Shown: positions 1 through 64,000 of the stretch, in pieces | Numbering within the stretch: the stretch's first letter is position 1 | Layout: the number at the start of each line of letters is the position of its first letter | From: Halomonas sp. MCCC 1A13316 | Lineage (GTDB): Bacteria > Pseudomonadota > Gammaproteobacteria > Pseudomonadales > Halomonadaceae | DNA length: 64,000 nucleotides | Assembly: GCF_014931605.1 (NCBI RefSeq) | Contig: NZ_CP053382.1 | Span: 3,906,001-3,970,000 of the forward strand | Reading direction: 5' to 3' | Position numbers and translations under genes: made by a program | The notes under the pieces: generated by a model | Seen by the model: only the letters and a program-made list of their open reading frames with translations | Databases searched by the model: none | Told to the model about the DNA's origin: nothing

Positions 1-102
1 CATAATAGACATTGGCTTCGGGGATGTGCAGAGCTATGCTTGCACCTAATGAGCAACCATCATGAATATTACAGTCGGTTATTTTATGTGTGCTAAACCA
101 GT

Positions 103-1587
103 ATGTTAAATCTACAAAAAACTTGGAAGGTAATCGCGCGCTTTTTGATTCGCTGCCTAGCGGATAGACATCAAGTATCTGCGGCTTCGAGTGGTCCCTT
201 GCACATCGTGGTTCCCAGGTGGGACGCCAAGCTGGGTGATGCGATCGTTTCATCCTTCTTCTTTCGGGAGGCGCGCAAGCTGAATGCGCGGGTGACTGTA
301 CTGACGGTGCCGGAGCTTGCGGCACTACATTTGCAGGACTTTGGAGTTGACCGGGTCATAGTAACTGATGCGAATCCCGGCACCGCACAGCTCTTCAAGG
401 TCGTGCGACAACTTGGCCGTGTGGATGTCGTAGTCCATCTGGTCGGAAGGATCCAGCCAGCAGAGATTCTATTTCTACGTTTTCTGAGACCGGCACGGGT
501 CTATTCATTCGATGACGGCTTGCGGTGTGTCAACCGTAAGTTCGGTGCCGCAACGGCTGGCCTCAGTGTCCCCGAACGTTTCGAGCGAGTGCTCATGGAC
601 CTAGGCGTAAGTGAAGTCGAGCGGAAATACATCGTCCCCCGGCCTTCACAGATTTACTGCGCCTTTGATGCCCCGCAAATACTTGTAAACCCCTATGCGA
701 GCCGTCCCGACAAGAGCTTAGATTTTACCAAAGCGGTGTTGTTATTACGCGTCATGGCTGACGCCTATCCAGAGAAATCGGTCGGGATAATGTACAGCCC
801 CTCTTCCCGCACAGACGCGCAGTACCTAGAGGCTGAAGTCAAACGCAAAAATGTCAAAGCCCTTAAAAGTTTGACAACCCCTGGAGAAGCTGCTGGATAC
901 ATAAGCTGTGCGCAGGCGGTGGTCAGTGTTGATACCGCCATCGTACACATGGCGGTCGGTTTGGAAACAAGGCTAGTAGCCATTTACCCAGCCATGGGAA
1001 CTGAACACAATCCGTGGCTGCCACCGCCCTCGCCAAGAACCTCAGTGGTCTACAGTCAACAAGACGTACATCGGTATCACCGTACAGGAATGAAGGAAAT
1101 GAACGAATTTCAAGTCGAGGAGATAATTGCGAGCTTAGACAGTCTGTTGGCGACCGATATCGACTCTGACGAATTGCTTTCGTTTCAAGCGCGAATCGTT
1201 CCTGGCTTGGGGGTGGCCTCCAGGACTCTGGCCCGTCAGCTCCCCCTTATTAGCCTGAATTTTCCTGAAGTCAAAGGCTGTCATCCCGGAACTGTCAATC
1301 TGGAACTTGACCGCCCCCTGATCGTAAACAAGCCTGATCACCGAACTGCCCCACTCGCTTGGACACAGAGTGGCCGAACAACCGAGGTTTTTGACCTAGT
1401 AAGAATTGGGTTGGAGTTCGACCACGTGGAAAAAATAATACCGGCATGGCTATATATCGCCCATGCCTCCCCTCATAGACAAACTCCGACCATACATGAG
1501 GTGATTGCTGGCCCCATGGATCTAGCCGACGTATCAAGCTGCCGTGTTCACCTCCGCGCAAGCGCAGTGGCTCCAACGGAGTGTTAA
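103..1587 (+). CDS. GT9 (heptosyltransferase-like) glycosyltransferase with C-terminal extension
   Basis: This 494-residue protein looks like a family 9 glycosyltransferase, the heptosyltransferase type that moves a sugar from an ADP- or nucleotide-activated donor to a lipopolysaccharide or other glycan at the inner face of the inner membrane. An N-terminal stretch with KLGDAIV (about residues 46-52) matches the GDxxhxxP-type start of this fold. A second half ends in the typical segment with VSVDTAIVHMAVGLETRLVAIY (a short part of which is the donor-binding D-T-x-x-x-H). GT9 enzymes are usually about 330-380 residues; here about 120 residues follow residue 370 and are not part of the GT-B fold. 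The start ATG has no strong ribosome site. It is the only gene on this strand in the first 5 kb and converges with the minus-strand operon. The exact acceptor cannot be told. Confidence 0.75.
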   Translation: MLNLQKTWKVIARFLIRCLADRHQVSAASSGPLHIVVPRWDAKLGDAIVSSFFFREARKLNARVTVLTVPELAALHLQDFGVDRVIVTDANPGTAQLFKVVRQLGRVDVVVHLVGRIQPAEILFLRFLRPARVYSFDDGLRCVNRKFGAATAGLSVPERFERVLMDLGVSEVERKYIVPRPSQIYCAFDAPQILVNPYASRPDKSLDFTKAVLLLRVMADAYPEKSVGIMYSPSSRTDAQYLEAEVKRKNVKALKSLTTPGEAAGYISCAQAVVSVDTAIVHMAVGLETRLVAIYPAMGTEHNPWLPPPSPRTSVVYSQQDVHRYHRTGMKEMNEFQVEEIIASLDSLLATDIDSDELLSFQARIVPGLGVASRTLARQLPLISLNFPEVKGCHPGTVNLELDRPLIVNKPDHRTAPLAWTQSGRTTEVFDLVRIGLEFDHVEKIIPAWLYIAHASPHRQTPTIHEVIAGPMDLADVSSCRVHLRASAVAPTEC

Positions 1588-1612
1588 GGCCTTACGAAAC
1601 TTGCCTTGGCCA

Positions 1613-2383
1613 TCATTGTCCAAACCACTTGATTAGTCGGTCGGTCTCGTCAAGCCAATAAGAGAGTTCTGGCTCGATGTGGAGGAACAGCTTGGCTAGC
1701 AAGGTACCTTCGGAAAGAAACTCCGCAACAGGTACGACACGGCTGGTCGTACGTGTAAAGTACGTGTTGTAAAGCTTGATCATGGCCACATCAGTTACCA
1801 GAAAATCGGCGGGGTCTAAATCCAACCGACGCATCACATCACAACTGCTGAAGTTGTAGAGTGGGCGGTAGCCGGGGTCGACGATTGCTGGCGAGATCGG
1901 CACCAATTCCTCGCCACTTTGAGCCACAATCTCTTTGATCCCTCCCGGGTTTCCCCAAGAGTGCGGCCCACCAGCCAACCCGGCGGCCAGAGCCTTGGCA
2001 AGCAAGGGGTTGCCCGCCCGCGAAGCGAACATACATTCACTCAACCAATGCAGTTTGCTACTGAGCCCTGTTGGAAAAAGCAAGCTCGTCGGATCACGAA
2101 AGAAAACAGTATCAGCGTCTACCCAAACGCCACCATGCCTGTGGACAAAAGCCATGCGAATGAAGTCACTCTTGGCAATTATCGCCTCGATGCCCTCTGC
2201 CAGTGTGAAGGCTAGGGGCTCGAACCCCCAATCCTTGCCTAAGATATTCGAGTCGATGTATTCCGGTACTGTTTGAGGCGTCAACAAAAGAAAATTGTCG
2301 CCCAGGGCCCTCTTGATCGAAACAAGTGCCAAAGCTATATAGGGTGGCATCGACTGCCCCGGAGCCGTCTCCCAAAAGCTCAC
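1613..2383 (-). CDS. DXD-motif glycosyltransferase (capsular polysaccharide synthesis / GT32-like)
   Basis: The protein has the Gly_transf_sug type core: a segment reading SDFIRMAFVHRHGGVW is followed by VDADT, the DXD metal and nucleotide-sugar site, as in Och1-like and capsular polysaccharide transferases. It probably transfers a hexose to a cell-surface glycan in the cytoplasm. The open frame runs up to 2497 but would then overlap the upstream gene by 85 bases. I prefer the GTG at 2381-2383 (256 residues), which follows a GGGA stretch and lies 30 bases after the upstream stop. It is the last gene of the minus-strand operon that begins at 5434. The catalytic motif gives good confidence in the fold; the substrate is unknown. 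Confidence 0.72.
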   Translation of the reverse strand: MSFWETAPGQSMPPYIALALVSIKRALGDNFLLLTPQTVPEYIDSNILGKDWGFEPLAFTLAEGIEAIIAKSDFIRMAFVHRHGGVWVDADTVFFRDPTSLLFPTGLSSKLHWLSECMFASRAGNPLLAKALAAGLAGGPHSWGNPGGIKEIVAQSGEELVPISPAIVDPGYRPLYNFSSCDVMRRLDLDPADFLVTDVAMIKLYNTYFTRTTSRVVPVAEFLSEGTLLAKLFLHIEPELSYWLDETDRLIKWFGQ

Positions 2384-2412
2384 ATAGCGTACTTTATTCC
2401 CTTTACAGCGGT

Positions 2413-3537
2413 TCAACACTGGACCGCCATTCCATCTGGGGTTAATAGGCCAGCGTCTGAGAGGTGCCTTTTGAGTATTGCCAGCGACGGCGCACACTCC
2501 GCCTGTCTCAGGAAATCGTTACCCAAAGCGGACTTGTACAGGTTCAGCCAATTCATAATGGGCACCCTAGGCAGGAACGCTTCGAACTCCTTCCTGTTGA
2601 CTTCGGAAAATACCAGACGCAGCGTCCGCAGGATCGGCTGGTAATCCGCCTCGGACAAAAGCGCGGCCAAGTTACCATCGAGCCGGTTCTTAATGACCAT
2701 CGTATTTAGGCGCTCCTCGATGGTAGCATCAACAAGCGCTACCCTCGGATCAATCGCTACTGGGTAGATTGCTTGGAACGACTTGGCACCGTTAAGCATG
2801 GACTCGTACAGCACCTTGTCAGCGGTCGATCCGGTCACCAGCACATCGTCGCCAAAGATCACATGCACACCGCTCCAGCGGTAGAAGTTCTCAGCGGGGA
2901 TGACATGATCCTGAACTAGGTTGACGCGCTCGCGCTCCTCGGCACTCAGGCTGGCGTAGTTCTCGCATGGTGGCGCAATCCGCGGCAACTTGACATTAAT
3001 AATCGTAGGCAACTCCATATGCGCAAGCTTGAGATTGACCTCCTCTACCACGATGCCATAAAGGACGTTCGCCGTGGATGGCACATTGCGCCAGCCGGTA
3101 GTCATCATCACCACATTATCATTGCAGGCCTTTGCGGTGTGGAACAGTCGCGCCCAATGCGATTCAGGCGCGTCAAGTTGTGCGCATATATGCTCTATCA
3201 GCAACCATGCCAAGTAGCGTATATCCCTCATGCTCCCATACTTAGCGCGGCTATAGGTTGCTACCAAGGCCGAGGCGTCGGAGTCACTGCCCATATTCCG
3301 GAACGAGCCCAAACCGTCAGGCGACAGATAGTTCAAGGCGCTCCCACCGAAAATAGAGACATACTCGGGCATGTTTATCAGGTCGCGCTTGAGCAGGTCG
3401 GCTGCGAATGCTCGTAAACCCAGCTTCACGTCCTCGGGACGAGTCTGCATCCGAGCTTGGTGAAACCCGGCCAACTGGACATCGGCCGGTGCTGCTGCGG
3501 TTTCACTCCAGTGGGTCGCGAGCAAGTTGTCAGACAT
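2413..3537 (-). CDS. Phosphoribosyltransferase-fold protein
   Basis: A 374-residue protein whose middle carries a PRPP-binding loop: HVIFGDDVLVTGST at about residues 225-238 fits the hhhhDDhxTGxT signature of type I phosphoribosyltransferases. Upstream of it, NVPSTANVLY and INVKLPRI look like the earlier strands and the lysine/arginine region of PELOTA-associated PRTases. Such enzymes use PRPP to make or break N-glycosidic bonds, so a nucleoside-like product is possible. The open frame begins at 3630, but the first 31 codons overlap the PHP gene and are basic and low-complexity; the ATG at 3535-3537 is a better start. It lies between a PHP phosphoesterase and a glycosyltransferase. No named family is recognised with certainty, and the base substrate is unknown. 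Confidence 0.65.
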   Translation of the reverse strand: MSDNLLATHWSETAAAPADVQLAGFHQARMQTRPEDVKLGLRAFAADLLKRDLINMPEYVSIFGGSALNYLSPDGLGSFRNMGSDSDASALVATYSRAKYGSMRDIRYLAWLLIEHICAQLDAPESHWARLFHTAKACNDNVVMMTTGWRNVPSTANVLYGIVVEEVNLKLAHMELPTIINVKLPRIAPPCENYASLSAEERERVNLVQDHVIPAENFYRWSGVHVIFGDDVLVTGSTADKVLYESMLNGAKSFQAIYPVAIDPRVALVDATIEERLNTMVIKNRLDGNLAALLSEADYQPILRTLRLVFSEVNRKEFEAFLPRVPIMNWLNLYKSALGNDFLRQAECAPSLAILKRHLSDAGLLTPDGMAVQC

Positions 3538-3545
3538 TTCGATGT

Positions 3546-4409
3546 TCACTGTAGAATAATTTTTTGGTTGCTTTGACCTACCGCCAGAGCGGCCGGCTCG
3601 TCCAAGGGCACGTCTATTCTGCGGCGGCATTCAAAGTAGCTGATACTCTGCAAGCCAAGAGGTAGCAGAGCATTGAGCATATCCCTGATTCCTGCGCCAG
3701 CATCACAAGGGTCGTGAGCATCAGAGCCAACGGTGAAAGCTGCGTTGTGTGTAATCAATTGCGGCAACAGTGCGCGAGACGGATAGGACCACACCCCATG
3801 TATCTCGTGCCCCGACTCAAGATCCAGGCTCGATTTGCGAATGCCCGAAGCATTCAACTCATAAGCGATGCCATTGCGGGCGAAGAGCGGAAGTAACGGC
3901 TCAAGACGACGCAAGACTACTTCTTCGGAAACGCCACGCAGCAAGGTGTCTGCGTGACCCACAGCATCGAACAAGCCACTTTCCAGCAGTGCCTCTAGAT
4001 TCGCGAAGTAACGATCAAGGAACGCTTGTCCAGCCAGGCGTGGTAGCTCCCATACCTTCACCATTCTATTGCCGGGCACCTCGACGTAATGGATTGAGCC
4101 GATGGCGAAGTCCAACTCGTAGCGAGCCATAAGGTCATGATTGTAGGATTCGGAACCCGGCATATAATCGAACTCCAAACCTCGCAGTATTTTGATCTGC
4201 CCTTGATATTCCTGCTGCGCTCGATCAATATCGGCGAAGTAGTAGTCGAGTTCAGCCTCCAAAAGGCGGTTGTCCGAGTCCACAGCGAAAGGCGCGTGAT
4301 CGGTAATGGTTAAAACCTTCACACCCGCAGCTATTGACGCGCGAACTAGTTCGTCGACAGAACCGGTCGCATGCTTCGAATAAAAAGTGTGGCTATGAGA
4401 ATCAATCAT
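3546..4409 (-). CDS. PHP-domain phosphoesterase (HisJ-like)
   Basis: A 287-residue single-domain PHP enzyme. The metal ligands of the family are all visible: HSH at residues 5-7, TDH at 36-38, E79, H107, H152 and D154 in GHAD, and the closing D230/H232 in GSDAH. Length and motif order match histidinol-phosphatase HisJ, but the gene is not in a histidine operon, so it more likely removes a phosphate from another small metabolite. Its ATG overlaps the stop of the radical SAM gene by four bases (4406-4409), which implies translational coupling. Its stop lies 9 bases before the preferred start of the PRTase-fold gene. Cytoplasmic; no signal peptide. Confidence 0.85.
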   Translation of the reverse strand: MIDSHSHTFYSKHATGSVDELVRASIAAGVKVLTITDHAPFAVDSDNRLLEAELDYYFADIDRAQQEYQGQIKILRGLEFDYMPGSESYNHDLMARYELDFAIGSIHYVEVPGNRMVKVWELPRLAGQAFLDRYFANLEALLESGLFDAVGHADTLLRGVSEEVVLRRLEPLLPLFARNGIAYELNASGIRKSSLDLESGHEIHGVWSYPSRALLPQLITHNAAFTVGSDAHDPCDAGAGIRDMLNALLPLGLQSISYFECRRRIDVPLDEPAALAVGQSNQKIILQ

Positions 4410-5434
4410 GCGGGCACCAATTTCTCAAGCAGGCCGTCGTGAATCGCCAGTTCTTTGACTAGCCAATAGGGGTTGTTTGCCTTCGCCACGATAGACTGTA
4501 CGAGTTCCACGTTGTCGATCAGAGCCAGCAGGTCGGTCAACGGCTGACTATAAAGCGCTCTCACCAACGGCGTTTCCCTTACATGGGAGGCTAAGTATTT
4601 CCAACGAACGGTATCGAAGTGAATATTTCCCAGTCGCTGGTTCTCAACCCCGTACAGGTAGACATCTCCGTTGGGCTTTATTGTTAAATCCATTCCGTTA
4701 GCTAGCGGCGGCTTATTCAAGCTGCCAAAGGTGAATCGTTTGTTGACCTTGTTCTCGGTGGCCTCGATATAGTCATACAGATCCAAGTATCCATCAGGCG
4801 TACTCGGTGCAGGGTGTACAAGGTTCTTGTAATCAATTCTAAAGCTGTCTTCACCAACTATTAATATATCCTCAAGGGTATCCCGCGGCTCTATGATGGC
4901 GAGTATTCCCCAACTTGCCAGCTCGGAGGCTAAGTAATTCCGTGTAAAATCACGGTCAGTATCGATGGAGCGGAACGAAAAGCTCAGCCCAGCTGGGCGA
5001 AATTCTCGCAGGAAATTTAAGCTGAATCCGTGAGCCCGCCATTTCACTTGCTTGATGTGATGGCTATCTGTGCTCAGGCGAATATTGCAAGTGTCCCCGT
5101 TATCAAGCACGATCTGGTTTGTTGTTTTGTAGAACTCGGCCATCTTGTCATGAGGGAGGAATCCACTAGTAATAAATTCGAAGCTGTTCCCACCACTAGA
5201 AAGCCTGAGAATTTCGTGAAATACCTTTACGTTATTGAGCGGCTCGCCTTCCCCACTAACAGAGATCCGCTTCACATCGGACCCATTGATCAGGGCAGAC
5301 AAGTTTTCCTGTGCTAGCGTCGACAGTGTCATGCTCTCGCCCGCCTTATGCTTGTCAGCATACATGCAGAATGCGCAGCCCACACCGCAGACCTGGGTAA
5401 TATCGATGTAAAGTAGATGCCCTTGGAGATCCAT
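4406..5434 (-). CDS. Radical SAM protein
   Basis: A 342-residue radical S-adenosylmethionine enzyme. The cluster motif is C16-x3-C20-x2-C23 within QVCGVGCAFCMYAD, and the SAM-binding glycine motif GEGEP is at residues 61-65. No C-terminal extra cluster motif is visible: few cysteines follow residue 100. It is the first gene of a four-gene minus operon, overlapping the PHP gene by four bases, so it should act in the same pathway as the PHP and PRTase-fold proteins. The residue patterns do not let me assign it to a named subfamily such as SPASM peptide modifiers. A perfect 9-bp stem-loop lies about 60-90 bases upstream of the start. Confidence 0.82.
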   Translation of the reverse strand: MDLQGHLLYIDITQVCGVGCAFCMYADKHKAGESMTLSTLAQENLSALINGSDVKRISVSGEGEPLNNVKVFHEILRLSSGGNSFEFITSGFLPHDKMAEFYKTTNQIVLDNGDTCNIRLSTDSHHIKQVKWRAHGFSLNFLREFRPAGLSFSFRSIDTDRDFTRNYLASELASWGILAIIEPRDTLEDILIVGEDSFRIDYKNLVHPAPSTPDGYLDLYDYIEATENKVNKRFTFGSLNKPPLANGMDLTIKPNGDVYLYGVENQRLGNIHFDTVRWKYLASHVRETPLVRALYSQPLTDLLALIDNVELVQSIVAKANNPYWLVKELAIHDGLLEKLVPA

Positions 5435-5491
5435 GCTTACTTTCCCTTAAAGAGTCTCATCACCACTTTTCGAGGCGATATTTTTAAATTT

Positions 5492-5523
5492 TCTCCGCAG
5501 ATAAGTCTCTTAGCCTGCGGAGA
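5492..5523 (-). promoter_or_regulatory. Stem-loop upstream of the radical SAM operon
   Basis: A perfect nine-base inverted repeat (TCTCCGCAG ... CTGCGGAGA) encloses a 14-base loop. It lies 58-89 bases upstream of the radical SAM start, so it would be in the leader or in the promoter. No T-run follows on either strand, so it does not look like an intrinsic terminator. It may be an operator or an RNA leader element; this is inference. Confidence 0.4.
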
Positions 5524-5769
5524 GACACCCCACTGTATTGCCGTCTTATCCAATATAGAAGGCTATTCTATAAATCATAAGCCTGGATAGGCCGCACATG
5601 CGATTATAGTATAGCGCTGAAATAATTATGACGCTGACGTTTAGGGCTTTCGTGTCGTGTCTAACTATCGGCAAATATAAATTATTCTTTAACTCTTTTT
5701 CCTGAGTTCAAGCAATATGCGCGACACCTGACTTCATTCAACACCGATAAGCGCACCTTGCACCCTTGC
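5524..5769. other. AT-rich non-coding gap
   Basis: No plausible gene is seen on either strand between the stem-loop and repeat module A. The segment is AT-rich, with several short T and A runs. It is one candidate for the AT-rich far end of the genomic island, but nothing in it proves this. Confidence 0.4.
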
Positions 5770-7100
5770 CGACACGTCCGCTTTGGGGTCGTTAAGAGCC
5801 ATTCATATGATACGCCGGGCTTGAACGCTTCCCCTTAATGTGAACAGGCACGCTACCGCTAGGGAACCCTGACGCGAGCTGCGCCTCCCTTCCATGGAGG
5901 CCTGAGGTGTCGCCATTTAGAGACGCGACAGCATCAGGCAGATACATACTTTCACACTACAGACTAATCAAACTTTTCTCGATTAGCGAATGGTGGACTT
6001 GAGGCGCGTCAGTGAAATGCTCGGTTGATGGGGGCGTCGAGATCGCGGATGAGGTTCAGGAGAGATGGGGGATGTGCGCATGGATGGCAAAACCAGTGCC
6101 ACACAAGGATGGGAGGGGCCGAGCTGGGCTTGCATAGGCCAGGGCTGCCTAGGCGGAAAGAGACAGCCCCGGGGTAAGTGCAGCGTCTACACTACGAGTG
6201 ATCTTGTCGGCTGTCAGCGCCCTCACATGGCGCCGCTAGTGGTGAGTGACTGTGCCCAGTTCTTTCTTCCGTGACCCTACTACTGGCACGTTCGGCTAGC
6301 AGATGAGGCTTGGGGTGCCGTCAGCTAGGCATAATAACTCACCACAATAACCTCGGCAGCGCCCTACTCGGTACGTGGGGTCCCTCAGCTAGGCACGATG
6401 GTTCACCACTACGGCCTCGGCAGCGCCCTACTCGGCACGATCACTCACCGGTAGAGGAGGCATGGGCGTCCCTCAGCTAGGCACGGTGGCTCACCACAAC
6501 GGCCTCGGCAGCGCCCTACTCGGCACGATCACTCACGGGAGAGTCCTGGCAAGAGTCAGCTAGGCACAATGGCTCGCCACTACGGCCTCGGCAGCGCCCT
6601 ACTCGGCACGATCACTCACCGGTAGAGGAGGCATGGGCGTCCCTTAGCTAGGCACGATGGCTCACCACAACGGCCTCGGCAGCGCCCTACTCGGTACGAT
6701 CACTCACCGGTAGAGCCCTGGAAGAGTCAGCTAGGCACAATAGCTCACCAATACGGCCTCGGCAGCGCCCTACACGGCACAATCTCTCACCGGTAGAGCC
6801 CTGGCGACAGTCAGCTAGGAACAACGGCTCATCCAAACGGCCTCGATAGCTATGATCTCGACAAGTGGATTCTCTTACCCCATGACCCTCTTTTCCGCTG
6901 CCAGATACCACGGCGTACCTTTATGCGCAGATGAGACCTGAGGCAATGTTGTGTACGCAACGCCCCCGGTTGGTGAGGGGTAAAAACGGGCCATCGAGCC
7001 TCACTGGGAGTTCCAAAGTGTATAGAGCCGTGGATTCTCCCTACCCCACGGACTTTTTTCGCTCACGGTGAGTGATCGTGCCTAGCTGACCGCCCGTTAG
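5770..7100. repeat. Repeat module A (long non-coding direct repeat)
   Basis: This segment has a directly repeated partner at 10988-12215. Both have the same plan: a unique head of about 460 bases, a tandem array of units near 84 bp, and a tail that includes a short pyrimidine-rich line (CTACCCCACGGAC in this copy). The first 210 bases of the heads (from about 5788 and 11004) differ at only about a dozen positions by eye. Other common points are the TGGTGAGTGA boxes just before the arrays and the GCGCAACG stretches in the tails. In this copy the tail line occurs twice (about 6868 and 7023). Stop codons interrupt every frame of the head, so it is not a gene. I know no named element with this structure. 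Confidence 0.75.
6322..6870. repeat. Tandem repeat array A, 83-88 bp units
   Basis: Units begin with CAGCTAGGCAC at 6322, 6386, 6474, 6557, 6645, 6728 and 6812. The first unit is short (64 bp); the rest are 83-88 bp, and the last decays. Each unit holds two direct copies of one motif, approximately CTMGGCACRATSRCTCACC, separated by CGGCCTCGGCAGCGCCCTA-like sequence. Inverted copies of the motif (GGTGAGTGA...GTGCC) lie just outside the array on both sides, near 6240 and 7067. The unit lengths are not multiples of three and frames break, so the array is not coding. Confidence 0.8.
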
Positions 7101-7199
7101 GTGCGTCCTTCGCTCGGGAGCTGTACTGTGTGCTGCGCAACCGCTTTCGGGAGATCCATCAGGCACTAATCGCCACTTAACATTTAGAAGGGCGTCCAA

Positions 7200-7481
7200 G
7201 GATGGCATTATCAACATCCCAGCTATCGCCGTCTGGTGGTGGAGAATCGGATACTCCGTAGCCTTTCGGGCAAGCGCAACTGCTTAGATAATGCTGCGAT
7301 AAAGAGATTCTTCGGCACCCTGAAGGCGGAGTACTCCTATCTGAATCGGTTCGACACCGTTGAGATGTTGCAGCAAGGCATTGCCGACTACATTCACTAT
7401 TACAACCCTCACCGGACCAAGCAGAAACTAAAAGGCCTGAGCCCCGTACAGTACAGGACTCAGGCCTTGAGCGCCGGCTGA
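7200..7481 (+). pseudogene. IS3-family transposase fragment (OrfB C-terminus)
   Basis: The frame from about 7200 reads GWHYQHPSYRRL and then ENRILRSLSGKRNCLDNA, followed by FFGTLKAEY and RTKQKLKGLSPVQYR. This is the C-terminal part of the rve-type integrase core of an IS3-group transposase, including the final glutamate region. The N-terminal two thirds, with the first two catalytic aspartates, are missing, and no partner OrfA or terminal repeat is present. It is therefore a dead remnant. An apparent GTG at 7236 is not a real start. Confidence 0.85.
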
Positions 7482-7565
7482 ATGAAACGTCCAACTACTG
7501 AGGTTCAGTTCATGAGGGTATATGGGGCTTCTTGATCGAGCTTCGGCACCTATCGCCGTGCAAAA

Positions 7566-7934
7566 TCAGTCCTCGGTGCGGACCAGCCAGGACTCGACGG
7601 TTTCGTCACCATGCTCGTCCTTCCAGGCCTTGAGGGTCTTCTGGTTACCACCACGGGTCTCGACAACCTCCCCGGTGTTGGGATTCTCATAGATTTTCAG
7701 CTTGCGCTTGCGGCGCTGTGCGGTCGGCTGAGAAGCTGGTGATACACTGGCTGGATCCAAAATCCCCAGAACATCACTGGAACTCTTATCGTACTCTTTC
7801 ATCAACGCTTCGAGTTGATTCTTGAACTCAATCTCCGCTTTTAGACGGGGATCAGATTTCATTTTCTCTAACTGCTCAGCGATTTGCTGCATTTGCCGTT
7901 CTTGCTGCGCGTACTGTTGCAAAAGGTTCGACAT
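7566..7934 (-). CDS. MvaT/MvaU-type H-NS family nucleoid protein
   Basis: A 122-residue protein with the two-part plan of MvaT. The N-terminal half (residues 1-60) is a charged coiled coil for oligomerisation, with FKNQLEALMKEYDKS close to the MvaT pattern. After a linker comes a C-terminal DNA-binding part containing YENPNTGEVVETRGGN and LKAWKDEHG, the AT-hook-like RGGN loop of this family. Such proteins coat AT-rich DNA and silence horizontally acquired genes. The gene stands alone, on the opposite strand to its neighbours, inside the repeat-framed segment. It may silence island genes or modulate the chromosomal copy; this is inference. Confidence 0.9.
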   Translation of the reverse strand: MSNLLQQYAQQERQMQQIAEQLEKMKSDPRLKAEIEFKNQLEALMKEYDKSSSDVLGILDPASVSPASQPTAQRRKRKLKIYENPNTGEVVETRGGNQKTLKAWKDEHGDETVESWLVRTED

Positions 7935-8028
7935 AGCCTGGGTCTCTAAAGGATTAATTAACGTATCAAATGATAACCAAAGGTTAATTTAAAATCAATA
8001 GTATTTTTACTTCGATGTCCTTGGGCTA

Positions 8029-8193
8029 ATGGCAAACACGGAATGGGAACTCAGATTTAGTCATGGTCGCACTAAGCTGCCAAGCCAAGAATATCGCGGG
8101 AAGAAGCCGTACTATGAGTGGCGTGAGAACCGGGAGCCATTCTGGCTGGCCGCTATCAAGGCCGAGCATGACGATTGCGACTCTATTCTGTGA
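8029..8193 (+). CDS. Possible small protein, 54 residues
   Basis: An ATG-started frame of 54 codons rich in charged and aromatic residues (KKPYYEWRENREPFW in its middle). No signal peptide or known domain is seen. The ribosome site is weak. It is flanked by about 95 bases after the mvaT-like start and by about 295 bases of apparently empty sequence before the exonuclease gene. The composition looks protein-like, but it could be the remnant of a longer gene. Confidence 0.35.
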   Translation: MANTEWELRFSHGRTKLPSQEYRGKKPYYEWRENREPFWLAAIKAEHDDCDSIL

Positions 8194-8488
8194 GATTCTC
8201 ACTGAGCCAGCGCGGGGGGTGGCCAGGGAGATCCAACCGTGCATCCCATTGATCCTGGCAATAAGAGCGCAGGATCCTGGCTTGTCCCACACCTAACCCA
8301 CCGAGGGGCACTGCCCCATGACGTCCTCCACCTATGCGCTGTACAGACTTTCCGTTGGGCGGTGAGCAAACGGGTATACACACCCACCGAGAACGATCCA
8401 GGACTGATCGAGCCTATCCCCACCGATCAGAATTGATCTTTCTTCTCCAAGCCGCAACCATGCTTAATCACGTGCAGGGAGCATCGGC

Positions 8489-9541
8489 ATGATCATTCGT
8501 CTATTCGTGGCCTGGCTAGCCATGACCCCATTGCTCGCCTTGGGAGACATCGTCATTGGCAGCTGGAACATCCAGCATCTCGGCTGGGACAACAACAAGC
8601 GCTTCGACAAGGTCGCCCATGTCGCCAGCCATTTCGACTTCCTTGCCATTCAGGAACTGATGAATGAAGCAGCCTTGGAGCGCCTAAAGCAGGAAGTCGA
8701 GGAGATAACCGGGGAATCCTGGTCCTCCATGGCGAGTCATGCGCTCGGCCGCTCAACCTACCGCGAGCACTATGCGTTTCTGTGGCGGGACAGTGCCGTA
8801 GAGTACGACAGCGGCGCCGTGATCTTCATCGATCACCGCGATATGTTTGCCAGGGAACCCTATTCCGCCAAGTTCCGCAGTCTTCGGACCGGTCAGGAAT
8901 TTGCAGCGGCCACCGTGCATATCACTTACGGTCGTCGCATCGGGGACCGCTTGCCCGAGATCGAGGCCCTTGCCGACTACTGGCAATGGCTTGATAAGGT
9001 CTACCCCGATACCCCTCGTCTGATTCTAGGAGACTTTAATCTACGCCCAGAGCACCCTGGCTGGGAACCGGTGCGAGAGCTTGGGGTGATCCCGGCCATC
9101 ACCCAGAGAGCCACTACGCTGGGACTGGCCGATGGGCGCTATGCCAACCTTTACGACAACATCTGGAAGATTTCTGGCAGCCTTGATGTGACCGAGCGAG
9201 GAATCGTGCGCTTCCCCGAACTTTTCGGCATCGGCCACGAGCGAGCACGCGATGTCGTCTCCGACCATGCACCAGTCTACCTGACGCTGGGCAGCGCCAC
9301 GCTGGAGCTGACGGCCTTTGATGGCAGCCTCCATGACCTGGCTGAGGCCAGCGTGTTATGCATCGACATCAATGCGACCGAAGCCGACCTGCTGACGGAC
9401 CTTCCCCATGTGGGGCCGGCTCGTGCCGAGGCTATAGAGGCAGGACGCCCTTGGCAGTCTCTTCAGGACCTCTCTCGCATTCGCGGGATCAGTCCTGGAA
9501 GGGTCGACGAGATCCAGGCCAGCGGACTGCTCTGCAATTGA
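8489..9541 (+). CDS. Secreted endonuclease/exonuclease/phosphatase family protein with HhH tail
   Basis: A 350-residue protein that begins with a Sec-type signal peptide (hydrophobic residues 2-18, cleavage near LALG-D). The DNase I-like fold follows. SWNIQHLG near residue 25, AIQEL (metal-binding Glu), LGDFNLRP near 180 and SDHAPV near 255 are the canonical catalytic motifs. The last 70 residues include ATEADLLTDLPHVGPARAEAI, a ComEA-like helix-hairpin-helix DNA-binding motif. It is therefore probably an extracytoplasmic nuclease acting on DNA. The start ATG is preceded by GGGAGC. The ordinary GC-rich codon use is unlike the AT-rich cargo further right. Confidence 0.85.
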   Translation: MIIRLFVAWLAMTPLLALGDIVIGSWNIQHLGWDNNKRFDKVAHVASHFDFLAIQELMNEAALERLKQEVEEITGESWSSMASHALGRSTYREHYAFLWRDSAVEYDSGAVIFIDHRDMFAREPYSAKFRSLRTGQEFAAATVHITYGRRIGDRLPEIEALADYWQWLDKVYPDTPRLILGDFNLRPEHPGWEPVRELGVIPAITQRATTLGLADGRYANLYDNIWKISGSLDVTERGIVRFPELFGIGHERARDVVSDHAPVYLTLGSATLELTAFDGSLHDLAEASVLCIDINATEADLLTDLPHVGPARAEAIEAGRPWQSLQDLSRIRGISPGRVDEIQASGLLCN

Positions 9542-9555
9542 ACACTTCTCAACGA

Positions 9556-9768
9556 CACTCGGCAACTCGTCCCAGTGCGTTGTCCAGCGAGGTGTGCGGT
9601 TAGCGCAGCGAAGATGCCAGGCGGCACCGGGCGAGGGGCGCCCGAACGTCACGGTCCCGCGTCCCATCCTGCCGTTGATGTTGTCCAGGGTCGCCATCAG
9701 GCGGTCGTTACGTTCACGGTCGGCTCGGCTCTCTGGTGTATCCAGCAGGGAGAGCTGCGTCCTCTAAC
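9556..9768 (-). pseudogene. umuC 3'-end relic
   Basis: On the minus strand one frame reads QLSLLDTPESRADRE, then DRLMATLDNINGRMGRGTV and finally TPRWTTHWDELPSVV. This is the C-terminal end of a UmuC polymerase; compare DTINRSQGKGAV and EYTTRWDELPVV in the other umuC of this window. About 70 codons survive and everything upstream is lost. The sequence differs from the umuC at 21.4-25.1 kb, so it derives from a different umuC and not from a recent duplication. Confidence 0.75.
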
Positions 9769-9796
9769 AGCCAAGACTGAAATTCAGCATACGGCC

Positions 9797-9817
9797 AAAA
9801 GCGGTCTTTCAGACCGC
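9797..9817 (-). terminator. Possible intrinsic terminator (minus strand)
   Basis: A perfect seven-base stem (GCGGTCT / AGACCGC) with a three-base loop is followed on the minus strand by TTTT. It would end transcripts coming from the 222-residue gene at 9904-10572. Confidence 0.45.
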
Positions 9818-9824
9818 CCTCATA

Positions 9825-9906
9825 TAACGATTAAGCTAACGGGCAGGAAAAAGCGCAGCTATTGTCTGTCCAGCGAACGAAGTAAGCGGCGTTGAGCGCA
9901 TTGTTA
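9825..9906 (-). other. attC-like recombination site 1
   Basis: The outer ends form an inverted pair of the attC type: TAACGATTAAGCTAAC at the left, and GTTGAGCGCATTGTTA at the right, whose complement reads TAACAATGCGCTCAAC. The stop codon TAA of the neighbouring minus-strand gene lies within the outer end of the site, as is usual in integron cassettes. The inner arms are poorly paired. No integrase gene is in the window. Confidence 0.45.
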
Positions 9907-10572
9907 GCCGTCAGCACGATTGCCGCCCCGATATTGGTTCCAGAATGCAAGAGCGGATCTATCTACTTCGGGGAAGTTTTCCCAGTCAGGAAAATACAGG
10001 CAGCTATTTGCAAGTACCTCTAATCTCGATTGGTCTTCTTCTTTTGATGGGTGAAATGGTTGCCAGTACTTCTCTGCTAATCCCACATTTTCTGAGTCTG
10101 TAACTAGTTTTTCGTATAGAGCAACGTCCGCATGATGAAAGGTTCCACCGCTGCGGACTATATAGCAGCGTTCCAGTGAGCGGTTATGCCAATTCCAGTC
10201 TACTGCTCTGGCTTCAGCTGTGGGTTTGTCATAATTTAAATAGTGGCAGCGAAGCCGTGATGGTAGATTTGGATATTTTGCTTGCCGTATTTCTTCAAGA
10301 AGGTTCTCTGCCTTCAAAGCTGCGCCCGATTTCATCGAAGCTGGCGCAATACCGTCTAGCAAATCTTCTTGAGCGAGCACAAGGCCATTAGACATTTTTG
10401 CATTGTGCAGCATGAGCCCGAAACTAAGAGGGCCAACATTTCCGTCAGTTGGTACGTAACCTGTTCGAAAAGGGCAGAGTATCCAATATTCATGATTCCA
10501 TAGCTCATGATGGCTTTCGTCATCACACTTTAGGATGAACTCTGAAAGGTCAGCAGAAACCACTTTTGCCAT
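9904..10572 (-). CDS. Unknown 222-residue protein, integron-cassette-like gene
   Basis: I do not recognise this protein with certainty; it is reminiscent of DUF2441-type proteins of unknown function. Visible features are SRLRCHYLNYDK near residue 105, GGTFHHADVALYEKL near 145 and a final WENFPEVDRSALAFWNQY. It has no signal peptide and no membrane segment. It is less GC-rich than the exonuclease gene. The ATG is preceded by a GTTAGAGGCACAAC leader, and the gene sits exactly between two attC-like palindromes, both in minus-strand orientation. That is the structure of a mobile gene cassette, promoterless and translated from a nearby or external promoter. Confidence 0.65.
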   Translation of the reverse strand: MAKVVSADLSEFILKCDDESHHELWNHEYWILCPFRTGYVPTDGNVGPLSFGLMLHNAKMSNGLVLAQEDLLDGIAPASMKSGAALKAENLLEEIRQAKYPNLPSRLRCHYLNYDKPTAEARAVDWNWHNRSLERCYIVRSGGTFHHADVALYEKLVTDSENVGLAEKYWQPFHPSKEEDQSRLEVLANSCLYFPDWENFPEVDRSALAFWNQYRGGNRADG

Positions 10573-10600
10573 ATGTTGTTGTGCCTCTAACTTTGGCGGC

Positions 10601-10651
10601 TAACGTTGCCAGCACGCGCCGTGTCAGCGGTCGCCGTGCCTGGCATGGTTA
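10601..10651 (-). other. attC-like recombination site 2
   Basis: A near-perfect palindrome: left arm TAACGTTGCCAGCAC (10601-10615), right arm GTGCCTGGCATGGTTA (10636-10651). The right arm has one extra base in the middle of the stem, which resembles the extrahelical base of folded attC sites. It lies 24 bases after the stop of the small secreted-protein gene, where a cassette recombination site is expected. Confidence 0.55.
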
Positions 10652-10674
10652 TGGCGGGCGAATGGGCCCGACCA

Positions 10675-10869
10675 CTATTCACACTTGATGCTTTTAAGAA
10701 TCCACAAAGACATTGCTTCATCCGGGCGAAACTTACCCTTATTCTGCTCTTGCGCCCAATCAATCGATTGGCAAGATGTGTAATGATCTGGAGCACCGGC
10801 CATTTCCCAGAATCCATTTGCAAAAATCCAAATGCAAAACACCGCTACGCCGATAGATATTTTTTTCAA
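10675..10869 (-). CDS. Small exported protein, 64 residues (cassette-like)
   Basis: The frame starts with TTG, nine bases after an AAGGAG ribosome site, and begins KKISIGVAVFCIWIFANG, a typical signal peptide or membrane anchor. The mature part has two cysteines (one in YTSCQSIDW, one at KCE near the end) and no known domain. Small secreted proteins of this type are common in integron cassettes. The attC-like palindrome follows directly. No homologue comes to mind. Confidence 0.5.
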   Translation of the reverse strand: MKKISIGVAVFCIWIFANGFWEMAGAPDHYTSCQSIDWAQEQNKGKFRPDEAMSLWILKSIKCE

Positions 10870-10987
10870 ACCCTATTTCTCCTTTGAATCTAGCGCTCCA
10901 GACTGCGCCTTAAAAATGGAAGTCTTATTATAGTCGAATGCAAACCATAACTTTTGAACCCCAATGAACGAGCCTCCTGCATTTTTC

Positions 10988-12215
10988 GGCATGTCGGCTT
11001 TGAGTCGTTAAGGGCCATTCATATGATATGCCGGGCTTGAACGCTTCCCCTTAATGTGACCAGGAACGCTACCGCTAGGGAACCCTGACGCAAGCTGCGC
11101 CTCCCTTCCATGGAGGCCCGATATGTCGCCATTTAGAGACACGACAGCATCAGGCAGATACATACTTTCACACTACAGACTAATCAAATTTTCTTCGAGT
11201 AGCGAATGGTGGTCTTGAAACGTGCCCGTGAAATGCGCTGTTGATGAGGTCGCTGGGATGGGGGCTGAGGTGATGGAGGGATTTGGGATGGATAGCGAAT
11301 CCAACACAAGACGAGGTTGGGCGGTATCGAGATAAGCTGGCATGGACCAGGGCTACCTCGCCGGAAGGGACAGTCTCTGGGTACGGCCCGCACCACAAGA
11401 GAGCTTGTCGACTATCAGCGTCCTCACATGACGCCGGCTAATGGTGAGTGATAACTGTGCCCAGCTCGACACAATCGCTCACCACAACGGCTTCGGCAGC
11501 TACCTACTCGGCACGATCACTCACCGGAAGAGGCATTGGCGTCCCGCAGCTAGGCACAATGTCTCACTACTACGGCCTCGGCAGCTACCTACTCGGCACG
11601 TTCACTCAACGGAAGAGGCATGGCGTCCCGCAGCTAGGCACAATGGCTCACCACTGCGGCCTCAGCAGCTACCTACTCGGCACGATCACTCACCGGTAGA
11701 GCCCTGGCGGCCCTCAGCTAGGCACAATCACACGTCACAACGGCTTCGGCAGCTCCTTACTCGACACGATCACTCACCGTTAGAGCCTTGGCAGCCCTCA
11801 GCTCAGCACAATGGCTCACCACTGCGGCCTTGGCTGCTACCTATTCGGCGCGATCACTCTCCGGTAGAGCCATGGCGGCCCTCAGCTAGGCACAATCACT
11901 CGTCACAAAGGCTTTGGCAGCTTCTAACTCGGCACGATCACTTACCGTTAGAGCCCTGGCGGCCCTCAGCTAAGCACAAAGGCTCATCACTACGGCCTCG
12001 TCAGCTCTGATCTCGAGCAGTGCATTCTCCCTACCCCAAGCCTTTTTCTCTTCCGGTAAATGATCGTGCCGAGTTCACCGCCCTTCAGCTGCATTCAAAC
12101 GTGCCACCAGGCTCGGGAATAGCGGCCTGCCTCCGAATGTGGTGTGCGCAACGCACCCCGGTTGGGGAGGCGAGTGGTGAGCCATCGTGCCTAGCTGGCC
12201 GTTCAGCACGACTGA
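10988..12215. repeat. Repeat module B (long non-coding direct repeat)
   Basis: This is the second copy of the module at 5770-7100, in the same orientation. The head (10988-11440) keeps the conserved block from 11004 with GTCGTTAAG at its start and the TACTTTCACACTACAGAC line. The array follows at 11462-12020, then the tail with CATTCTCCCTACCCCA and two further inverted motif copies (near 12055 and 12177). The unit spacers differ from copy A: AGCTACCTA here where copy A has AGCGCCCTA. The arrays have thus been homogenised within each copy. The two modules enclose about 3.9 kb. Confidence 0.75.
11462..12020. repeat. Tandem repeat array B, 84 bp units
   Basis: Units start at 11462, 11547, 11631, 11715, 11799, 11883 and 11967, a near-constant period of 84 bases. 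As in array A, each unit has two direct motif copies (CTAGGCACAATGGCTCACC and CTCGGCACGATCACTCACC or close variants). Because 84 is a multiple of three, one + frame stays open for 189 codons, but that frame has no ribosome site and breaks in array A. I treat it as non-coding. Confidence 0.8.
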
Positions 12216-12752
12216 CAGTGGGCCAGAGGTAGGGCATAGGTCACTGTCGTAAAATCACTTTGCCGCCCAGTGCCCTGACTGGCCTCAGCAGGACGCTCAA
12301 TTGATTACGCTTTCTTTGCCTATTAAAGTTTCGTGCTAAATTGGTTATGGCTACAGCATCAGAACACAATGCATGCCGGCATACCCACATAAAACCTTAG
12401 CTTTTACTGGCGGCTTATACTGCACTGGTTATCTATTCAATTATGGATGGGTATACTATGTTTTTCTACGCTTGCCATGGTGTTCTTTGATCTTGCCGCT
12501 ATTTAATTTACCGCATAATAAAAAAAAGTTAGATCCAGTGTTTACTTCCTCCTACCTTGTGCTAAATTTGACGAATACCCTTTATGCTAAACAGGTTTCA
12601 ACATGCATATAAAACTGATGCTCTGAAAGGCTCAGGCGAAAAGCTACTGACCTAATCGACTTGGTTTAACCAAGATAGACGCTGGTCTCTGCCTTCACGA
12701 AGTACGCCATATAGCGTGCCTTATAGCTATCATCTCCTAGAGAGGTAGTGCT
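12216..12752. other. Non-coding gap before the AbiEi-like gene
   Basis: An AT-rich stretch with no convincing gene. A 79-codon frame at 12373-12612 is hydrophobic but has no ribosome site. The last 100 bases must contain the promoter of the next gene; no clear consensus boxes were found. Confidence 0.4.
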
Positions 12753-13547
12753 ATGAATGACTCCGATGATGAAATGCGACAGCGGGAGCAGGACCGGGCT
12801 TCCGGCAAGCTGACTGACGATACGACCAAACGCAGCCGGGTGCGGAACGGGGAGAGTGGTGATGGCCGCATCGAAGGCAGGGTTCCCTTCGGTCGTGTGT
12901 GGGACTTACAGCTTGAAGGCAAAATTCGTCAGAGAATCCAGGAGGCTCCCCTCCTCTCGATCATTAAGCTAACTGACCAGCCTGAGTACAAAGACGCGCG
13001 TATTGCCCTAGAGGAGGTTTTCGACTGGCTTATCCGCGACGGCACACTTTCTCAGTACCGCCACAACTGGTTCTACCGCCCCAAGGTTGGGATACTGGGA
13101 CCGCGATCTCCTTCTCAAGGCGAGATCCTCAGGGCTCTCATGTTCGCTGCGGGACAGCGTGTTGCGTACATCACCGGCCCTGCTCTCTACAATCAACTTG
13201 GGCTCACCACCCAGATGCCAAGTGTAGTCACCTTGGCCACTATGCAGCCAATAGAAAAGGAGCGGCTGTACTTGGGAGGCCTTCGTATCAAGCTGATACC
13301 AGCGCGCTTCGACTTCCATGAAGAAGATATACCTGCTCTAGAGATCCTCGATGCTCTCACGGCGCTGGCGAAGGATCCCAGCCTTGGCTCGCTCGATGCT
13401 TACTCTATCCTGGAGAACCCTTTGAATCATATCCGTAAGCTTGTAGATAAGCAGCCTGCGGGGCTAAAGGATCGGCTTGTGATACTAGCAGAAACGTACT
13501 CGGCAGAAACCAGAAATGCTTTTGCAGAAATGCAATTGTCAAAATGA
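12753..13547 (+). CDS. AbiEi/DUF6088-like antitoxin-type transcription regulator
   Basis: A 264-residue protein. The middle segment YITGPALYNQLGLTTQMPSV (about residues 144-163) matches the core of AbiEi/DUF6088 antitoxins of type IV toxin-antitoxin systems (tGxsALnxxGLttQvP). Before it lies a winged-helix-like region with a REGTL-type turn (DWLIRDGTLSQY). The first 50 residues are charged and probably disordered. Canonical AbiE systems place an AbiEii nucleotidyltransferase toxin directly downstream, and none is found here: the next gene encodes an unrelated small protein. GAGAGG precedes the ATG by about seven bases. It may regulate its neighbours, or the unknown gene next door may be the partner. 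Confidence 0.7.
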   Translation: MNDSDDEMRQREQDRASGKLTDDTTKRSRVRNGESGDGRIEGRVPFGRVWDLQLEGKIRQRIQEAPLLSIIKLTDQPEYKDARIALEEVFDWLIRDGTLSQYRHNWFYRPKVGILGPRSPSQGEILRALMFAAGQRVAYITGPALYNQLGLTTQMPSVVTLATMQPIEKERLYLGGLRIKLIPARFDFHEEDIPALEILDALTALAKDPSLGSLDAYSILENPLNHIRKLVDKQPAGLKDRLVILAETYSAETRNAFAEMQLSK

Positions 13548-13570
13548 AGCAAACCCACAAAGGAATGATC

Positions 13571-13966
13571 ATGAAACAATCAAAAACTATTACTGCCCTC
13601 ACCGCATGGGAGTCTACAGCCGAAAGCCACCATGATACAGCTTGTATTGTCGAGGGCTGGGAACTTGTCACAATCGAGCTAGATGATCACGTAAGCAAAC
13701 ATCTACTAGGTACCATTGTAAGCGACTACAAGCATCGCTGGAAAGCTGGAGACTACGTGTTTACTAGCCCGATACAAGAATTATGCTTGGATACGGGGCT
13801 CGTCAAAACATTAAACACAGTCTATTGCCTGTCTGGAGATGGCGAAGAAGTTTTCCCTACGCTAGAAGAAGCATACTCTATGAGAATTACGGGCCAACCG
13901 CTGAGGATGATTCGTGATATTGAGTCATTAGGCATAAAGTTTGTTGGTGGAATAAACGATGATTGA
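13571..13966 (+). CDS. Unknown 131-residue protein
   Basis: The frame is open from 13544, overlapping the AbiEi-like stop. The ATG at 13571 has a better ribosome site (AAGGA six bases upstream), so I start there. The sequence has an acidic, soluble composition with KAGDYVFTSPI and NTVYCLSGDGEEV. It may belong to a family of small uncharacterised proteins seen in pseudomonads (DUF6957-like), but I am not sure. The position directly after an antitoxin-like gene makes it a candidate partner of that gene. Confidence 0.6.
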   Translation: MKQSKTITALTAWESTAESHHDTACIVEGWELVTIELDDHVSKHLLGTIVSDYKHRWKAGDYVFTSPIQELCLDTGLVKTLNTVYCLSGDGEEVFPTLEEAYSMRITGQPLRMIRDIESLGIKFVGGINDD

Positions 13967-14114
13967 GCAAGACGAAAGTGTTAGGTGCATCGATGTATGT
14001 CGCGACCCTGCTATCGAGTACGGTACTTTGGAAGCGAAATGGGGTGCTGGCTCGTCACATACTGGTAAAATGTACCGCCTGGTTATGTGTGAAACCTGCT
14101 TTTTTCAGCCTTGA
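13959..14114 (+). CDS. Small cysteine-containing protein, 51 residues
   Basis: The ATG overlaps the end of the preceding gene by eight bases, which suggests coupling. The protein has two cysteine pairs (RCIDVC near the start and MCETC near the end) that could bind zinc. No known domain. Its 3' end overlaps the convergent small frame at 14083-14274 by 32 bases, so one of the two may not be translated. Confidence 0.45.
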   Translation: MIEQDESVRCIDVCRDPAIEYGTLEAKWGAGSSHTGKMYRLVMCETCFFQP

Positions 14115-14274
14115 GTGATCTACATCGCTGTCGCTTCGCACAAGACATGTTTAATGATGAGGCCAAGACTCCCTCTCGTGAGAAATTTGGTAGGCTCGAA
14201 TAATAACCTTTGTCGCCATGAAATAAAGCGGTATACGCTGATGCGACAAGCAATACAACAAGACATGACTTCAT
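14083..14274 (-). CDS. Small protein with signal-like N-terminus, 63 residues
   Basis: Begins KSCLVVLLVASAYTALF, a signal peptide-like or membrane segment, followed by a basic C-terminal half. Its ATG overlaps the stop of the 32-residue membrane gene upstream (ATGA), which supports a coupled pair. No domain recognised. The overlap with the convergent 51-residue frame lowers confidence. Confidence 0.4.
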   Translation of the reverse strand: MKSCLVVLLVASAYTALFHGDKGYYSSLPNFSREGVLASSLNMSCAKRQRCRSLKAEKSRFHT

Positions 14275-14369
14275 TTTCTCTTATTAAGCCAATATGCAGC
14301 CAAGCATATAACAAAACCGAATATCAACAAAGGTGAAGAAAGAAGGATCATTTCGAGATACTCATTCAT
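14271..14369 (-). CDS. Tiny single-span membrane protein, 32 residues
   Basis: Reads MNEYLEMILLSS, then a hydrophobic segment of about 18 residues ending AAYWL, then the positive tail NKRK, a classic N-out/C-in transmembrane miniprotein. AGAGG lies six bases before the ATG. It is coupled by ATGA to the next small gene. Its function is unknown; such proteins can be toxins, membrane-stress factors or subunits. Confidence 0.45.
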   Translation of the reverse strand: MNEYLEMILLSSPLLIFGFVICLAAYWLNKRK

Positions 14370-14561
14370 AGCCTCTTTACCTCTTTGGTGAGCTATATTG
14401 AATACTAGCACTGAATTCTGCGATTTTGAAACATATAAATTTTATACTTAATCTCATTTGTGATAGTCTACAACTCCAGCAGTAGCTGCGTGAGCGCTGA
14501 TTTAAATTCGCAATGACTGATATAAATCGTTCCCTCTTTCCTGAGAGGGATTCTACTTGTT

Positions 14562-14834
14562 ATGATTGGGAATCTTCTTCCGAGTGAGACTTATGTTGTG
14601 GATTTTCGAGACTCCCGCATTGGTGTGCGCAACGCTTCTCTTATGCTGGGCGTGACAGTGACACAGCTGCGTGAAGCAATCTTGGGCGAGAAAAAGATCC
14701 GCGGCGTCACCCCGCCAAAGCCGATATATAAAGGAGGCCAACGCCGTTCAGAGATGATCTTCAAAGCCGGTGACGTCATGGACTGCGCTGAAGCTATCAA
14801 GCTCGCAGAAGCAGACGGTGAAACCAAATTGTGA
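14562..14834 (+). CDS. Unknown 90-residue protein with possible HTH
   Basis: The segment VRNASLMLGVTVTQLREAIL (about residues 22-41) resembles the helix-turn-helix of small DNA-binding adaptors, and a later RRSEMIFKAGDVMDC could be the rest of a MerR/excisionase-like wing. The ribosome site is a rather distant GAGAGGGA. It lies in a run of small + strand genes before the large helicase. It could be a regulator of that cluster. Confidence 0.5.
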   Translation: MIGNLLPSETYVVDFRDSRIGVRNASLMLGVTVTQLREAILGEKKIRGVTPPKPIYKGGQRRSEMIFKAGDVMDCAEAIKLAEADGETKL

Positions 14835-14998
14835 TCCATTCAGCACTTGGGAGGAGCGTCGAGCCACTGACGCTACGAGTGGCCATAGGCGAGTTAGGGT
14901 GCGACAGAAGAGACGATGCTGGCCATGGATTCTTTCCAGAGCATGCCAAATTATTAACGTGTTAGACTAACCGCATCAAAACCACAGAGAGTTAAATC

Positions 14999-15376
14999 AT
15001 GTCGGATATACAAGCTTTCGAAGAAGCCCTGCTTTCCCATCGAAGCGATTTCATCGTGAAGCACAACCGCGAAGTTGACAAAGCAAAAGAGCAATTCGGC
15101 GCCCGCCAGGTCTCTCAGAAAAAGCTTTCTCCCCTCCCCCATCAGGCCAACTTCTCTACGCGCCAGAAGCCGACTGAGACAAAGGGCGTTGCTTACAAAA
15201 CGGGATACATCATCAGACTAGTGGTTAGAAAAAAGAAAGTAAGCATGCTTGACGAAATATTTGAGTTCGAGTCATCTAAAATTTCTGAGCTGGAAGCCAG
15301 ATTGGACGCAGAGAAGGCTGCAAAGGCAGCAGGCTATCCAATTATCGCTTATACTCAGTCTATTACGAAATTGTAG
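14999..15376 (+). CDS. Unknown 125-residue protein
   Basis: A soluble, charged protein with no recognised domain. The middle (KTGYIIRLVVRKKK) is basic and the end has a short coiled-coil-like stretch (ISELEARLDAEKAAKAA). GAGAG precedes the ATG. It is 14 bases upstream of the next gene, with which it probably forms an operon. Confidence 0.5.
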   Translation: MSDIQAFEEALLSHRSDFIVKHNREVDKAKEQFGARQVSQKKLSPLPHQANFSTRQKPTETKGVAYKTGYIIRLVVRKKKVSMLDEIFEFESSKISELEARLDAEKAAKAAGYPIIAYTQSITKL

Positions 15377-15390
15377 ACTCGGAGCATGGC

Positions 15391-15774
15391 ATGGACGATA
15401 AGAAAAGAACTCTAGGTGAGGCAATTAACAATATCAAGATTGAAGCCTCTGGAATCTCAATCACTCTGTCTCATGCTGTCTCTCGGTTAAACGAACTAAA
15501 TAACGAACTGAACCGCCTCCAAGCAATGTTTGAAGGCGTTGAGCACCAGGAAGATCTACTAAGTCAGCTCGATCCCGAAGAGGCGTTATACGCAGCGCTA
15601 TACAAGAAAACAAATGATCATTATGACCTATACCAGCCTACGCTAGCGGCAATCGTGAGAGACTGTGTTAAGAACAATGGCATGATTCCTGAGTCGCCAC
15701 AAAAAAAGCAAGCTGAATACCAATGCGCAGGTATTATTTACTTCATAGAGGACGCATACAAGAATTTAAAGTAA
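15391..15774 (+). CDS. Unknown 127-residue coiled-coil protein
   Basis: Residues 20-50 (HAVSRLNELNNELNRLQAMF) form a clear amphipathic coiled coil. The C-terminal half is acidic and helical. GGAG lies eight bases upstream of the ATG. No named family is recognised. After it come about 300 AT-rich bases that should hold the promoter of the helicase gene. Confidence 0.5.
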   Translation: MDDKKRTLGEAINNIKIEASGISITLSHAVSRLNELNNELNRLQAMFEGVEHQEDLLSQLDPEEALYAALYKKTNDHYDLYQPTLAAIVRDCVKNNGMIPESPQKKQAEYQCAGIIYFIEDAYKNLK

Positions 15775-16071
15775 CTTGTAAAACAACCCGGCGTCATATT
15801 TTGCTAGTTTTGTTGTTCCTTTATCATCACAGCAACCGAGTTTTAACATCATCTCAATTAACATCCTTTTTCTTAAGCACTCACCTCAACAGCAGACACC
15901 CATGACATTTACGATCCCCGAGGAGCCATGGTTTAACAAGAAAAGAAATAATAAAATTTAGCTAAACCTAACCAGACGCATCTTCCTTAACACTTCATGC
16001 CAAATGGTTACAATTTGCTTCATTCATACTATGCTGTGGTAGTCGGCCATAGTCAAAAAAATGAGGCGCTC

Positions 16072-19000
16072 ATGACCAGCAGGGATGACACCATCGAACG
16101 CACCATGACTCGGATGGAGGAGCTGCGTCCAAAGATCCTCGACACCACGCTGCGCAACAGCCTGCTCAACACCCAGTTCCGTGAGAAGACCCATAGCCAC
16201 ATTAGGGTTGTCGACGAGCTGCCCTCTGTGTTGCTTGAGAAACTGTCCACTGGTGAGAGAATGCTCCTTGATCCCCTTCCGGCGTTAGAGGAGGAACCCA
16301 AGGACGAGCAAACTGATTCATTTCGCCAGGCCGTGGCCGAGTTCGAGAATACCGACGGCGCCTATCACGAGGCGCTGGCCAAGATCGAAGAGATGGCGTT
16401 GCCGGAGGCCGAGAAGGAAGGCCGCGTCGAAGAAGCACACCGAGACCTCAAAGACCGCGTCCGTACCCATCTCGGGTTGCCACCGCGCCATACCGATCAT
16501 CGTACCGTCAAGCTAGATGAACACGCGCGCATTCATGGTATCAATCCCGACTATGACATGCCGCGCCCCGAGGACACCCATGAGGATGGCCGTCATGTGG
16601 ATCATCGTATCCAGACCTTGATGCTGTCCGAGCGTTTGGAACGACGCTGCACCAATATACGCAGTCGCGGGCGAGCCTATGAGCAAGAGACCGGGGTGCA
16701 GGTGCTGCAATGCGCGATAGGCTTCTTAGAGTGGCAAGATAGCACCAGCGACCGGATCGCCCTCTCCCCGCTGACTCTGTTGCCGGTCAACCTATCACAG
16801 AAAAAAACCTCCCAAGGCCTGGAATTCTGGGTCGAGGCCAGCGACTCGCTGATGGGCAATGCAGTTCTAAAGCATAAGCTGCTCAACGAGTACGGTATCG
16901 AGCTGCCCCAACCGGACACCGAGGCGCTGGATATCGAGTACCACCTGGCAGAGATTGAGGCCCTTAAGCCCAAGTCGTTTCGAGTCTGGCGTATCCGTCG
17001 CTTCGTCGCCATTGGTGTATGGCAGGCGATGAGTCTTGCCATGTACGAGGACCTCAATCCTGAGAGTTGGCGCTTGCCGGACGATGCTCTAATCAGCCGT
17101 TTTCTAGGTGGACGAGAGCTAAGCAGCGGTGATATGGGGCAGTTTGCTGACGAGCACGAGGTCGACGACCCTGAGATCGAATCCCAAGTGCCATTGCTCA
17201 TCGCCGATGCCGACTCCAGTCAGTTCAGCGCCATGGTCGATGTCATGCGTGGAGAAGACATCGCCCTGGAGGGACCGCCTGGAACGGGAAAGTCTCAAAC
17301 AATCGTTAATACGATTGCCGCCTCGCTAGCCTCCGGCAAGAAGGTACTGTTCGTGGCCGAAAAGTTAGCGGCCCTCGATGTGGTGCGTTCACGCTTGGAG
17401 GCCATGGGGCTTGGCGAATTTCTGATGAACCTACAGGCCAGTCAGAACACGCGTCAGCAGGTCCGCGACTCGGTGGTTCAACGGCTCGACCTGCGCGCTT
17501 CTCATACGCGTGATCCTCACGGTCTCGATGAAAAAATCCAGGAATTCATCGAGGTCCGTAACGCTCTGGCGGACTATATTCGCTTGATCGGCTTGGAGTT
17601 TCGCAAAACCGGTTTGACGTATCATCAAATCCTCGGCCAGGCAATTGTAGCCCAGGCCACGCTGGAGAACCTTTCGACTGAGCTACGGCGATTGTCGCTA
17701 CCAAATGTCGCCGACCTCAGCGGCCATCAACTCGATCAGCTGTACCGCGACTGCCAAGACTATGCCGACATGGTCAGTCGCATGGGCAACCGAGTCAGCG
17801 ATTGGTCCTTCATTGATTGTGGCCCGCTAGACCGATTCCGCCGCGACAATCTGCTTGACATGGCCGATGAGGCACGCCAAACGCTGGAGGCATTCCTTCA
17901 GGCCCACCAATCCTTTTCCTCGCTCGGCATGCCGATCTTAGAGGTGAGCACGGCTAGCCAGCTACAGGCCGATCTTCGAGAACAGGGCCCTCTACTCGAT
18001 CAGGTAGATCTCGACCTCGTCGAGCGTCTTCTGCCTGCCACGGCCAGACAGACCCTGTCGGACTTTCGACAGTGCCTCGTCGACATCGAAGCGCTACTCC
18101 CTCGGCTTGAGCTGCTGTCCGATCCGTACAGTCCTAACGCCGTCCCTCAGCTCGACCGCCTACTCACCGGCCTGGATCGCTTGGGGTTGACCTATCTCGA
18201 CGATACCCTGCTGGGTGATCAGGTAGCGGCGTACCGCCGCCAGGAAAACCATTACGATACGATGAGTGAAGGGCTGGAGCGCCTGATTCGCTTTCAACCC
18301 CAACTCGCCCATCTACCCTTGCGCCTGATACTGACCATACTAACTGTGTTACGTGACACCCCGTCACACATTCTCGAGCAGCGTGGCCAGCATGTGATCT
18401 CTGAGACTGAAATCCATGCCCTACCGGCCATAGAGGCGCAGATAGCCATCATCGAGACCGAACGGGAAGCGCTGGACGTAACCTTCGATATGAGTGTTGC
18501 CACAGAGATTCAGTCATTGTCCGGGCACCTCACTCAACTACGAACCAAAGGCGCTTTTTCCTTCCTGTCTGGTGCCTTACGGCAGACCCGCAAAGCTCTT
18601 AAGGGAATGCTCCGTGAACCGGCCAGCTATAGTGACTCGAAGATGCTGGAAGCCTTGCCACCTCTCATCGACCATCTCCAGCGCGTCAAAGCGTTTGTTG
18701 AAGATTCGCAATATAGCCAGTTTACTTGGTTCCGGGGTGTGAAGACTGATACCGCGACCTTCCGAAAGCGTATCGATTACCAACAGCGTGCTCGGACGCT
18801 TGCCCGAGAGGAAGGCCAGTCTGTCATCAGCCTCGTGTTGCTCGATGAGCATCCCGAGATTCTGATTGGCATGCGCGCTCTGGCCGAGCAGCTAGATGCC
18901 TTATGGCTTTCCGACGACATTCTGGACGGCACTTATCAAGACCTGGAGCAGCTGCGACAGGAAACCAGGCAGGCGCGGGAACAGGTCGAGACGCAGGTGA

Positions 19001-21300
19001 CGGAACTACGCGAAGCGTCTACCTACTTGGCTCCTATCGACAAACCGATCTCACGACAGGTGTTAGACGATACTCGAAACAACCTGATAGCCTGGCAGGA
19101 AGCGCGAGACTGGGCAGCCCACCATGACGCCGGCTCTCTGTTGGAAGCGCACTTCGACGGTCCCGATACGACTTCGTCGGTTGCCGCTCGCGAGTTGTCC
19201 CTTGTGGATTGGCTCATTGGATATCCCGACACCCTGCACCTCCCGTTGTTGACAGCATGGCGGCAGGCCCCCGAGGCTCTCAGAGAGACCCTGGAGACCT
19301 ATCTCGCCCGGCATGCGACTCACAAGGAGCATGTGGCGGCCTTAGTCGACGAGACCCGAGTGGCCGTCGACCAGTGGGGGTTCGACCCTGCTGGCTATGC
19401 CGGCGTCGACCCCTTGCGCCGGATGGCCCAGGATGCCGAGGGATTGGATCACTATGCTTTGCGCAACACCCAGCGCGTCCGACTCGAGAGATGGCGGGTG
19501 ACACCGCTGGTACTGGCGCTGGACCACCAGGAGATCACCGCCGAGGACTTCTTGGATACGGTCAGGGCCGTGGTTGCGATGACCTTGGCAAGAGCCATCT
19601 ACGACATCCATGGTCAACACCTCTCTCGATATCGAGGACAAAAGCTGGATGACCTCCGTGCCCGGCTGGCCGATCTAGATCGAGAAATCATCCGTCTCAA
19701 CCGGGATCGATTGCGTCATCAGCTGTTGGCTAACGCCCACCCACCGCAAGGCAACGGTAGCGTCGGCAAACGAATCAAGGTATCGGAACTAACTGACTTA
19801 GCGCTGTTAAAGAACGAAGCCAAAAAGCAAAAGGGCTTCATCTCTGTGCGTGACCTAACAGCCCGAGCAGGTACAGCGCTGCGTGAAATCAAGCCATGCT
19901 GGATGATGTCGCCGCTGACGGTAGCCAAGTATCTGCCCAAGGCTGAAGGGCTCTTCGACCTAGTGATCATTGATGAAGGCTCACAGATGCGTCCGGAAAA
20001 TGCCCTCGGCGCCTTGTTGCGGGCCAGGCACTCCATGACCGCCGGGGACACCAAGCAGCTTCCCCCCTCGAATTTCTTTCGCAACGTTGGCCAGGGTGAT
20101 GATGACGAAGATGAAGATACCGTCCAGGAGGAGTCGATTCTGGACCTTGCTAACTTGACTCTGAATTGTAGACGGCAGTTGCGCTGGCACTATCGCTCAC
20201 GTCATGAAAATCTGATTGCCTTCTGCAACCGACAAATGTATCAGGATGATTTAGTGGTTTTCCCCACTGCGCGGGCAGATGATCCTCGCCTGGGCGTCAA
20301 GCTGGTACCCATCGATAATGCGACCTATCACAAAAGCTGCAACAGCAAGGAAGCTAAGGTGATGGTTGATCATATCCTGCGTCACATGAGTGAGCAGCCC
20401 GAGCGCTCGTTGGGGGTCGTTACACTCAACAAGGCCCAGCAGACCCTGCTTGAGGACGAGTATCATGCCATGCTCCAGACCTCGACCGTGGCACAAAATT
20501 TCGAGAAGTATTGGGATGAAGCTCGGCATGGCCTGGAGGGCTTTTTCATAAAGAACCTTGAGAATGTCCAGGGCGATGAGCGTGATGTGATCTTCATCGG
20601 CACGGTATTCGGTCCAGATCCCGACTCCGGCAAGGTTTATAACCGCTTCGGTCCACTGATTGGCATGGCCGGCAAGCGTCGCCTCAACGTTCTATTTACC
20701 CGTGCAAAGGAACAAATCGTAACGTTTACTTCGATGGAGCCCAACGATATTCGGGCCGATCCGGAAACGAGCCCCGGTGCGCACATGCTAAAGCAGTGGC
20801 TGGAATACGCCGCTACCGGGCAGCTGGACAGAGGAATCGAGAATGGTGCCGAACCTGACTCGGATTTCGAACGCCATGTGATCAGCGTGATACAAGCAAT
20901 GGGATTCGAAGCCGTGCCTCAGGTCGGAGTACAAGGCTTCTTCATTGATATCGGGATCCGTCACCCAGACTATCCCTACGGCTTCTTGCTGGGGGTGGAA
21001 TGCGATGGCGCCTCATACCACTCCTCACGTTCCGCTCGGGATCGCGACCGGCTGCGTCAGGAAATATTAGAGAGCAAGGGGTGGCATCTGCACCGTATCT
21101 GGTCGACTGACTGGTTCACCGACGCAATTGGCGAGAAAGAGAAGCTTCAGACTGCCATCGAGGCTCGTCTCGATGAGGCAGTGAGGCAGATGCCGACGAG
21201 CGAAGACTTTACACCAGAGCAGGGGGATGATGATAACAGTAGCGTCATTCAATTCGGTCAGACAGAAGAGTCTGAAACCCAACGGCGGCTGTTTACTTAA
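16072..21300 (+). CDS. Large DUF4011-type SF1 helicase with C-terminal MTES_1575-like nuclease
   Basis: A 1742-residue protein. The N-terminal 60 residues (RPKILDTTLRNSLLN) match the DUF4011 region. Walker A is EGPPGTGKSQT at about 400-410. Walker B/motif II is VIIDEGSQMRPE at about 1296-1307, with GDTKQLPPS about 25 residues later, and NVLFTRAKEQ near 1540 is motif V/VI. A long helical insertion separates the two RecA halves. The last 150 residues hold FERHVISVIQAMGFE, GVECDGASYHSS and a final W-x-x-HRIWS, the Vsr-like restriction-endonuclease fold of the REase_MTES_1575 type. Proteins of this plan sit in defence islands and probably unwind and cut foreign DNA. The frame begins at 15997, but ATG 16072 with GAGGCG ahead is the better start. 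Confidence 0.85.
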   Translation: MTSRDDTIERTMTRMEELRPKILDTTLRNSLLNTQFREKTHSHIRVVDELPSVLLEKLSTGERMLLDPLPALEEEPKDEQTDSFRQAVAEFENTDGAYHEALAKIEEMALPEAEKEGRVEEAHRDLKDRVRTHLGLPPRHTDHRTVKLDEHARIHGINPDYDMPRPEDTHEDGRHVDHRIQTLMLSERLERRCTNIRSRGRAYEQETGVQVLQCAIGFLEWQDSTSDRIALSPLTLLPVNLSQKKTSQGLEFWVEASDSLMGNAVLKHKLLNEYGIELPQPDTEALDIEYHLAEIEALKPKSFRVWRIRRFVAIGVWQAMSLAMYEDLNPESWRLPDDALISRFLGGRELSSGDMGQFADEHEVDDPEIESQVPLLIADADSSQFSAMVDVMRGEDIALEGPPGTGKSQTIVNTIAASLASGKKVLFVAEKLAALDVVRSRLEAMGLGEFLMNLQASQNTRQQVRDSVVQRLDLRASHTRDPHGLDEKIQEFIEVRNALADYIRLIGLEFRKTGLTYHQILGQAIVAQATLENLSTELRRLSLPNVADLSGHQLDQLYRDCQDYADMVSRMGNRVSDWSFIDCGPLDRFRRDNLLDMADEARQTLEAFLQAHQSFSSLGMPILEVSTASQLQADLREQGPLLDQVDLDLVERLLPATARQTLSDFRQCLVDIEALLPRLELLSDPYSPNAVPQLDRLLTGLDRLGLTYLDDTLLGDQVAAYRRQENHYDTMSEGLERLIRFQPQLAHLPLRLILTILTVLRDTPSHILEQRGQHVISETEIHALPAIEAQIAIIETEREALDVTFDMSVATEIQSLSGHLTQLRTKGAFSFLSGALRQTRKALKGMLREPASYSDSKMLEALPPLIDHLQRVKAFVEDSQYSQFTWFRGVKTDTATFRKRIDYQQRARTLAREEGQSVISLVLLDEHPEILIGMRALAEQLDALWLSDDILDGTYQDLEQLRQETRQAREQVETQVTELREASTYLAPIDKPISRQVLDDTRNNLIAWQEARDWAAHHDAGSLLEAHFDGPDTTSSVAARELSLVDWLIGYPDTLHLPLLTAWRQAPEALRETLETYLARHATHKEHVAALVDETRVAVDQWGFDPAGYAGVDPLRRMAQDAEGLDHYALRNTQRVRLERWRVTPLVLALDHQEITAEDFLDTVRAVVAMTLARAIYDIHGQHLSRYRGQKLDDLRARLADLDREIIRLNRDRLRHQLLANAHPPQGNGSVGKRIKVSELTDLALLKNEAKKQKGFISVRDLTARAGTALREIKPCWMMSPLTVAKYLPKAEGLFDLVIIDEGSQMRPENALGALLRARHSMTAGDTKQLPPSNFFRNVGQGDDDEDEDTVQEESILDLANLTLNCRRQLRWHYRSRHENLIAFCNRQMYQDDLVVFPTARADDPRLGVKLVPIDNATYHKSCNSKEAKVMVDHILRHMSEQPERSLGVVTLNKAQQTLLEDEYHAMLQTSTVAQNFEKYWDEARHGLEGFFIKNLENVQGDERDVIFIGTVFGPDPDSGKVYNRFGPLIGMAGKRRLNVLFTRAKEQIVTFTSMEPNDIRADPETSPGAHMLKQWLEYAATGQLDRGIENGAEPDSDFERHVISVIQAMGFEAVPQVGVQGFFIDIGIRHPDYPYGFLLGVECDGASYHSSRSARDRDRLRQEILESKGWHLHRIWSTDWFTDAIGEKEKLQTAIEARLDEAVRQMPTSEDFTPEQGDDDNSSVIQFGQTEESETQRRLFT

Positions 21301-21398
21301 CGTGTAATATTGTGAGGAAGGTGCTCTTGGGATCCTCAGCCTGAGCGCAGCTAGGTTCGAGGAAAAAATCGAAGCGACCTACTCTGTGAGTAAAGGGG

Positions 21399-22290
21399 TC
21401 AACGCACTACGGGCAGTTCGTCCCACCGAGTCGTATATTCGGGTGATTTGTACTTTTGGCGCATCGCCCATGGCTTTGATATCCCTTGAGCACCGAGAAT
21501 CACCGCTCCCTTGCCCTGGCTGCGATTGATGGTGTCCAGAGTCTCCATCAGCTTGACTGAGCGCTCCGACTGCCCACCGTGGAGCAGGTCATGCTGGTAG
21601 AACCGTTTATCGGCCACTTCCACGAGCCCGATACCCGCTTTCATGAAGGCATGCCCTGGGCGGTAGAGCCTGGCGATCTCAGCGCGCGCCAAAGCGACGA
21701 TTTCCCGTGTATCGTCCGTGGGGTATGGCAGCCTCGCCATATTGCTTACAGAGTGAAAATTAGGCTCAAACGGGCTGGTGTGCATAAACACGTGCATGGC
21801 CAAGGCAATGTGCCGCTGTGCCCGCAGCTTCTCGGCAGCTCGTGACGCATAAAGCGATACCGCTTCCAGACACGGCTGAAGCTCCGTGGCCTTCTTGCCA
21901 AAGGATCGGGTGCAGTAGATCTGCTTCTTGGCCGGTGGCACTTCCTCCAAGGCGAGGCATGCTCTGCCGTTCAGCTCCTCAATGGTGCGCTCCAGGTTCA
22001 CGTTGCTTGCCCGCCTCACGATCTTGGGATTCGCGATCGCCAGATCCCAAGCCGAGTAGATTTGGAGATCCGCCAGACGCCTGCCAAGCCGCTTCGCGAT
22101 GCCCCAAATACCGGTCACCGGGGTGCGCCGCAGAAGCCACTCCCACTTATGAGGTTCATCGAGGACACAGACTCCCTGGCACTTGGGTATCTTTTTTGCC
22201 GCATGATTTGCCAGCTTGGCCAAGGTCTTCGAGGGAGCGATGCCCACACCCACTGGCATCTTCACGTCTTTCCACAAACGGGTTTTCATC
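21399..22290 (-). pseudogene. umuC: umuC, C-terminal part (disrupted by IS66)
   Basis: About 297 codons of the Y-family polymerase V subunit UmuC: the thumb segment VGVGIAPSKTLAKLANHAAK, the little-finger domain, and the terminal DUF4113-like tail ending EYTTRWDELPVV. It begins exactly at the IS66 target duplication. The frame would continue the N-terminal part at 24742-25108 if the IS were removed. Its apparent ATG (MKTRLW) is internal to umuC, so an independently translated fragment would lack the catalytic palm. Confidence 0.92.
22283..22290. repeat. IS66 target-site duplication, left copy
   Basis: TTTTCATC, identical to 24742-24749 on the other side of the IS. Confidence 0.9.
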
Positions 22291-22374
22291 GTATCCGGCC
22301 GGTGAACACACCTTTCGCTGAGCCCCGACTTCGATGACGGTAGGTGTCCATCTATTGCTTAGTGGACACCTACC

Positions 22375-22743
22375 ATGAGTGAGTTAAGCGTATGGGAGGC
22401 GCCTCGAAAGCGCCGCCGCTTTACAGCCGAGTTCAAGGCCATGATCGTCGAAGCGTGCCAACAACCCGGTGCCTCAGTGGCCGGCATCGCGTTGGAGCAT
22501 GCCCTGAACGCCAATCTGGTCCATAAGTGGATCCGTGAGGCTCGGCGGTCGGCGCCGGTAAGTGATACTCCGGCGTTTGTTCCAGTGCCGATGGCAAGCA
22601 CCGCCACACCCGCGGCGGGCCAGCATCGGGAAACCGAGCGTATTCGCCTTTCACTGCCGAGCCCCAAAGGCACGGTGACCATCGAATGGCCGGTGTCCGA
22701 TGCGCAGAGCTGTCGGGCGCTGCTTCGGGATCTGCTGTCGTGA
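22375..22743 (+). CDS. tnpA: IS66 TnpA (accessory protein, HTH)
   Basis: A 122-residue helix-turn-helix accessory protein. RRRFTAEFKAMIVEACQQPGA and then VHKWIREAR are the transposase_8-like HTH typical of IS66 OrfA. It starts 84 bases inside the left end of the element. Its stop overlaps the GTG start of TnpB by a GTGA, as in other IS66 elements, implying coupled translation. Confidence 0.92.
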   Translation: MSELSVWEAPRKRRRFTAEFKAMIVEACQQPGASVAGIALEHALNANLVHKWIREARRSAPVSDTPAFVPVPMASTATPAAGQHRETERIRLSLPSPKGTVTIEWPVSDAQSCRALLRDLLS

Positions 22744-23075
22744 TCCGTATCGACGAGATCTGGTTGGCCACCGAGCCGTTGGACATGCGCGCCGGTCCCG
22801 ATACCGCCCTGGCTCGGGTGGTCAAGGTATTCGGTACCGCCCGGCCGCACTGCGCCTATCTGTTCGCCAACCGGCGCGGCAACCGCATGAAAGTGCTGAT
22901 CCACGATGGCCTGGGGGTCTGGCTCTGTGCGCGCCGGCTCAATCAAGGCAAGTTCCATTGGGCCGGCAACTGGCACGGCGACCGGGTGGAACTGTCGCCG
23001 GAGCAAGTGACGGCACTGGTCCAGGGCCTGCCCTGGCAGCGCATCGGCCCGGCGGGGGCCATTTCGGTGCTGTAA
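22740..23075 (+). CDS. tnpB: IS66 TnpB (Orf2-like accessory protein)
   Basis: A 111-residue protein starting at the GTG that overlaps the tnpA stop. EIWLATEPLDMRAG, LFANRRGNRMKVLIHDGLG and LNQGKFHW are characteristic of the IS66 Orf2 protein. It is required with TnpA for efficient transposition in this family; its biochemical role is not well known. An upstream ATG in frame at 22686 would overlap tnpA deeply and is not used. Confidence 0.93.
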   Translation: MIRIDEIWLATEPLDMRAGPDTALARVVKVFGTARPHCAYLFANRRGNRMKVLIHDGLGVWLCARRLNQGKFHWAGNWHGDRVELSPEQVTALVQGLPWQRIGPAGAISVL

Positions 23076-23158
23076 GCCTCGTCGGCACATAAGGCGAACC
23101 CTGGCCATTCGATGATCCGCGCATCCCCTTGCCGCCGGCGGACTGGCATAATCGCCGG

Positions 23159-24709
23159 ATGAACATGCCGCCCGACCTGTCTCAACTCTCTCCCGATCAG
23201 CTCCGCCACCTGGCGGCAACGCTGATGGCGCAGGTCGAGGAAAAGGATCGGGCGCTGGCACAGAGCCAAGAAACGCTACGCCACACCGAGCAGGTCAACC
23301 AGAAGCTGACCTATGAACTGGCGCTGCTCAAGCGCCACGCTTTCGGCAAGCGCAGCGAACAGCTCAACGTCTTGCAGATCAGCCTGCTGGACGAGGTGGT
23401 GGATGCCGACATTGCTGCCATCGAGGCCGAGTTGGAAGAACTCGCTACCCCGGCGACGGTGCCCGCCACCAAGCAAAAGCCCAAACGCCAGCCCGTGCCC
23501 GATGACCTGCCGCGTGTCGAGATCCGACACGAGCCCGACAGCGAGCACTGCACGTGCGGCTGCCAGCGGCGGCGCATTGGCGAGGAGATCAGCGAGAAGC
23601 TCGACTACACGCCAGGCGTGTTTACCGTCGAGCGGCATATCCGCGGCAAGTGGGTCTGCGACGCGTGCGAAACGCTGACCCAGGCACCGATGCCGGCCCA
23701 CGTGATCGACAAGGGCCTCCCCACCTCGGGGTTGCTGGCCCAGGTGATGATCGCCAAGTATGCCGACCATCAGCCGCTCTACCGCCAGTCACAGATCTTT
23801 GCCCGCGCTGGGGTGGAGATCCCACGCTCCACCCTGGCGGAATGGATCGGCATCTGTGGCGTGCGACTGCAGCCGCTGATCGATGCCCTGCGCGAAACCC
23901 TGCTCACCGAACCGATACTGCATGCCGATGAAACGCCGGTGCCGATGCTGGCTCCGGGCAAGAAAAAGACGCACAGGGCCTACATCTGGGCCTATGCCAC
24001 CACGCCCTACGCCGGATTGAAGGCGGTAATCTACGACTTCGCGCCCGGCCGCAGCGGCCAACATGCCCGGGACTTCCTCGGCGAGTGGAAGGGCAAGCTA
24101 GTCTGCGACGATTACGGCGGTTACAAGCAGAGCTTTACCAACGGCGTGACTGAGATCGGCTGCATGGCCCACGCCCGGCGCAAGTTCGTCGACCTGCACG
24201 TGGCCGGCAAGAGCCAGATTGCCGAGCAGGCCATTGAGCTGATCGGCCAGCTCTACCAGATAGAGCGTGAGGCTCAGCCGCTGAGCGCGGAAGAACGCCA
24301 ACAGCTACGTGACACCCGAGCGAGGCCTATCGCTGACACGCTGCACCGATGGATGCTGGCTCACCGCGAGAAGGTACCCAACGGCTCAGCAACGGCGAAA
24401 GCGTTGGACTACAGCCTGAAACGCTGGGCGGCGCTGACACGCTACCTGGACGACGGCGGGTTGCCGATCGACAACAACCGAGTCGAGAACCTAATTCGCC
24501 CCTGGGCACTCGGGCGTAGCAACTGGCTATTTGCCGGCTCACTGCGCAGCGGCCAGCGCGCCGCCAACATTATGAGCCTGATCCAGTCTGCCAAGCTGAA
24601 CGGTCATGAACCGCATGCCTACCTGAAAGACGTGCTGGCTCGGCTGCCGACGCAGAAGGCCAGCCAGATCCACGAACTCCTACCTCAGCACTGGAAACCG
24701 GTCGACTGA
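23159..24709 (+). CDS. tnpC: IS66 transposase TnpC
   Basis: A DDE transposase of about 516 residues. The order is an N-terminal leucine-zipper region (residues 1-60), a TnpC homeodomain-like part (LLKRHAFGKRSEQL), a zinc-finger region with CTCGC, and the catalytic core with Asp in HADETPV, Asp in CDDYGGYK and Glu in IDNNRVENLIRPW. The C-terminal SLIQSAKLNG and LPTQKAS match IS66. The frame opens at 23129, but the ATG at 23159 matches the family start. It ends 32 bases before the IS end. Confidence 0.95.
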   Translation: MNMPPDLSQLSPDQLRHLAATLMAQVEEKDRALAQSQETLRHTEQVNQKLTYELALLKRHAFGKRSEQLNVLQISLLDEVVDADIAAIEAELEELATPATVPATKQKPKRQPVPDDLPRVEIRHEPDSEHCTCGCQRRRIGEEISEKLDYTPGVFTVERHIRGKWVCDACETLTQAPMPAHVIDKGLPTSGLLAQVMIAKYADHQPLYRQSQIFARAGVEIPRSTLAEWIGICGVRLQPLIDALRETLLTEPILHADETPVPMLAPGKKKTHRAYIWAYATTPYAGLKAVIYDFAPGRSGQHARDFLGEWKGKLVCDDYGGYKQSFTNGVTEIGCMAHARRKFVDLHVAGKSQIAEQAIELIGQLYQIEREAQPLSAEERQQLRDTRARPIADTLHRWMLAHREKVPNGSATAKALDYSLKRWAALTRYLDDGGLPIDNNRVENLIRPWALGRSNWLFAGSLRSGQRAANIMSLIQSAKLNGHEPHAYLKDVLARLPTQKASQIHELLPQHWKPVD

Positions 24710-24741
24710 TCACTCGCAAAGGGTGATGGCCGGGCGCTTAC

Positions 24742-24749
24742 TTTTCATC
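24742..24749. repeat. IS66 target-site duplication, right copy
   Basis: TTTTCATC, identical to 22283-22290. In umuC it encodes part of GAEMK. Confidence 0.9.
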
Positions 24750-25108
24750 TCCGCTCCCAGCGCTTGCATGTCGCCAGGCATACCCGCCAGATCCAAAAAC
24801 ATTTCATCAATGCTGTATACCTCGATTCGAGGACTAAAATTTTTTAGCGTTTGCATTACGCGATCTGAAACGTCGCCATAAAGCGGGTAGTTGGAAGAGA
24901 AAATCGCTACGCCATGCCGCCGCAAAAGGTGTTCAATCTTGAAGAACGGCTCCAAGTCCGGGATACCGAGCGCCTTGGCTTCGCGTGAGCGCGCCACGAC
25001 GAAGCCGTCATTGTTCGAGAGCACCACCACCGGCTTCCCGCGCAGATCCGGTCGAAAGATCTGCTCGCAGGAGGCGTAGAAGGAATTGCAATCAACGAGG
25101 GCCAGCAC
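24742..25108 (-). pseudogene. umuC: umuC, N-terminal part (disrupted by IS66)
   Basis: The first 122 codons of Umu[17 protein letters not shown] (first catalytic Asp), [18 protein letters not shown], and [11 protein letters not shown] with the Asp-Glu pair of the active site. The frame then runs into IS66 sequence and stops at 24710. The start overlaps the end of umuD by 17 bases, as in normal umuDC operons. The fragment lacks the thumb and little finger and cannot be a functional polymerase. Confidence 0.93.
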
Positions 25109-25523
25109 GGAACAACCTAACGGAACTCACTACCACCCCCTCGATCTCGAAGCTGGCGTCAGCGCTGATCGGGATAGGAGGATAGTCCTGGTGAGCTGCT
25201 AGGAGACGCTGACGCGGGATATCCAGCAGCTTGCAGGTCAGCTGACCGTCCAGGCTGGCAAGCACCACATCGCCGTTTCGGGGCTGCTCAGCACGGTCTA
25301 CGATCAAGAGATCGCCGTCGTAGATTCCAACGCCCTGCATCGACTCCCCTTCGGTCCAGCAGTAAAAGGTCGCCGCAGGATGCTTGATGAGGTACTCGTT
25401 GAGATCGAGCTTGCGGTCTACGTAATCTTCTGCGGGGCTCGGAAAGCCCGCACGGATGCGAGACAGCAGACAGGGTGCCGAGAAGGAGGCTTGAATCTGA
25501 TGAGGAATCACGGTCACGGTCAT
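25092..25523 (-). CDS. umuD: UmuD, SOS mutagenesis LexA-like protease subunit
   Basis: A 143-residue S24-type protein. The RecA-stimulated self-cleavage site is Ala25-Gly26 in [11 protein letters not shown]; the catalytic Ser is S61 (GESMQG) and the Lys K98 (LTCKLLD). UmuD' normally joins UmuC to form polymerase V for translesion synthesis. Because umuC is disrupted here, UmuD has no cis partner. It is the second gene of a minus-strand operon behind a LexA box, 13 bases after the small gene 25536-25685. It is intact in length and motifs. Confidence 0.95.
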
Positions 25524-25535
25524 GAGTAGATCTGC

Positions 25536-25685
25536 TCATGAATCCTTCTCAGGGGGATCCAGGACCTCCCTGCCGACATCCGGCATGTCGCGCCAAGCCT
25601 TGATGTCTTCAGGTTCAGAAGCATTGGGGTCGCACTGCTGAAGCAGTTGGTCGAGGGAGTATGGTCTGTCAGGTGGCTGTGTCAT
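25536..25685 (-). CDS. Small 49-residue protein at head of the umuDC operon
   Basis: The ATG has a perfect AGGAGG seven bases upstream. The protein reads SLDQLLQQCDPNASEPE and then WRDMPDVGREVL, which resembles the C-terminal tail of ChpS/MazE-type antitoxins (a leucine-rich helix followed by CDP and VGRE). The DNA-binding half of an antitoxin is missing. It is the first gene after the LexA box on this strand, so it should be SOS-induced with umuD. Its role is unknown: perhaps a modulator of UmuD or a remnant antitoxin. Confidence 0.7.
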   Translation of the reverse strand: MTQPPDRPYSLDQLLQQCDPNASEPEDIKAWRDMPDVGREVLDPPEKDS

Positions 25686-25702
25686 GAGCTGGCCTCCTAT
25701 TA

Positions 25703-25718
25703 CTGGAAGAATATACAG
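25703..25718. promoter_or_regulatory. LexA (SOS) box, divergent
   Basis: CTGGAAGAATATACAG fits the CTG-N10-CAG LexA consensus with an AT-rich centre. It lies 18 bases upstream of the small gene that leads umuDC on the minus strand and eight bases upstream of the SRAP gene on the plus strand, so one operator can control both. Confidence 0.8.
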
Positions 25719-25726
25719 GACAAAGT

Positions 25727-26398
25727 ATGTGCACCAATTTTGCTTTGGTCAAGACAAGCGGTGTCGTGAGCCTCGCCGCACGGCTGTCGGTCGATCCTAA
25801 CGCCTTCATCTATAGCGAGAATTTTATGCCAGGCAGCGCGATCAGCATCGTTACCGGCACCGAGGGTGGCCATGTGGTACGCCCGGCGACCTGGTGGCTG
25901 TACCTTCAGCAGACCGACCAAGGCATGAGGCCGCACAAGCAGTATTTCTCGGTCAACACCAACCACCTCAAGGTACCCAAGAAGCCTGAGTTTCGGTACC
26001 GCCGCTGCATCGTGCCGGCGACGGCCTTTGTCGAGAGCCAGGATGGCAAGCGCCCTCACCTCCTGGAGCCCGCTGATGGTAGTGCCCTCGCCTTCGGGGG
26101 ACTGTACAAGGAGTGGTTCGACAAAGTGAGCGGTGAAACGGTGTGGTCGACCTCAATCATCACCCTGGCGGGGATCAAGCCGCTGGAAAACATCCATAGG
26201 AAGTCGGTGCCGATGTGGCTACCAGAGGACGTGTACGAGGCGTGGCTATCGCCTGAGGTGACGGATCCAGGAGAGATCGAGTATCTGCTCGAACCCGCGC
26301 TGCGAGCTGACCTAAGGGCAACGCCCATAGATCGCGCAGGGAAAAAGAACCCCACCGGAGAGCCATTTTATGTAAGCGCTGAGATGAGAGGCGTGTAA
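25727..26398 (+). CDS. SRAP/HMCES family abasic-site processing protein (YedK-like)
   Basis: A 223-residue SOS response-associated peptidase family protein. Cys2 (after Met1 removal the N-terminal nucleophile) is present in MCTNFA. The conserved YRRCIVPATAFVE (family Glu) and IHRKSVPMWL (family His) segments are also there. These proteins form a covalent link to abasic sites in single-stranded DNA and protect them during replication. It starts immediately after the LexA box, in divergent orientation to umuDC, in keeping with SOS control. The length is normal. Confidence 0.92.
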   Translation: MCTNFALVKTSGVVSLAARLSVDPNAFIYSENFMPGSAISIVTGTEGGHVVRPATWWLYLQQTDQGMRPHKQYFSVNTNHLKVPKKPEFRYRRCIVPATAFVESQDGKRPHLLEPADGSALAFGGLYKEWFDKVSGETVWSTSIITLAGIKPLENIHRKSVPMWLPEDVYEAWLSPEVTDPGEIEYLLEPALRADLRATPIDRAGKKNPTGEPFYVSAEMRGV

Positions 26399-26408
26399 AA
26401 TACATGAT

Positions 26409-26747
26409 ATGAAGAACGAATATATTAAAGGTGGATTGCACCTCGTTGCCGGGCACCTAAGTACATCGAGTTACACTAAAGTGACACCGGATGAGGTGGC
26501 AGCAGTCTTGCGAGCAGGAACGCTTGATCTTGTTTGTCTCTCTCTGGGCCATGCAGCATTACTATGTACCATGTTTGCAGAATGCAGCCCTAACCTGATC
26601 CTTAAATGCGTTCAGGAGGCAGGGGCAACTGTTGAATCAGCCGAAGCGTTATATAATGAGTCAATCCGTGACTACCACCGCGTCCCTGAGTGGGAAGAGA
26701 CGGTTGCTAGTCAGAAACTCAAAAACGTCGAGTCCGACCGTTCTTGA
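26409..26747 (+). CDS. Unknown 112-residue protein
   Basis: It begins ten bases after the SRAP stop and may share its SOS promoter. The protein has a hydrophobic middle (LDLVCLSLGHAALLCTMFAECS) but no clear membrane span, and an acidic C-terminal helix. No domain is recognised. The more AT-rich DNA begins here. Confidence 0.5.
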   Translation: MKNEYIKGGLHLVAGHLSTSSYTKVTPDEVAAVLRAGTLDLVCLSLGHAALLCTMFAECSPNLILKCVQEAGATVESAEALYNESIRDYHRVPEWEETVASQKLKNVESDRS

Positions 26748-26751
26748 TGTT

Positions 26752-26994
26752 CTACGAACTGTCCCCTTCGGGATCCTTTGTCTCGTATACCGGTTCAAAG
26801 GGATCGATGTACTCGATTACGCTCCCCCGCAGCCTTTCTAAAGGTGAAGTCTTAAGATCTTGGTAGCGTCGAATTTCGATAATAGGCCTCCCCCGCTCGG
26901 TCACTAGGAATGATGCACCAGTCACTTCAATCTCTTGAAGTATCTCACCTGCCCTAGCCTTGAACTCGGTTTTCGATACCCATAGAGTCTTCAT
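26752..26994 (-). CDS. Phd/YefM-type antitoxin, apparently orphan
   Basis: An 80-residue protein. WVSKTEFKARAGEILQEIE followed by LVTERGRPIIEIRRY is the N-terminal DNA-binding fold of Phd/YefM antitoxins. The C-terminal 35 residues would wrap a toxin. The frame opens at 27021, but the internal ATG at 26994 gives the usual start. No toxin gene (Doc, RelE or PIN) is next to it: the downstream neighbour is the convergent 112-residue gene. It may act as a solitary antitoxin or regulator. Confidence 0.75.
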   Translation of the reverse strand: MKTLWVSKTEFKARAGEILQEIEVTGASFLVTERGRPIIEIRRYQDLKTSPLERLRGSVIEYIDPFEPVYETKDPEGDSS

Positions 26995-27253
26995 CTCAAT
27001 ACCTGCTGTGCATGCGTCCACAGATCAGCATATCTCATAAACTTCTTTATGGTAAACCCTTGAGGCAATACTAGATGCACATTGGGACGGGCTGCATGAG
27101 TGCGGATTTTAAGCTGAAGCTGGCTACGAAATGCGAAAAATTGGAACAGGAAAAATCATATACTTTAGTATAATCTATTAATGTTGATAGCTTGCTTGAT
27201 CGCAACACACTAATTGTGTAGTGTCCAACATATTACTTTATTGGATGTCAGGC

Positions 27254-28231
27254 ATGGACAAAGAACATTGGCGAAACGAAACAGTCGCTTTCCTTGCAGT
27301 GGCGTCGATTAAAGGAGTCGGCTTCTGGACAATGCACCAGATTGCTGGCCTCGGCACTGGCTTCAAGAATTTACTGAAAGATGCCCCTTACAACGAAATA
27401 CAGAAGGTACTGAGGGTCTCTCTACCTGAGGAAGATCAGTGGGAACAGGAGAAAAAATCGCTATGGTCGACAGGGCAAGCGATAGCCAGAGACCTGGCCC
27501 ACCAAGGCATCATGCTGCTCTTCCCTGAGCAGGAAACCTTTCCTGAAAAGCTAAAATACATCAATGCCCCCCCCCGCTGGTTATTCGTGAAAGGTTCGAT
27601 CGCTAACCTCTCCTCCCCATCGACTGCCATTGTGGGTACACGCAAGCCGAGCAGCGACGGTGACTTTCTGACTCGATACCTACTATCTTTACTGGCTGGT
27701 CAAGGAGTAGTCACTGTCAGCGGGCTCGCGGCGGGTATAGACCGCCTGGTACATGAAGAGTCTATACGCTACGGAATCCCTACTGTCGCCGTGCTGGGCA
27801 ACGGGTTTGATGTGGACTACCCAAAAGGGTCCATAGATCTGCGCAATGCCATTGTTGCGCAAGGCGGTACCGTAGTCTCAGAGTACCTTCCCTCGCAAAA
27901 AGGTAGCGCAGAAACCTTTGTTAGACGCAATAGGCTCCAAGCTGGATTGGCTGAGACTCTGATTCCCGTCGAATGGAAGGTTAAGTCTGGTACAGCACAT
28001 ACTGTTAGATTTGCTTTTCAATATGGAAAATGTTTGATCAACATCTACTTACCCGGAACACGAACCGAAAGAGAAGAAATAGCATTCTCTGAAAATGAGT
28101 ATTTAGCCATTTCTTTGCAGGTGCCACTTGAGTCTTCACGTATTCTTGACATTATCCAGGGCGGAAGTAACCTTACGCTCTCTTCGCCGAAACAAATGGA
28201 TATGGGATTCAATGAGGAAGAAAATGACTAA
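27254..28231 (+). CDS. shosA: ShosA-like DprA-family protein
   Basis: A 325-residue protein with the DprA/Smf Rossmann fold: AIVGTRKPSSDGD (about 125-137), VSGLAAGIDRLVHEE (about 155-169) and VLGNGFDVDYP (about 180-190). A short helix-hairpin-helix-like segment (IKGVGFWTMHQIAGLG) precedes it. True DprA has a similar core, but the downstream coupling to a PRTase protein fits the ShosTA anti-phage toxin-antitoxin system, where the DprA homologue ShosA is the antitoxin. Start alternatives are GTG 27221 and ATG 27245; I chose ATG 27254, with GGATG upstream. AT-rich codon use differs from the core genome. Confidence 0.8.
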   Translation: MDKEHWRNETVAFLAVASIKGVGFWTMHQIAGLGTGFKNLLKDAPYNEIQKVLRVSLPEEDQWEQEKKSLWSTGQAIARDLAHQGIMLLFPEQETFPEKLKYINAPPRWLFVKGSIANLSSPSTAIVGTRKPSSDGDFLTRYLLSLLAGQGVVTVSGLAAGIDRLVHEESIRYGIPTVAVLGNGFDVDYPKGSIDLRNAIVAQGGTVVSEYLPSQKGSAETFVRRNRLQAGLAETLIPVEWKVKSGTAHTVRFAFQYGKCLINIYLPGTRTEREEIAFSENEYLAISLQVPLESSRILDIIQGGSNLTLSSPKQMDMGFNEEEND

Positions 28232-29450
28232 AGTAAAAGGTGTCATCTTAAGCGTTGAGGATGTGATACTTCCGAAGGGAAAGGCAGACCCTGCTATATT
28301 TACAGAGGTAAGCAAATTAATTAATTATTTTAGGCACAAGGGAATTGAATTCGCCGTATTTACAAATAGATATTGGTATATAGGATCTGCTAAGACACCG
28401 CTCGAAGACAAACTGAAAGAGCGATGGGGTGATTTCCCCTACTTTTGCCGAGAAACTGATAGAAGTATCCCAGCTAAGCCAAAGGCGACTGCTACGAAAT
28501 ATGTTATCGACAAAATGGGCTGGGATAGTCAGGAGACACTTTATATAGGTGCTTCTGAGAATGACATGCGAACTGCTGTAAACGGAAATCTCCTGTTTCT
28601 CAGGGCAACGTGGTGGGCGGATAAGACAGAATATGGATTTGAATTTGATTCACCACGAGATATAGCACGATACATCGATATTTTTTGCCTAAGGGACCAT
28701 CTCTGGTGTCATGAGATACATGATGGTGATTTAAATTTCTATGCATTAGCTCCCTTCAGTACGTTTAAGCCAGAGTACACGCTTTACTCGGCAGATGCTA
28801 GGGCAGCTGCAAAGCATGGGATGGGGCATCCAGACTTCTGGATCGGAGCATTGGTCTCAAGCCTTTACTTCAGCGGGATACATAGCCAAATTAACCATAT
28901 TGCTACCTATCCAGGTCATCGTGCGGGAGCTGGAAATCCGATCATGGATGAGGCGGTAGCGATTTTTGGAAAATGCTTTCGTAAGAGCTATCTGTCTGAT
29001 TTGGTTATCCGCCACACGGATGCTCCCAAGTCACAAAAGGCCAGGAATGCTGGGGAGATGATTGGTCATCTTAATCAGCTGAATTCTATCCACTTGAACG
29101 AAGCGCCTCTAAAAACAGACGGCTCCAGGTACAAGACCCCGCCTCTTGGTCGAGGTAAAACGATACTGGTAATTGATGATATTTGCACAAAAGGATATAG
29201 CCTTGAGTCTGCAAGAAAATATATCGAGGCTACGGGGGCTAAGGTGATCTCCGTCTCGTGGCTCAAAACTATAAACACTGATATCGAGTCGTTAGGAGAT
29301 GTCGGGCGATTCAACCCCTATCAACCCAATAATTTATCTGCTGCGCCGGTATCGAAAACTTACTCGTATCATCGTAATATCGTAGATCACTTGGCGCCAG
29401 GAGAGCTAACAGCACAGTTTTCACGCTATGCTAACTGGGATTGGCCATAA
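28224..29450 (+). CDS. shosT: ShosT-like HAD-phosphoribosyltransferase toxin
   Basis: A 408-residue two-domain protein. Residues 1-150 have a HAD-like fold (GVILSVEDVIL, VFTNR and LYIGASENDMRTA), but the nucleophile motif DxD is replaced by S-V-E, so the HAD part is probably inactive. The C-terminal domain is a PRTase: TILVIDDICTKGYSLESA at about 312-329 carries the PRPP-loop Asp pair. ShosT, the toxin of ShosTA, is a PRTase protein. The ATG at 28224 has GAGGAA five bases ahead and overlaps the ShosA stop by eight bases; a frame back to 28128 exists but overlaps ShosA deeply. The likely action is on a nucleotide pool or nucleic acid; the substrate is not known from sequence. Confidence 0.8.
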   Translation: MTKVKGVILSVEDVILPKGKADPAIFTEVSKLINYFRHKGIEFAVFTNRYWYIGSAKTPLEDKLKERWGDFPYFCRETDRSIPAKPKATATKYVIDKMGWDSQETLYIGASENDMRTAVNGNLLFLRATWWADKTEYGFEFDSPRDIARYIDIFCLRDHLWCHEIHDGDLNFYALAPFSTFKPEYTLYSADARAAAKHGMGHPDFWIGALVSSLYFSGIHSQINHIATYPGHRAGAGNPIMDEAVAIFGKCFRKSYLSDLVIRHTDAPKSQKARNAGEMIGHLNQLNSIHLNEAPLKTDGSRYKTPPLGRGKTILVIDDICTKGYSLESARKYIEATGAKVISVSWLKTINTDIESLGDVGRFNPYQPNNLSAAPVSKTYSYHRNIVDHLAPGELTAQFSRYANWDWP

Positions 29451-29575
29451 TGTTATTAGAGCATGGGAAAACGGCAAACAACTACTGGAACCATTATGGC
29501 AATAGTGTGTTCAGTAGTTCCGAGTCAAGAAGTACCACTCATGTTCATTGCAGGACAACAGCCCTTTGTTTATGA
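29450..29575 (+). CDS. Possible small coupled protein, 41 residues
   Basis: An ATG overlaps the ShosT stop (TAATG). The frame codes for a polar peptide without recognised features. The junction suggests coupling, but composition gives no support, and it may be chance. Confidence 0.2.
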   Translation: MLLEHGKTANNYWNHYGNSVFSSSESRSTTHVHCRTTALCL

Positions 29576-29590
29576 GATAGGAATCTAACC

Positions 29591-30109
29591 ATGCAAGAAC
29601 GAGATGACATATACTGCTTTTTAAACCAATGTATCGAAAAATATGGACTAACCAAGACAAAAGAAATAGTCGGTTCTTTTTTTAAGGAAATGAACGAAAT
29701 GCACCATAGCTGTCAATGTTACGAATGTGATGAAAAATTGACGGAACCTGCTGCTGGGGAAAAATTCCATGCGTGTCAAATGTGCAATAAGAAGTACTGT
29801 GTCTTTCAAGGTAGGTGTCGCACGACAAGAAAATCCGGTATAAGCAACTTCAAAAAACTCTCAATTCGTTATTACAATAGTGAGGGTAACGAAAAACTAT
29901 TTGAAGTGGTCCAAAACGACTTATTTGTTTCGAACGTCGATATAAAATCGAAAGATGTGTTTGAAATCCAGTTTGACATTTCAACCTCCTCGGCTCGAAC
30001 CTCGCATTACGTCAGAATAACAAATTTAACTACAGGCCGGATTTACAACTTAGAAAAAGCACGGATTTTTGATTTACACGAGCAACTTCCAAATGTTTTT
30101 AGGCGCTAG
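29591..30109 (+). CDS. Unknown 172-residue zinc-ribbon protein
   Basis: The first 40 residues are helical. Then come C43-x2-C46 and C62-x2-C65, with further cysteines at 41, 70 and 76, a zinc-ribbon or treble-clef type site. The C-terminal 90 residues are beta-rich (FEIQFDISTSSARTSHYVRI). I recognise no family. It lies 140 bases after ShosT in the same direction, and its base composition matches ShosTA, so it could be a third component or a separate cargo gene. Confidence 0.6.
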   Translation: MQERDDIYCFLNQCIEKYGLTKTKEIVGSFFKEMNEMHHSCQCYECDEKLTEPAAGEKFHACQMCNKKYCVFQGRCRTTRKSGISNFKKLSIRYYNSEGNEKLFEVVQNDLFVSNVDIKSKDVFEIQFDISTSSARTSHYVRITNLTTGRIYNLEKARIFDLHEQLPNVFRR

Positions 30110-30542
30110 ACAGTTGCTTTTAGGAGTAGGCAAAGCCTATTAGCCGGTTCATGGTACAATGTGGTGACGTCAGTATTAGTTTTGTGTAGACTGCTCGGGA
30201 CAAAGACTCTTTGCCTAGAAAGATTTATTTCAGGTTCCAGAATATATAGTTGTGTAGGTGATGTCTCACTGAGGTCACATCTCGCCTACTCACCGGATTT
30301 CTTGGTTTACCACACTTTTTGTGACGATGCCTAGGCTAGGAACAGGAATATCACAACCATTTGCCGGAACCGAGCCTGTAGAAGGTGATGGACAATGCGC
30401 TGGGCAAACTTTGCTTCCAGTAGCGATATTGACACGAAGACAGCATGCCCTACCCGAGTCACTCGGGCAGGGTCGTGGCCCCTCTGACAAAGAAAATGGT
30501 ATAAAAGCCCAAAAAATACCTCAGCTCAGGGGAGCTTTTGAA
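30110..30542. other. Non-coding gap with two hairpins
   Basis: Two inverted repeats stand out: an imperfect one at about 30257-30288 (AGGTGATGT ... ACATCTCGCCT) and a stronger one at 30448-30472 (CCCTACCCGAG / CTCGGGCAGGG, loop of three). Neither has a long T-run. Short frames on both strands here have no ribosome sites. Nothing else is seen. Confidence 0.4.
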
Positions 30543-32645
30543 TTATTCTGGTTGATCCATTTGCTCCTCCAGAGCTTGCCTTACTAACCCAATCACATAG
30601 GGTAGATCGTTCTCTGAAGCCAACCCAACTTCAACCTCCCCATTTCCCCATCTGCCAAGGCCTGCCACATCCCGTCCTAGCCCACGAGGATCCTCAAGGT
30701 CAGTGGCTGAAATATTCAAAGAGAGTAATAATCGCTTAGATTGCGGAATCACATCAACAAAGTTTGTCTCAGCCTTAAAAGCAACGTATAGCTTCTTAAC
30801 GTCTTGATAGACACACGGATCAAGGGCCAAAACCTCTACGGCAAATTTATCGAAAAGTCGACGTAACGGCCCTACTGTCAATTGGGCATGATCCTCAAGG
30901 GCATATTCAGTACTTTCAGTCTGAGCGGGACTACGGTAAGCGTCCAGAATGTCATCCCCTAGAGCAGGCATCTGCCACACTGATAGAGCCGACTCAGACA
31001 GTCGAGCTGCACGCTTCTGTATCTCCTCACGATTCCATGCTTCAAGGTGCCGAAGGTCACTATTTAGATGCAGCGGACTATGCGCAAAGCCGATAGGTTT
31101 ATTGTCTATATCCGTTGCGTCCCGCTTTTGCAAAAATGGTTTATCTGAGTAAGAGCTGTTATAAGCGGTCAAGGTTAGGTTGCCCAATGTATGCAGGTAG
31201 GTCTCCTGAATACTTTTCCATTCGGGGCCCAGTTCTTGTTGCCATTCACGTGACAGCTTAGCATTCTGAGGCAACACATGCTCAACAGTGAATTCATCGA
31301 TAAGAACAGTTTCTTTACGACCGTGGTTTTCCAGTCGACGCAGCCAATATCGTAGATTACGAAAGTGGTAAAGATCTCGCTCCCGCAAGGACGTTTGGAA
31401 TTCACTATTGCTTGGAAAGCGACGATATGACGGCAACAACATAAAGGCTGCCTTAACGCTCTCTAAGTAACGATCCTTTCGCAAGCTATGCGTAAAACGT
31501 GCAAATGTCCGGTTTAAAGAGTTCGTGGGGATTCCACAGACCGCACGCCGAAAGACGTAACTCTCAACCAATCTTACGATCTTTTCCAGCTCACCAGTGG
31601 AAAGCAGTTGGTTTTGTTTATAGTCATGGTAGACCTCAAGCAAGAGAGGATAGGCAACATCGACCTTCAGCTCCCTCAAATCTTTGAATGCTTTCTTTAG
31701 GCTGGGCTCTGATTCCTTACCCAAGGCCATTGCGCAATAGTGGTTGGCATAGGTATGCACCTCCTTGACCAGGTCACGAATAGAGCCATCGTAACGTGCC
31801 GCGTACTTCTTGAAAGCCGCATATACCTTGTTAATATTGGGGATGTCGTTGGTAACAGCCGTAAGGTAGTGGCGCATGAAACCGTCGAAGTGACGGGCAT
31901 ACGCCGCCTGACCGAAGCCATCCTCCATAGCCCGCCAATAGTGCGTGTATAGAGACTCCTGCTCACTAGGCTCCTGACCCATCAAGACAAAATTTCGGAT
32001 GAGGTCGGCCTGGCTAAGGTCCAGACCAGTGGAGTTCATGCTCTCGAAGACAAGCTGAGGGTTGTCTCGTTGCCGTTCCAAGGCAACCGCTACGATCTCC
32101 AGCTTGGAGAGGCCTAAATATGAGGCATCTAAATGTTCAGGGTTGTTTTCGAACCACTCTTTGAAGAATTCATAGTTCGCAATTACACGAGAGCTGTACG
32201 GATCCGGCATTGGCAGATCATCGAGGAGGGAGATCAGCGTGGGCCGATCAATATCTGACAAAACGACCTTGTAAAGCATCTCGCCAGTTTCATTGGGGTT
32301 GATCAGGAAGCGTCGGCGAAGTGCATCAGCCTGACTGGCTACCTGGCCGTCAACAAGGTGGCGGTAAAGCGCCAAGAGCATCAACGTAACCGTGGTCAGG
32401 CGCTGTTGCCCATCGATCACCATGAGGGGCTCTTGCTTCACGAGAATCGACTGAGCACGCTCAACGTATACGATGGTACCCAGAAAATGGGTAGAGGCAT
32501 TCTCATTAATGCCCACGGCCAAGACATCATGGAGCAGCTGGCGACACTGGGCCTCGCCCCACGCGTAATTTCGCTGGTAAATAGGGATACGGAACTGCCG
32601 TGGTTTCTCCAGCACCTCCATCAGATTGGCTTCAGATGCTTTCAT
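30543..32645 (-). CDS. GmrSD-type DUF262-DUF1524 nuclease
   Basis: A 700-residue single-chain protein. The N-terminal DUF262 (ParB/Srx-like NTPase) has IPIYQRNYAWGEAQ near residue 18 and the signature IDGQQRLTT near 80. The C-terminal DUF1524 HNH nuclease has EHVLPQN near 455 and LGNLTLT near 485. A last domain of about 150 residues resembles DUF5655-type or other extensions. GmrSD enzymes are type IV restriction systems that cut modified phage DNA; related DUF262 proteins such as BrxU or SspE read other modifications. The start has GGAGGGA. It lies alone, oriented like the gin operon. Confidence 0.85.
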   Translation of the reverse strand: MKASEANLMEVLEKPRQFRIPIYQRNYAWGEAQCRQLLHDVLAVGINENASTHFLGTIVYVERAQSILVKQEPLMVIDGQQRLTTVTLMLLALYRHLVDGQVASQADALRRRFLINPNETGEMLYKVVLSDIDRPTLISLLDDLPMPDPYSSRVIANYEFFKEWFENNPEHLDASYLGLSKLEIVAVALERQRDNPQLVFESMNSTGLDLSQADLIRNFVLMGQEPSEQESLYTHYWRAMEDGFGQAAYARHFDGFMRHYLTAVTNDIPNINKVYAAFKKYAARYDGSIRDLVKEVHTYANHYCAMALGKESEPSLKKAFKDLRELKVDVAYPLLLEVYHDYKQNQLLSTGELEKIVRLVESYVFRRAVCGIPTNSLNRTFARFTHSLRKDRYLESVKAAFMLLPSYRRFPSNSEFQTSLRERDLYHFRNLRYWLRRLENHGRKETVLIDEFTVEHVLPQNAKLSREWQQELGPEWKSIQETYLHTLGNLTLTAYNSSYSDKPFLQKRDATDIDNKPIGFAHSPLHLNSDLRHLEAWNREEIQKRAARLSESALSVWQMPALGDDILDAYRSPAQTESTEYALEDHAQLTVGPLRRLFDKFAVEVLALDPCVYQDVKKLYVAFKAETNFVDVIPQSKRLLLSLNISATDLEDPRGLGRDVAGLGRWGNGEVEVGLASENDLPYVIGLVRQALEEQMDQPE

Positions 32646-32992
32646 GTTCCCTCCTTTTGCGATACCTTAAAATCTACAGCCTTTCGACAGGAGCTGCCAC
32701 TGATCTCATCCTAACCGACCACTTGCCTGGAGAAACACTACGCGAACGGTCAGGTCACGGGCTTTCAGGATCTCATTGTTTTTCTTTTTTCGACTGCCTC
32801 GACTGCTACCACGGCACTACCGATTCTGCCCGCTACCATAGTGCGTGCGTTATCGTCAGCCAGCGGTCAGTAACGGGCTGGTCACGTTGTGCCTCATGGT
32901 GCCGACTTAGCAGCGACTATAGGAGATACACAGTAACGAAATCTCCTTTTCCTGATAGAATTATCAAACAACACACCTTCACAAACGAAATC
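32646..32992. other. Intergenic gap between gmrSD-type gene and ginD
   Basis: No gene is supported. It holds the upstream region of the GmrSD-type gene (minus strand) and the end of the gin operon. No clear terminator follows ginD. Confidence 0.4.
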
Positions 32993-33460
32993 TTAGGTGA
33001 GGGGTGGGGGAATTTCACTATCCAAAGTTCGAATTATAGATTCAGTCTCATTTGAATTTGGCATCTTTCCATCTTGCGTCGCTTCGGCGTCTACATCATT
33101 GACCTGAAGACCTTTTTGCCTGATATTAAACGCGATGCGCTGCCAACGCTGCTTCCACTTATACTCTCTTTCTTTTAACAACTTAATCTCGCCTTCCAGC
33201 TCCTCCACTTTCTTTACCAGATCTTCATGCGACATTGACCTGATGCGCCTGGGAGCCTTATCTCCGTTTCGGATAGACGACTTAGCATGCTGAAAGGCTG
33301 ATTTCACCCCTGGCTTAGCTTGCATAGCCTGTCGAGTAAAACCAAAGGTGCTTTCTAGCAGCTTCCAGGAAAGGCTCTCATCCTCTGCCGCAGAGAGTTC
33401 GTGTATAAATCTTACAATGGACTTTTGGTCCTCTTCGGTCATCCTCTTATATTTTTTCAT
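32993..33460 (-). CDS. ginD: GinD-like small coiled-coil protein
   Basis: A 155-residue protein. The N-terminal half is helical and could bind DNA (FGFTRQAMQAKPGVKSAF resembles an HTH). Residues 80-110 (LVKKVEELEGEIKLLKERE) are a strong coiled coil, followed by WKQRWQRIAFNIRQKGL, as in Tn554 TnpC-like proteins. In GInts the fourth gene encodes such a small protein, essential for recombination. Its ATG overlaps the ginC stop by four bases. Confidence 0.78.
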   Translation of the reverse strand: MKKYKRMTEEDQKSIVRFIHELSAAEDESLSWKLLESTFGFTRQAMQAKPGVKSAFQHAKSSIRNGDKAPRRIRSMSHEDLVKKVEELEGEIKLLKEREYKWKQRWQRIAFNIRQKGLQVNDVDAEATQDGKMPNSNETESIIRTLDSEIPPPLT

Positions 33461-35466
33461 GAGGAAACACCTTTTAAATATTGGACGGGATCAAACTCTG
33501 CCACCCCCATATCACCAAGCTCCTCCTTCAAAGTAACAATCTTCTTATTATTATGTTTAACCCAATCGGAACTATATCTACCTTTGCCAGACTTTTCTGC
33601 TTGCAGAGCTGTTTCTTGCGCCACAATAGTCATAGCATATTGCCTCTTGACCTCGTCGACTCTATCTGTATCATCTTTTACCCATACAAAGTCTCGACAC
33701 TGGGCAGAGCACTGAAGATGTCTTTCGCAACTATTCTGAGAAAATGAATGAACACATATGCCAACCCCTACATCATGAACACCTTTAATACGAGCCTTCA
33801 GAAAAGCATCCTGTCGTTCTACAGGAACCTTTTTTAACTCTTTTGATATGACACCACCTATATTACCCTCTTTAGCCAAATCCATTATCGCGAGAATCTT
33901 TTGCTCCCTAGTTGTGTGTTGATATGCCTTTGTATCTGCCAGATTTTTACGACCAAACCACTCAGTTTGTAAGGCATCACTCATACCACCCTCATCAACC
34001 AGCGTATTTATAGTATGCCTAAACTGATGCGAGGTGAACTTGCTCTTGAGTTCATGCTGACAAAACTGGCTCACAAGCTCACTAAGGTAGCTACCTATAA
34101 ACCGTGAAAACATTGCATGGGTTATATAGGTAGAAAGCCAGCTGGCATAAGCACCACTGGATAGCCCTTGGAAACGAACGAACATTAGATCCTGCAAATA
34201 ATATTTTTTCCGGGAGTCATCAATAAAAAGAGGCTCCAACAATGAAGCACTGAAGTCCTTTTTTAGGTAGTCGATTAAATGCTCAACCTTAGTGTAACGC
34301 ATAGGGTGTGGCGGCTTTTTCCCTTGAGAATTAAGCTTTTCATGATCAGCATATGTAAGTCCGTTTTTCTTTAACCATGCGTTGCCAGAAAGCAGCTGAG
34401 AGTTAAGCCCCAGTTCAACAAGATCCTCTTTGTAAATTCTATCTTTATGCATATAGGCATGCAAGAAATTTAAATCAGGCCCCTTGTTTAACCTCATAGC
34501 TATGGCTGTATCTCTGGGAGCACGACTGACATCTTGAGCCTCAGAAACTATGTCCTTCACCAACTCGACTGCGTCTGACGGAAGATAAACCCTTTCTTTA
34601 GGGCTCACTTTATTTCCTTTGGAGGTTTTCCTTGGAAAGTAATAAAGGAAAGAAAATCCCTCTCGATCTTGGCTTACATGCTGCAAGGGGATAAGAGAAA
34701 TTTCGGAGAACCTTCTCCCGAGTATGGCGAAAAGTGATAGCATCAAAACGTACTGTCGATATTTATGGTTTTTAGGTACTGACAGATATAGTTCCCCAAT
34801 GCATCTCATCACATCCATCGGGATCAATTTATCGGAGATGTAATCTTTGGCCTTAGGGTCATCAAGCCGCAGCCCAGATGTTCCGCCTGAAGTTTCAGGC
34901 CGCCTCATCCTACTATATTTATAGTCAAATACGGTAACGGCCAACCCATTAGCATCAAAGTTAGAAGCGACTTCGGCGACAGCTTTATGCATGTTATAAG
35001 CGGTTGACACTTGATAATGCTTGCTTATCATCATGCACGCACTGTCCAACACTTCATGGTTCACTCTTTCCGGCGTAATTCCTGATGAAATAGCCACTTG
35101 AGCAATATAACTAAAAGCCTTAACAAATTGCCGCTGATTACTCATCGTCTGATTTGACCGATGATAGCGAATAAGGACTAGGGCCTTTGCTATATCGCCC
35201 CACATTTCAGGCAAAGGGTTCCCGCCAAGATTTTTAGAAAATCTGAAGCTCAGAGTTGCTCGCGTATTTTTTTTAGACGACTCGTTAACTAACCTTCCAC
35301 TTTTCACTACCCAGTCGGTCTCATCCCACATCTCCACCATAAATCCGGCAGGCGTGAGCATCCTTGCCTGTTGAACAAGGGACCTCTGGTTAACTACTCT
35401 GTCTCGGTCAACTCTATTTATAAATGGAATGACCTTCTTTGATCTATAATTTCTTTTCATTATCAT
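33457..35466 (-). CDS. ginC: GinC-like tyrosine recombinase
   Basis: A 669-residue integrase, longer than usual. The catalytic domain shows LGRRFSEISL (first Arg), a TSHQFRHTINTL box (His-x-x-Arg) and DTKAYQHTTREQK (catalytic Tyr). After it comes a cysteine-rich tail (ICVHSFSQNSCERHLQCSAQC) that may bind zinc, a feature of long recombinases in trio and Tn554 TnpB elements. It overlaps ginB by 23 bases and ginD by four, so all are translated together. The exact role of each of the three recombinases in strand exchange is not known from sequence. Confidence 0.85.
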   Translation of the reverse strand: MIMKRNYRSKKVIPFINRVDRDRVVNQRSLVQQARMLTPAGFMVEMWDETDWVVKSGRLVNESSKKNTRATLSFRFSKNLGGNPLPEMWGDIAKALVLIRYHRSNQTMSNQRQFVKAFSYIAQVAISSGITPERVNHEVLDSACMMISKHYQVSTAYNMHKAVAEVASNFDANGLAVTVFDYKYSRMRRPETSGGTSGLRLDDPKAKDYISDKLIPMDVMRCIGELYLSVPKNHKYRQYVLMLSLFAILGRRFSEISLIPLQHVSQDREGFSFLYYFPRKTSKGNKVSPKERVYLPSDAVELVKDIVSEAQDVSRAPRDTAIAMRLNKGPDLNFLHAYMHKDRIYKEDLVELGLNSQLLSGNAWLKKNGLTYADHEKLNSQGKKPPHPMRYTKVEHLIDYLKKDFSASLLEPLFIDDSRKKYYLQDLMFVRFQGLSSGAYASWLSTYITHAMFSRFIGSYLSELVSQFCQHELKSKFTSHQFRHTINTLVDEGGMSDALQTEWFGRKNLADTKAYQHTTREQKILAIMDLAKEGNIGGVISKELKKVPVERQDAFLKARIKGVHDVGVGICVHSFSQNSCERHLQCSAQCRDFVWVKDDTDRVDEVKRQYAMTIVAQETALQAEKSGKGRYSSDWVKHNNKKIVTLKEELGDMGVAEFDPVQYLKGVSS

Positions 35467-37039
35467 ACTCCTTGCACCTATCTACCACACCTGCGACAGC
35501 TATAATAACATCGTCCAGCTGAATCCCCAGTCTCTTGGATTCGTATTTTTTTAATTTCTCTTCTCGATCTTCGAGCAAACAAGAAAGGACATTTTCGTGA
35601 TCAGCATGAGCATATGGCTGAAACTTGCTGCAAAGATAACAACTATACGGTGGATCTAGATGGCATACATTAGATTCACCACAAACACCTATTTCGCCTA
35701 TCGGATTCATACTACCGGGCTCTAGAAAGCTGAGATGCTTGTCTTTTCTATCCCCATTAATAGCCTCCGCGTCAGAGATGACAATGTTACCCTTGAACAT
35801 GTTCAGCACACTTGCATATTTTTTAGCCAATGCTTTGTCCAAGTGCTCAACGATCCTCCCAGCAAGTCTATAATAAACACCTACGTTTTGTATGTTTGAA
35901 TGATCCAACATCCGCGCCAATTCTTTTTTGCTGGCCCCTTCACCTACCATATTTGTTCCGAACGTATATCGCATCCTTCGTGGAGTTATGTGCAGCAGTG
36001 CATTAGTAACAGGTGAGATGATACCTTGCCGCGCAACGAAATCCTTCAAAAGCTTTCTTATGTCATGCGTTGTCATGTTCAAAATATTTTCTTGCACACC
36101 CAAAGCAAGCGCGGCCTTATTTCCTGTTACATTTACAAATAAAGTGTCTGGCAATGGCTTGCAACTCAATTCCTGGCTGATTGAGTCTCTATTTTCTCTG
36201 TTCGCCCTTATCAGGTCTATAACATACTGTGCTAAAGACTCATCTAGTGACTCTTCAAACATATCATCACGAGGAGATATAAATCCTTTCTTTATCCTGG
36301 GCATTTTTATTATGTAACATGGATCAAGACCATGCGGAGCGACGTTCTGAAAATCACTTTCGCGCAAATATGTTAGGTTTTCCGAATTCCTTCCAGTAGC
36401 GATAAGCAAAGCAACCACGGCTCTTTGCTGATAACACACATATTCTTCAGCACTGTCCTCTCTTAGTGCTTTATATATTAACTTAAGCTCTAAGGAAGAT
36501 AGAGGACCCTCTTCATCATCCTCACTCTTTATTGCTTGCCCCTTAGGATTTCCACCTACTTCTATTGCATCAATAAGATTGGCATACTCCGAATCAAAAC
36601 CCATTTCTGGGTATCTATCGGCAGCCCATACGTACCATCGGATGGGGTAATATGCACGCCAAATACTTTGACGCTCACGCATTTCAACCAGCATATTCTC
36701 AAAGGATGTTATTAGTGCTTCTTCAATAGGCTCGGCTGAACCAGATACCCTTCTTAATACATGCGTCCTTATAGCAGAATAAGCATTCAGCGCTGAGATT
36801 GAAGATACTGTCTGGGCTCTTTGCTTTATGTACTCCTTAAGAGCCCACTTTACCCCTTGATCTTCTATAGCGTCGAATTTTAATTTATTGCCGGCGGAGT
36901 TATACTCAGACAAAATCCAAGTATCGGTAGTCGTATCTATGAGCACTCCTTCCCTAGACACAAAGCTAGTCGACAGGCCATCCCATCCATAAAATCTTGC
37001 AACATCATTTTCTGTCTTCAATAAACTCTGATGCTCCAT
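35444..37039 (-). CDS. ginB: GinB-like tyrosine recombinase
   Basis: A 531-residue integrase. The first Arg lies in LIATGRNSENLTYL, the second in TPRRMRYTFGTNM (the usual His is replaced, PRRMR instead of HxxR), and the Tyr in NVGVYYRLAGR. A C-terminal Cys cluster (CGESNVCHL, YSCYLCSKF) follows. The altered HxxR box suggests reduced catalysis or a structural part in a mixed recombinase complex. It starts one base before the ginA stop (TAATG arrangement). Confidence 0.85.
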   Translation of the reverse strand: MEHQSLLKTENDVARFYGWDGLSTSFVSREGVLIDTTTDTWILSEYNSAGNKLKFDAIEDQGVKWALKEYIKQRAQTVSSISALNAYSAIRTHVLRRVSGSAEPIEEALITSFENMLVEMRERQSIWRAYYPIRWYVWAADRYPEMGFDSEYANLIDAIEVGGNPKGQAIKSEDDEEGPLSSLELKLIYKALREDSAEEYVCYQQRAVVALLIATGRNSENLTYLRESDFQNVAPHGLDPCYIIKMPRIKKGFISPRDDMFEESLDESLAQYVIDLIRANRENRDSISQELSCKPLPDTLFVNVTGNKAALALGVQENILNMTTHDIRKLLKDFVARQGIISPVTNALLHITPRRMRYTFGTNMVGEGASKKELARMLDHSNIQNVGVYYRLAGRIVEHLDKALAKKYASVLNMFKGNIVISDAEAINGDRKDKHLSFLEPGSMNPIGEIGVCGESNVCHLDPPYSCYLCSKFQPYAHADHENVLSCLLEDREEKLKKYESKRLGIQLDDVIIAVAGVVDRCKEYDNEKKL

Positions 37040-38241
37040 TAAAAGGGCACCTCCTCAAAAACCAAGCTTCTTTGATACCGCCGCATATAGGTGCTTGCAA
37101 AATCATTATACACTTGAACCGTATATCGATCTTGTGATGCCAAGTTTGTATCGCCTCTTAGAATTGCCAGGATTTTGGTCCTTTGCTCTTCTTCTAGCCC
37201 AGACTCCTTTAGCCCTTTAAGAAGGTTGGATGAGAAAGTATGCCGCAGAGATTTTGCTGTTATATTTTCTGGGAGCACGTCACTATGCCGCGACCTTATA
37301 ATTCTGAAGTATTCTCCGACACTTTTTAAAGAAAGGGGGCGACCCTCATCACTCAAAAACAAATACTCACTTGGAGTCTTGGCTCTTTCTTCAAACTCAT
37401 CTCTATATTCCACCAGATACTGATCCAAATGAAAAGCTATATTGGGATCATAAATGGGTAATAATCTGCCATTCCTCTTTATGTTTGGTTTTATCCTTCT
37501 GGTGTCTTTTTTGTCTGGAGGCCTTCGCACAACATCAATTGCTGGATATGCACCGTGCTGAACATCGTCTACCTTCAAAGACAAAAGCTCTCCCGGTCGC
37601 ATTCCACATCCGAGCATAAGCAAGACCATGACATAGTTTCTATATTTTACTGCATAGTTGCGGCCATACGAATTTGGATTCTCAGGATCCACGCAGTGAA
37701 TTAAATCTTGCACCTGGTTAAGCGTGAGACCAAGACTGACACTTTTCTTTACCGGAATTGATTTCACGTATGCAGATGTCAGAAGACTTTCAACTCTGGA
37801 ATTACTCTCTTTAAGAACTTTAAATTCATTAGATAAATAACTCATCTTCCCTGACACCACATTAAAGTGCCAATTCAAGAAAAGCCTCACAGTTGTAAGC
37901 CTTTCATTAAAAGTATCTGGAGACAAAAAAAGATTTTTCAGCTTAGGGTTTTTATCAAAGCTTTTTCTGAGCCAAGGCACAAGGCTTCCATTGATGACCG
38001 CCTCACTAACTAGCCCTTTTACATACAACTCCAGAAACTGTTCATTACGACTCTTAATCCATTCGTCAAATATTGACAATTCATAAGAATTTCTTATGAG
38101 GGTATTTGTTTTAAGATTCGCACGTGACAGTATGAACTCATTGTAAATAGGAACTGGAAGCCCAGTCTCATCCAGCAGGATAGGAAGTTGGAGTCCGGTA
38201 GGTTGTGTGATCGTTTCAACTTTCATCCTTGCATTACTCAA
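37039..38241 (-). CDS. ginA: GinA-like tyrosine recombinase
   Basis: A 400-residue integrase with a full-length core-binding and catalytic domain: GCGMRPGELLSLKVDD near residue 212, TAKSLRHTFSSNLL near 330 (His at the usual place is Lys/Ser, Arg kept), and QDRYTVQVYNDF with candidate catalytic Tyr near 377. It is the first gene of the operon and the one nearest the chromosome junction. An AT-rich promoter region of about 80 bases lies upstream, including a 15-base palindrome. Confidence 0.85.
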   Translation of the reverse strand: MSNARMKVETITQPTGLQLPILLDETGLPVPIYNEFILSRANLKTNTLIRNSYELSIFDEWIKSRNEQFLELYVKGLVSEAVINGSLVPWLRKSFDKNPKLKNLFLSPDTFNERLTTVRLFLNWHFNVVSGKMSYLSNEFKVLKESNSRVESLLTSAYVKSIPVKKSVSLGLTLNQVQDLIHCVDPENPNSYGRNYAVKYRNYVMVLLMLGCGMRPGELLSLKVDDVQHGAYPAIDVVRRPPDKKDTRRIKPNIKRNGRLLPIYDPNIAFHLDQYLVEYRDEFEERAKTPSEYLFLSDEGRPLSLKSVGEYFRIIRSRHSDVLPENITAKSLRHTFSSNLLKGLKESGLEEEQRTKILAILRGDTNLASQDRYTVQVYNDFASTYMRRYQRSLVFEEVPF

Positions 38242-38307
38242 GTCTTATCTTTACATAATCTTATGTTACTTTTTCTAACTTGTCAAAATATTTTTCTGAC
38301 ATTTTCT

Positions 38308-38322
38308 CTATACCAGGTATAG
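38308..38322. promoter_or_regulatory. Palindrome at the island-ssb junction
   Basis: CTATACCAGGTATAG is a perfect seven-base inverted repeat around one central base. It lies between the ginA start and the ssb terminator, where either a gin operator or a recombinase core site would be expected. Which of the two it is cannot be told from one end. Confidence 0.4.
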
Positions 38323-38325
38323 GTA

Positions 38326-38361
38326 AAGAAAAAGCCTCGCCAGCTTTACGCTTAACGAGGC
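38326..38361 (-). terminator. Intrinsic terminator of ssb
   Basis: On the minus strand a GCCTCG / CGAGGC stem with a 16-base loop is followed by TTTTTCTTT. It lies about 90 bases after the ssb stop and just before the gin operon. Confidence 0.75.
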
Positions 38362-38448
38362 CTTGATATTCCACACAACCATCTGTTTATAAATTTTTTT
38401 TTTGGCAGTATTTCTTTTTGCAGCATTACAAGAACGGCTTTATGGGAT

Positions 38449-39075
38449 CTAGAACGGAATTTCGTCATCGAAATCGTCGAAGCTGCCCGGATCGGGCGCG
38501 CCGTAGTTGTTCTGCTTCTGGCCGCCCTGCTGGGGCTGGCCGCCCGGCGCCGGGCGCTGCGGGGGCTGCCCGCCGCCAAAGCCACCCTGCTGGGGCGCGT
38601 TGCCAAAGCCGCCACCTTGCGCTGGAGCACCGTAACCACCCTGCTGCGGCTGGCCGCCCTGTGCGGGAGCGTTGCCGTAGCCGCCCTGCTGTTGCTGCGG
38701 CATGCTCGCCCCCGGTTGCTGACCGCCGAAGTCACCGCTGCGGGTATCGAGCATCTGCATGTCGTTGCACACGATCTCGGTGGTATAGCGATCCTGCCCG
38801 TCCTGCCCCTGCCACTTGCGTGTCTGCAGACGCCCTTCCAGATAGACCCTCGACCCCTTCTTCAGGTACTGCTGGGCAATCTCGGCCAGGCGGTTGAACA
38901 ATACCACCGAGTGCCACTCGGTCCGCTCCTGGCGCTGGCCGCTTTGCTTGTCGGTCCAGGTATCGGTAGTGGCGACGCGCAGGTTGGCGACGGGGCTACC
39001 GGACGGCATGAAGCGAACCTCGGGATCCTGCCCCAGGTTGCCGATGAGTATGACCTTGTTGACGCCACGGGCCAT
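38449..39075 (-). CDS. ssb: Single-stranded DNA-binding protein
   Basis: A 208-residue SSB. The OB fold occupies residues 1-110 ([51 protein letters not shown]). A Gln/Gly-rich linker of about 85 residues follows, and then the acidic tip DDFDDEIPF that recruits partner proteins. It coats single-stranded DNA in replication, repair and recombination. It is downstream of the YajR-like gene and ends before the island. The long QGGYG-type linker is typical of gammaproteobacteria. Confidence 0.97.
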
Positions 39076-39148
39076 GCTGGACTCCCTCTGTAGTGAACAT
39101 GTGCGTTGTAATGAGCCGGTCCCGAAAGGCCGGCGCCTGATAAATCGG

Positions 39149-40537
39149 CTAGCCGCCGCGGTGACGACTCGAACGGATCAGGCGCGCCAAGGCATCCTCG
39201 TCAAGGCGCCGCCGATCCACCTTAAGATACGCCACTCGCTCCTCCGGCACGACCAGTACGTCTTCGACTCCGGCCACTTCGGCGAAGCTCGCCATCAGCG
39301 TGTCAAGCGTATCCTCGCGATGCTCGTCGTCCAGCGCTACCACCTCGCTCGACAGGTGCGGCGGCGTCGGCATGCCCAGCATCAGCAACCACCAGACGCC
39401 GGCCAGCACGGCGCTGCCGGCAAAGACCGCCGACAGCCCCCACTGCTGCGCCAGAAAGCCCCCCAGCACGCCGCCGAGAAAGGCACCCAGGAACTGGCTG
39501 GTGGAGTAGACCCCCATCGCCGTCCCCTTGGCCCCGGCCGGCGCCATTTTGCTGATCATCGATGGCAGCATCGCCTCGAGCAGGTTGAAGGCGACGAAGA
39601 ACAGCAACAGCCAGGCGAACAGCGCCCAGCCATCACCGAAACCGGCCAGGCCAGCCAGACTGACGGTGATGGTGCCGACCGCTGCGAGGCTCATGCCCTT
39701 CATGCGCTGACGCTTCTCCGCGATGATTATCAGCGGCACCATGCCGATGAAGGCCAGTGCCATGATGCCTAGGTAGATCAGGCCGTGCTGATCCGCTTCG
39801 ATGCCCGCCTCGACCAGGCGGAACGGAACGGCAACGAAGATCGCCATCAGCACCAGATGCAGCGCGAAAATCGACAAGTCGAGCCGCCACAGATCGGCAC
39901 GGGTGATAATTGCCACCAACTGTTGGCGATCGATGCCTACGTCGCGATGCCGCAACCGCCGTGGCGCCGGCGGCACCAACTTCCACAGCACCACCAGCCC
40001 CAGCCCGGCCAGCAAGGTGGTGAACCAGAACACCGCAGCGAGACCGAACGCTGCCGCCAGCCAAGGGCCGATCACCATGGCCACGGCGAACGCCACGCCG
40101 ATCGACAAACCGATGGTCGCCATGGCGGCGGTACGCACCTGTTCGCGTGTCTGGTCGGCGAGCAGTGCCATGATCGCCGCGGCTACGGCGCCGCTGCCCT
40201 GCAAGCAACGGCCCAGGATCACGCCGCCGATGCTATCGGCGGATGCTGCCACCACGCTGCCGAGCAGAAACAGCAGCAGGCCGCCGGCGATCACCGGCTT
40301 GCGCCCGAGGCGATCGGAGAGCAGGCCGAAGGGGATCTGCAGAACCGCCTGAGTCAGGCCGTACACGCCCAGGGCCAAGCCCACCAGCAGCGGCGTTGCG
40401 CCCTCCAGCTCGTCGGCGTACAGCGCCAGCACCGGCAGCACCATGAACAGCCCCAGCATGCGCGTGGCATACAGGCCGGCCAAGCCAGTGATGGCACGCC
40501 GTTCGGAGGCTAACAGCAGTCCAGAGACCTTACGCAT
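39149..40537 (-). CDS. YajR-like MFS transporter with C-terminal cytoplasmic domain
   Basis: A 462-residue major facilitator with twelve predicted spans. Motif A is [13 protein letters not shown] after helix 2, and [12 protein letters not shown] is the helix 4 motif. The last 70 residues are soluble ([18 protein letters not shown]) and match the YAM ferredoxin-like domain that YajR carries after helix 12. It is probably a proton-coupled exporter in the inner membrane; the substrate is unknown. It lies between ssb and the divergent uvrA, an arrangement common in Halomonas and pseudomonads. Confidence 0.88.
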
Positions 40538-40641
40538 AGGGAATGAGACGCTTCCATGGGTAGGGGGGCCGAAGCCCTCTCGATGAGCCGACTATTCTAA
40601 CGATTCCGGCCCCCACAAGAAACGCCCCAGCCAGAGGCGCT

Positions 40642-40671
40642 TTGGCGTGCGGTCGGCCACGGGCGTATAAT
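40642..40671 (+). promoter_or_regulatory. Sigma70 promoter of uvrA
   Basis: The -35 box TTGGCG (40642-40647) and -10 box TATAAT (40666-40671) are 18 bases apart, 30 bases before the uvrA start. No CTG-N10-CAG LexA box is seen in the intergenic region, unlike E. coli uvrA. Confidence 0.65.
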
Positions 40672-40701
40672 CGAGGTTTTGCCGAGCGCCATGAGGTGTG
40701 A

Positions 40702-43563
<2,862 letters not shown>

Positions 43564-43574
43564 ATGTCGAAAAT

Positions 43575-43608
43575 AAAAAAACCCGGCTTCGCGAGAAGCC
43601 GGGTTTTT
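43575..43608. terminator. Bidirectional intrinsic terminator between uvrA and rplQ
   Basis: A perfect ten-base stem (ACCCGGCTTC / GAAGCCGGGT) with a GCGA tetraloop, an A-run before and a T-run after. It serves uvrA on + and the alpha operon on -. Confidence 0.92.
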
Positions 43609-43650
43609 CATGATGCTACAGCACTGCCGGGCCAGGTCCGCCGCCGAGGA

Positions 43651-44046
43651 TCACTCCTCGGTGACGACTTCCTCGGCCTCCTCGACGACCGGGCGGTCGA
43701 CAAGTTCGACGAAGGCCATGGGGGCGTTGTCGCCGGTGCGGAAACCGCACTTGAGAATACGGACGTAACCGCCCGGACGCTCGACGTAACGCGGACCCAG
43801 CTCATTGAAGAGCTTGCCGACCGCTTCCTTCGAGCGGGTACGGCTGAAGGCCAGACGACGGTTGGCGACGCTGTCCTGCTTGGCCAGGGTGATCAGCGGC
43901 TCGATGACGCGACGCAGTTCCTTGGCCTTGGGCAGGGTTGTCTTGATCACTTCGTGCTCGATCAGTGACACGCTCATGTTCTTGAACATGGCCTGGCGAT
44001 GCGAGCTGGTACGATTTAGGTGACGACCACTCTTACGATGACGCAT
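43651..44046 (-). CDS. rplQ: Ribosomal protein L17
   Basis: A 131-residue L17: [20 protein letters not shown] at the start and [15 protein letters not shown] in the middle are diagnostic. The C-terminus is extended by an acidic tail ([10 protein letters not shown]). It is the last gene of the alpha operon, 39 bases after rpoA, and ends before the shared terminator. It binds 23S rRNA domain III. Confidence 0.97.
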
Positions 44047-44085
44047 GGTTGTGATTCCTTACCAAACTGGGACTCGAGTCGACGC

Positions 44086-45084
44086 TCACGCGGAGGCCTT
44101 GTCGTCCTTCAGGCTCGCCGGCGGCCAGTTCTCCAGCCGCATGCCAAGGGAAAGACCACGAGCAGCCAACACGTCCTTGATTTCGTTCAAAGACTTCTTG
44201 CCGAGGTTCGGCGTCTTCAGCAGCTCGACTTCGGTGCGCTGAATCAGATCGCCGATGTAGTAGATATTCTCGGCCTTCAGGCAGTTGGCACTGCGGACGG
44301 TCAACTCGAGATCGTCTACGGGGCGCAGGAGGATGGGATCAACGTGATCCTCTTCCTCCACGACCTCCTGCTCCTTGTCGGCTTCCAGGTCGACGAACGC
44401 AGCCAGCTGCTCTTGCAGGATGGTAGCGCTGCGACGGATCGCCTCTTCCGGATCCAGGGTGCCGTCGGTCTCCAGGTCGATGATCAACTTGTCGAGGTCG
44501 GTACGCTGCTCGACACGTGCAGCATCGACGGCATAGGAGACGCGCCGCACGGGGCTGAAGGTGGCATCCAACTGCAGGCGACCGATAGCACGCGATTCGT
44601 CGTCGGCGCCCACACGGGCATCCGCCGGCTCATAGCCACGGCCACGAGCGATCTTGAGCTGCATCTTGAGCTCGGAACCCTCGTTGACGTGAGCAATGAC
44701 GTGATCTGGATTGACGATCTCGACGTCGTGATCGAGGACGATATCGCCCGCGGTCACCACGGCCGGGCCCTGCTTGTTCAGCGAGAGCACCGCCTCGTCG
44801 CGACTGTGCATGCGGATGGCCACGTCCTTGAGGTTCAGAAGAATCTCGATGACGTCTTCCTGAACACCCTCGATCGCGCTGTACTCATGCTCGACACCCG
44901 AGATCTCGACTTCCACCACGGCACAGCCGGGCATGGAAGAGAGCAGAATGCGACGCAGCGCATTGCCCAGGGTATGGCCAAAGCCACGCTCGAACGGCTC
45001 GAGCACGATCTTCGCATGATGCGCGCTGATCTCTTCGACCTTGATATCGCGCGGACGGAGAAACTCTGTCACTGAACGCTGCAT
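44086..45084 (-). CDS. rpoA: RNA polymerase alpha subunit
   Basis: A 332-residue alpha subunit. The N-terminal dimerisation domain carries [22 protein letters not shown]. The C-terminal domain, from about residue 250, carries [20 protein letters not shown] and [14 protein letters not shown], which contact UP elements and activators. It lies between rpsD (82 bases upstream) and rplQ in the alpha operon. A GC hairpin (GCCGGC ... GCCGGC, about 45128-45147) is in the rpsD-rpoA gap. Length is normal. Confidence 0.98.
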
Positions 45085-45166
45085 AACTACACCTTTGAGG
45101 CTGCCTAACGGTTACTCGGTACTCGTAGCCGGCCCGCAAAGGCCGGCACGACGCGATCAGCGACGC

Positions 45167-45787
45167 TTACTTCGAGTACAGCTCGACGATCAGGTTTTCG
45201 TTGATGTCGGCCGACAGGTCGCCGCGTTCCGGGATAGCCTTGAAGGTGCCTTCCATCTTCTTCGCGTCCACCTCGATCCAGGCGACTTCACCACGGTTGG
45301 CAGCGATGGAAAGCGCACTCTGGATACGCGCCTGGTTCTTCGCCTTCTCGCGAACGGATACCACATCACCGGGCTTGACCTGGTAGGAAGCCACGTTGAC
45401 GCTACGGCCATTGACCGTGATCGCCTTGTGGCTCACCAGCTGGCGCGCCTCGGAACGGGTGGAACCGAAGCCCATGCGGTAGACGACGTTGTCCAGTCGG
45501 GATTCGAGCAGCTGCAGCAGGACTTCGCCGGTGGCGCCGGAGCGACGGGCGGCCTCCTTGTAGTAGCTGCGGAACTGCTTCTCGAGCACGCCGTAGATGC
45601 GACGTACTTTCTGCTTCTCACGAAGCTGCAAGCCGTAGTCGGAAAGACGCTGACGGCGCTGGCCGTGCACACCCGGAATCTGCTCGGATTTGCACTTCTT
45701 CTCGAAGGGAGTCACACCGCTCTTCAGAAAGAGGTCGGTGCCTTCACGACGAGACAGTTTGCACTTCGGTCCAATATAACGAGCCAT
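45167..45787 (-). CDS. rpsD: Ribosomal protein S4
   Basis: A 206-residue S4: [20 protein letters not shown] at the start, the S4 RNA-binding fold with [21 protein letters not shown] in the middle. It starts 30S assembly on 16S rRNA and in E. coli represses the alpha operon mRNA. It has C9 in the first segment but no zinc knuckle. It lies 12 bases after rpsK. Confidence 0.98.
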
Positions 45788-45799
45788 GAATCTGTCTCC

Positions 45800-46186
45800 T
45801 TAAACGCGGCGTTTCTTCGGCGGACGGCAGCCATTGTGGGGGATGGGCGTCGCGTCAGTGATGCTCTGCACGCGGAAGCCGGCGGCGCTCAGCGCACGCA
45901 CGGCGGATTCACGGCCAGGACCGGGGCCCTTGACCAGCACGTCGACGTTTTTCACACCATACTCGGCTGCAGCGGTCGCTGCACGTTCGCTTGCCACTTG
46001 AGCAGCGAACGGGGTGCTCTTGCGAGAACCACGAAAACCCGAACCACCGGCTGTTGCCCAAGAGAGAGCATTGCCCTGGCGGTCTGTGATCGTCACGATC
46101 GTGTTGTTAAAAGAGGCGTGGATGTGCGCGACGGCGTCCACTACCTGCTTTTTAACCTTTTTACGGTTGCTACGCGGGTTAGCCAT
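45800..46186 (-). CDS. rpsK: Ribosomal protein S11
   Basis: A 128-residue S11: [20 protein letters not shown] and the C-terminal [15 protein letters not shown] are unmistakable. It forms part of the 30S platform near the E site. It is cotranscribed with rpsM upstream (39-base gap) and rpsD downstream. Confidence 0.98.
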
Positions 46187-46225
46187 GTTGATGTCTATTC
46201 CTGTCTTTACGCCAGAACGTGCGTG

Positions 46226-46582
46226 TTACTTGCGGATCGGCTTACGCGGGCCCTTACGGGTACGCGCGTTAGTCTTGGTCCGCTGACCACGCAGCGGAAG
46301 ACTACGACGATGACGCAGACCACGATAGCAACCCAAGTCCATGAGACGCTTGATATTCAGCGTCACATCACGACGAAGGTCACCTTCCACGGTGTACTTG
46401 CCGACTTCACTACGCAGGGCATCGACCTCTTCAGAGGAGAGCTCCTGGATCTTGGTGGTCGGCGCGATGCCGGTAGCGGCACAGATTTCCTGTGCACGCG
46501 TGCGGCCAATCCCGAAGATATAGGTCAGCGAGATCGCCGCATGCTTGTTGTCCGGGATATTGACGCCTGCAATACGGGCCAT
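46226..46582 (-). CDS. rpsM: Ribosomal protein S13
   Basis: A 118-residue S13 with [14 protein letters not shown] at the start, [13 protein letters not shown] (helix-two-turn-helix) and the basic tail [15 protein letters not shown] that reaches the P-site tRNA. It is the first large gene of the alpha operon; rpmJ lies 121 bases upstream, with a strong stem-loop in the gap. Confidence 0.98.
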
Positions 46583-46639
46583 CAGCTTTCTCCGAAATTT
46601 GAGCGGCTTGCTCGATTAGTCACTACAAAAGGCGCAACA

Positions 46640-46676
46640 GCATACCCCTTTACCCACCTTCGGGCAAGGGGTATGC
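46640..46676 (-). promoter_or_regulatory. Stem-loop between rpmJ and rpsM
   Basis: A perfect 11-base stem (GCATACCCCTT / AAGGGGTATGC) encloses a 15-base loop. No T-run follows directly. It marks the border of the spc and alpha operons and could be an attenuator, an RNase site or part of the S4-responsive leader. Confidence 0.5.
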
Positions 46677-46703
46677 CAGCACCGCTTTCTACAAACGCCA
46701 GAA

Positions 46704-46817
46704 TCAACCCTGACGCTGCTTGTGCCGCGGCTCGATGCAGATGACGCGGACCGCGCCATTGCGCCGAATGATCTTGCAATTGCGGCACATCTTCTTGACG
46801 GAAGCTCGAACTTTCAT
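46704..46817 (-). CDS. rpmJ: Ribosomal protein L36 (zinc form)
   Basis: A 37-residue protein, [17 protein letters not shown] and so on to RHKQRQG. C11, C14, C27 and H32 form the zinc site of the C+ type L36. It lies between secY (52 bases upstream) and rpsM, its standard place at the end of the spc operon. Confidence 0.97.
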
Positions 46818-46869
46818 CGTTCCTTCTCCAAAATCGGCACGCGGCGCGCCAAATCACCGGCGGCGCAGC

Positions 46870-48201
46870 TCAGCGCATGATGCCGCCGCTGCCATAGCCT
46901 TTCAGGTTGGACTTCTTCATCACTGACTCGTACTGGTGCGACATGAGGTGCGATTGCACCTGGGCCATGAAGTCCATGATGACCACTACCACGATCAGCA
47001 ACGAGGTACCGCCGAAAAAGAACGGCACGTTCCACGCCACGATCAGGAACTGGGGCATCAGGGAGACCGCAGTGATGTACAGGGCACCGAACAGGGTCAG
47101 ACGGGTCATGACCTTGTCGACATAGCGAGCGGTCTGCTCACCAGGACGAATACCCGGTAGAAACGCCCCTGACTTCTTGAGGTTGTCAGCGACATCCTTG
47201 GGATTGAAGACCAGCGCTGTGTAAAAGAAGCAGAAGAATACCACCGCCGCCGCGAAAAGCAAGATGTACAACGGCTGCCCCGGCCCGAGAGCCTGGGATG
47301 CCCGCTGCAACCACTCCATGCCATCTCCGGCACCGACCCACTGACCGATGGAAGCGGGGAAAAGCAGGATGCTGGAAGCGAAGATCGGCGGAATCACGCC
47401 CGCCATGTTCACTTTCAGCGGCAGGTAGCTGCTCTGCCCGGCATACATCTTGTTACCGACTTGGCGTCGCGGGTAGTTCACCGTGATGCGGCGTTGGCCG
47501 CGCTCGATGAACACCACGAAAGCCACGGTCGCCACACCCAGCACGGAAAGGGCCAGCAGTGGCAACACGTTCCAAGCGCCTTCGTTGCGTGCCAGCTCGA
47601 ACGCCTGCCCTACCGCACCCGGCAAGCCAGCGACGATACCGGAGAAGATCAGCAACGAGATACCGTTGCCGATACCCTTCTCGGTGATCTGCTCACCCAA
47701 CCACATCAGGAACACTGCGCCCGACACGAAAGTGACGATGGCAGTGAAATAGAAGCTGAAATCAGCGGTATAGGTAATGCCCTGGCTGGCCAGCCCCACC
47801 GACATGCCGGTGGCCTGGACCAAGGCCAGCGCCACCGTGCCGTAGCGGGTGTACTGGCTGATCTTGCGTCGGCCGGCCTCGCCCTCCTTTTTCAACTGCT
47901 CGAGGTGGGGTGAGACCGCGGTCAGCAGCTGCATGATGATCGACGCCGAAATGTAGGGCATGATGCCCAAGGCGAAGATACTCATACGTTCCAGCGCACC
48001 ACCCGAGAACATGTTGAACAGTCCCAGGATGGTGCCCTGCTGCTCCCTGAACAAGGCAGCAAGCTGGTCAGGATTGATACCGGGAACGGGAATATGGGCA
48101 CCGATACGGTACACCACGATGGCGAGGAGCACGAAGCGCAGACGCGCCCACAGTTCACTCAGACCGCTGCCCATCGCCGGCATGTTTCCTGACTTGGCCA
48201 T
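46870..48201 (-). CDS. secY: Preprotein translocase subunit SecY
   Basis: A 443-residue inner-membrane protein with ten spans. Visible hallmarks are the N-terminal [21 protein letters not shown], the plug region after [19 protein letters not shown] (helix 5) and the conserved [15 protein letters not shown] loop before helix 9. It forms the SecYEG channel. Its start is one base from the rplO stop, so the genes are coupled as in other spc operons. Confidence 0.98.
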
Positions 48202-48636
48202 TTAGTCCTCTACCTTGCCACCGGCGGCTTCGATCGCGGCACGGGCACCCTTGGTGACCTTGATGCCGCGGACCGTGACCGCCTTATTGACGTCGCCGGA
48301 AAGAATGATCTTCGCGTGCAGAGTGGCATTCTTGAGCACATTGGCCTGCTTCAGGGTCTCGAGGTTGATTTCGTCACCTTCGACCTTGGCCAACTCGCTA
48401 AGACGCACCTCTTCGGAGACCAGCGACTTCATGGAGGTGAAGCCGAACTTGGGCAGACGCCGCTGCAACGGCATCTGGCCGCCCTCGAAACCGGGCTTCA
48501 CGCTGCCGCCGCTACGCGACTTCTGACCCTTGTGGCCGCGGCCACCGGTCTTGCCCAGACCGGAACCGATACCACGGCCGACGCGCTTCTCGGCATGCTT
48601 GGAGCCCGGTGCCGGGCTCAGGCTGTTGAGTTTCAT
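48202..48636 (-). CDS. rplO: Ribosomal protein L15
   Basis: A 144-residue L15. The glycine-rich N-terminal loop ([21 protein letters not shown]) and [16 protein letters not shown] are diagnostic. It contacts several 23S rRNA domains late in 50S assembly. Three bases separate it from rpmD and none from secY. Confidence 0.98.
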
Positions 48637-48639
48637 GGA

Positions 48640-48822
48640 TTACTCTCCCTCTACCCGCACAAGGTAGTTGACCTTGTGGATCATGCCGCGCACGGCAGGG
48701 GTGTCTTCCAGTTCGACCGTATGACCGATGCGGCGCAGCCCCAGGCCCTTCATGGTGGCCTTGTGCTTGGGCAATGTGCCGATGGTGCTACGGGTCTGGG
48801 TAACCTTGAGTGTGGCTGCCAT
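48640..48822 (-). CDS. rpmD: Ribosomal protein L30
   Basis: A 60-residue L30: [22 protein letters not shown] and [18 protein letters not shown]. The frame is open back to 48951, but the ATG at 48822 is the true start and follows rpsE by five bases. L30 is absent from some lineages; its presence here is usual for gammaproteobacteria. Confidence 0.97.
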
Positions 48823-48827
48823 GGTAT

Positions 48828-49328
48828 TTACCCCGTGATCGCTTCGACAGACAGACCGCGCTTGGCGGCGATGTCTTCCGGCGACTGCATGGACGAGAGA
48901 CCCTTGACGGTCGCGCGCACCACGTTGACCGGATTGGTGGAGCCGTAGCACTTGGCCAGGACGTCGTGGACGCCAGCCAGCTCGAGCACGGAGCGCATGG
49001 CGCCGCCGGCAATGATCCCGGTACCTTCGGAGGCCGGCTGCATGTACACCTTGGAGGCGCCATGACGGGCCTTGACGGGGTACTGCAGGGTATGGCCCTT
49101 GAGGCTCACCTTGACCATGTTGCGACGCGCCTGGTCCATGGCTTTCTGGATCGCGACCGGCACTTCACGTGCCTTGCCGCGACCGAAGCCGACACGACCA
49201 TTACCGTCACCCACGACGGTCAGAGCGGTGAAACCGAAGATTCGGCCACCCTTGACCACCTTGGCGACGCGGTTGACCTGCACGAGCTTTTCCTGCAGGT
49301 CGCCGGTGTTCTGTTCGTTCTTCGCCAT
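48828..49328 (-). CDS. rpsE: Ribosomal protein S5
   Basis: A 166-residue S5 with [35 protein letters not shown] and the C-terminal [13 protein letters not shown]. It shapes the mRNA entry tunnel and affects decoding accuracy. In the fidelity loop the V-K-G-G-R motif is the common wild-type form. It lies between rplR and rpmD. Confidence 0.98.
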
Positions 49329-49339
49329 CGTAAAACCCT

Positions 49340-49690
49340 TTAGAATTCCAGGCCGCCTTCACGTGCGGCGTCGGCCAGGGCCTTCACGCGACCGTGGTAC
49401 TTGTAACCGGCACGATCGAAGGCCACCTGGGTGATGCCAGCCTGCTTGGCGCGTTCAGCAATCAGCGCACCGACCTTGGCGGCGGCATCGGAGTTGCCGG
49501 TCGCCCCCTCGCGCAGATCCTTGTCCAGCGTGGAAGCGCTGGCCAGCACCTTGCCACCATCCGGCGAGATGATCTGCGCGTAGATGTGGCGCGGGGTACG
49601 GTTGACGCACAGGCGAAACACGCCCAGCTCGCGCATTTTGGCACGAGCGCGGCGGGCACGACGGAGACGAGATTCTTTCTTCGCGTTCAT
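49340..49690 (-). CDS. rplR: Ribosomal protein L18
   Basis: A 116-residue L18. [20 protein letters not shown] and the C-terminal [21 protein letters not shown] fit the family. It binds 5S rRNA together with L5 and L25. It follows rplF after nine bases. Confidence 0.98.
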
Positions 49691-49699
49691 AACCCTGCC

Positions 49700-50230
49700 T
49701 TACTTCTTCTTGGCTTCTTTACGACGCACTTGTTCGTCGGCATACCGCACACCCTTGCCCTTATAGGGCTCAGGCGGACGGAAGGCACGAACTTCGGCGG
49801 CGACCTGGCCCAGCTTCTGCTTGTCCGCGCTCTTCAGCACGATGACGGTGTTCTTCGGCGTTTCCGCAGAGACACCCTCAGGCAGCGTATACTCGACCGG
49901 GTGGGAGAAGCCCAGTGACAGATTCAGCGTCTGGCCACTTGCCTGGGCACGATAGCCGACGCCAACGATTTCGAGGGTCTTGGTGAAGCCCTCGGAGACG
50001 CCGGTGACCAGGTTCTGGACCAGAGCACGAGTGGTGCCGACCATGGCCCAGGACTTGGCGCTCTCGCTCGGATTGAAGGACAGTTGACCCTCTTCCTGAC
50101 CGATGGCCACGTCCGAATGAACGGTCATGGACAGCGTGCCCTGGCCGCCCTTGACGGTCAGCTGGTCGCCGTCGAGCTTGACGTCGACGCCGGCGGGCAC
50201 TTTAACCGGATATTTGGCTACGCGGGACAT
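49700..50230 (-). CDS. rplF: Ribosomal protein L6
   Basis: A 176-residue L6: [16 protein letters not shown] at the start, [15 protein letters not shown], and the C-terminal [21 protein letters not shown]. It is bound near the sarcin-ricin loop of 23S rRNA. Nine-base gaps on both sides show the tight packing of the spc operon. Confidence 0.98.
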
Positions 50231-50239
50231 TCCAGACTC

Positions 50240-50632
50240 CTAGAATACGGTGCAGATGACTTCGCCACCGACGCCCGCCTGGCGAGCGGCACGGTCGGTC
50301 ATCACGCCCTTGGAGGTGGTGACGATCGCCACACCCATGCCGTCCGCCACCTGGGGCAGTGAATCCTTGCCCTTGTACTGGCGCAGTGACGGCTTGGATA
50401 CCCGCTGCAGGTGCTCGATGACCGGCCTGCCCTCGAAGTACTTGAGGGTCACTGTCAGCTCGGGCTTGGTACCTTCAGCGACCGCGAAGTCGTTGATATA
50501 ACCCTCTTCCTTCAATACGCGGGCCACCGCGACCTTGAGCGTGGAGGACGGCATGGTGACCGTCTCCTTGGTGGCCATCTGCGCATTGCGGATACGGGTG
50601 AACATATCCGCCAGAGTGTCTTGCATGCTCAT
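50240..50632 (-). CDS. rpsH: Ribosomal protein S8
   Basis: A 130-residue S8: [17 protein letters not shown] and the C-terminal [20 protein letters not shown] (here TTSKG). S8 is the spc operon autoregulator in E. coli, binding the mRNA near rplE. It follows rpsN after 32 bases. Confidence 0.98.
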
Positions 50633-50664
50633 TTACATTGCGCTCCTGATGTTTCCGTGGCGGC

Positions 50665-50970
50665 TTACCAGCTGGACTTCTTCAGACCAGGGACCTCGCC
50701 ACGCATAGCGGCTTCACGCAGCTTGTTACGGCCGAGGCCGAACTTGTTGTAGTAGCCGTGCGGACGGCCGGTGATCCGGCAGCGATTACGCTGACGCACC
50801 GGGCTGGAGTCGCGCGGCAACTGCTGCAGTTTCAGCGTCGCCTCGAAGCGCTCTTCGTCGGAAGTATTCACGTTCTGGATGATCGCCTTGAGCTCGGCGC
50901 GGCGGGCCGCATACTTCTCGACCAGCTTGGTACGCTTGAGCTCGCGTTCAATCATGCTCTTCTTTGCCAT
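50665..50970 (-). CDS. rpsN: Ribosomal protein S14 (zinc-independent form)
   Basis: A 101-residue S14 of the long, zinc-free type: [19 protein letters not shown] and [16 protein letters not shown]. The two CxxC motifs of the short form are absent; only one cysteine exists. It lies ten bases after rplE. Confidence 0.98.
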
Positions 50971-50980
50971 GATCCCACCC

Positions 50981-51520
50981 TTATTTCTTGAACGGGAAGC
51001 TCAGCGCGCTAAGCAGCGCACGACCTTCCTCGTCGGTGTTGGCAGTAGTGGTGATGGTGACATCCAGCCCACGAACCCGATCGATCTTATCATATTCGAT
51101 CTCGGGGAAGATGATCTGCTCACGCACACCCATGGAGTAGTTGCCGCGACCGTCGAAGGACTTCGGATTGAGACCACGGAAGTCACGCACACGGGGAATC
51201 GCGATGTTGACCAGGCGATCAAGGAATTCCCACATGCGCTCGGCGCGCAGGGTCACCTTGATGCCGATCGGCCAACCTTCGCGCACCTTGAAGCCCGCGA
51301 TGGACTTGCGCGCATTGGTCACCAGCGGCTTCTGACCGGAAAGCTTCTCCAGGTCACCGATGGCATTCTCGATCTGCTTCTTGTCGCTGGTCGCGTCACC
51401 GATGCCCATGTTGAGGGTCACCTTGGTGATCCGCGGCACCTGCATCACGTTGGCGTAGCTGAACTGCTCTTTGAGCTGAGCCACCACCTCGTTCTGATAA
51501 CGTTCTTTCAAGTTCGCCAT
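50981..51520 (-). CDS. rplE: Ribosomal protein L5
   Basis: A 179-residue L5: [37 protein letters not shown] and [19 protein letters not shown]. It binds 5S rRNA and contacts the P-site tRNA. It follows rplX after 18 bases. Confidence 0.98.
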
Positions 51521-51538
51521 TTTGCTACCCGACTCGCG

Positions 51539-51856
51539 TTAGGCGTCGATCTGCGTCTGCGTCGACTTGTAGATACGTACCTTGGTACCGTCTTCCTTAA
51601 CCTGGAAGCCGACGCGATCCGCCTTACCGGTCTCCGAGTTGAAGATCGCCACGTTGGACGCGTGAATCGGAGCCTCGCGCTCGACGATACCGCCCTGATT
51701 GCCCGCCATAGGATTGGGCTTGGTGTGACGCTTGATCATGTTCACACCGGACACGACGAAGCGTTCGTCCTTTAGGACGCGCTTGATGGTGCCACGCTTG
51801 CCCTTATCCTTGCCGGCGATGACGATCACTTCATCGTCACGTTTGATCTTTTGCAT
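51539..51856 (-). CDS. rplX: Ribosomal protein L24
   Basis: A 105-residue L24 with a KOW motif near the start ([19 protein letters not shown]) and [12 protein letters not shown]. It is an early 50S assembly protein at the tunnel exit. It follows rplN after 14 bases. Confidence 0.98.
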
Positions 51857-51870
51857 GTCCGCTTCGCTCC

Positions 51871-52242
51871 TTACAGCACTTCAGGCGCCAGGGAAATGAT
51901 CTTCATGAACTTCTCAGTACGAAGTTCACGAGTCACCGGCCCGAAGATACGGGTGCCGATCGGCTGCTCGTTGGTGTTGTTCAACAGAACTGCCGCATTT
52001 CCATCGAAGCGGATCAGCGAGCCGTCGGAACGACGGACACCGCTGCGGGTGCGAACCACAACCGCCTTGAGAACCTGGCCTTTCTTGACCTTGCCACGCG
52101 GAATGGCTTCCTTCACCGTGACCTTGATGATGTCACCGACCCGCGCGTAGCGACGGTGTGAGCCGCCAAGCACCTTGATGCACTGCACCCGGCGCGCTCC
52201 GCTGTTGTCGGCGACATCCAGCATTGTCTGAGTCTGAATCAT
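51871..52242 (-). CDS. rplN: Ribosomal protein L14
   Basis: A 123-residue L14: [20 protein letters not shown] at the start and the end [19 protein letters not shown], nearly the E. coli sequence. It forms an inter-subunit bridge. A 39-base gap separates it from rpsQ, the border of the S10 and spc operons; no strong promoter is seen there. Confidence 0.98.
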
Positions 52243-52281
52243 CGGTTTTCTCCAAACCTAATCTGACTGCTCTCGCCGAGC

Positions 52282-52542
52282 TCAGCCCTTGGCCTGCTCG
52301 ATCACCTCGACCAGCGTCCAGGCCTTCTTCTTGGACAGCGGACGGCATTCCTGAATGGAAACCGTGTCGCCGGCCTTGGCCTGGTTCGCCTCGTCATGGG
52401 CGTGCAGCTTGGTGGAGCGCTTGACGTACTTGCCATAGATCGGGTGCCGCTCGCGGCGCTCGATCATTACGACGATGGACTTCTCCATCTTGTCGCTCAC
52501 CACCTTGCCGGTGAGCGTACGGGCTTTCTTCTCTTCGGCCAT
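52282..52542 (-). CDS. rpsQ: Ribosomal protein S17
   Basis: An 86-residue S17: [19 protein letters not shown] and the C-terminal [18 protein letters not shown]. The frame extends to a GTG at 52551, which would overlap rpmC; ATG 52542 with AGGTGA ahead is preferred. It binds helix 11 of 16S rRNA early in assembly. Confidence 0.97.
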
Positions 52543-52543
52543 C

Positions 52544-52738
52544 TCAGTCACCTGCCTTCTCGTTGAGCACAGTCTTCACCCGGGCGATGTCCCGACGAAC
52601 CTGCTTGAGCAGATGAGTCTGGCTGAGCTGGCCGGTGGCCTTCTGCATGCGCAGGTTGAACTGCTCGCGGAGGAGTTCGAAGAGCTGCTCCTGGAGCTGC
52701 TCGACTGACTTTTCACGAATTTCCTGGGCTTTCATCAC
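52544..52738 (-). CDS. rpmC: Ribosomal protein L29
   Basis: A 64-residue helical L29: [20 protein letters not shown] and the C-terminal [13 protein letters not shown]. It lies at the polypeptide exit site beside L23. Its start overlaps the rplP stop by four bases. Confidence 0.97.
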
Positions 52739-53148
52739 ATCACCGTCCGTTTCACAAAGGTGGTGGATATGGGCATCTTCTGGGCGGCGAGAGTGAAGGC
52801 CTCACGGGCCAGCTCTTCCGACACACCTTCGATTTCGTACAGGACCCGGCCCGGCTGGATCTGTGCAACCCAGTACTCGACGGAGCCCTTGCCCTTACCC
52901 ATACGGACTTCGAGCGGCTTCTTGGAAATCGGCTTGTCGGGGAAGACGCGGATCCAGATCTTGCCACCACGCTTGACGTGGCGGGTGATCGCACGACGGC
53001 CGGCTTCGATCTGACGCGCAGTGATGCGGCCGCGACCGGTTGCCTTGAGGCCGTATTCCCCGAAGCTTATCTTGCTTCCGCGATGCGCCAGGCCACGATT
53101 GCGGCCTTTCATCATCTTGCGGAATTTCATGCGCTTGGGCTGTAACAT
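52735..53148 (-). CDS. rplP: Ribosomal protein L16
   Basis: A 137-residue L16: [18 protein letters not shown] and the middle [17 protein letters not shown]. The arginine in the segment before [13 protein letters not shown] is present, where L16 is hydroxylated in E. coli. It helps to place the A-site tRNA. It lies 15 bases after rpsC. Confidence 0.98.
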
Positions 53149-53163
53149 CGACTCGCTCTCCCC

Positions 53164-53865
53164 TTACCTGGAACCTTTCTTCTTGGAGGGCGCGGCCTGC
53201 GGCTGTTGCTTGGCCTTGGCGCGGACCTCTTCGATGCCCCCGAGGATTTCACCCTTGAAGACCCAAACCTTGACACCGATGATGCCGTAGGTGGTTTTTG
53301 CTTCGTAGGTGGCGTAATCGATGTCCGCACGCAGGGTGTGAAGCGGCACGCGGCCTTCGCGGTACCATTCGGTACGTGCGATTTCGGCACCACCGAGGCG
53401 ACCTGACAGCATCACCTTGATACCACCTGCACCCAGGCGCATGGCGTTCTGCACGGAACGCTTCATGGCGCGACGGAACATGACGCGACGCTCGAGCTGG
53501 CCGGCAATGTTCTGCGCGACGAGCTTGGCGTCGAGTTCCGGCTTGCGGACTTCCTCGATGTTGACGTGCACGGGCACGCCCATCATCGCGGTAACGTCGC
53601 GACGCAGCTTGTCGACGTCCTCGCCCTTCTTGCCAATCACAATGCCCGGACGAGCGGTGTGAATGGTAATACGGGCATTGTTGGCCGGACGCTCGATATG
53701 GATGCGGCTCACGGACGCATTCTTCAGACGCTCTTCGAGGAAGCGACGTACCTCGAGATCGTTGTTCAGCTTGTCGGCATAAGCACCGCGCTCGGCATAC
53801 CACACCGAGGAGTGGTCCTTGACGATACCCAGCCGAATACCTGTCGGATGTACTTTCTGACCCAT
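53164..53865 (-). CDS. rpsC: Ribosomal protein S3
   Basis: A 233-residue S3: [19 protein letters not shown] at the start, the KH domain with [15 protein letters not shown], and [14 protein letters not shown] in the C-terminal domain. It lines the mRNA entry channel. An Ala/Gln/Lys-rich tail ends the protein. It follows rplV after 11 bases. Confidence 0.98.
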
Positions 53866-53876
53866 CTGGTCGACTC

Positions 53877-54209
53877 CTACTTCTCGGCTACCTTGACGGT
53901 GATGTGGCAGGTGCGCTTCAGGATGCGATCCGCACGACCCTTGGCGCGCGGACGGATGCGCTTGAGCGTCATGCCCTCATCGACGCAGATGGTCGAGACA
54001 CGCAGCTCGTCGATATCCATGCCGTTGTTTTCTTCCGCATTCGCGATGGCGGACTGCAGCACCTTCTTGACCAGCTTGGCAGCCTTCTTCGGTGAGAAGG
54101 TCAGCAGGTCGAGCGCCTCGGCGACCGGTTTACCGCGCACCTGGTCAGCCACCAAACGGGCCTTCTGGGCGGATAAACGAGCGCCACGCAGCTTAGCTGT
54201 GACTTCCAT
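53877..54209 (-). CDS. rplV: Ribosomal protein L22
   Basis: A 110-residue L22: [34 protein letters not shown], and the tunnel-lining loop with [19 protein letters not shown]. It touches all 23S domains and the exit tunnel. It follows rpsS after 18 bases. Confidence 0.98.
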
Positions 54210-54227
54210 CTCTCAATCCTCTCTGGC

Positions 54228-54503
54228 TTACCGTTTGGCTTTCTTGTCCGCCGCATGACCGCGATAAGTGCGGGTGGCAGCGAATTCGCCCAGCTTGTGG
54301 CCAACCATTTCCTCGGAGACGTGCACCGGGACGTGTTGGCGACCGTTATGGACAGCAATGGTGAGCCCGACCATGTTCGGCAGGATCATGGAACGACGCG
54401 ACCAGGTCTTGATCGGTTTGCGGTCGTTCTTCTCCACTGCAGCCTCAACCTTCTTCAGCAGATGAAGGTCAATAAAAGGACCTTTCTTCAGTGAACGTGG
54501 CAC
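54228..54503 (-). CDS. rpsS: Ribosomal protein S19
   Basis: A 91-residue S19: [19 protein letters not shown] and the C-terminal [19 protein letters not shown]. With S13 it forms the head of the 30S subunit. It follows rplB after 22 bases. Confidence 0.98.
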
Positions 54504-54525
54504 AGCCGTTACCCCTTAATGTCTG

Positions 54526-55353
54526 TTACTTGGCCTTGCGGCGACGAACGATCAGCGCGTCGGTGCGCTTGTTCTTACGGGTCTTGTGGCCCTTGGTGGG
54601 CACACCCCACGGCGACACCGGATGGCGACCGCCGCTGGTGCGGCCTTCACCGCCGCCGTGCGGGTGGTCGACCGGGTTCATGGCCACACCGCGAACGGTC
54701 GGGCGCACGCCTCTCCAGCGCTTCGCACCGGCCTTGCCAAGTTGACGCAGGCTGTGCTCGGAATTGCCCACTTCACCCAAGGTCGCCCGGCAGTCGGCCA
54801 GCACCTTGCGCATCTCGCCGGAGCGCAGACGCAGACTGGCATAGCTTCCTTCACGTGCGACCAGCTGAGCGCTGGTACCGGCACTGCGAGCGATCTGCGC
54901 ACCCTTGCCGGGCTTGAGCTCGATGCAGTGAACGGTGGAACCCAGCGGGATGTTACGCAGCGGAAGGGTGTTGCCCTTCTTGATCGCCGCATTCACGCCG
55001 GACTCGAGCTTGTCGCCCGCACTCACGCCCTTGGGCGCGATGATGTAGCGACGCTCGCCGTCCAGGTACTTGAGCAGCGCAATGTGGGCGCTACGATTGG
55101 GATCGTATTCGAGACGCTCGACGATGGCAGGAACGCCATCCTTGGTGCGCTTGAAGTCGATCAGCCGGTAATGCTGACGGTGACCACCGCCCACGTGGCG
55201 GGTGGTGATACGGCCGTTGTTGTTGCGACCGCCGCTACGCGACTGCTTCTCCAGCAGCGGGGCGTAGGGCTTGCCCTTGTGCAGGCCTTCGCTGACGACC
55301 TTGACGACGTGGCGACGACCGGCGGATGTGGGTTTTGTCTTGACGATTGCCAT
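54526..55353 (-). CDS. rplB: Ribosomal protein L2
   Basis: A 275-residue L2. The SH3-like domain holds [17 protein letters not shown], and the C-terminal part holds [20 protein letters not shown] with the histidine near the peptidyl transferase centre. It is needed for subunit association. It follows rplW after 17 bases. Confidence 0.98.
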
Positions 55354-55370
55354 GATCCGTACTCCTGCCC

Positions 55371-55667
55371 TTATTCGGCGCCAGTGAAGTCTTCGAGCGT
55401 TTCACCAGCAGCCAGGGTCACATAAGCCTTGCGATAGCCCTGGCGGCGGCCCAGACCCTGCGCGGTACGCTTGGTCTTGCCCTTCATGTTCAGCACCTGG
55501 ACGCGATCGACCTTCTTGCCAAACAACACCTGAACGGCTTGTTTGATTTCAGGCTTGGTCGCGTCGCTGGCCACCTTGAACACATACTGGTTGCGCTCGG
55601 CGGCGAAAGCGGCCTTCTCGGTCACGTGCGGACCGAGCAGAACCTTGAATACGCGCTCCTGGTTCAT
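55371..55667 (-). CDS. rplW: Ribosomal protein L23
   Basis: A 98-residue L23: [18 protein letters not shown] and the loop [20 protein letters not shown], which reaches the tunnel. It is the docking site for trigger factor and SRP. Its start overlaps the rplD stop by four bases. Confidence 0.98.
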
Positions 55668-56269
55668 GCCAGCTTCTCCTCGAATTTACGCAGAGCAGAG
55701 ACGGTGACCAGCACCTTGTCGAAGGCGATCAGGCTCACCGGATCGGCGGCGGCCACATCCACCACATCCACGTTGGGAATGTTGCGAGCGGCCAGATACA
55801 GCTTCTCGTCGACTTCCTCGGTGACGATCAGCGCCTTCTCCAGACCCAGCTCGCCCAGCTTGGCGACCAGCTGCTTGGTCTTGGGCGCATCGACGGTGAA
55901 CTCGTCGATGGCAACCAGACGCTCCTGACGCACCAGCTCGGACAGGATGGAGCGCATTGCTGCGCGATACATCTTGCGGTTGACCTTCTGCGAGTGGTCC
56001 TGCGGACGCGCCGCGAAGGTCACGCCACCGCTACGCCACAGCGGCGAGCGGATGGTGCCGGCGCGAGCGCGACCGGTACCCTTCTGGCGCCACGGCTTCT
56101 TGCCGCCACCACGCACATCGGAACGGTTCTTCTGAGCGCGGGTACCCTGACGACCACCGGCCAGATAGGCGGTGACGACCTGGTGAACCAGCGCCTCGTT
56201 GAATTCTTTGCCAAAGGTGGCGTCGGCGACTTCGACAGTACCCGCGCCTGCAGCAAGATTCAGATTCAT
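55664..56269 (-). CDS. rplD: Ribosomal protein L4
   Basis: A 201-residue L4 with [20 protein letters not shown] and the tunnel loop [20 protein letters not shown]. In E. coli L4 represses the S10 operon through the leader before rpsJ. It follows rplC after 14 bases. Confidence 0.98.
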
Positions 56270-56283
56270 CGGTTCTATCCCCT

Positions 56284-56922
56284 TCAGCCAGCTTTGACGG
56301 CGCTACGAACGATGACGTCGCTGCCGGTAGCACCGGGCACGGCACCCTTGATCAGCAGCAGGTTACGCTCGGCATCGACCCGCACGACTTCGAGGCTCTG
56401 GACGGTGCAGCGGACATTGCCCATCTGACCGGCCATCTTCTTGCCTTTGAAGACACGACCCGGGGTCTGACACATGCCAATGGAACCCGGCGCGCGATGC
56501 GACAGGGAGTTGCCGTGGGTGGCATCCTGGGTACGGAAGTTCCAGCGCTTGACGGCGCCCTGGAAGCCCTTGCCCTTGGAGGTGCCGGTCACGTCGACTT
56601 TCTGACCAGCTTCGAAGAGGGATACGGTGAGTTCGCCGCCCACTTCCGGAGCCTCATCGCCTGCGGCGACACGGAACTCCATCAGCGAACGACCGGCCTC
56701 GATACCTGCCTTGGCGTACTGACCTGCTTGTGCCTTGGTGAGGTGCTTGGCCTTGCGGGAGCCGGTTGTGACCTGAACCGCCGCATAGCCGTCGGATTCG
56801 ACGGTCTTGACGCTGGTGACGCGGTTCGGCTCAACCTCGATCACGGTTACGGGCACGGAGGCGCCATCTTCGGTAAAGACACGGGTCATACCGGCCTTTC
56901 TACCGACCAAACCGATAGTCAT
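56284..56922 (-). CDS. rplC: Ribosomal protein L3
   Basis: A 212-residue L3: [19 protein letters not shown] at the start and [20 protein letters not shown] with the glutamine that is methylated in E. coli. The gap to rpsJ upstream is 150 bases, longer than other gaps in this operon, and has small GC hairpins, so it may hold a regulatory leader. Confidence 0.98.
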
Positions 56923-57072
56923 TCTCAGTCTCCTTTAGTGTACGGGGCTATCACCCGCTATGGCTGCCCTTTCCAGAGCATTCCACTAGCACGTTGTATG
57001 ACGCCATCACGGCGTGGCGGCTGCTGCTCCAACTCGTTCGAAAGAGCGCTGGGCCGCGGGTGTCTAGTGTGA

Positions 57073-57384
57073 TTAGTCGAGCTTGATCTGCACGTCCACG
57101 CCGGCGGCGAGGTCGAGCTTCATGAGGGCATCGACGGTCTTTTCGGTCGGCTCGACGATATCGAGCACACGCTTGTGAGTGCGGATCTCGTACTGGTCGC
57201 GCGCATCCTTGTTGACGTGCGGCGAAATCAGTACGGTGTAGCGCTCACGATTGGTCGGCAGCGGGATCGGACCGCGCACCTGAGCACCAGTCCGCTTGGC
57301 GGTATCAACGATCTCCGCGGCAGACTGATCGATCAGGCGATGGTCGAATGCCTTCAACCGAATGCGAATCTTCTGGTTCTGCAT
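57073..57384 (-). CDS. rpsJ: Ribosomal protein S10 (NusE)
   Basis: A 103-residue S10: [19 protein letters not shown] and [19 protein letters not shown]. It also acts as NusE in transcription antitermination. It is the first gene of the S10 operon, 64 bases downstream of a near-consensus promoter. Confidence 0.98.
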
Positions 57385-57448
57385 TTGCCCTAAACTCCAA
57401 TGGATGTCGACGACATTTGCCGCCTACCCACGCATTCAAAGGATGCGC

Positions 57449-57477
57449 ATTATATGCACGCCGAGGGCGAGAGTCAA
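57449..57477 (-). promoter_or_regulatory. Sigma70 promoter of the S10 operon
   Basis: On the minus strand TTGACT (57472-57477) and TATAAT (57449-57454) are 17 bases apart. Transcription would start about 60 bases before rpsJ, just after the tuf terminator, so the S10 operon has its own strong promoter. Confidence 0.85.
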
Positions 57478-57501
57478 ACACTCCGCCAAGGTGCGCAGAA
57501 A

Positions 57502-57523
57502 GGGGGCTCCTCGCGGAGCCCCC
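57502..57523 (-). terminator. Intrinsic terminator of tuf (str operon)
   Basis: GGGGGCTCC / GGAGCCCCC forms a nine-base stem with a four-base loop; TTTCT follows on the minus strand. It is 25 bases after the tuf stop. Confidence 0.85.
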
Positions 57524-57548
57524 TTCGATCAATCAGAAGCCCGAGGAC

Positions 57549-58742
57549 TTACTGAACGATCTTGGCCACGACGCCGGCGCCGACAGTGCGGCCACCTTCA
57601 CGAATGGCGAAGCGCAGACCCTCGTCCATGGCGATCGGAGCGATCAGGGTGACGACCATCTTGACGTTGTCGCCCGGCATGACCATCTCGACGCCTTCCG
57701 GCAGTTCGCAGGTACCGGTCACGTCGGTGGTGCGGAAGTAGAACTGCGGACGGTAGCCCTTGAAGAACGGCGTGTGACGACCACCCTCTTCCTTGGACAG
57801 CACGTAGACTTCGGCTTCGAAGACGGTGTGCGGATTGATGGTGCCCGGCTTGGCCAGGACCTGTCCACGCTCGACTTCGTCACGCTTGGTGCCACGCAGC
57901 AGGGCACCGACGTTCTCGCCGGCACGACCTTCGTCGAGCAGCTTGCGGAACATCTCGACACCGGTAACGGTAGTCTTGGTGGTGTCCTTGATACCGACGA
58001 TCTCGACTTCTTCGCCAGCCTTGACGATGCCGCGCTCGATACGACCGGTGACCACGGTGCCACGACCGGAGATGGAGAAGACGTCCTCAATCGGCATCAG
58101 GAACGGCTGATCGATGGCGCGCTCCGGCTCCGGGATGTAGTCGTCCAGGGCCTTGATCAGGTTGGCAACGGCCGTGGTACCCATGCCGTTCTCGTCCTCA
58201 CCGTTCAGCGCCATCAGCGCAGAACCGGTGATGATCGGCGTGTCGTCGCCCGGGAAGTCGTACTCGTTCAGAAGTTCGCGAACTTCCATCTCGACCAGCT
58301 CGAGCAGCTCCTCGTCATCGACCATGTCGGCCTTGTTCAGGAACACGACGATGTACGGCACGCCAACCTGACGCGACAGCAGGATGTGCTCACGAGTCTG
58401 CGGCATGGGGCCGTCGGCAGCGGAACAGACCAGGATGGCGCCGTCCATCTGGGCCGCACCGGTGATCATATTCTTGACGTAGTCGGCGTGCCCCGGGCAG
58501 TCGACGTGCGCGTAGTGACGCTGCTCGGACTGATACTCGACGTGAGAGGTGGCGATGGTGATACCACGCTCACGCTCTTCCGGAGCGTTGTCGATGGAGT
58601 CGAACTGACGCCATTCACCGCCGAAGACCTCAGCAGAAACGCGAGTCAGGGCCGCAGTCAGAGTGGTCTTGCCGTGGTCGACGTGACCGATGGTGCCGAC
58701 GTTGATGTGCGGTTTGGAACGTTCAAATTTTTCCTTAGCCAC
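57549..58742 (-). CDS. tuf: Elongation factor Tu
   Basis: A 397-residue EF-Tu. G1 is [10 protein letters not shown] near residue 19, the effector region has [13 protein letters not shown]3 is [12 protein letters not shown] and G4 is NKADMVDD. Domains 2 and 3 have [12 protein letters not shown] and the C-terminal [13 protein letters not shown]. It delivers aminoacyl-tRNA. It follows fusA after 29 bases. Many gammaproteobacteria have a second tuf elsewhere; only this one is in the window. Confidence 0.98.
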
Positions 58743-58771
58743 TTCGATAACCTCTTTACGTTTGCTAGCGG

Positions 58772-60892
58772 TTAGCCTTTCTGGTTGATGACGGCTTCAA
58801 CGATGCTGGAGGGCGCCTCTTCGTACGCTGCGAACTCCATGGTGTAGCTCGCACGACCCTGGGTCTGGGAGCGCAGATCGGTCGCATAACCGAACATTTC
58901 GCCCAGAGGCACCATCGCGCGGATGACCTTGCCGGAGGAAGAGTCATCCATGCCCTGCACCAGACCCCGGCGACGGTTGAGGTCACCCATGACGTCACCC
59001 ATGAAATCCTCGGGCGTCACGACCTCGACCCTCATCACCGGCTCCAGCAGCACGGCCTTGGCCTTGCGGGCCCCTTCCTTGACTGCCATGGAAGAGGCAA
59101 CCTTGAACGCGTTCTCGTTCGAGTCCACGTCATGGTAGGAACCATCGTACAGCGTGACCTTGACGTCGATCATCGGGTATCCCGCGATAACGCCGTTCTG
59201 CAGCTGCTCATAGGCCCCTTTCTCGACGGCACCCACATACTCCTTGGGTACCACACCGCCGACGATCTCGGAAGCGAACTTGAAGTGCATGTCTTCTTCT
59301 TCGCCCTTGTCCGCCTCGGTAAGCGGCTCGATGCGCAGCCAGACATGGCCGTACTGGCCTCGACCGCCGGACTGACGCACGAACTTGCCTTCCTGCTCAA
59401 CCTTGCCGCGAATGGTTTCGCGGTAGGCCACCTGCGGCTTGCCGATATTGGCTTCGACCTTGAACTCGCGACGCATGCGGTCGACGATGATGTCCAGGTG
59501 CAGCTCGCCCATGCCGGAGATGATGGTCTGGCCGGTTTCTTCGTCGGTCCTGACCTGGAACGAGGGATCTTCCTGGGCCAGCTTGCCCAGCGCCACGCCC
59601 ATCTTCTCCTGATCGACCTTGGACTTCGGCTCTACCGCCACGGAGATGACCGGATCCGGGAACTCCATGCGCTCGAGCACGATCTTGTTCTCCAGATCGC
59701 ACAGTGTGTCACCGGTAGTGACGTCCTTCAGACCGATACAGGCGGCAATGTCGCCCGCCAGAATTTCCTTGATCTCTTCGCGCGAGTTGGCGTGCATCTG
59801 CACGATACGGCCCACCCGCTCCTTCTTCTGCTTGACCGAGTTGTAGACGCTGTCGCCAGACTTCAGCACGCCGGAATAGACGCGAATGAAGGTCAGCGTA
59901 CCGACGAAGGGGTCGGTGGCGATCTTGAAGGCCAGTGCGGCGAAGGGAGCACTGTCGTCCGCCTCGCGGGTCGCAACGGTGCCATCCCTGTCGTCCAGCT
60001 CACCCTCGATAGCCTTGACCTCGGTGGGTGACGGCATGTACTCGATGACGCCGTCGAGCACCGCCTGCACGCCCTTGTTCTTGAACGCCGAGCCGCAGGT
60101 GACCAGCACGATCTCGTTGTCCAGCGTACGGCGACGCAGACCAGCCTTGATCTCCTCGATGGACAGCTCACCCTCTTCGAGGTACTTGTCCATCAGTTCT
60201 TCGGAGGCCTCGGCAGCGGCTTCGACCATCTGCTCGCGGTACTCTTCGGCAGTTTCCTGGAGCTCAGCCGGGATATCGACCAGCTCGTAGTTCATGCCCA
60301 GGCTCTCCTCGTCCCACAGGATAGCCTTCATCTGGATCAGGTCGATGACGCCCTTGAAATCCTCCTCGGTGCCCCAGTTGATCTGGATCGGCACCGCATT
60401 GGCATTCAGGCGCTTCTTGAGCTGATCGACGACCATGAAGAAGTCGGCACCGGTGCGGTCCATCTTGTTGACGAACACCATGCGCGGTACTTCGTACTTG
60501 TTGGCCTGACGCCATACGGTCTCGGTCTGCGGCTGCACGCCGGACGAGCCGCACAGCACCACCACGGCACCGTCGAGCACGCGAAGCGAACGCTCCACCT
60601 CGATAGTGAAGTCGACGTGTCCGGGGGTATCGATGATGTTGATGCGGTGCTCATCGAACTGCTTGTTCATGCCCTGCCAGAAGCAGGTGGTCGCCGCGGA
60701 GGTGATGGTGATGCCACGCTCCTGCTCCTGCTCCATCCAGTCCATGGTGGCCGCGCCGTCATGGACCTCGCCCACCTTGTGGGAGAGACCGGTGTAGAAC
60801 AGGACACGCTCAGTCGTGGTGGTCTTGCCGGCATCGACGTGGGCGACGATACCGATATTACGATAGCGCTTGAGTGGAGTCTTGCGAGCCAC
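58772..60892 (-). CDS. fusA: Elongation factor G
   Basis: A 706-residue EF-G. G1 is [17 protein letters not shown]3 is [15 protein letters not shown] and G4 is [11 protein letters not shown]; domain IV has [16 protein letters not shown], and domain V has [17 protein letters not shown]. It drives translocation and ribosome recycling. It is the third gene of the str operon, 45 bases after rpsG. Length is normal for gammaproteobacteria. Confidence 0.98.
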
Positions 60893-60937
60893 GGTGGAAC
60901 TCCCCGTTGGTTGGCGATGCGTTTAGAAGCACTGCAC

Positions 60938-61408
60938 TTAGAAGCGGTAGTGCGAGAACGCCTTGTTGGCCTCAGCCATGCGATGCACGTCTTCACGCTT
61001 CTTGACCGCAGAACCCTTGCCTTCGGCGGCATCGAGCATCTCGCCCGCGAGACGCTGCACCATGGTCTTCTCACCGCGCTTGCGTGCCGCATCCACCAGC
61101 CAGCGCATGGCCAGCGCCTGGCGGCGCGAGGGGCGAACCTCTACCGGCACCTGATAGGTCGCACCGCCGACGCGGCGGGACTTGACCTCGACCATCGGCT
61201 GAATGGCTTCCAGCGCGCGATCGAAGATGTCCAGCGGCTCTTCCTTGCTACGCTCGGCAACCGTGTCCAGCGCACCGTAAACGATACGCTCAGCTGTGGA
61301 CTTCTTGCCGCTGACCATCAGGTGGTTCATGAACTTGGCCAGACGCTCACTTCCGAACTTGGGATCCGGCAGGATCTCGCGCTTGGCTACTACTCTTCTT
61401 CTAGGCAT
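60938..61408 (-). CDS. rpsG: Ribosomal protein S7
   Basis: A 156-residue S7: [20 protein letters not shown] at the start and the C-terminal [14 protein letters not shown]. It nucleates assembly of the 30S head and in E. coli represses the str mRNA in the rpsL-rpsG gap, which here is 113 bases. The frame opens at 61459, but the ATG at 61408 is the family start. Confidence 0.98.
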
Positions 61409-61521
61409 GACAAGCCCTCTAGCGAAGGGTCTTTCAGGCAAACCCGGAACTCCCGCCATCTGCGGCGCCCGACCTTACTCTTATCAGACCGAAATGGTTT
61501 TCCAGTACGTACCGATGTCGA

Positions 61522-61896
61522 TCAGGACTTCGGACGCTTGGTGCCGTACTTGGAACGGCCCTGCTTACGATTCTGCACGCCGGAGGTATCGAGGGCGCCG
61601 CGCACGGTGTGATAACGCACACCCGGCAAATCCTTGACACGGCCGCCGCGAATCAGCACGACAGAGTGTTCCTGAAGGTTGTGGCCTTCACCACCGATGT
61701 AGGACGATACTTCGAACCCGTTGGTCAGGCGCACACGGCAGACCTTACGCAGGGCCGAGTTCGGCTTCTTCGGGGTAGTGGTGTAGACGCGGGTACACAC
61801 ACCGCGCTTTTGTGGGCAGGCCTGCAGCGCCGGCACGTCGCTCTTGGCGGCGGGGCGCTTGCGCGGCTTGCGCACGAGCTGATTGATCGTTGCCAT
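61522..61896 (-). CDS. rpsL: Ribosomal protein S12
   Basis: A 124-residue S12: [19 protein letters not shown], the decoding loop [13 protein letters not shown] (Lys43 present) and [17 protein letters not shown] (Lys88 region present), i.e. without the known streptomycin-resistance substitutions there. The frame opens at 61959; the ATG at 61896 is correct. It is the first gene of the str operon. Confidence 0.98.
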
Positions 61897-61974
61897 GTTG
61901 TGTAGCTGACTCCAGTGGTTGCCTTGCCTTTTCAGTGGACGCGGGCGCACCCACCCCACTATTAAAGGCTGCGA

Positions 61975-62004
61975 ATTCTAAGGTCTAACGGGGTGAAGCG
62001 TCAA
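61975..62004 (-). promoter_or_regulatory. Promoter of the str operon
   Basis: On the minus strand TTGACG (61999-62004) and TAGAAT (61975-61980) are 18 bases apart, about 80 bases upstream of rpsL. The -35 box falls inside an inverted repeat. Confidence 0.7.
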
Positions 62005-62033
62005 GCGCTTGGACGCATCCGCGCGCTTGACGC
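61998..62033 (-). terminator. Inverted repeat after rpoC, overlapping the str promoter
   Basis: An 11-base perfect inverted repeat (GCGTCAAGCGC / GCGCTTGACGC, loop of 14) begins about ten bases after the rpoC stop. It has no proper T-run, so it may be a weak terminator or an RNA 3'-end stabiliser. The distal arm supplies the -35 TTGACG of the str promoter. Confidence 0.5.
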
Positions 62034-62042
62034 CCGTCCCGT

Positions 62043-64000
62043 TTACAGCTCGTCGTCTTCCGAATCGAGGGCGGTGAGCTGAGCGCCCAGCTCCTGCTCG
62101 ACATCGAAGGCCGACGGATGGAGCAGACGCTCGGTATCATCCCGCTTGCGGCGACGCTCCTGATGGTGAGCCAGACCCGTTCCCGCCGGGATCAGGCGAC
62201 CGACCACCACATTTTCCTTCAGCCCGCGCAGGTAATCGCGCTTGCCGGTAACCGCCGCTTCGGTCAGCACTCGCGTGGTCTCCTGGAAGGAGGCCGCAGA
62301 GATGAACGACTCGGTGGCCAGGCTGGCCTTGGTGATACCCAGCAGCACGCGCTGGTATCTGGCCGGGAATTTCTCGCCCTGCTCCAGACGGGCATTCTCC
62401 TCGAGCACCTTGGCCAACTCGACCTGGTCACCCGGAATGAACTCGGAATCGCCGGAGTCGGTGATCTCCACTTTGCGCAGCATCTGACGCACGATCACTT
62501 CGATGTGCTTGTCGTTGATGCCCACGCCCTGCAGGCGGTAGACCTCCTGGATCTCGGCGGTAATGTACTTGGCCAGCTCCGCCACTCCCAGCAGCCGCAG
62601 GATATCGTGCGGGTTGCTCGGACCGTCGGAGATCACCTCGCCCTTCTCCACCGTCTCGCCTTCGAAGACGGCGATCTGGCGCCATTTCGGAATCAGCGCC
62701 TCGAACGGATCGCTACCATCGTCGGGCGTGATCGTCAGGCGACGCTTGCCCTTGGTCTCCTTGCCGAAGCTGATCGTACCGCTGATCTCGGCGAGGATTG
62801 CCGGCTCCTTGGGCTTGCGCGCTTCGAACAGGTCGGCCACACGCGGCAGACCACCGGTGATGTCCTTGTTGCCGGACGCCTCGACCGGGATACGCGCGAC
62901 GATCTCGCCGATACCGATCCGGGCACCATTGTCGACCGAGACGATTGCCTTGCCCGGCAGCAGGTACTGCACCGGCGTATTGGAGCCAGTCACGCTGATC
63001 GGCTCGCCGCTCTCGTCGGTGAGCAGGATCATCGGGCGGCTGTCGCGGCCGGCTTGCGGGCGAGCGGCCGACTCGATCACCTCGATCGAGGAGAGGCCGG
63101 TCATCTCGTCCACGCTGCGGTGAATGGTGACGCCGTCGACCATGTCGACGTACTGCACCTTGCCCTCCAGCTCGGCAATGATCGGGTGGGTGTGCGGATC
63201 CCACTTGGCCACGGCCTGGCCGGCATCCACGGCGTCTCCATCCTTGACGGAGAGCTCGGCACCATAGGGCAGCTTGTAGTACTCGCGCTCGCGGCCATGA
63301 TCGTCTGCCACCGCTAGCGCACTGGAGCGAGACACCACCACCAGCTTGCCGTCGGCACGCTCGACGAACTTCATGTTGTGCAAGCGTACCTTGCCGCCAT
63401 GTTTGACCTGGACGCTGTCCACCGCCGAGGCGCGCGATGCCGCACCGCCAATGTGGAAGGTCCGCATGGTCAGCTGGGTACCCGGCTCACCGATCGACTG
63501 TGCGGCAATGACACCCACTGCCTCGCCGATGTTGACCTGATGGCCACGAGCCAGGTCGCGACCATAGCACGAGGAACAGACGCCGTGGGTCGACTCACAG
63601 GCAATGGCGCTGCGCACCACGATTTCGTCGACGCCCATGGTGTCGAGACGCTCGCACCAGGCTTCGTCGAGCAGGGTGCCCTTCTCGATCAGCACCTCAT
63701 CGTTGCTGGGGTCGATGACGTCCTGGGCCACCACACGCCCCAGCACACGCTGGGCCAGCGAGACGATGATGTCGCCACCCTCGATCACCGGATGCAGCGT
63801 CAGGCCCTGCTCGGTACCGCAGTCGGGCTCGGTGATGACCATGTCCTGGGCCACGTCGACCAGGCGACGGGTCAGATAACCGGAGTTGGCGGTCTTGAGT
63901 GCCGTATCCGCCAGGCCCTTCCGCGCCCCGTGGGTCGAGATGAAGTACTGCAGGACGTTCAGGCCTTCGCGGAAGTTGGCCACGATCGGCGTCTCGATGA
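62043..64000 (-). CDS. rpoC: RNA polymerase beta' subunit, C-terminal part (cut by window edge)
   Basis: The frame is open to the edge of the window and covers about the last 650 of roughly 1400 residues. [27 protein letters not shown] sequence (here [13 protein letters not shown]) is the start of the bridge-helix/trigger-loop region. [13 protein letters not shown] is the second zinc site, and [16 protein letters not shown] follows. The C-terminus ends in [11 protein letters not shown]. An apparent GTG start at 63983 is internal. It is transcribed from the rpoBC operon further right. Confidence 0.98.

Follow-up and report, generated by a model that had tools for sequence, protein, structure and literature searches.

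Three modules in the chromosome of Halomonas sp. MCCC 1A13316 probably represent chromosomal integron cores whose integrase gene has been lost. Two of them, M1 (5783-7104) and M2 (10999-12210), are located in the window, that is, the whole stretch of 64,000 nucleotides analyzed here (contig NZ_CP053382.1, positions 3,906,001 to 3,970,000), and each consists of a head, an array and a tail, all in one orientation. The third module, M0 (G000:C1:3904168-~3905660, where G000 is the same genome), is on the same strand as M1 and M2 and ends 0.3 kb to the left of the window. No integrase gene (intI) is found around the three modules, the nearest sizable genes on their 5' sides read away from the heads, attI-type sites are present beside M0 and several other heads of the genus, and an attC site lies beside M2 (Table 1).

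Table 1. Features of the modules and of their surroundings. Positions refer to the window; for attI-type sites (matches of model R1), the distance from the head is given.
Feature	Position	Strand	Remarks
Four ORFs 5' of M1	1613..5434	-	all reading away from the head; glycosyltransferase, PRTase-like, PHP, radical SAM
M1 leader	5783..5841	+	GTCCGCTTTGGGGTCGTT...; in the place expected for intI
M1 head	5842..5997	+	R2 match, 192.7 bits (M1 is in the model); apparently related to the intI 3' flank
M1 inverted 19-bp core ahead of the array	6241..6259	-	core scan
M1 array	6325..6833	+	12 direct 19-bp cores; steps of 41-46 bp, one of 64
M1 tail	6860..7104	+	contains inverted core 7067-7085
Exported endonuclease/exonuclease with HhH	8489..9541	+	relatives occur in 6 of the 16 context sets taken near heads or arrays
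attC site of the DUF2441 gene	9824..9907	-	83-84% identical to blaSIM attC; pairs GGCTAAC/GTTAGC
DUF2441 gene	9904..10572	-	second cassette-like gene 5' of M2; Pfam PF10386, 26.3 bits vs cut-off 25
attC-like hairpin site	10594..10672	-	behind the 64-codon ORF; single-strand DNA fold z -1.7 / -2.1 (two strands)
64-codon ORF, TTG start	10675..10869	-	first cassette-like gene 5' of M2; reads away; no Pfam family
M2 leader	10999..11057	+	leader comparison
M2 head	11058..11213	+	R2 match, 184.2 bits (M2 is in the model)
M2 array	11465..11988	+	13 direct cores, spacing 42 bp, one step of 43
M2 tail	12010..12210	+	inverted cores 12055-12073 and 12176-12194
R1 at M0	170 nt from head		E 2e-4; 2e-3 genome-wide
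R1 at G013	205 nt from head		E 1.5e-9
R1 at G102_C17b	168 nt from head		E 3e-4
R1 at G113_C78b	142 nt from head		E 0.022 (weak)
R1 at G113_C78a	153 nt from head		E 0.11 (weak)
R1 at G019_C23	223 nt from head		E 0.0085 (weak)
R1 at G125_C63, G016_C4, G113_C77	1.0-1.2 kb from head
R1 at G055a	4.5 kb from head

M1 and M2 align with a local score of 926, compared to 33 for the best of 30 mononucleotide shuffles. An earlier, sequence-only reading of this DNA had reported two direct repeats, at 5770-7100 and 10988-12215, with about a dozen differences in the first ~210 bases of the heads, and this description holds: head, array and tail occur twice in the same order and on the same strand, and the alignment of these head starts, 212 columns long, contains 14 differing positions and 3 gap columns. 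The same reading knew of no IS, MITE, REP or CRISPR type with such a plan. No Rfam family matched; the only hit over window positions 5000-13000 was mir-132, with an E value of 4.5 and a score under its gathering score. The arrays differ from CRISPR arrays in that their units are ~20% divergent and the spacers are themselves repeats, and no cas domain was detected among the 20 window proteins scanned with Pfam. The leader that precedes the head is common to the M0, M1, M2 and G115 heads and partly shared by those of G125 and G013. A promoter in the head was considered and dropped: a scan limited to sigma-70-like sites found none between 5500 and 6300.

We searched 90 genomes of the genus with a covariance model of the head (R2, built from 11 of the 28 heads) and identified, at E <= 0.01, 28 heads in 15 genomes; the search for further copies in Halomonadaceae that the sequence-only reading had proposed thus yielded heads in 14 further genomes of the genus. 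Scores exceed 130 bits for 15 heads (10 genomes) and are below 85 bits for the remaining 13. An exact pattern scan of genome contigs returned five stretches, from Halomonas alkalisoli, H. stenophila, H. rhizosphaerae, H. gemina and Billgrantia kenyensis.

Integrases scoring above the TIGR02249 cut-off are encoded in 27 of the 90 genomes, at 28 loci; the genome analyzed here gave five matches to this model, none above the cut-off and none in the window. In tblastn searches with IntI around all 28 heads (up to 8 kb on the 5' side and up to 6 kb on the 3' side), a single relic was detected, at G019_C23. Several comparisons link the heads to intI loci. In blastn, the sequence upstream of the M0 head matches the region preceding intI in several loci, with a best E of 2e-5. 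Bases 76-97 of the head match the DNA just behind intI in L063 (E 2e-4) and, at E values of 0.4-5, in five other loci. The motif CACGCTACCGC or a near form of it occurs 10-32 nt behind the intI stop codon in 23 of the 28 loci, and the same motif, with 0-1 mismatch, opens every head except G113_C82b (27 of 28); ~125 nt further on, a CTAATCA-like block is common to the heads and the intI flanks. Five intI loci were left out of the flank alignment, namely, G011, G054, G118, G059 (no start motif by eye) and G037, where the reading frame breaks and the true end was not seen. A model of the intI 3' flanks (R3, from 22 flanks, with G001 omitted) was run over 486 kb of sequence with the 28 heads and produced 14 matches at E <= 10; 12 of these fall on heads, including eight that run end to end, and none is strong by itself (best E 0.08). 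The shared motif carries little weight on its own, since it served to select the flanks and forms part of the model with which the heads were identified; more telling are the register maintained over ~125 nt and the clustering of R3 matches on heads. Together, these similarities support, without proving, homology between the head and the DNA behind intI.

The attI-type sites were identified with model R1, derived from 23 sites adjacent to intI. R1 gave one strong match (E <= 6e-5) in each of the 29 intI loci tested, including seven that did not contribute to the model; among the latter, two are unusual, with the site ~1.5 kb from intI in L103 and in the opposite orientation in L109. Of its other nine matches, eight reflect the palindromic nature of the site, being the same sites read on the reverse strand, and one is located elsewhere (E 0.39). 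We rejected the possibility that R1 recognizes attC rather than attI, given the single strong match per intI locus, with attC sites presumed to occur in the stretch of up to 3 kb beyond attI. In addition, neither of the two attC-like sites beside M2 is matched by R1. By eye, the letters of the Shewanella attI given in PMC9892861 resemble the central part of the R1 sites. R1 matches were found 5' of 10 of the 28 heads, and all 10 face away from the head. In the four distant cases (1.0-4.5 kb), other genes lie between the site and the head. In G113_C77 there is a NERD-domain gene, in G016_C4 a gene that belongs to no Pfam family, in G125_C63 an ORF of 179 codons and in G055a a series of several ORFs. 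The other 18 heads, including those of M1 and M2, have no R1 match on their 5' sides; since there is no R1 match in the window, M1 and M2 possess no recognizable attI. The genome contains one further R1 match, at 684021-684122.

At 24 of the 28 heads, including M0, M1 and M2, the closest ORF on the 5' side with a length of 100 codons or more is directed away from the head. Near M2, there is a pair of candidate attC sites, one of which (9824-9907) is recognized by identity and the other (10594-10672) by its hairpin only; the former folds no better than shuffles (z 0.4 / -0.1). Its counterpart in blaSIM-1 and blaSIM-2 is located 35-36 nt behind the gene in plasmid integrons (12 plasmid records matched, two inspected). 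The sequence-only reading had described the DNA between M1 and M2 as an acquisition zone with cassettes, a view that the present analysis supports.

The arrays are built of 84-bp units, each of which can be divided into halves of 42 bp that share a 19-bp core, CTMGGCACRATNRCTCACC. When up to 2 mismatches are allowed, this core has 32 matches in the genome, 31 of these within M0, M1 and M2, compared to one match for a reversed control pattern. Nine arrays together comprise 92 cores when up to 3 mismatches are allowed; 71 of their 83 spacings are 40-43 bp and 73 are within 2 bp of a multiple of 42; the mean information is 1.43 bits in the core and 0.47 bits in the spacer, the value for the core being inflated because the units were picked by the core. 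The spacing of four helical turns and the conserved, asymmetric core suggest an arrangement of protein sites on one face of the DNA, and tandem duplication alone could produce much of the spacing regularity. A single head in H. alkalisoli is accompanied by 29 direct cores; the C52 array of B. kenyensis and the M0 tail keep the core and the 42-43 bp spacing and have a different spacer, and the G055a array deviates, with inverted pairs at a period of 106-107 bp. An inverted core precedes the array at M0, M1, G115_C66, G102_C17a, G055a, G059, G113_C78a and G098, and was not found by the script at M2 and G125_C63. The exact core is present in 2 of the 390 sampled genomes of the order, the one analyzed here and G059, both from this genus, in a sample that did not include the other carriers. 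At one mismatch, 20 of the 90 genomes of the genus matched (one match for the reversed control), with clusters of cores in six genomes (G000, G098, G102, G059, G115 and G125) and a single match in each of the other 14, among them G013 and G055, whose tails or arrays are found at 2 mismatches. Pieces adjoining the arrays at M0 and G125, which by eye and from their protein sequence we take to be ISL3-like, raised the question whether the core is an ISL3 end; on inspection by eye, the G125 copy has an end unlike the core, and this identification was rejected.

The best reading of these observations is an intI-less variant of the chromosomal integron core with an added phased array. Whereas an intact Halomonas integron has the order cassettes <- attI - intI -> 3' flank, the modules would have the order cassettes <- attI - short leader - head - array - tail, with intI missing, the head derived from the former 3' flank of intI, and attI recognizable at M0 and not at M1 or M2. 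An IntI acting in trans could still insert or move cassettes at such a platform. With the 19-bp cores presented on one DNA face at every fourth turn, the array might bind a protein cooperatively and could, for example, act next to the cassette zone as a boundary or as a site of silencing. We found no locus that combines intI with an array, nor were array and tail seen behind any intI examined, so the integron origin leaves the array unexplained. A more far-reaching version, which we advance only tentatively and consider unlikely, is that there exists a stable class of integrase-free Halomonas platforms with a phased array of protein sites behind attI, where a dedicated protein would silence, insulate or pair the platforms, and cassettes would be exchanged only through an IntI supplied from elsewhere.

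Alternatively, the head could be an independent dispersed repeat, such as a terminator, a promoter or a small mobile piece, with only a secondary link to integrons. Among the 13 heads scoring below 85 bits, only four have an R1 match within 1.3 kb, and the heads G113_C82b, G041 and G015_C44 follow ORFs that read toward them, as could be expected of such a repeat; however, the uniform orientation of the attI-type sites 5' of heads and the position of the start motif behind the intI stop codons make this explanation unlikely. The presence of three similar copies side by side could also be attributed to a recent simple duplication in one strain, an outcome that the sequence-only reading had set against its own proposal. 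This possibility, which we regard as negligible, is contradicted by the head identities, 88-90% among M0, M1 and M2 vs 91-93% between each of these and the head of B. kenyensis, which matches at least as well, and by the occurrence of heads in other genomes of the genus.

The sequence-only reading had also suggested a structured RNA locus. What stands of this suggestion is one hairpin in the head, GTGTC/GAGAC, in which M0 shows a compensatory change (GAC/GTC) and other pair types also occur, along with the RNA fold of the M2 array and tail, which is better than each of 20 shuffles (z -3.5 / -4.7 for the two strands). However, good folding on both strands is required of inverted repeats in any case, and no Rfam family scores above its gathering threshold in positions 5000-13000. 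Covariation of the border cores was rejected: at 8 loci, the minus- and plus-strand cores match their own partners at 14.9 of 19 positions vs 14.5 of 19 for re-dealt partners, a level reached by 14% of 5000 deals. Overall, we consider an RNA locus improbable. Even less probable is that the modules form the two ends of a transposable or recombining unit, so far undescribed, around the segment at 7.1-11.0 kb, as had been suggested for the 3.9 kb framed by M1 and M2. Direct repeats on both sides are compatible with such a unit, as are head and tail repeats located 5-11 kb apart, with genes between them, in G013 and G055. Yet a row of three modules is present instead of a pair of ends, and the orientation of the heads follows the attI-type sites and 5' genes, not the segment; for the head start, the closest relative found is the sequence immediately following integron integrase genes. 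Furthermore, no transposase common to the loci was noticed in an unsystematic look, the head has no match among 72,556 records of plasmids or 50,697 of phages, and none was found for the M1 array in the plasmid records or for the M2 array in the phage records.

The proposed integrase-less integron cores resemble several known systems in part. Cassettes retained after the loss of intI are described for Xanthomonas (PMC12444791), a CALIN carrying its own attI is described in a Shewanella prophage (PMC9892861), and a table row in PMC10295459 gives a CALIN for Halomonas sulfidaeris SST4. The modules are similar to a CALIN in that cassette-like genes with attC occur without intI nearby, but unlike a CALIN, they keep the presumed 3' flank of intI followed by a long phased repeat array, and there are three such platforms in one chromosome. 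With the chromosomal integron of the genus (intI-attI-cassettes), they share the sequence and orientation of attI, the genes reading away and the start of the 3' flank, but lack the integrase gene. Iteron and centromere-like arrays consist of direct sites of ~20 bp with helical spacing and inverted border sites. The module arrays are alike in all three respects, whereas the modules are chromosomal and linked to attI-type sites, and neither par nor rep genes were noticed in their vicinity. Literature searches on Halomonas integrons and on integrase-less integrons, outside subscription journals, gave no description of such modules. If the proposed reading is correct, an integron platform can outlive its integrase, occur several times per chromosome and gain a conserved DNA structure of its own, and the head would serve as a marker of old integron sites. 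The similarity of the attC beside M2 to that of the blaSIM carbapenemase cassette would, in addition, bear on the origin of such cassettes.

The locus is flanked, with genes named by eye, by plsC and fabB on the left and by ssb and uvrA on the right, and contains defense-like and DNA-repair-like genes. Parts of this neighborhood recur in other genomes of the genus: G102 has the resolvase, plsC and fabB in common with the locus, and G055 has GmrSD, ssb and uvrA. Adjoining ssb, there are three tyrosine-recombinase ORFs, two above the Pfam cut-off and one just below it, and a small ORF, which is the layout of a GInt island; for two GInts, a location at the end of ssb has been reported.

The attC site beside the second window module (M2) shares 83-84% identity with the attC of the blaSIM-1/-2 cassettes from Klebsiella and Pseudomonas plasmids. 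A second attI-like site was detected at another place in the genome that holds the window, and a genome-wide search of this genome yielded no IntI above the TIGR02249 cut-off.

Array cores and tail repeats were also found apart from heads. At L055, a locus of G098, there are one inverted and two direct array cores, and a search with R2, the covariance model of 11 heads, gave no head there. Tail repeats lie distant from the head in G013 (several ~175-bp units) and in G055; in both genomes, the next gene after them is a similar 408-aa gene, for which, in G013, a Pfam scan found no family.

In the window, ~2.4 kb of DNA containing transposase-like ORFs, presumably of IS66, interrupts umuC, and umuD and SRAP come after this gene. 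Defence-like genes are present as well (AbiEi-like, PDC-S37/Hhe-like helicase and GmrSD). The three tyrosine-recombinase ORFs and the small ORF adjoining ssb match the ginABCD layout of GInt, and ORFs similar in size and order lie near ssb of G055. Two GInts are reported to sit at the end of the ssb gene.

Coordinates of the additional features
Feature	Location	Positions
attC beside M2	window	9824-9907 (-)
Defence-like genes	window	12753-21300; 30543-32645
Split umuC	window	21399-25523
Recombinase ORFs and small ORF	window	32993-38241
ssb	window	38449
attI-like site (L135)	G000:C1	684021-684122
Array cores	L055 (G098)	9965-10109
Tail repeats	L045 (G013)	16700-17999
Tail repeats	L047 (G055)	10862-11243
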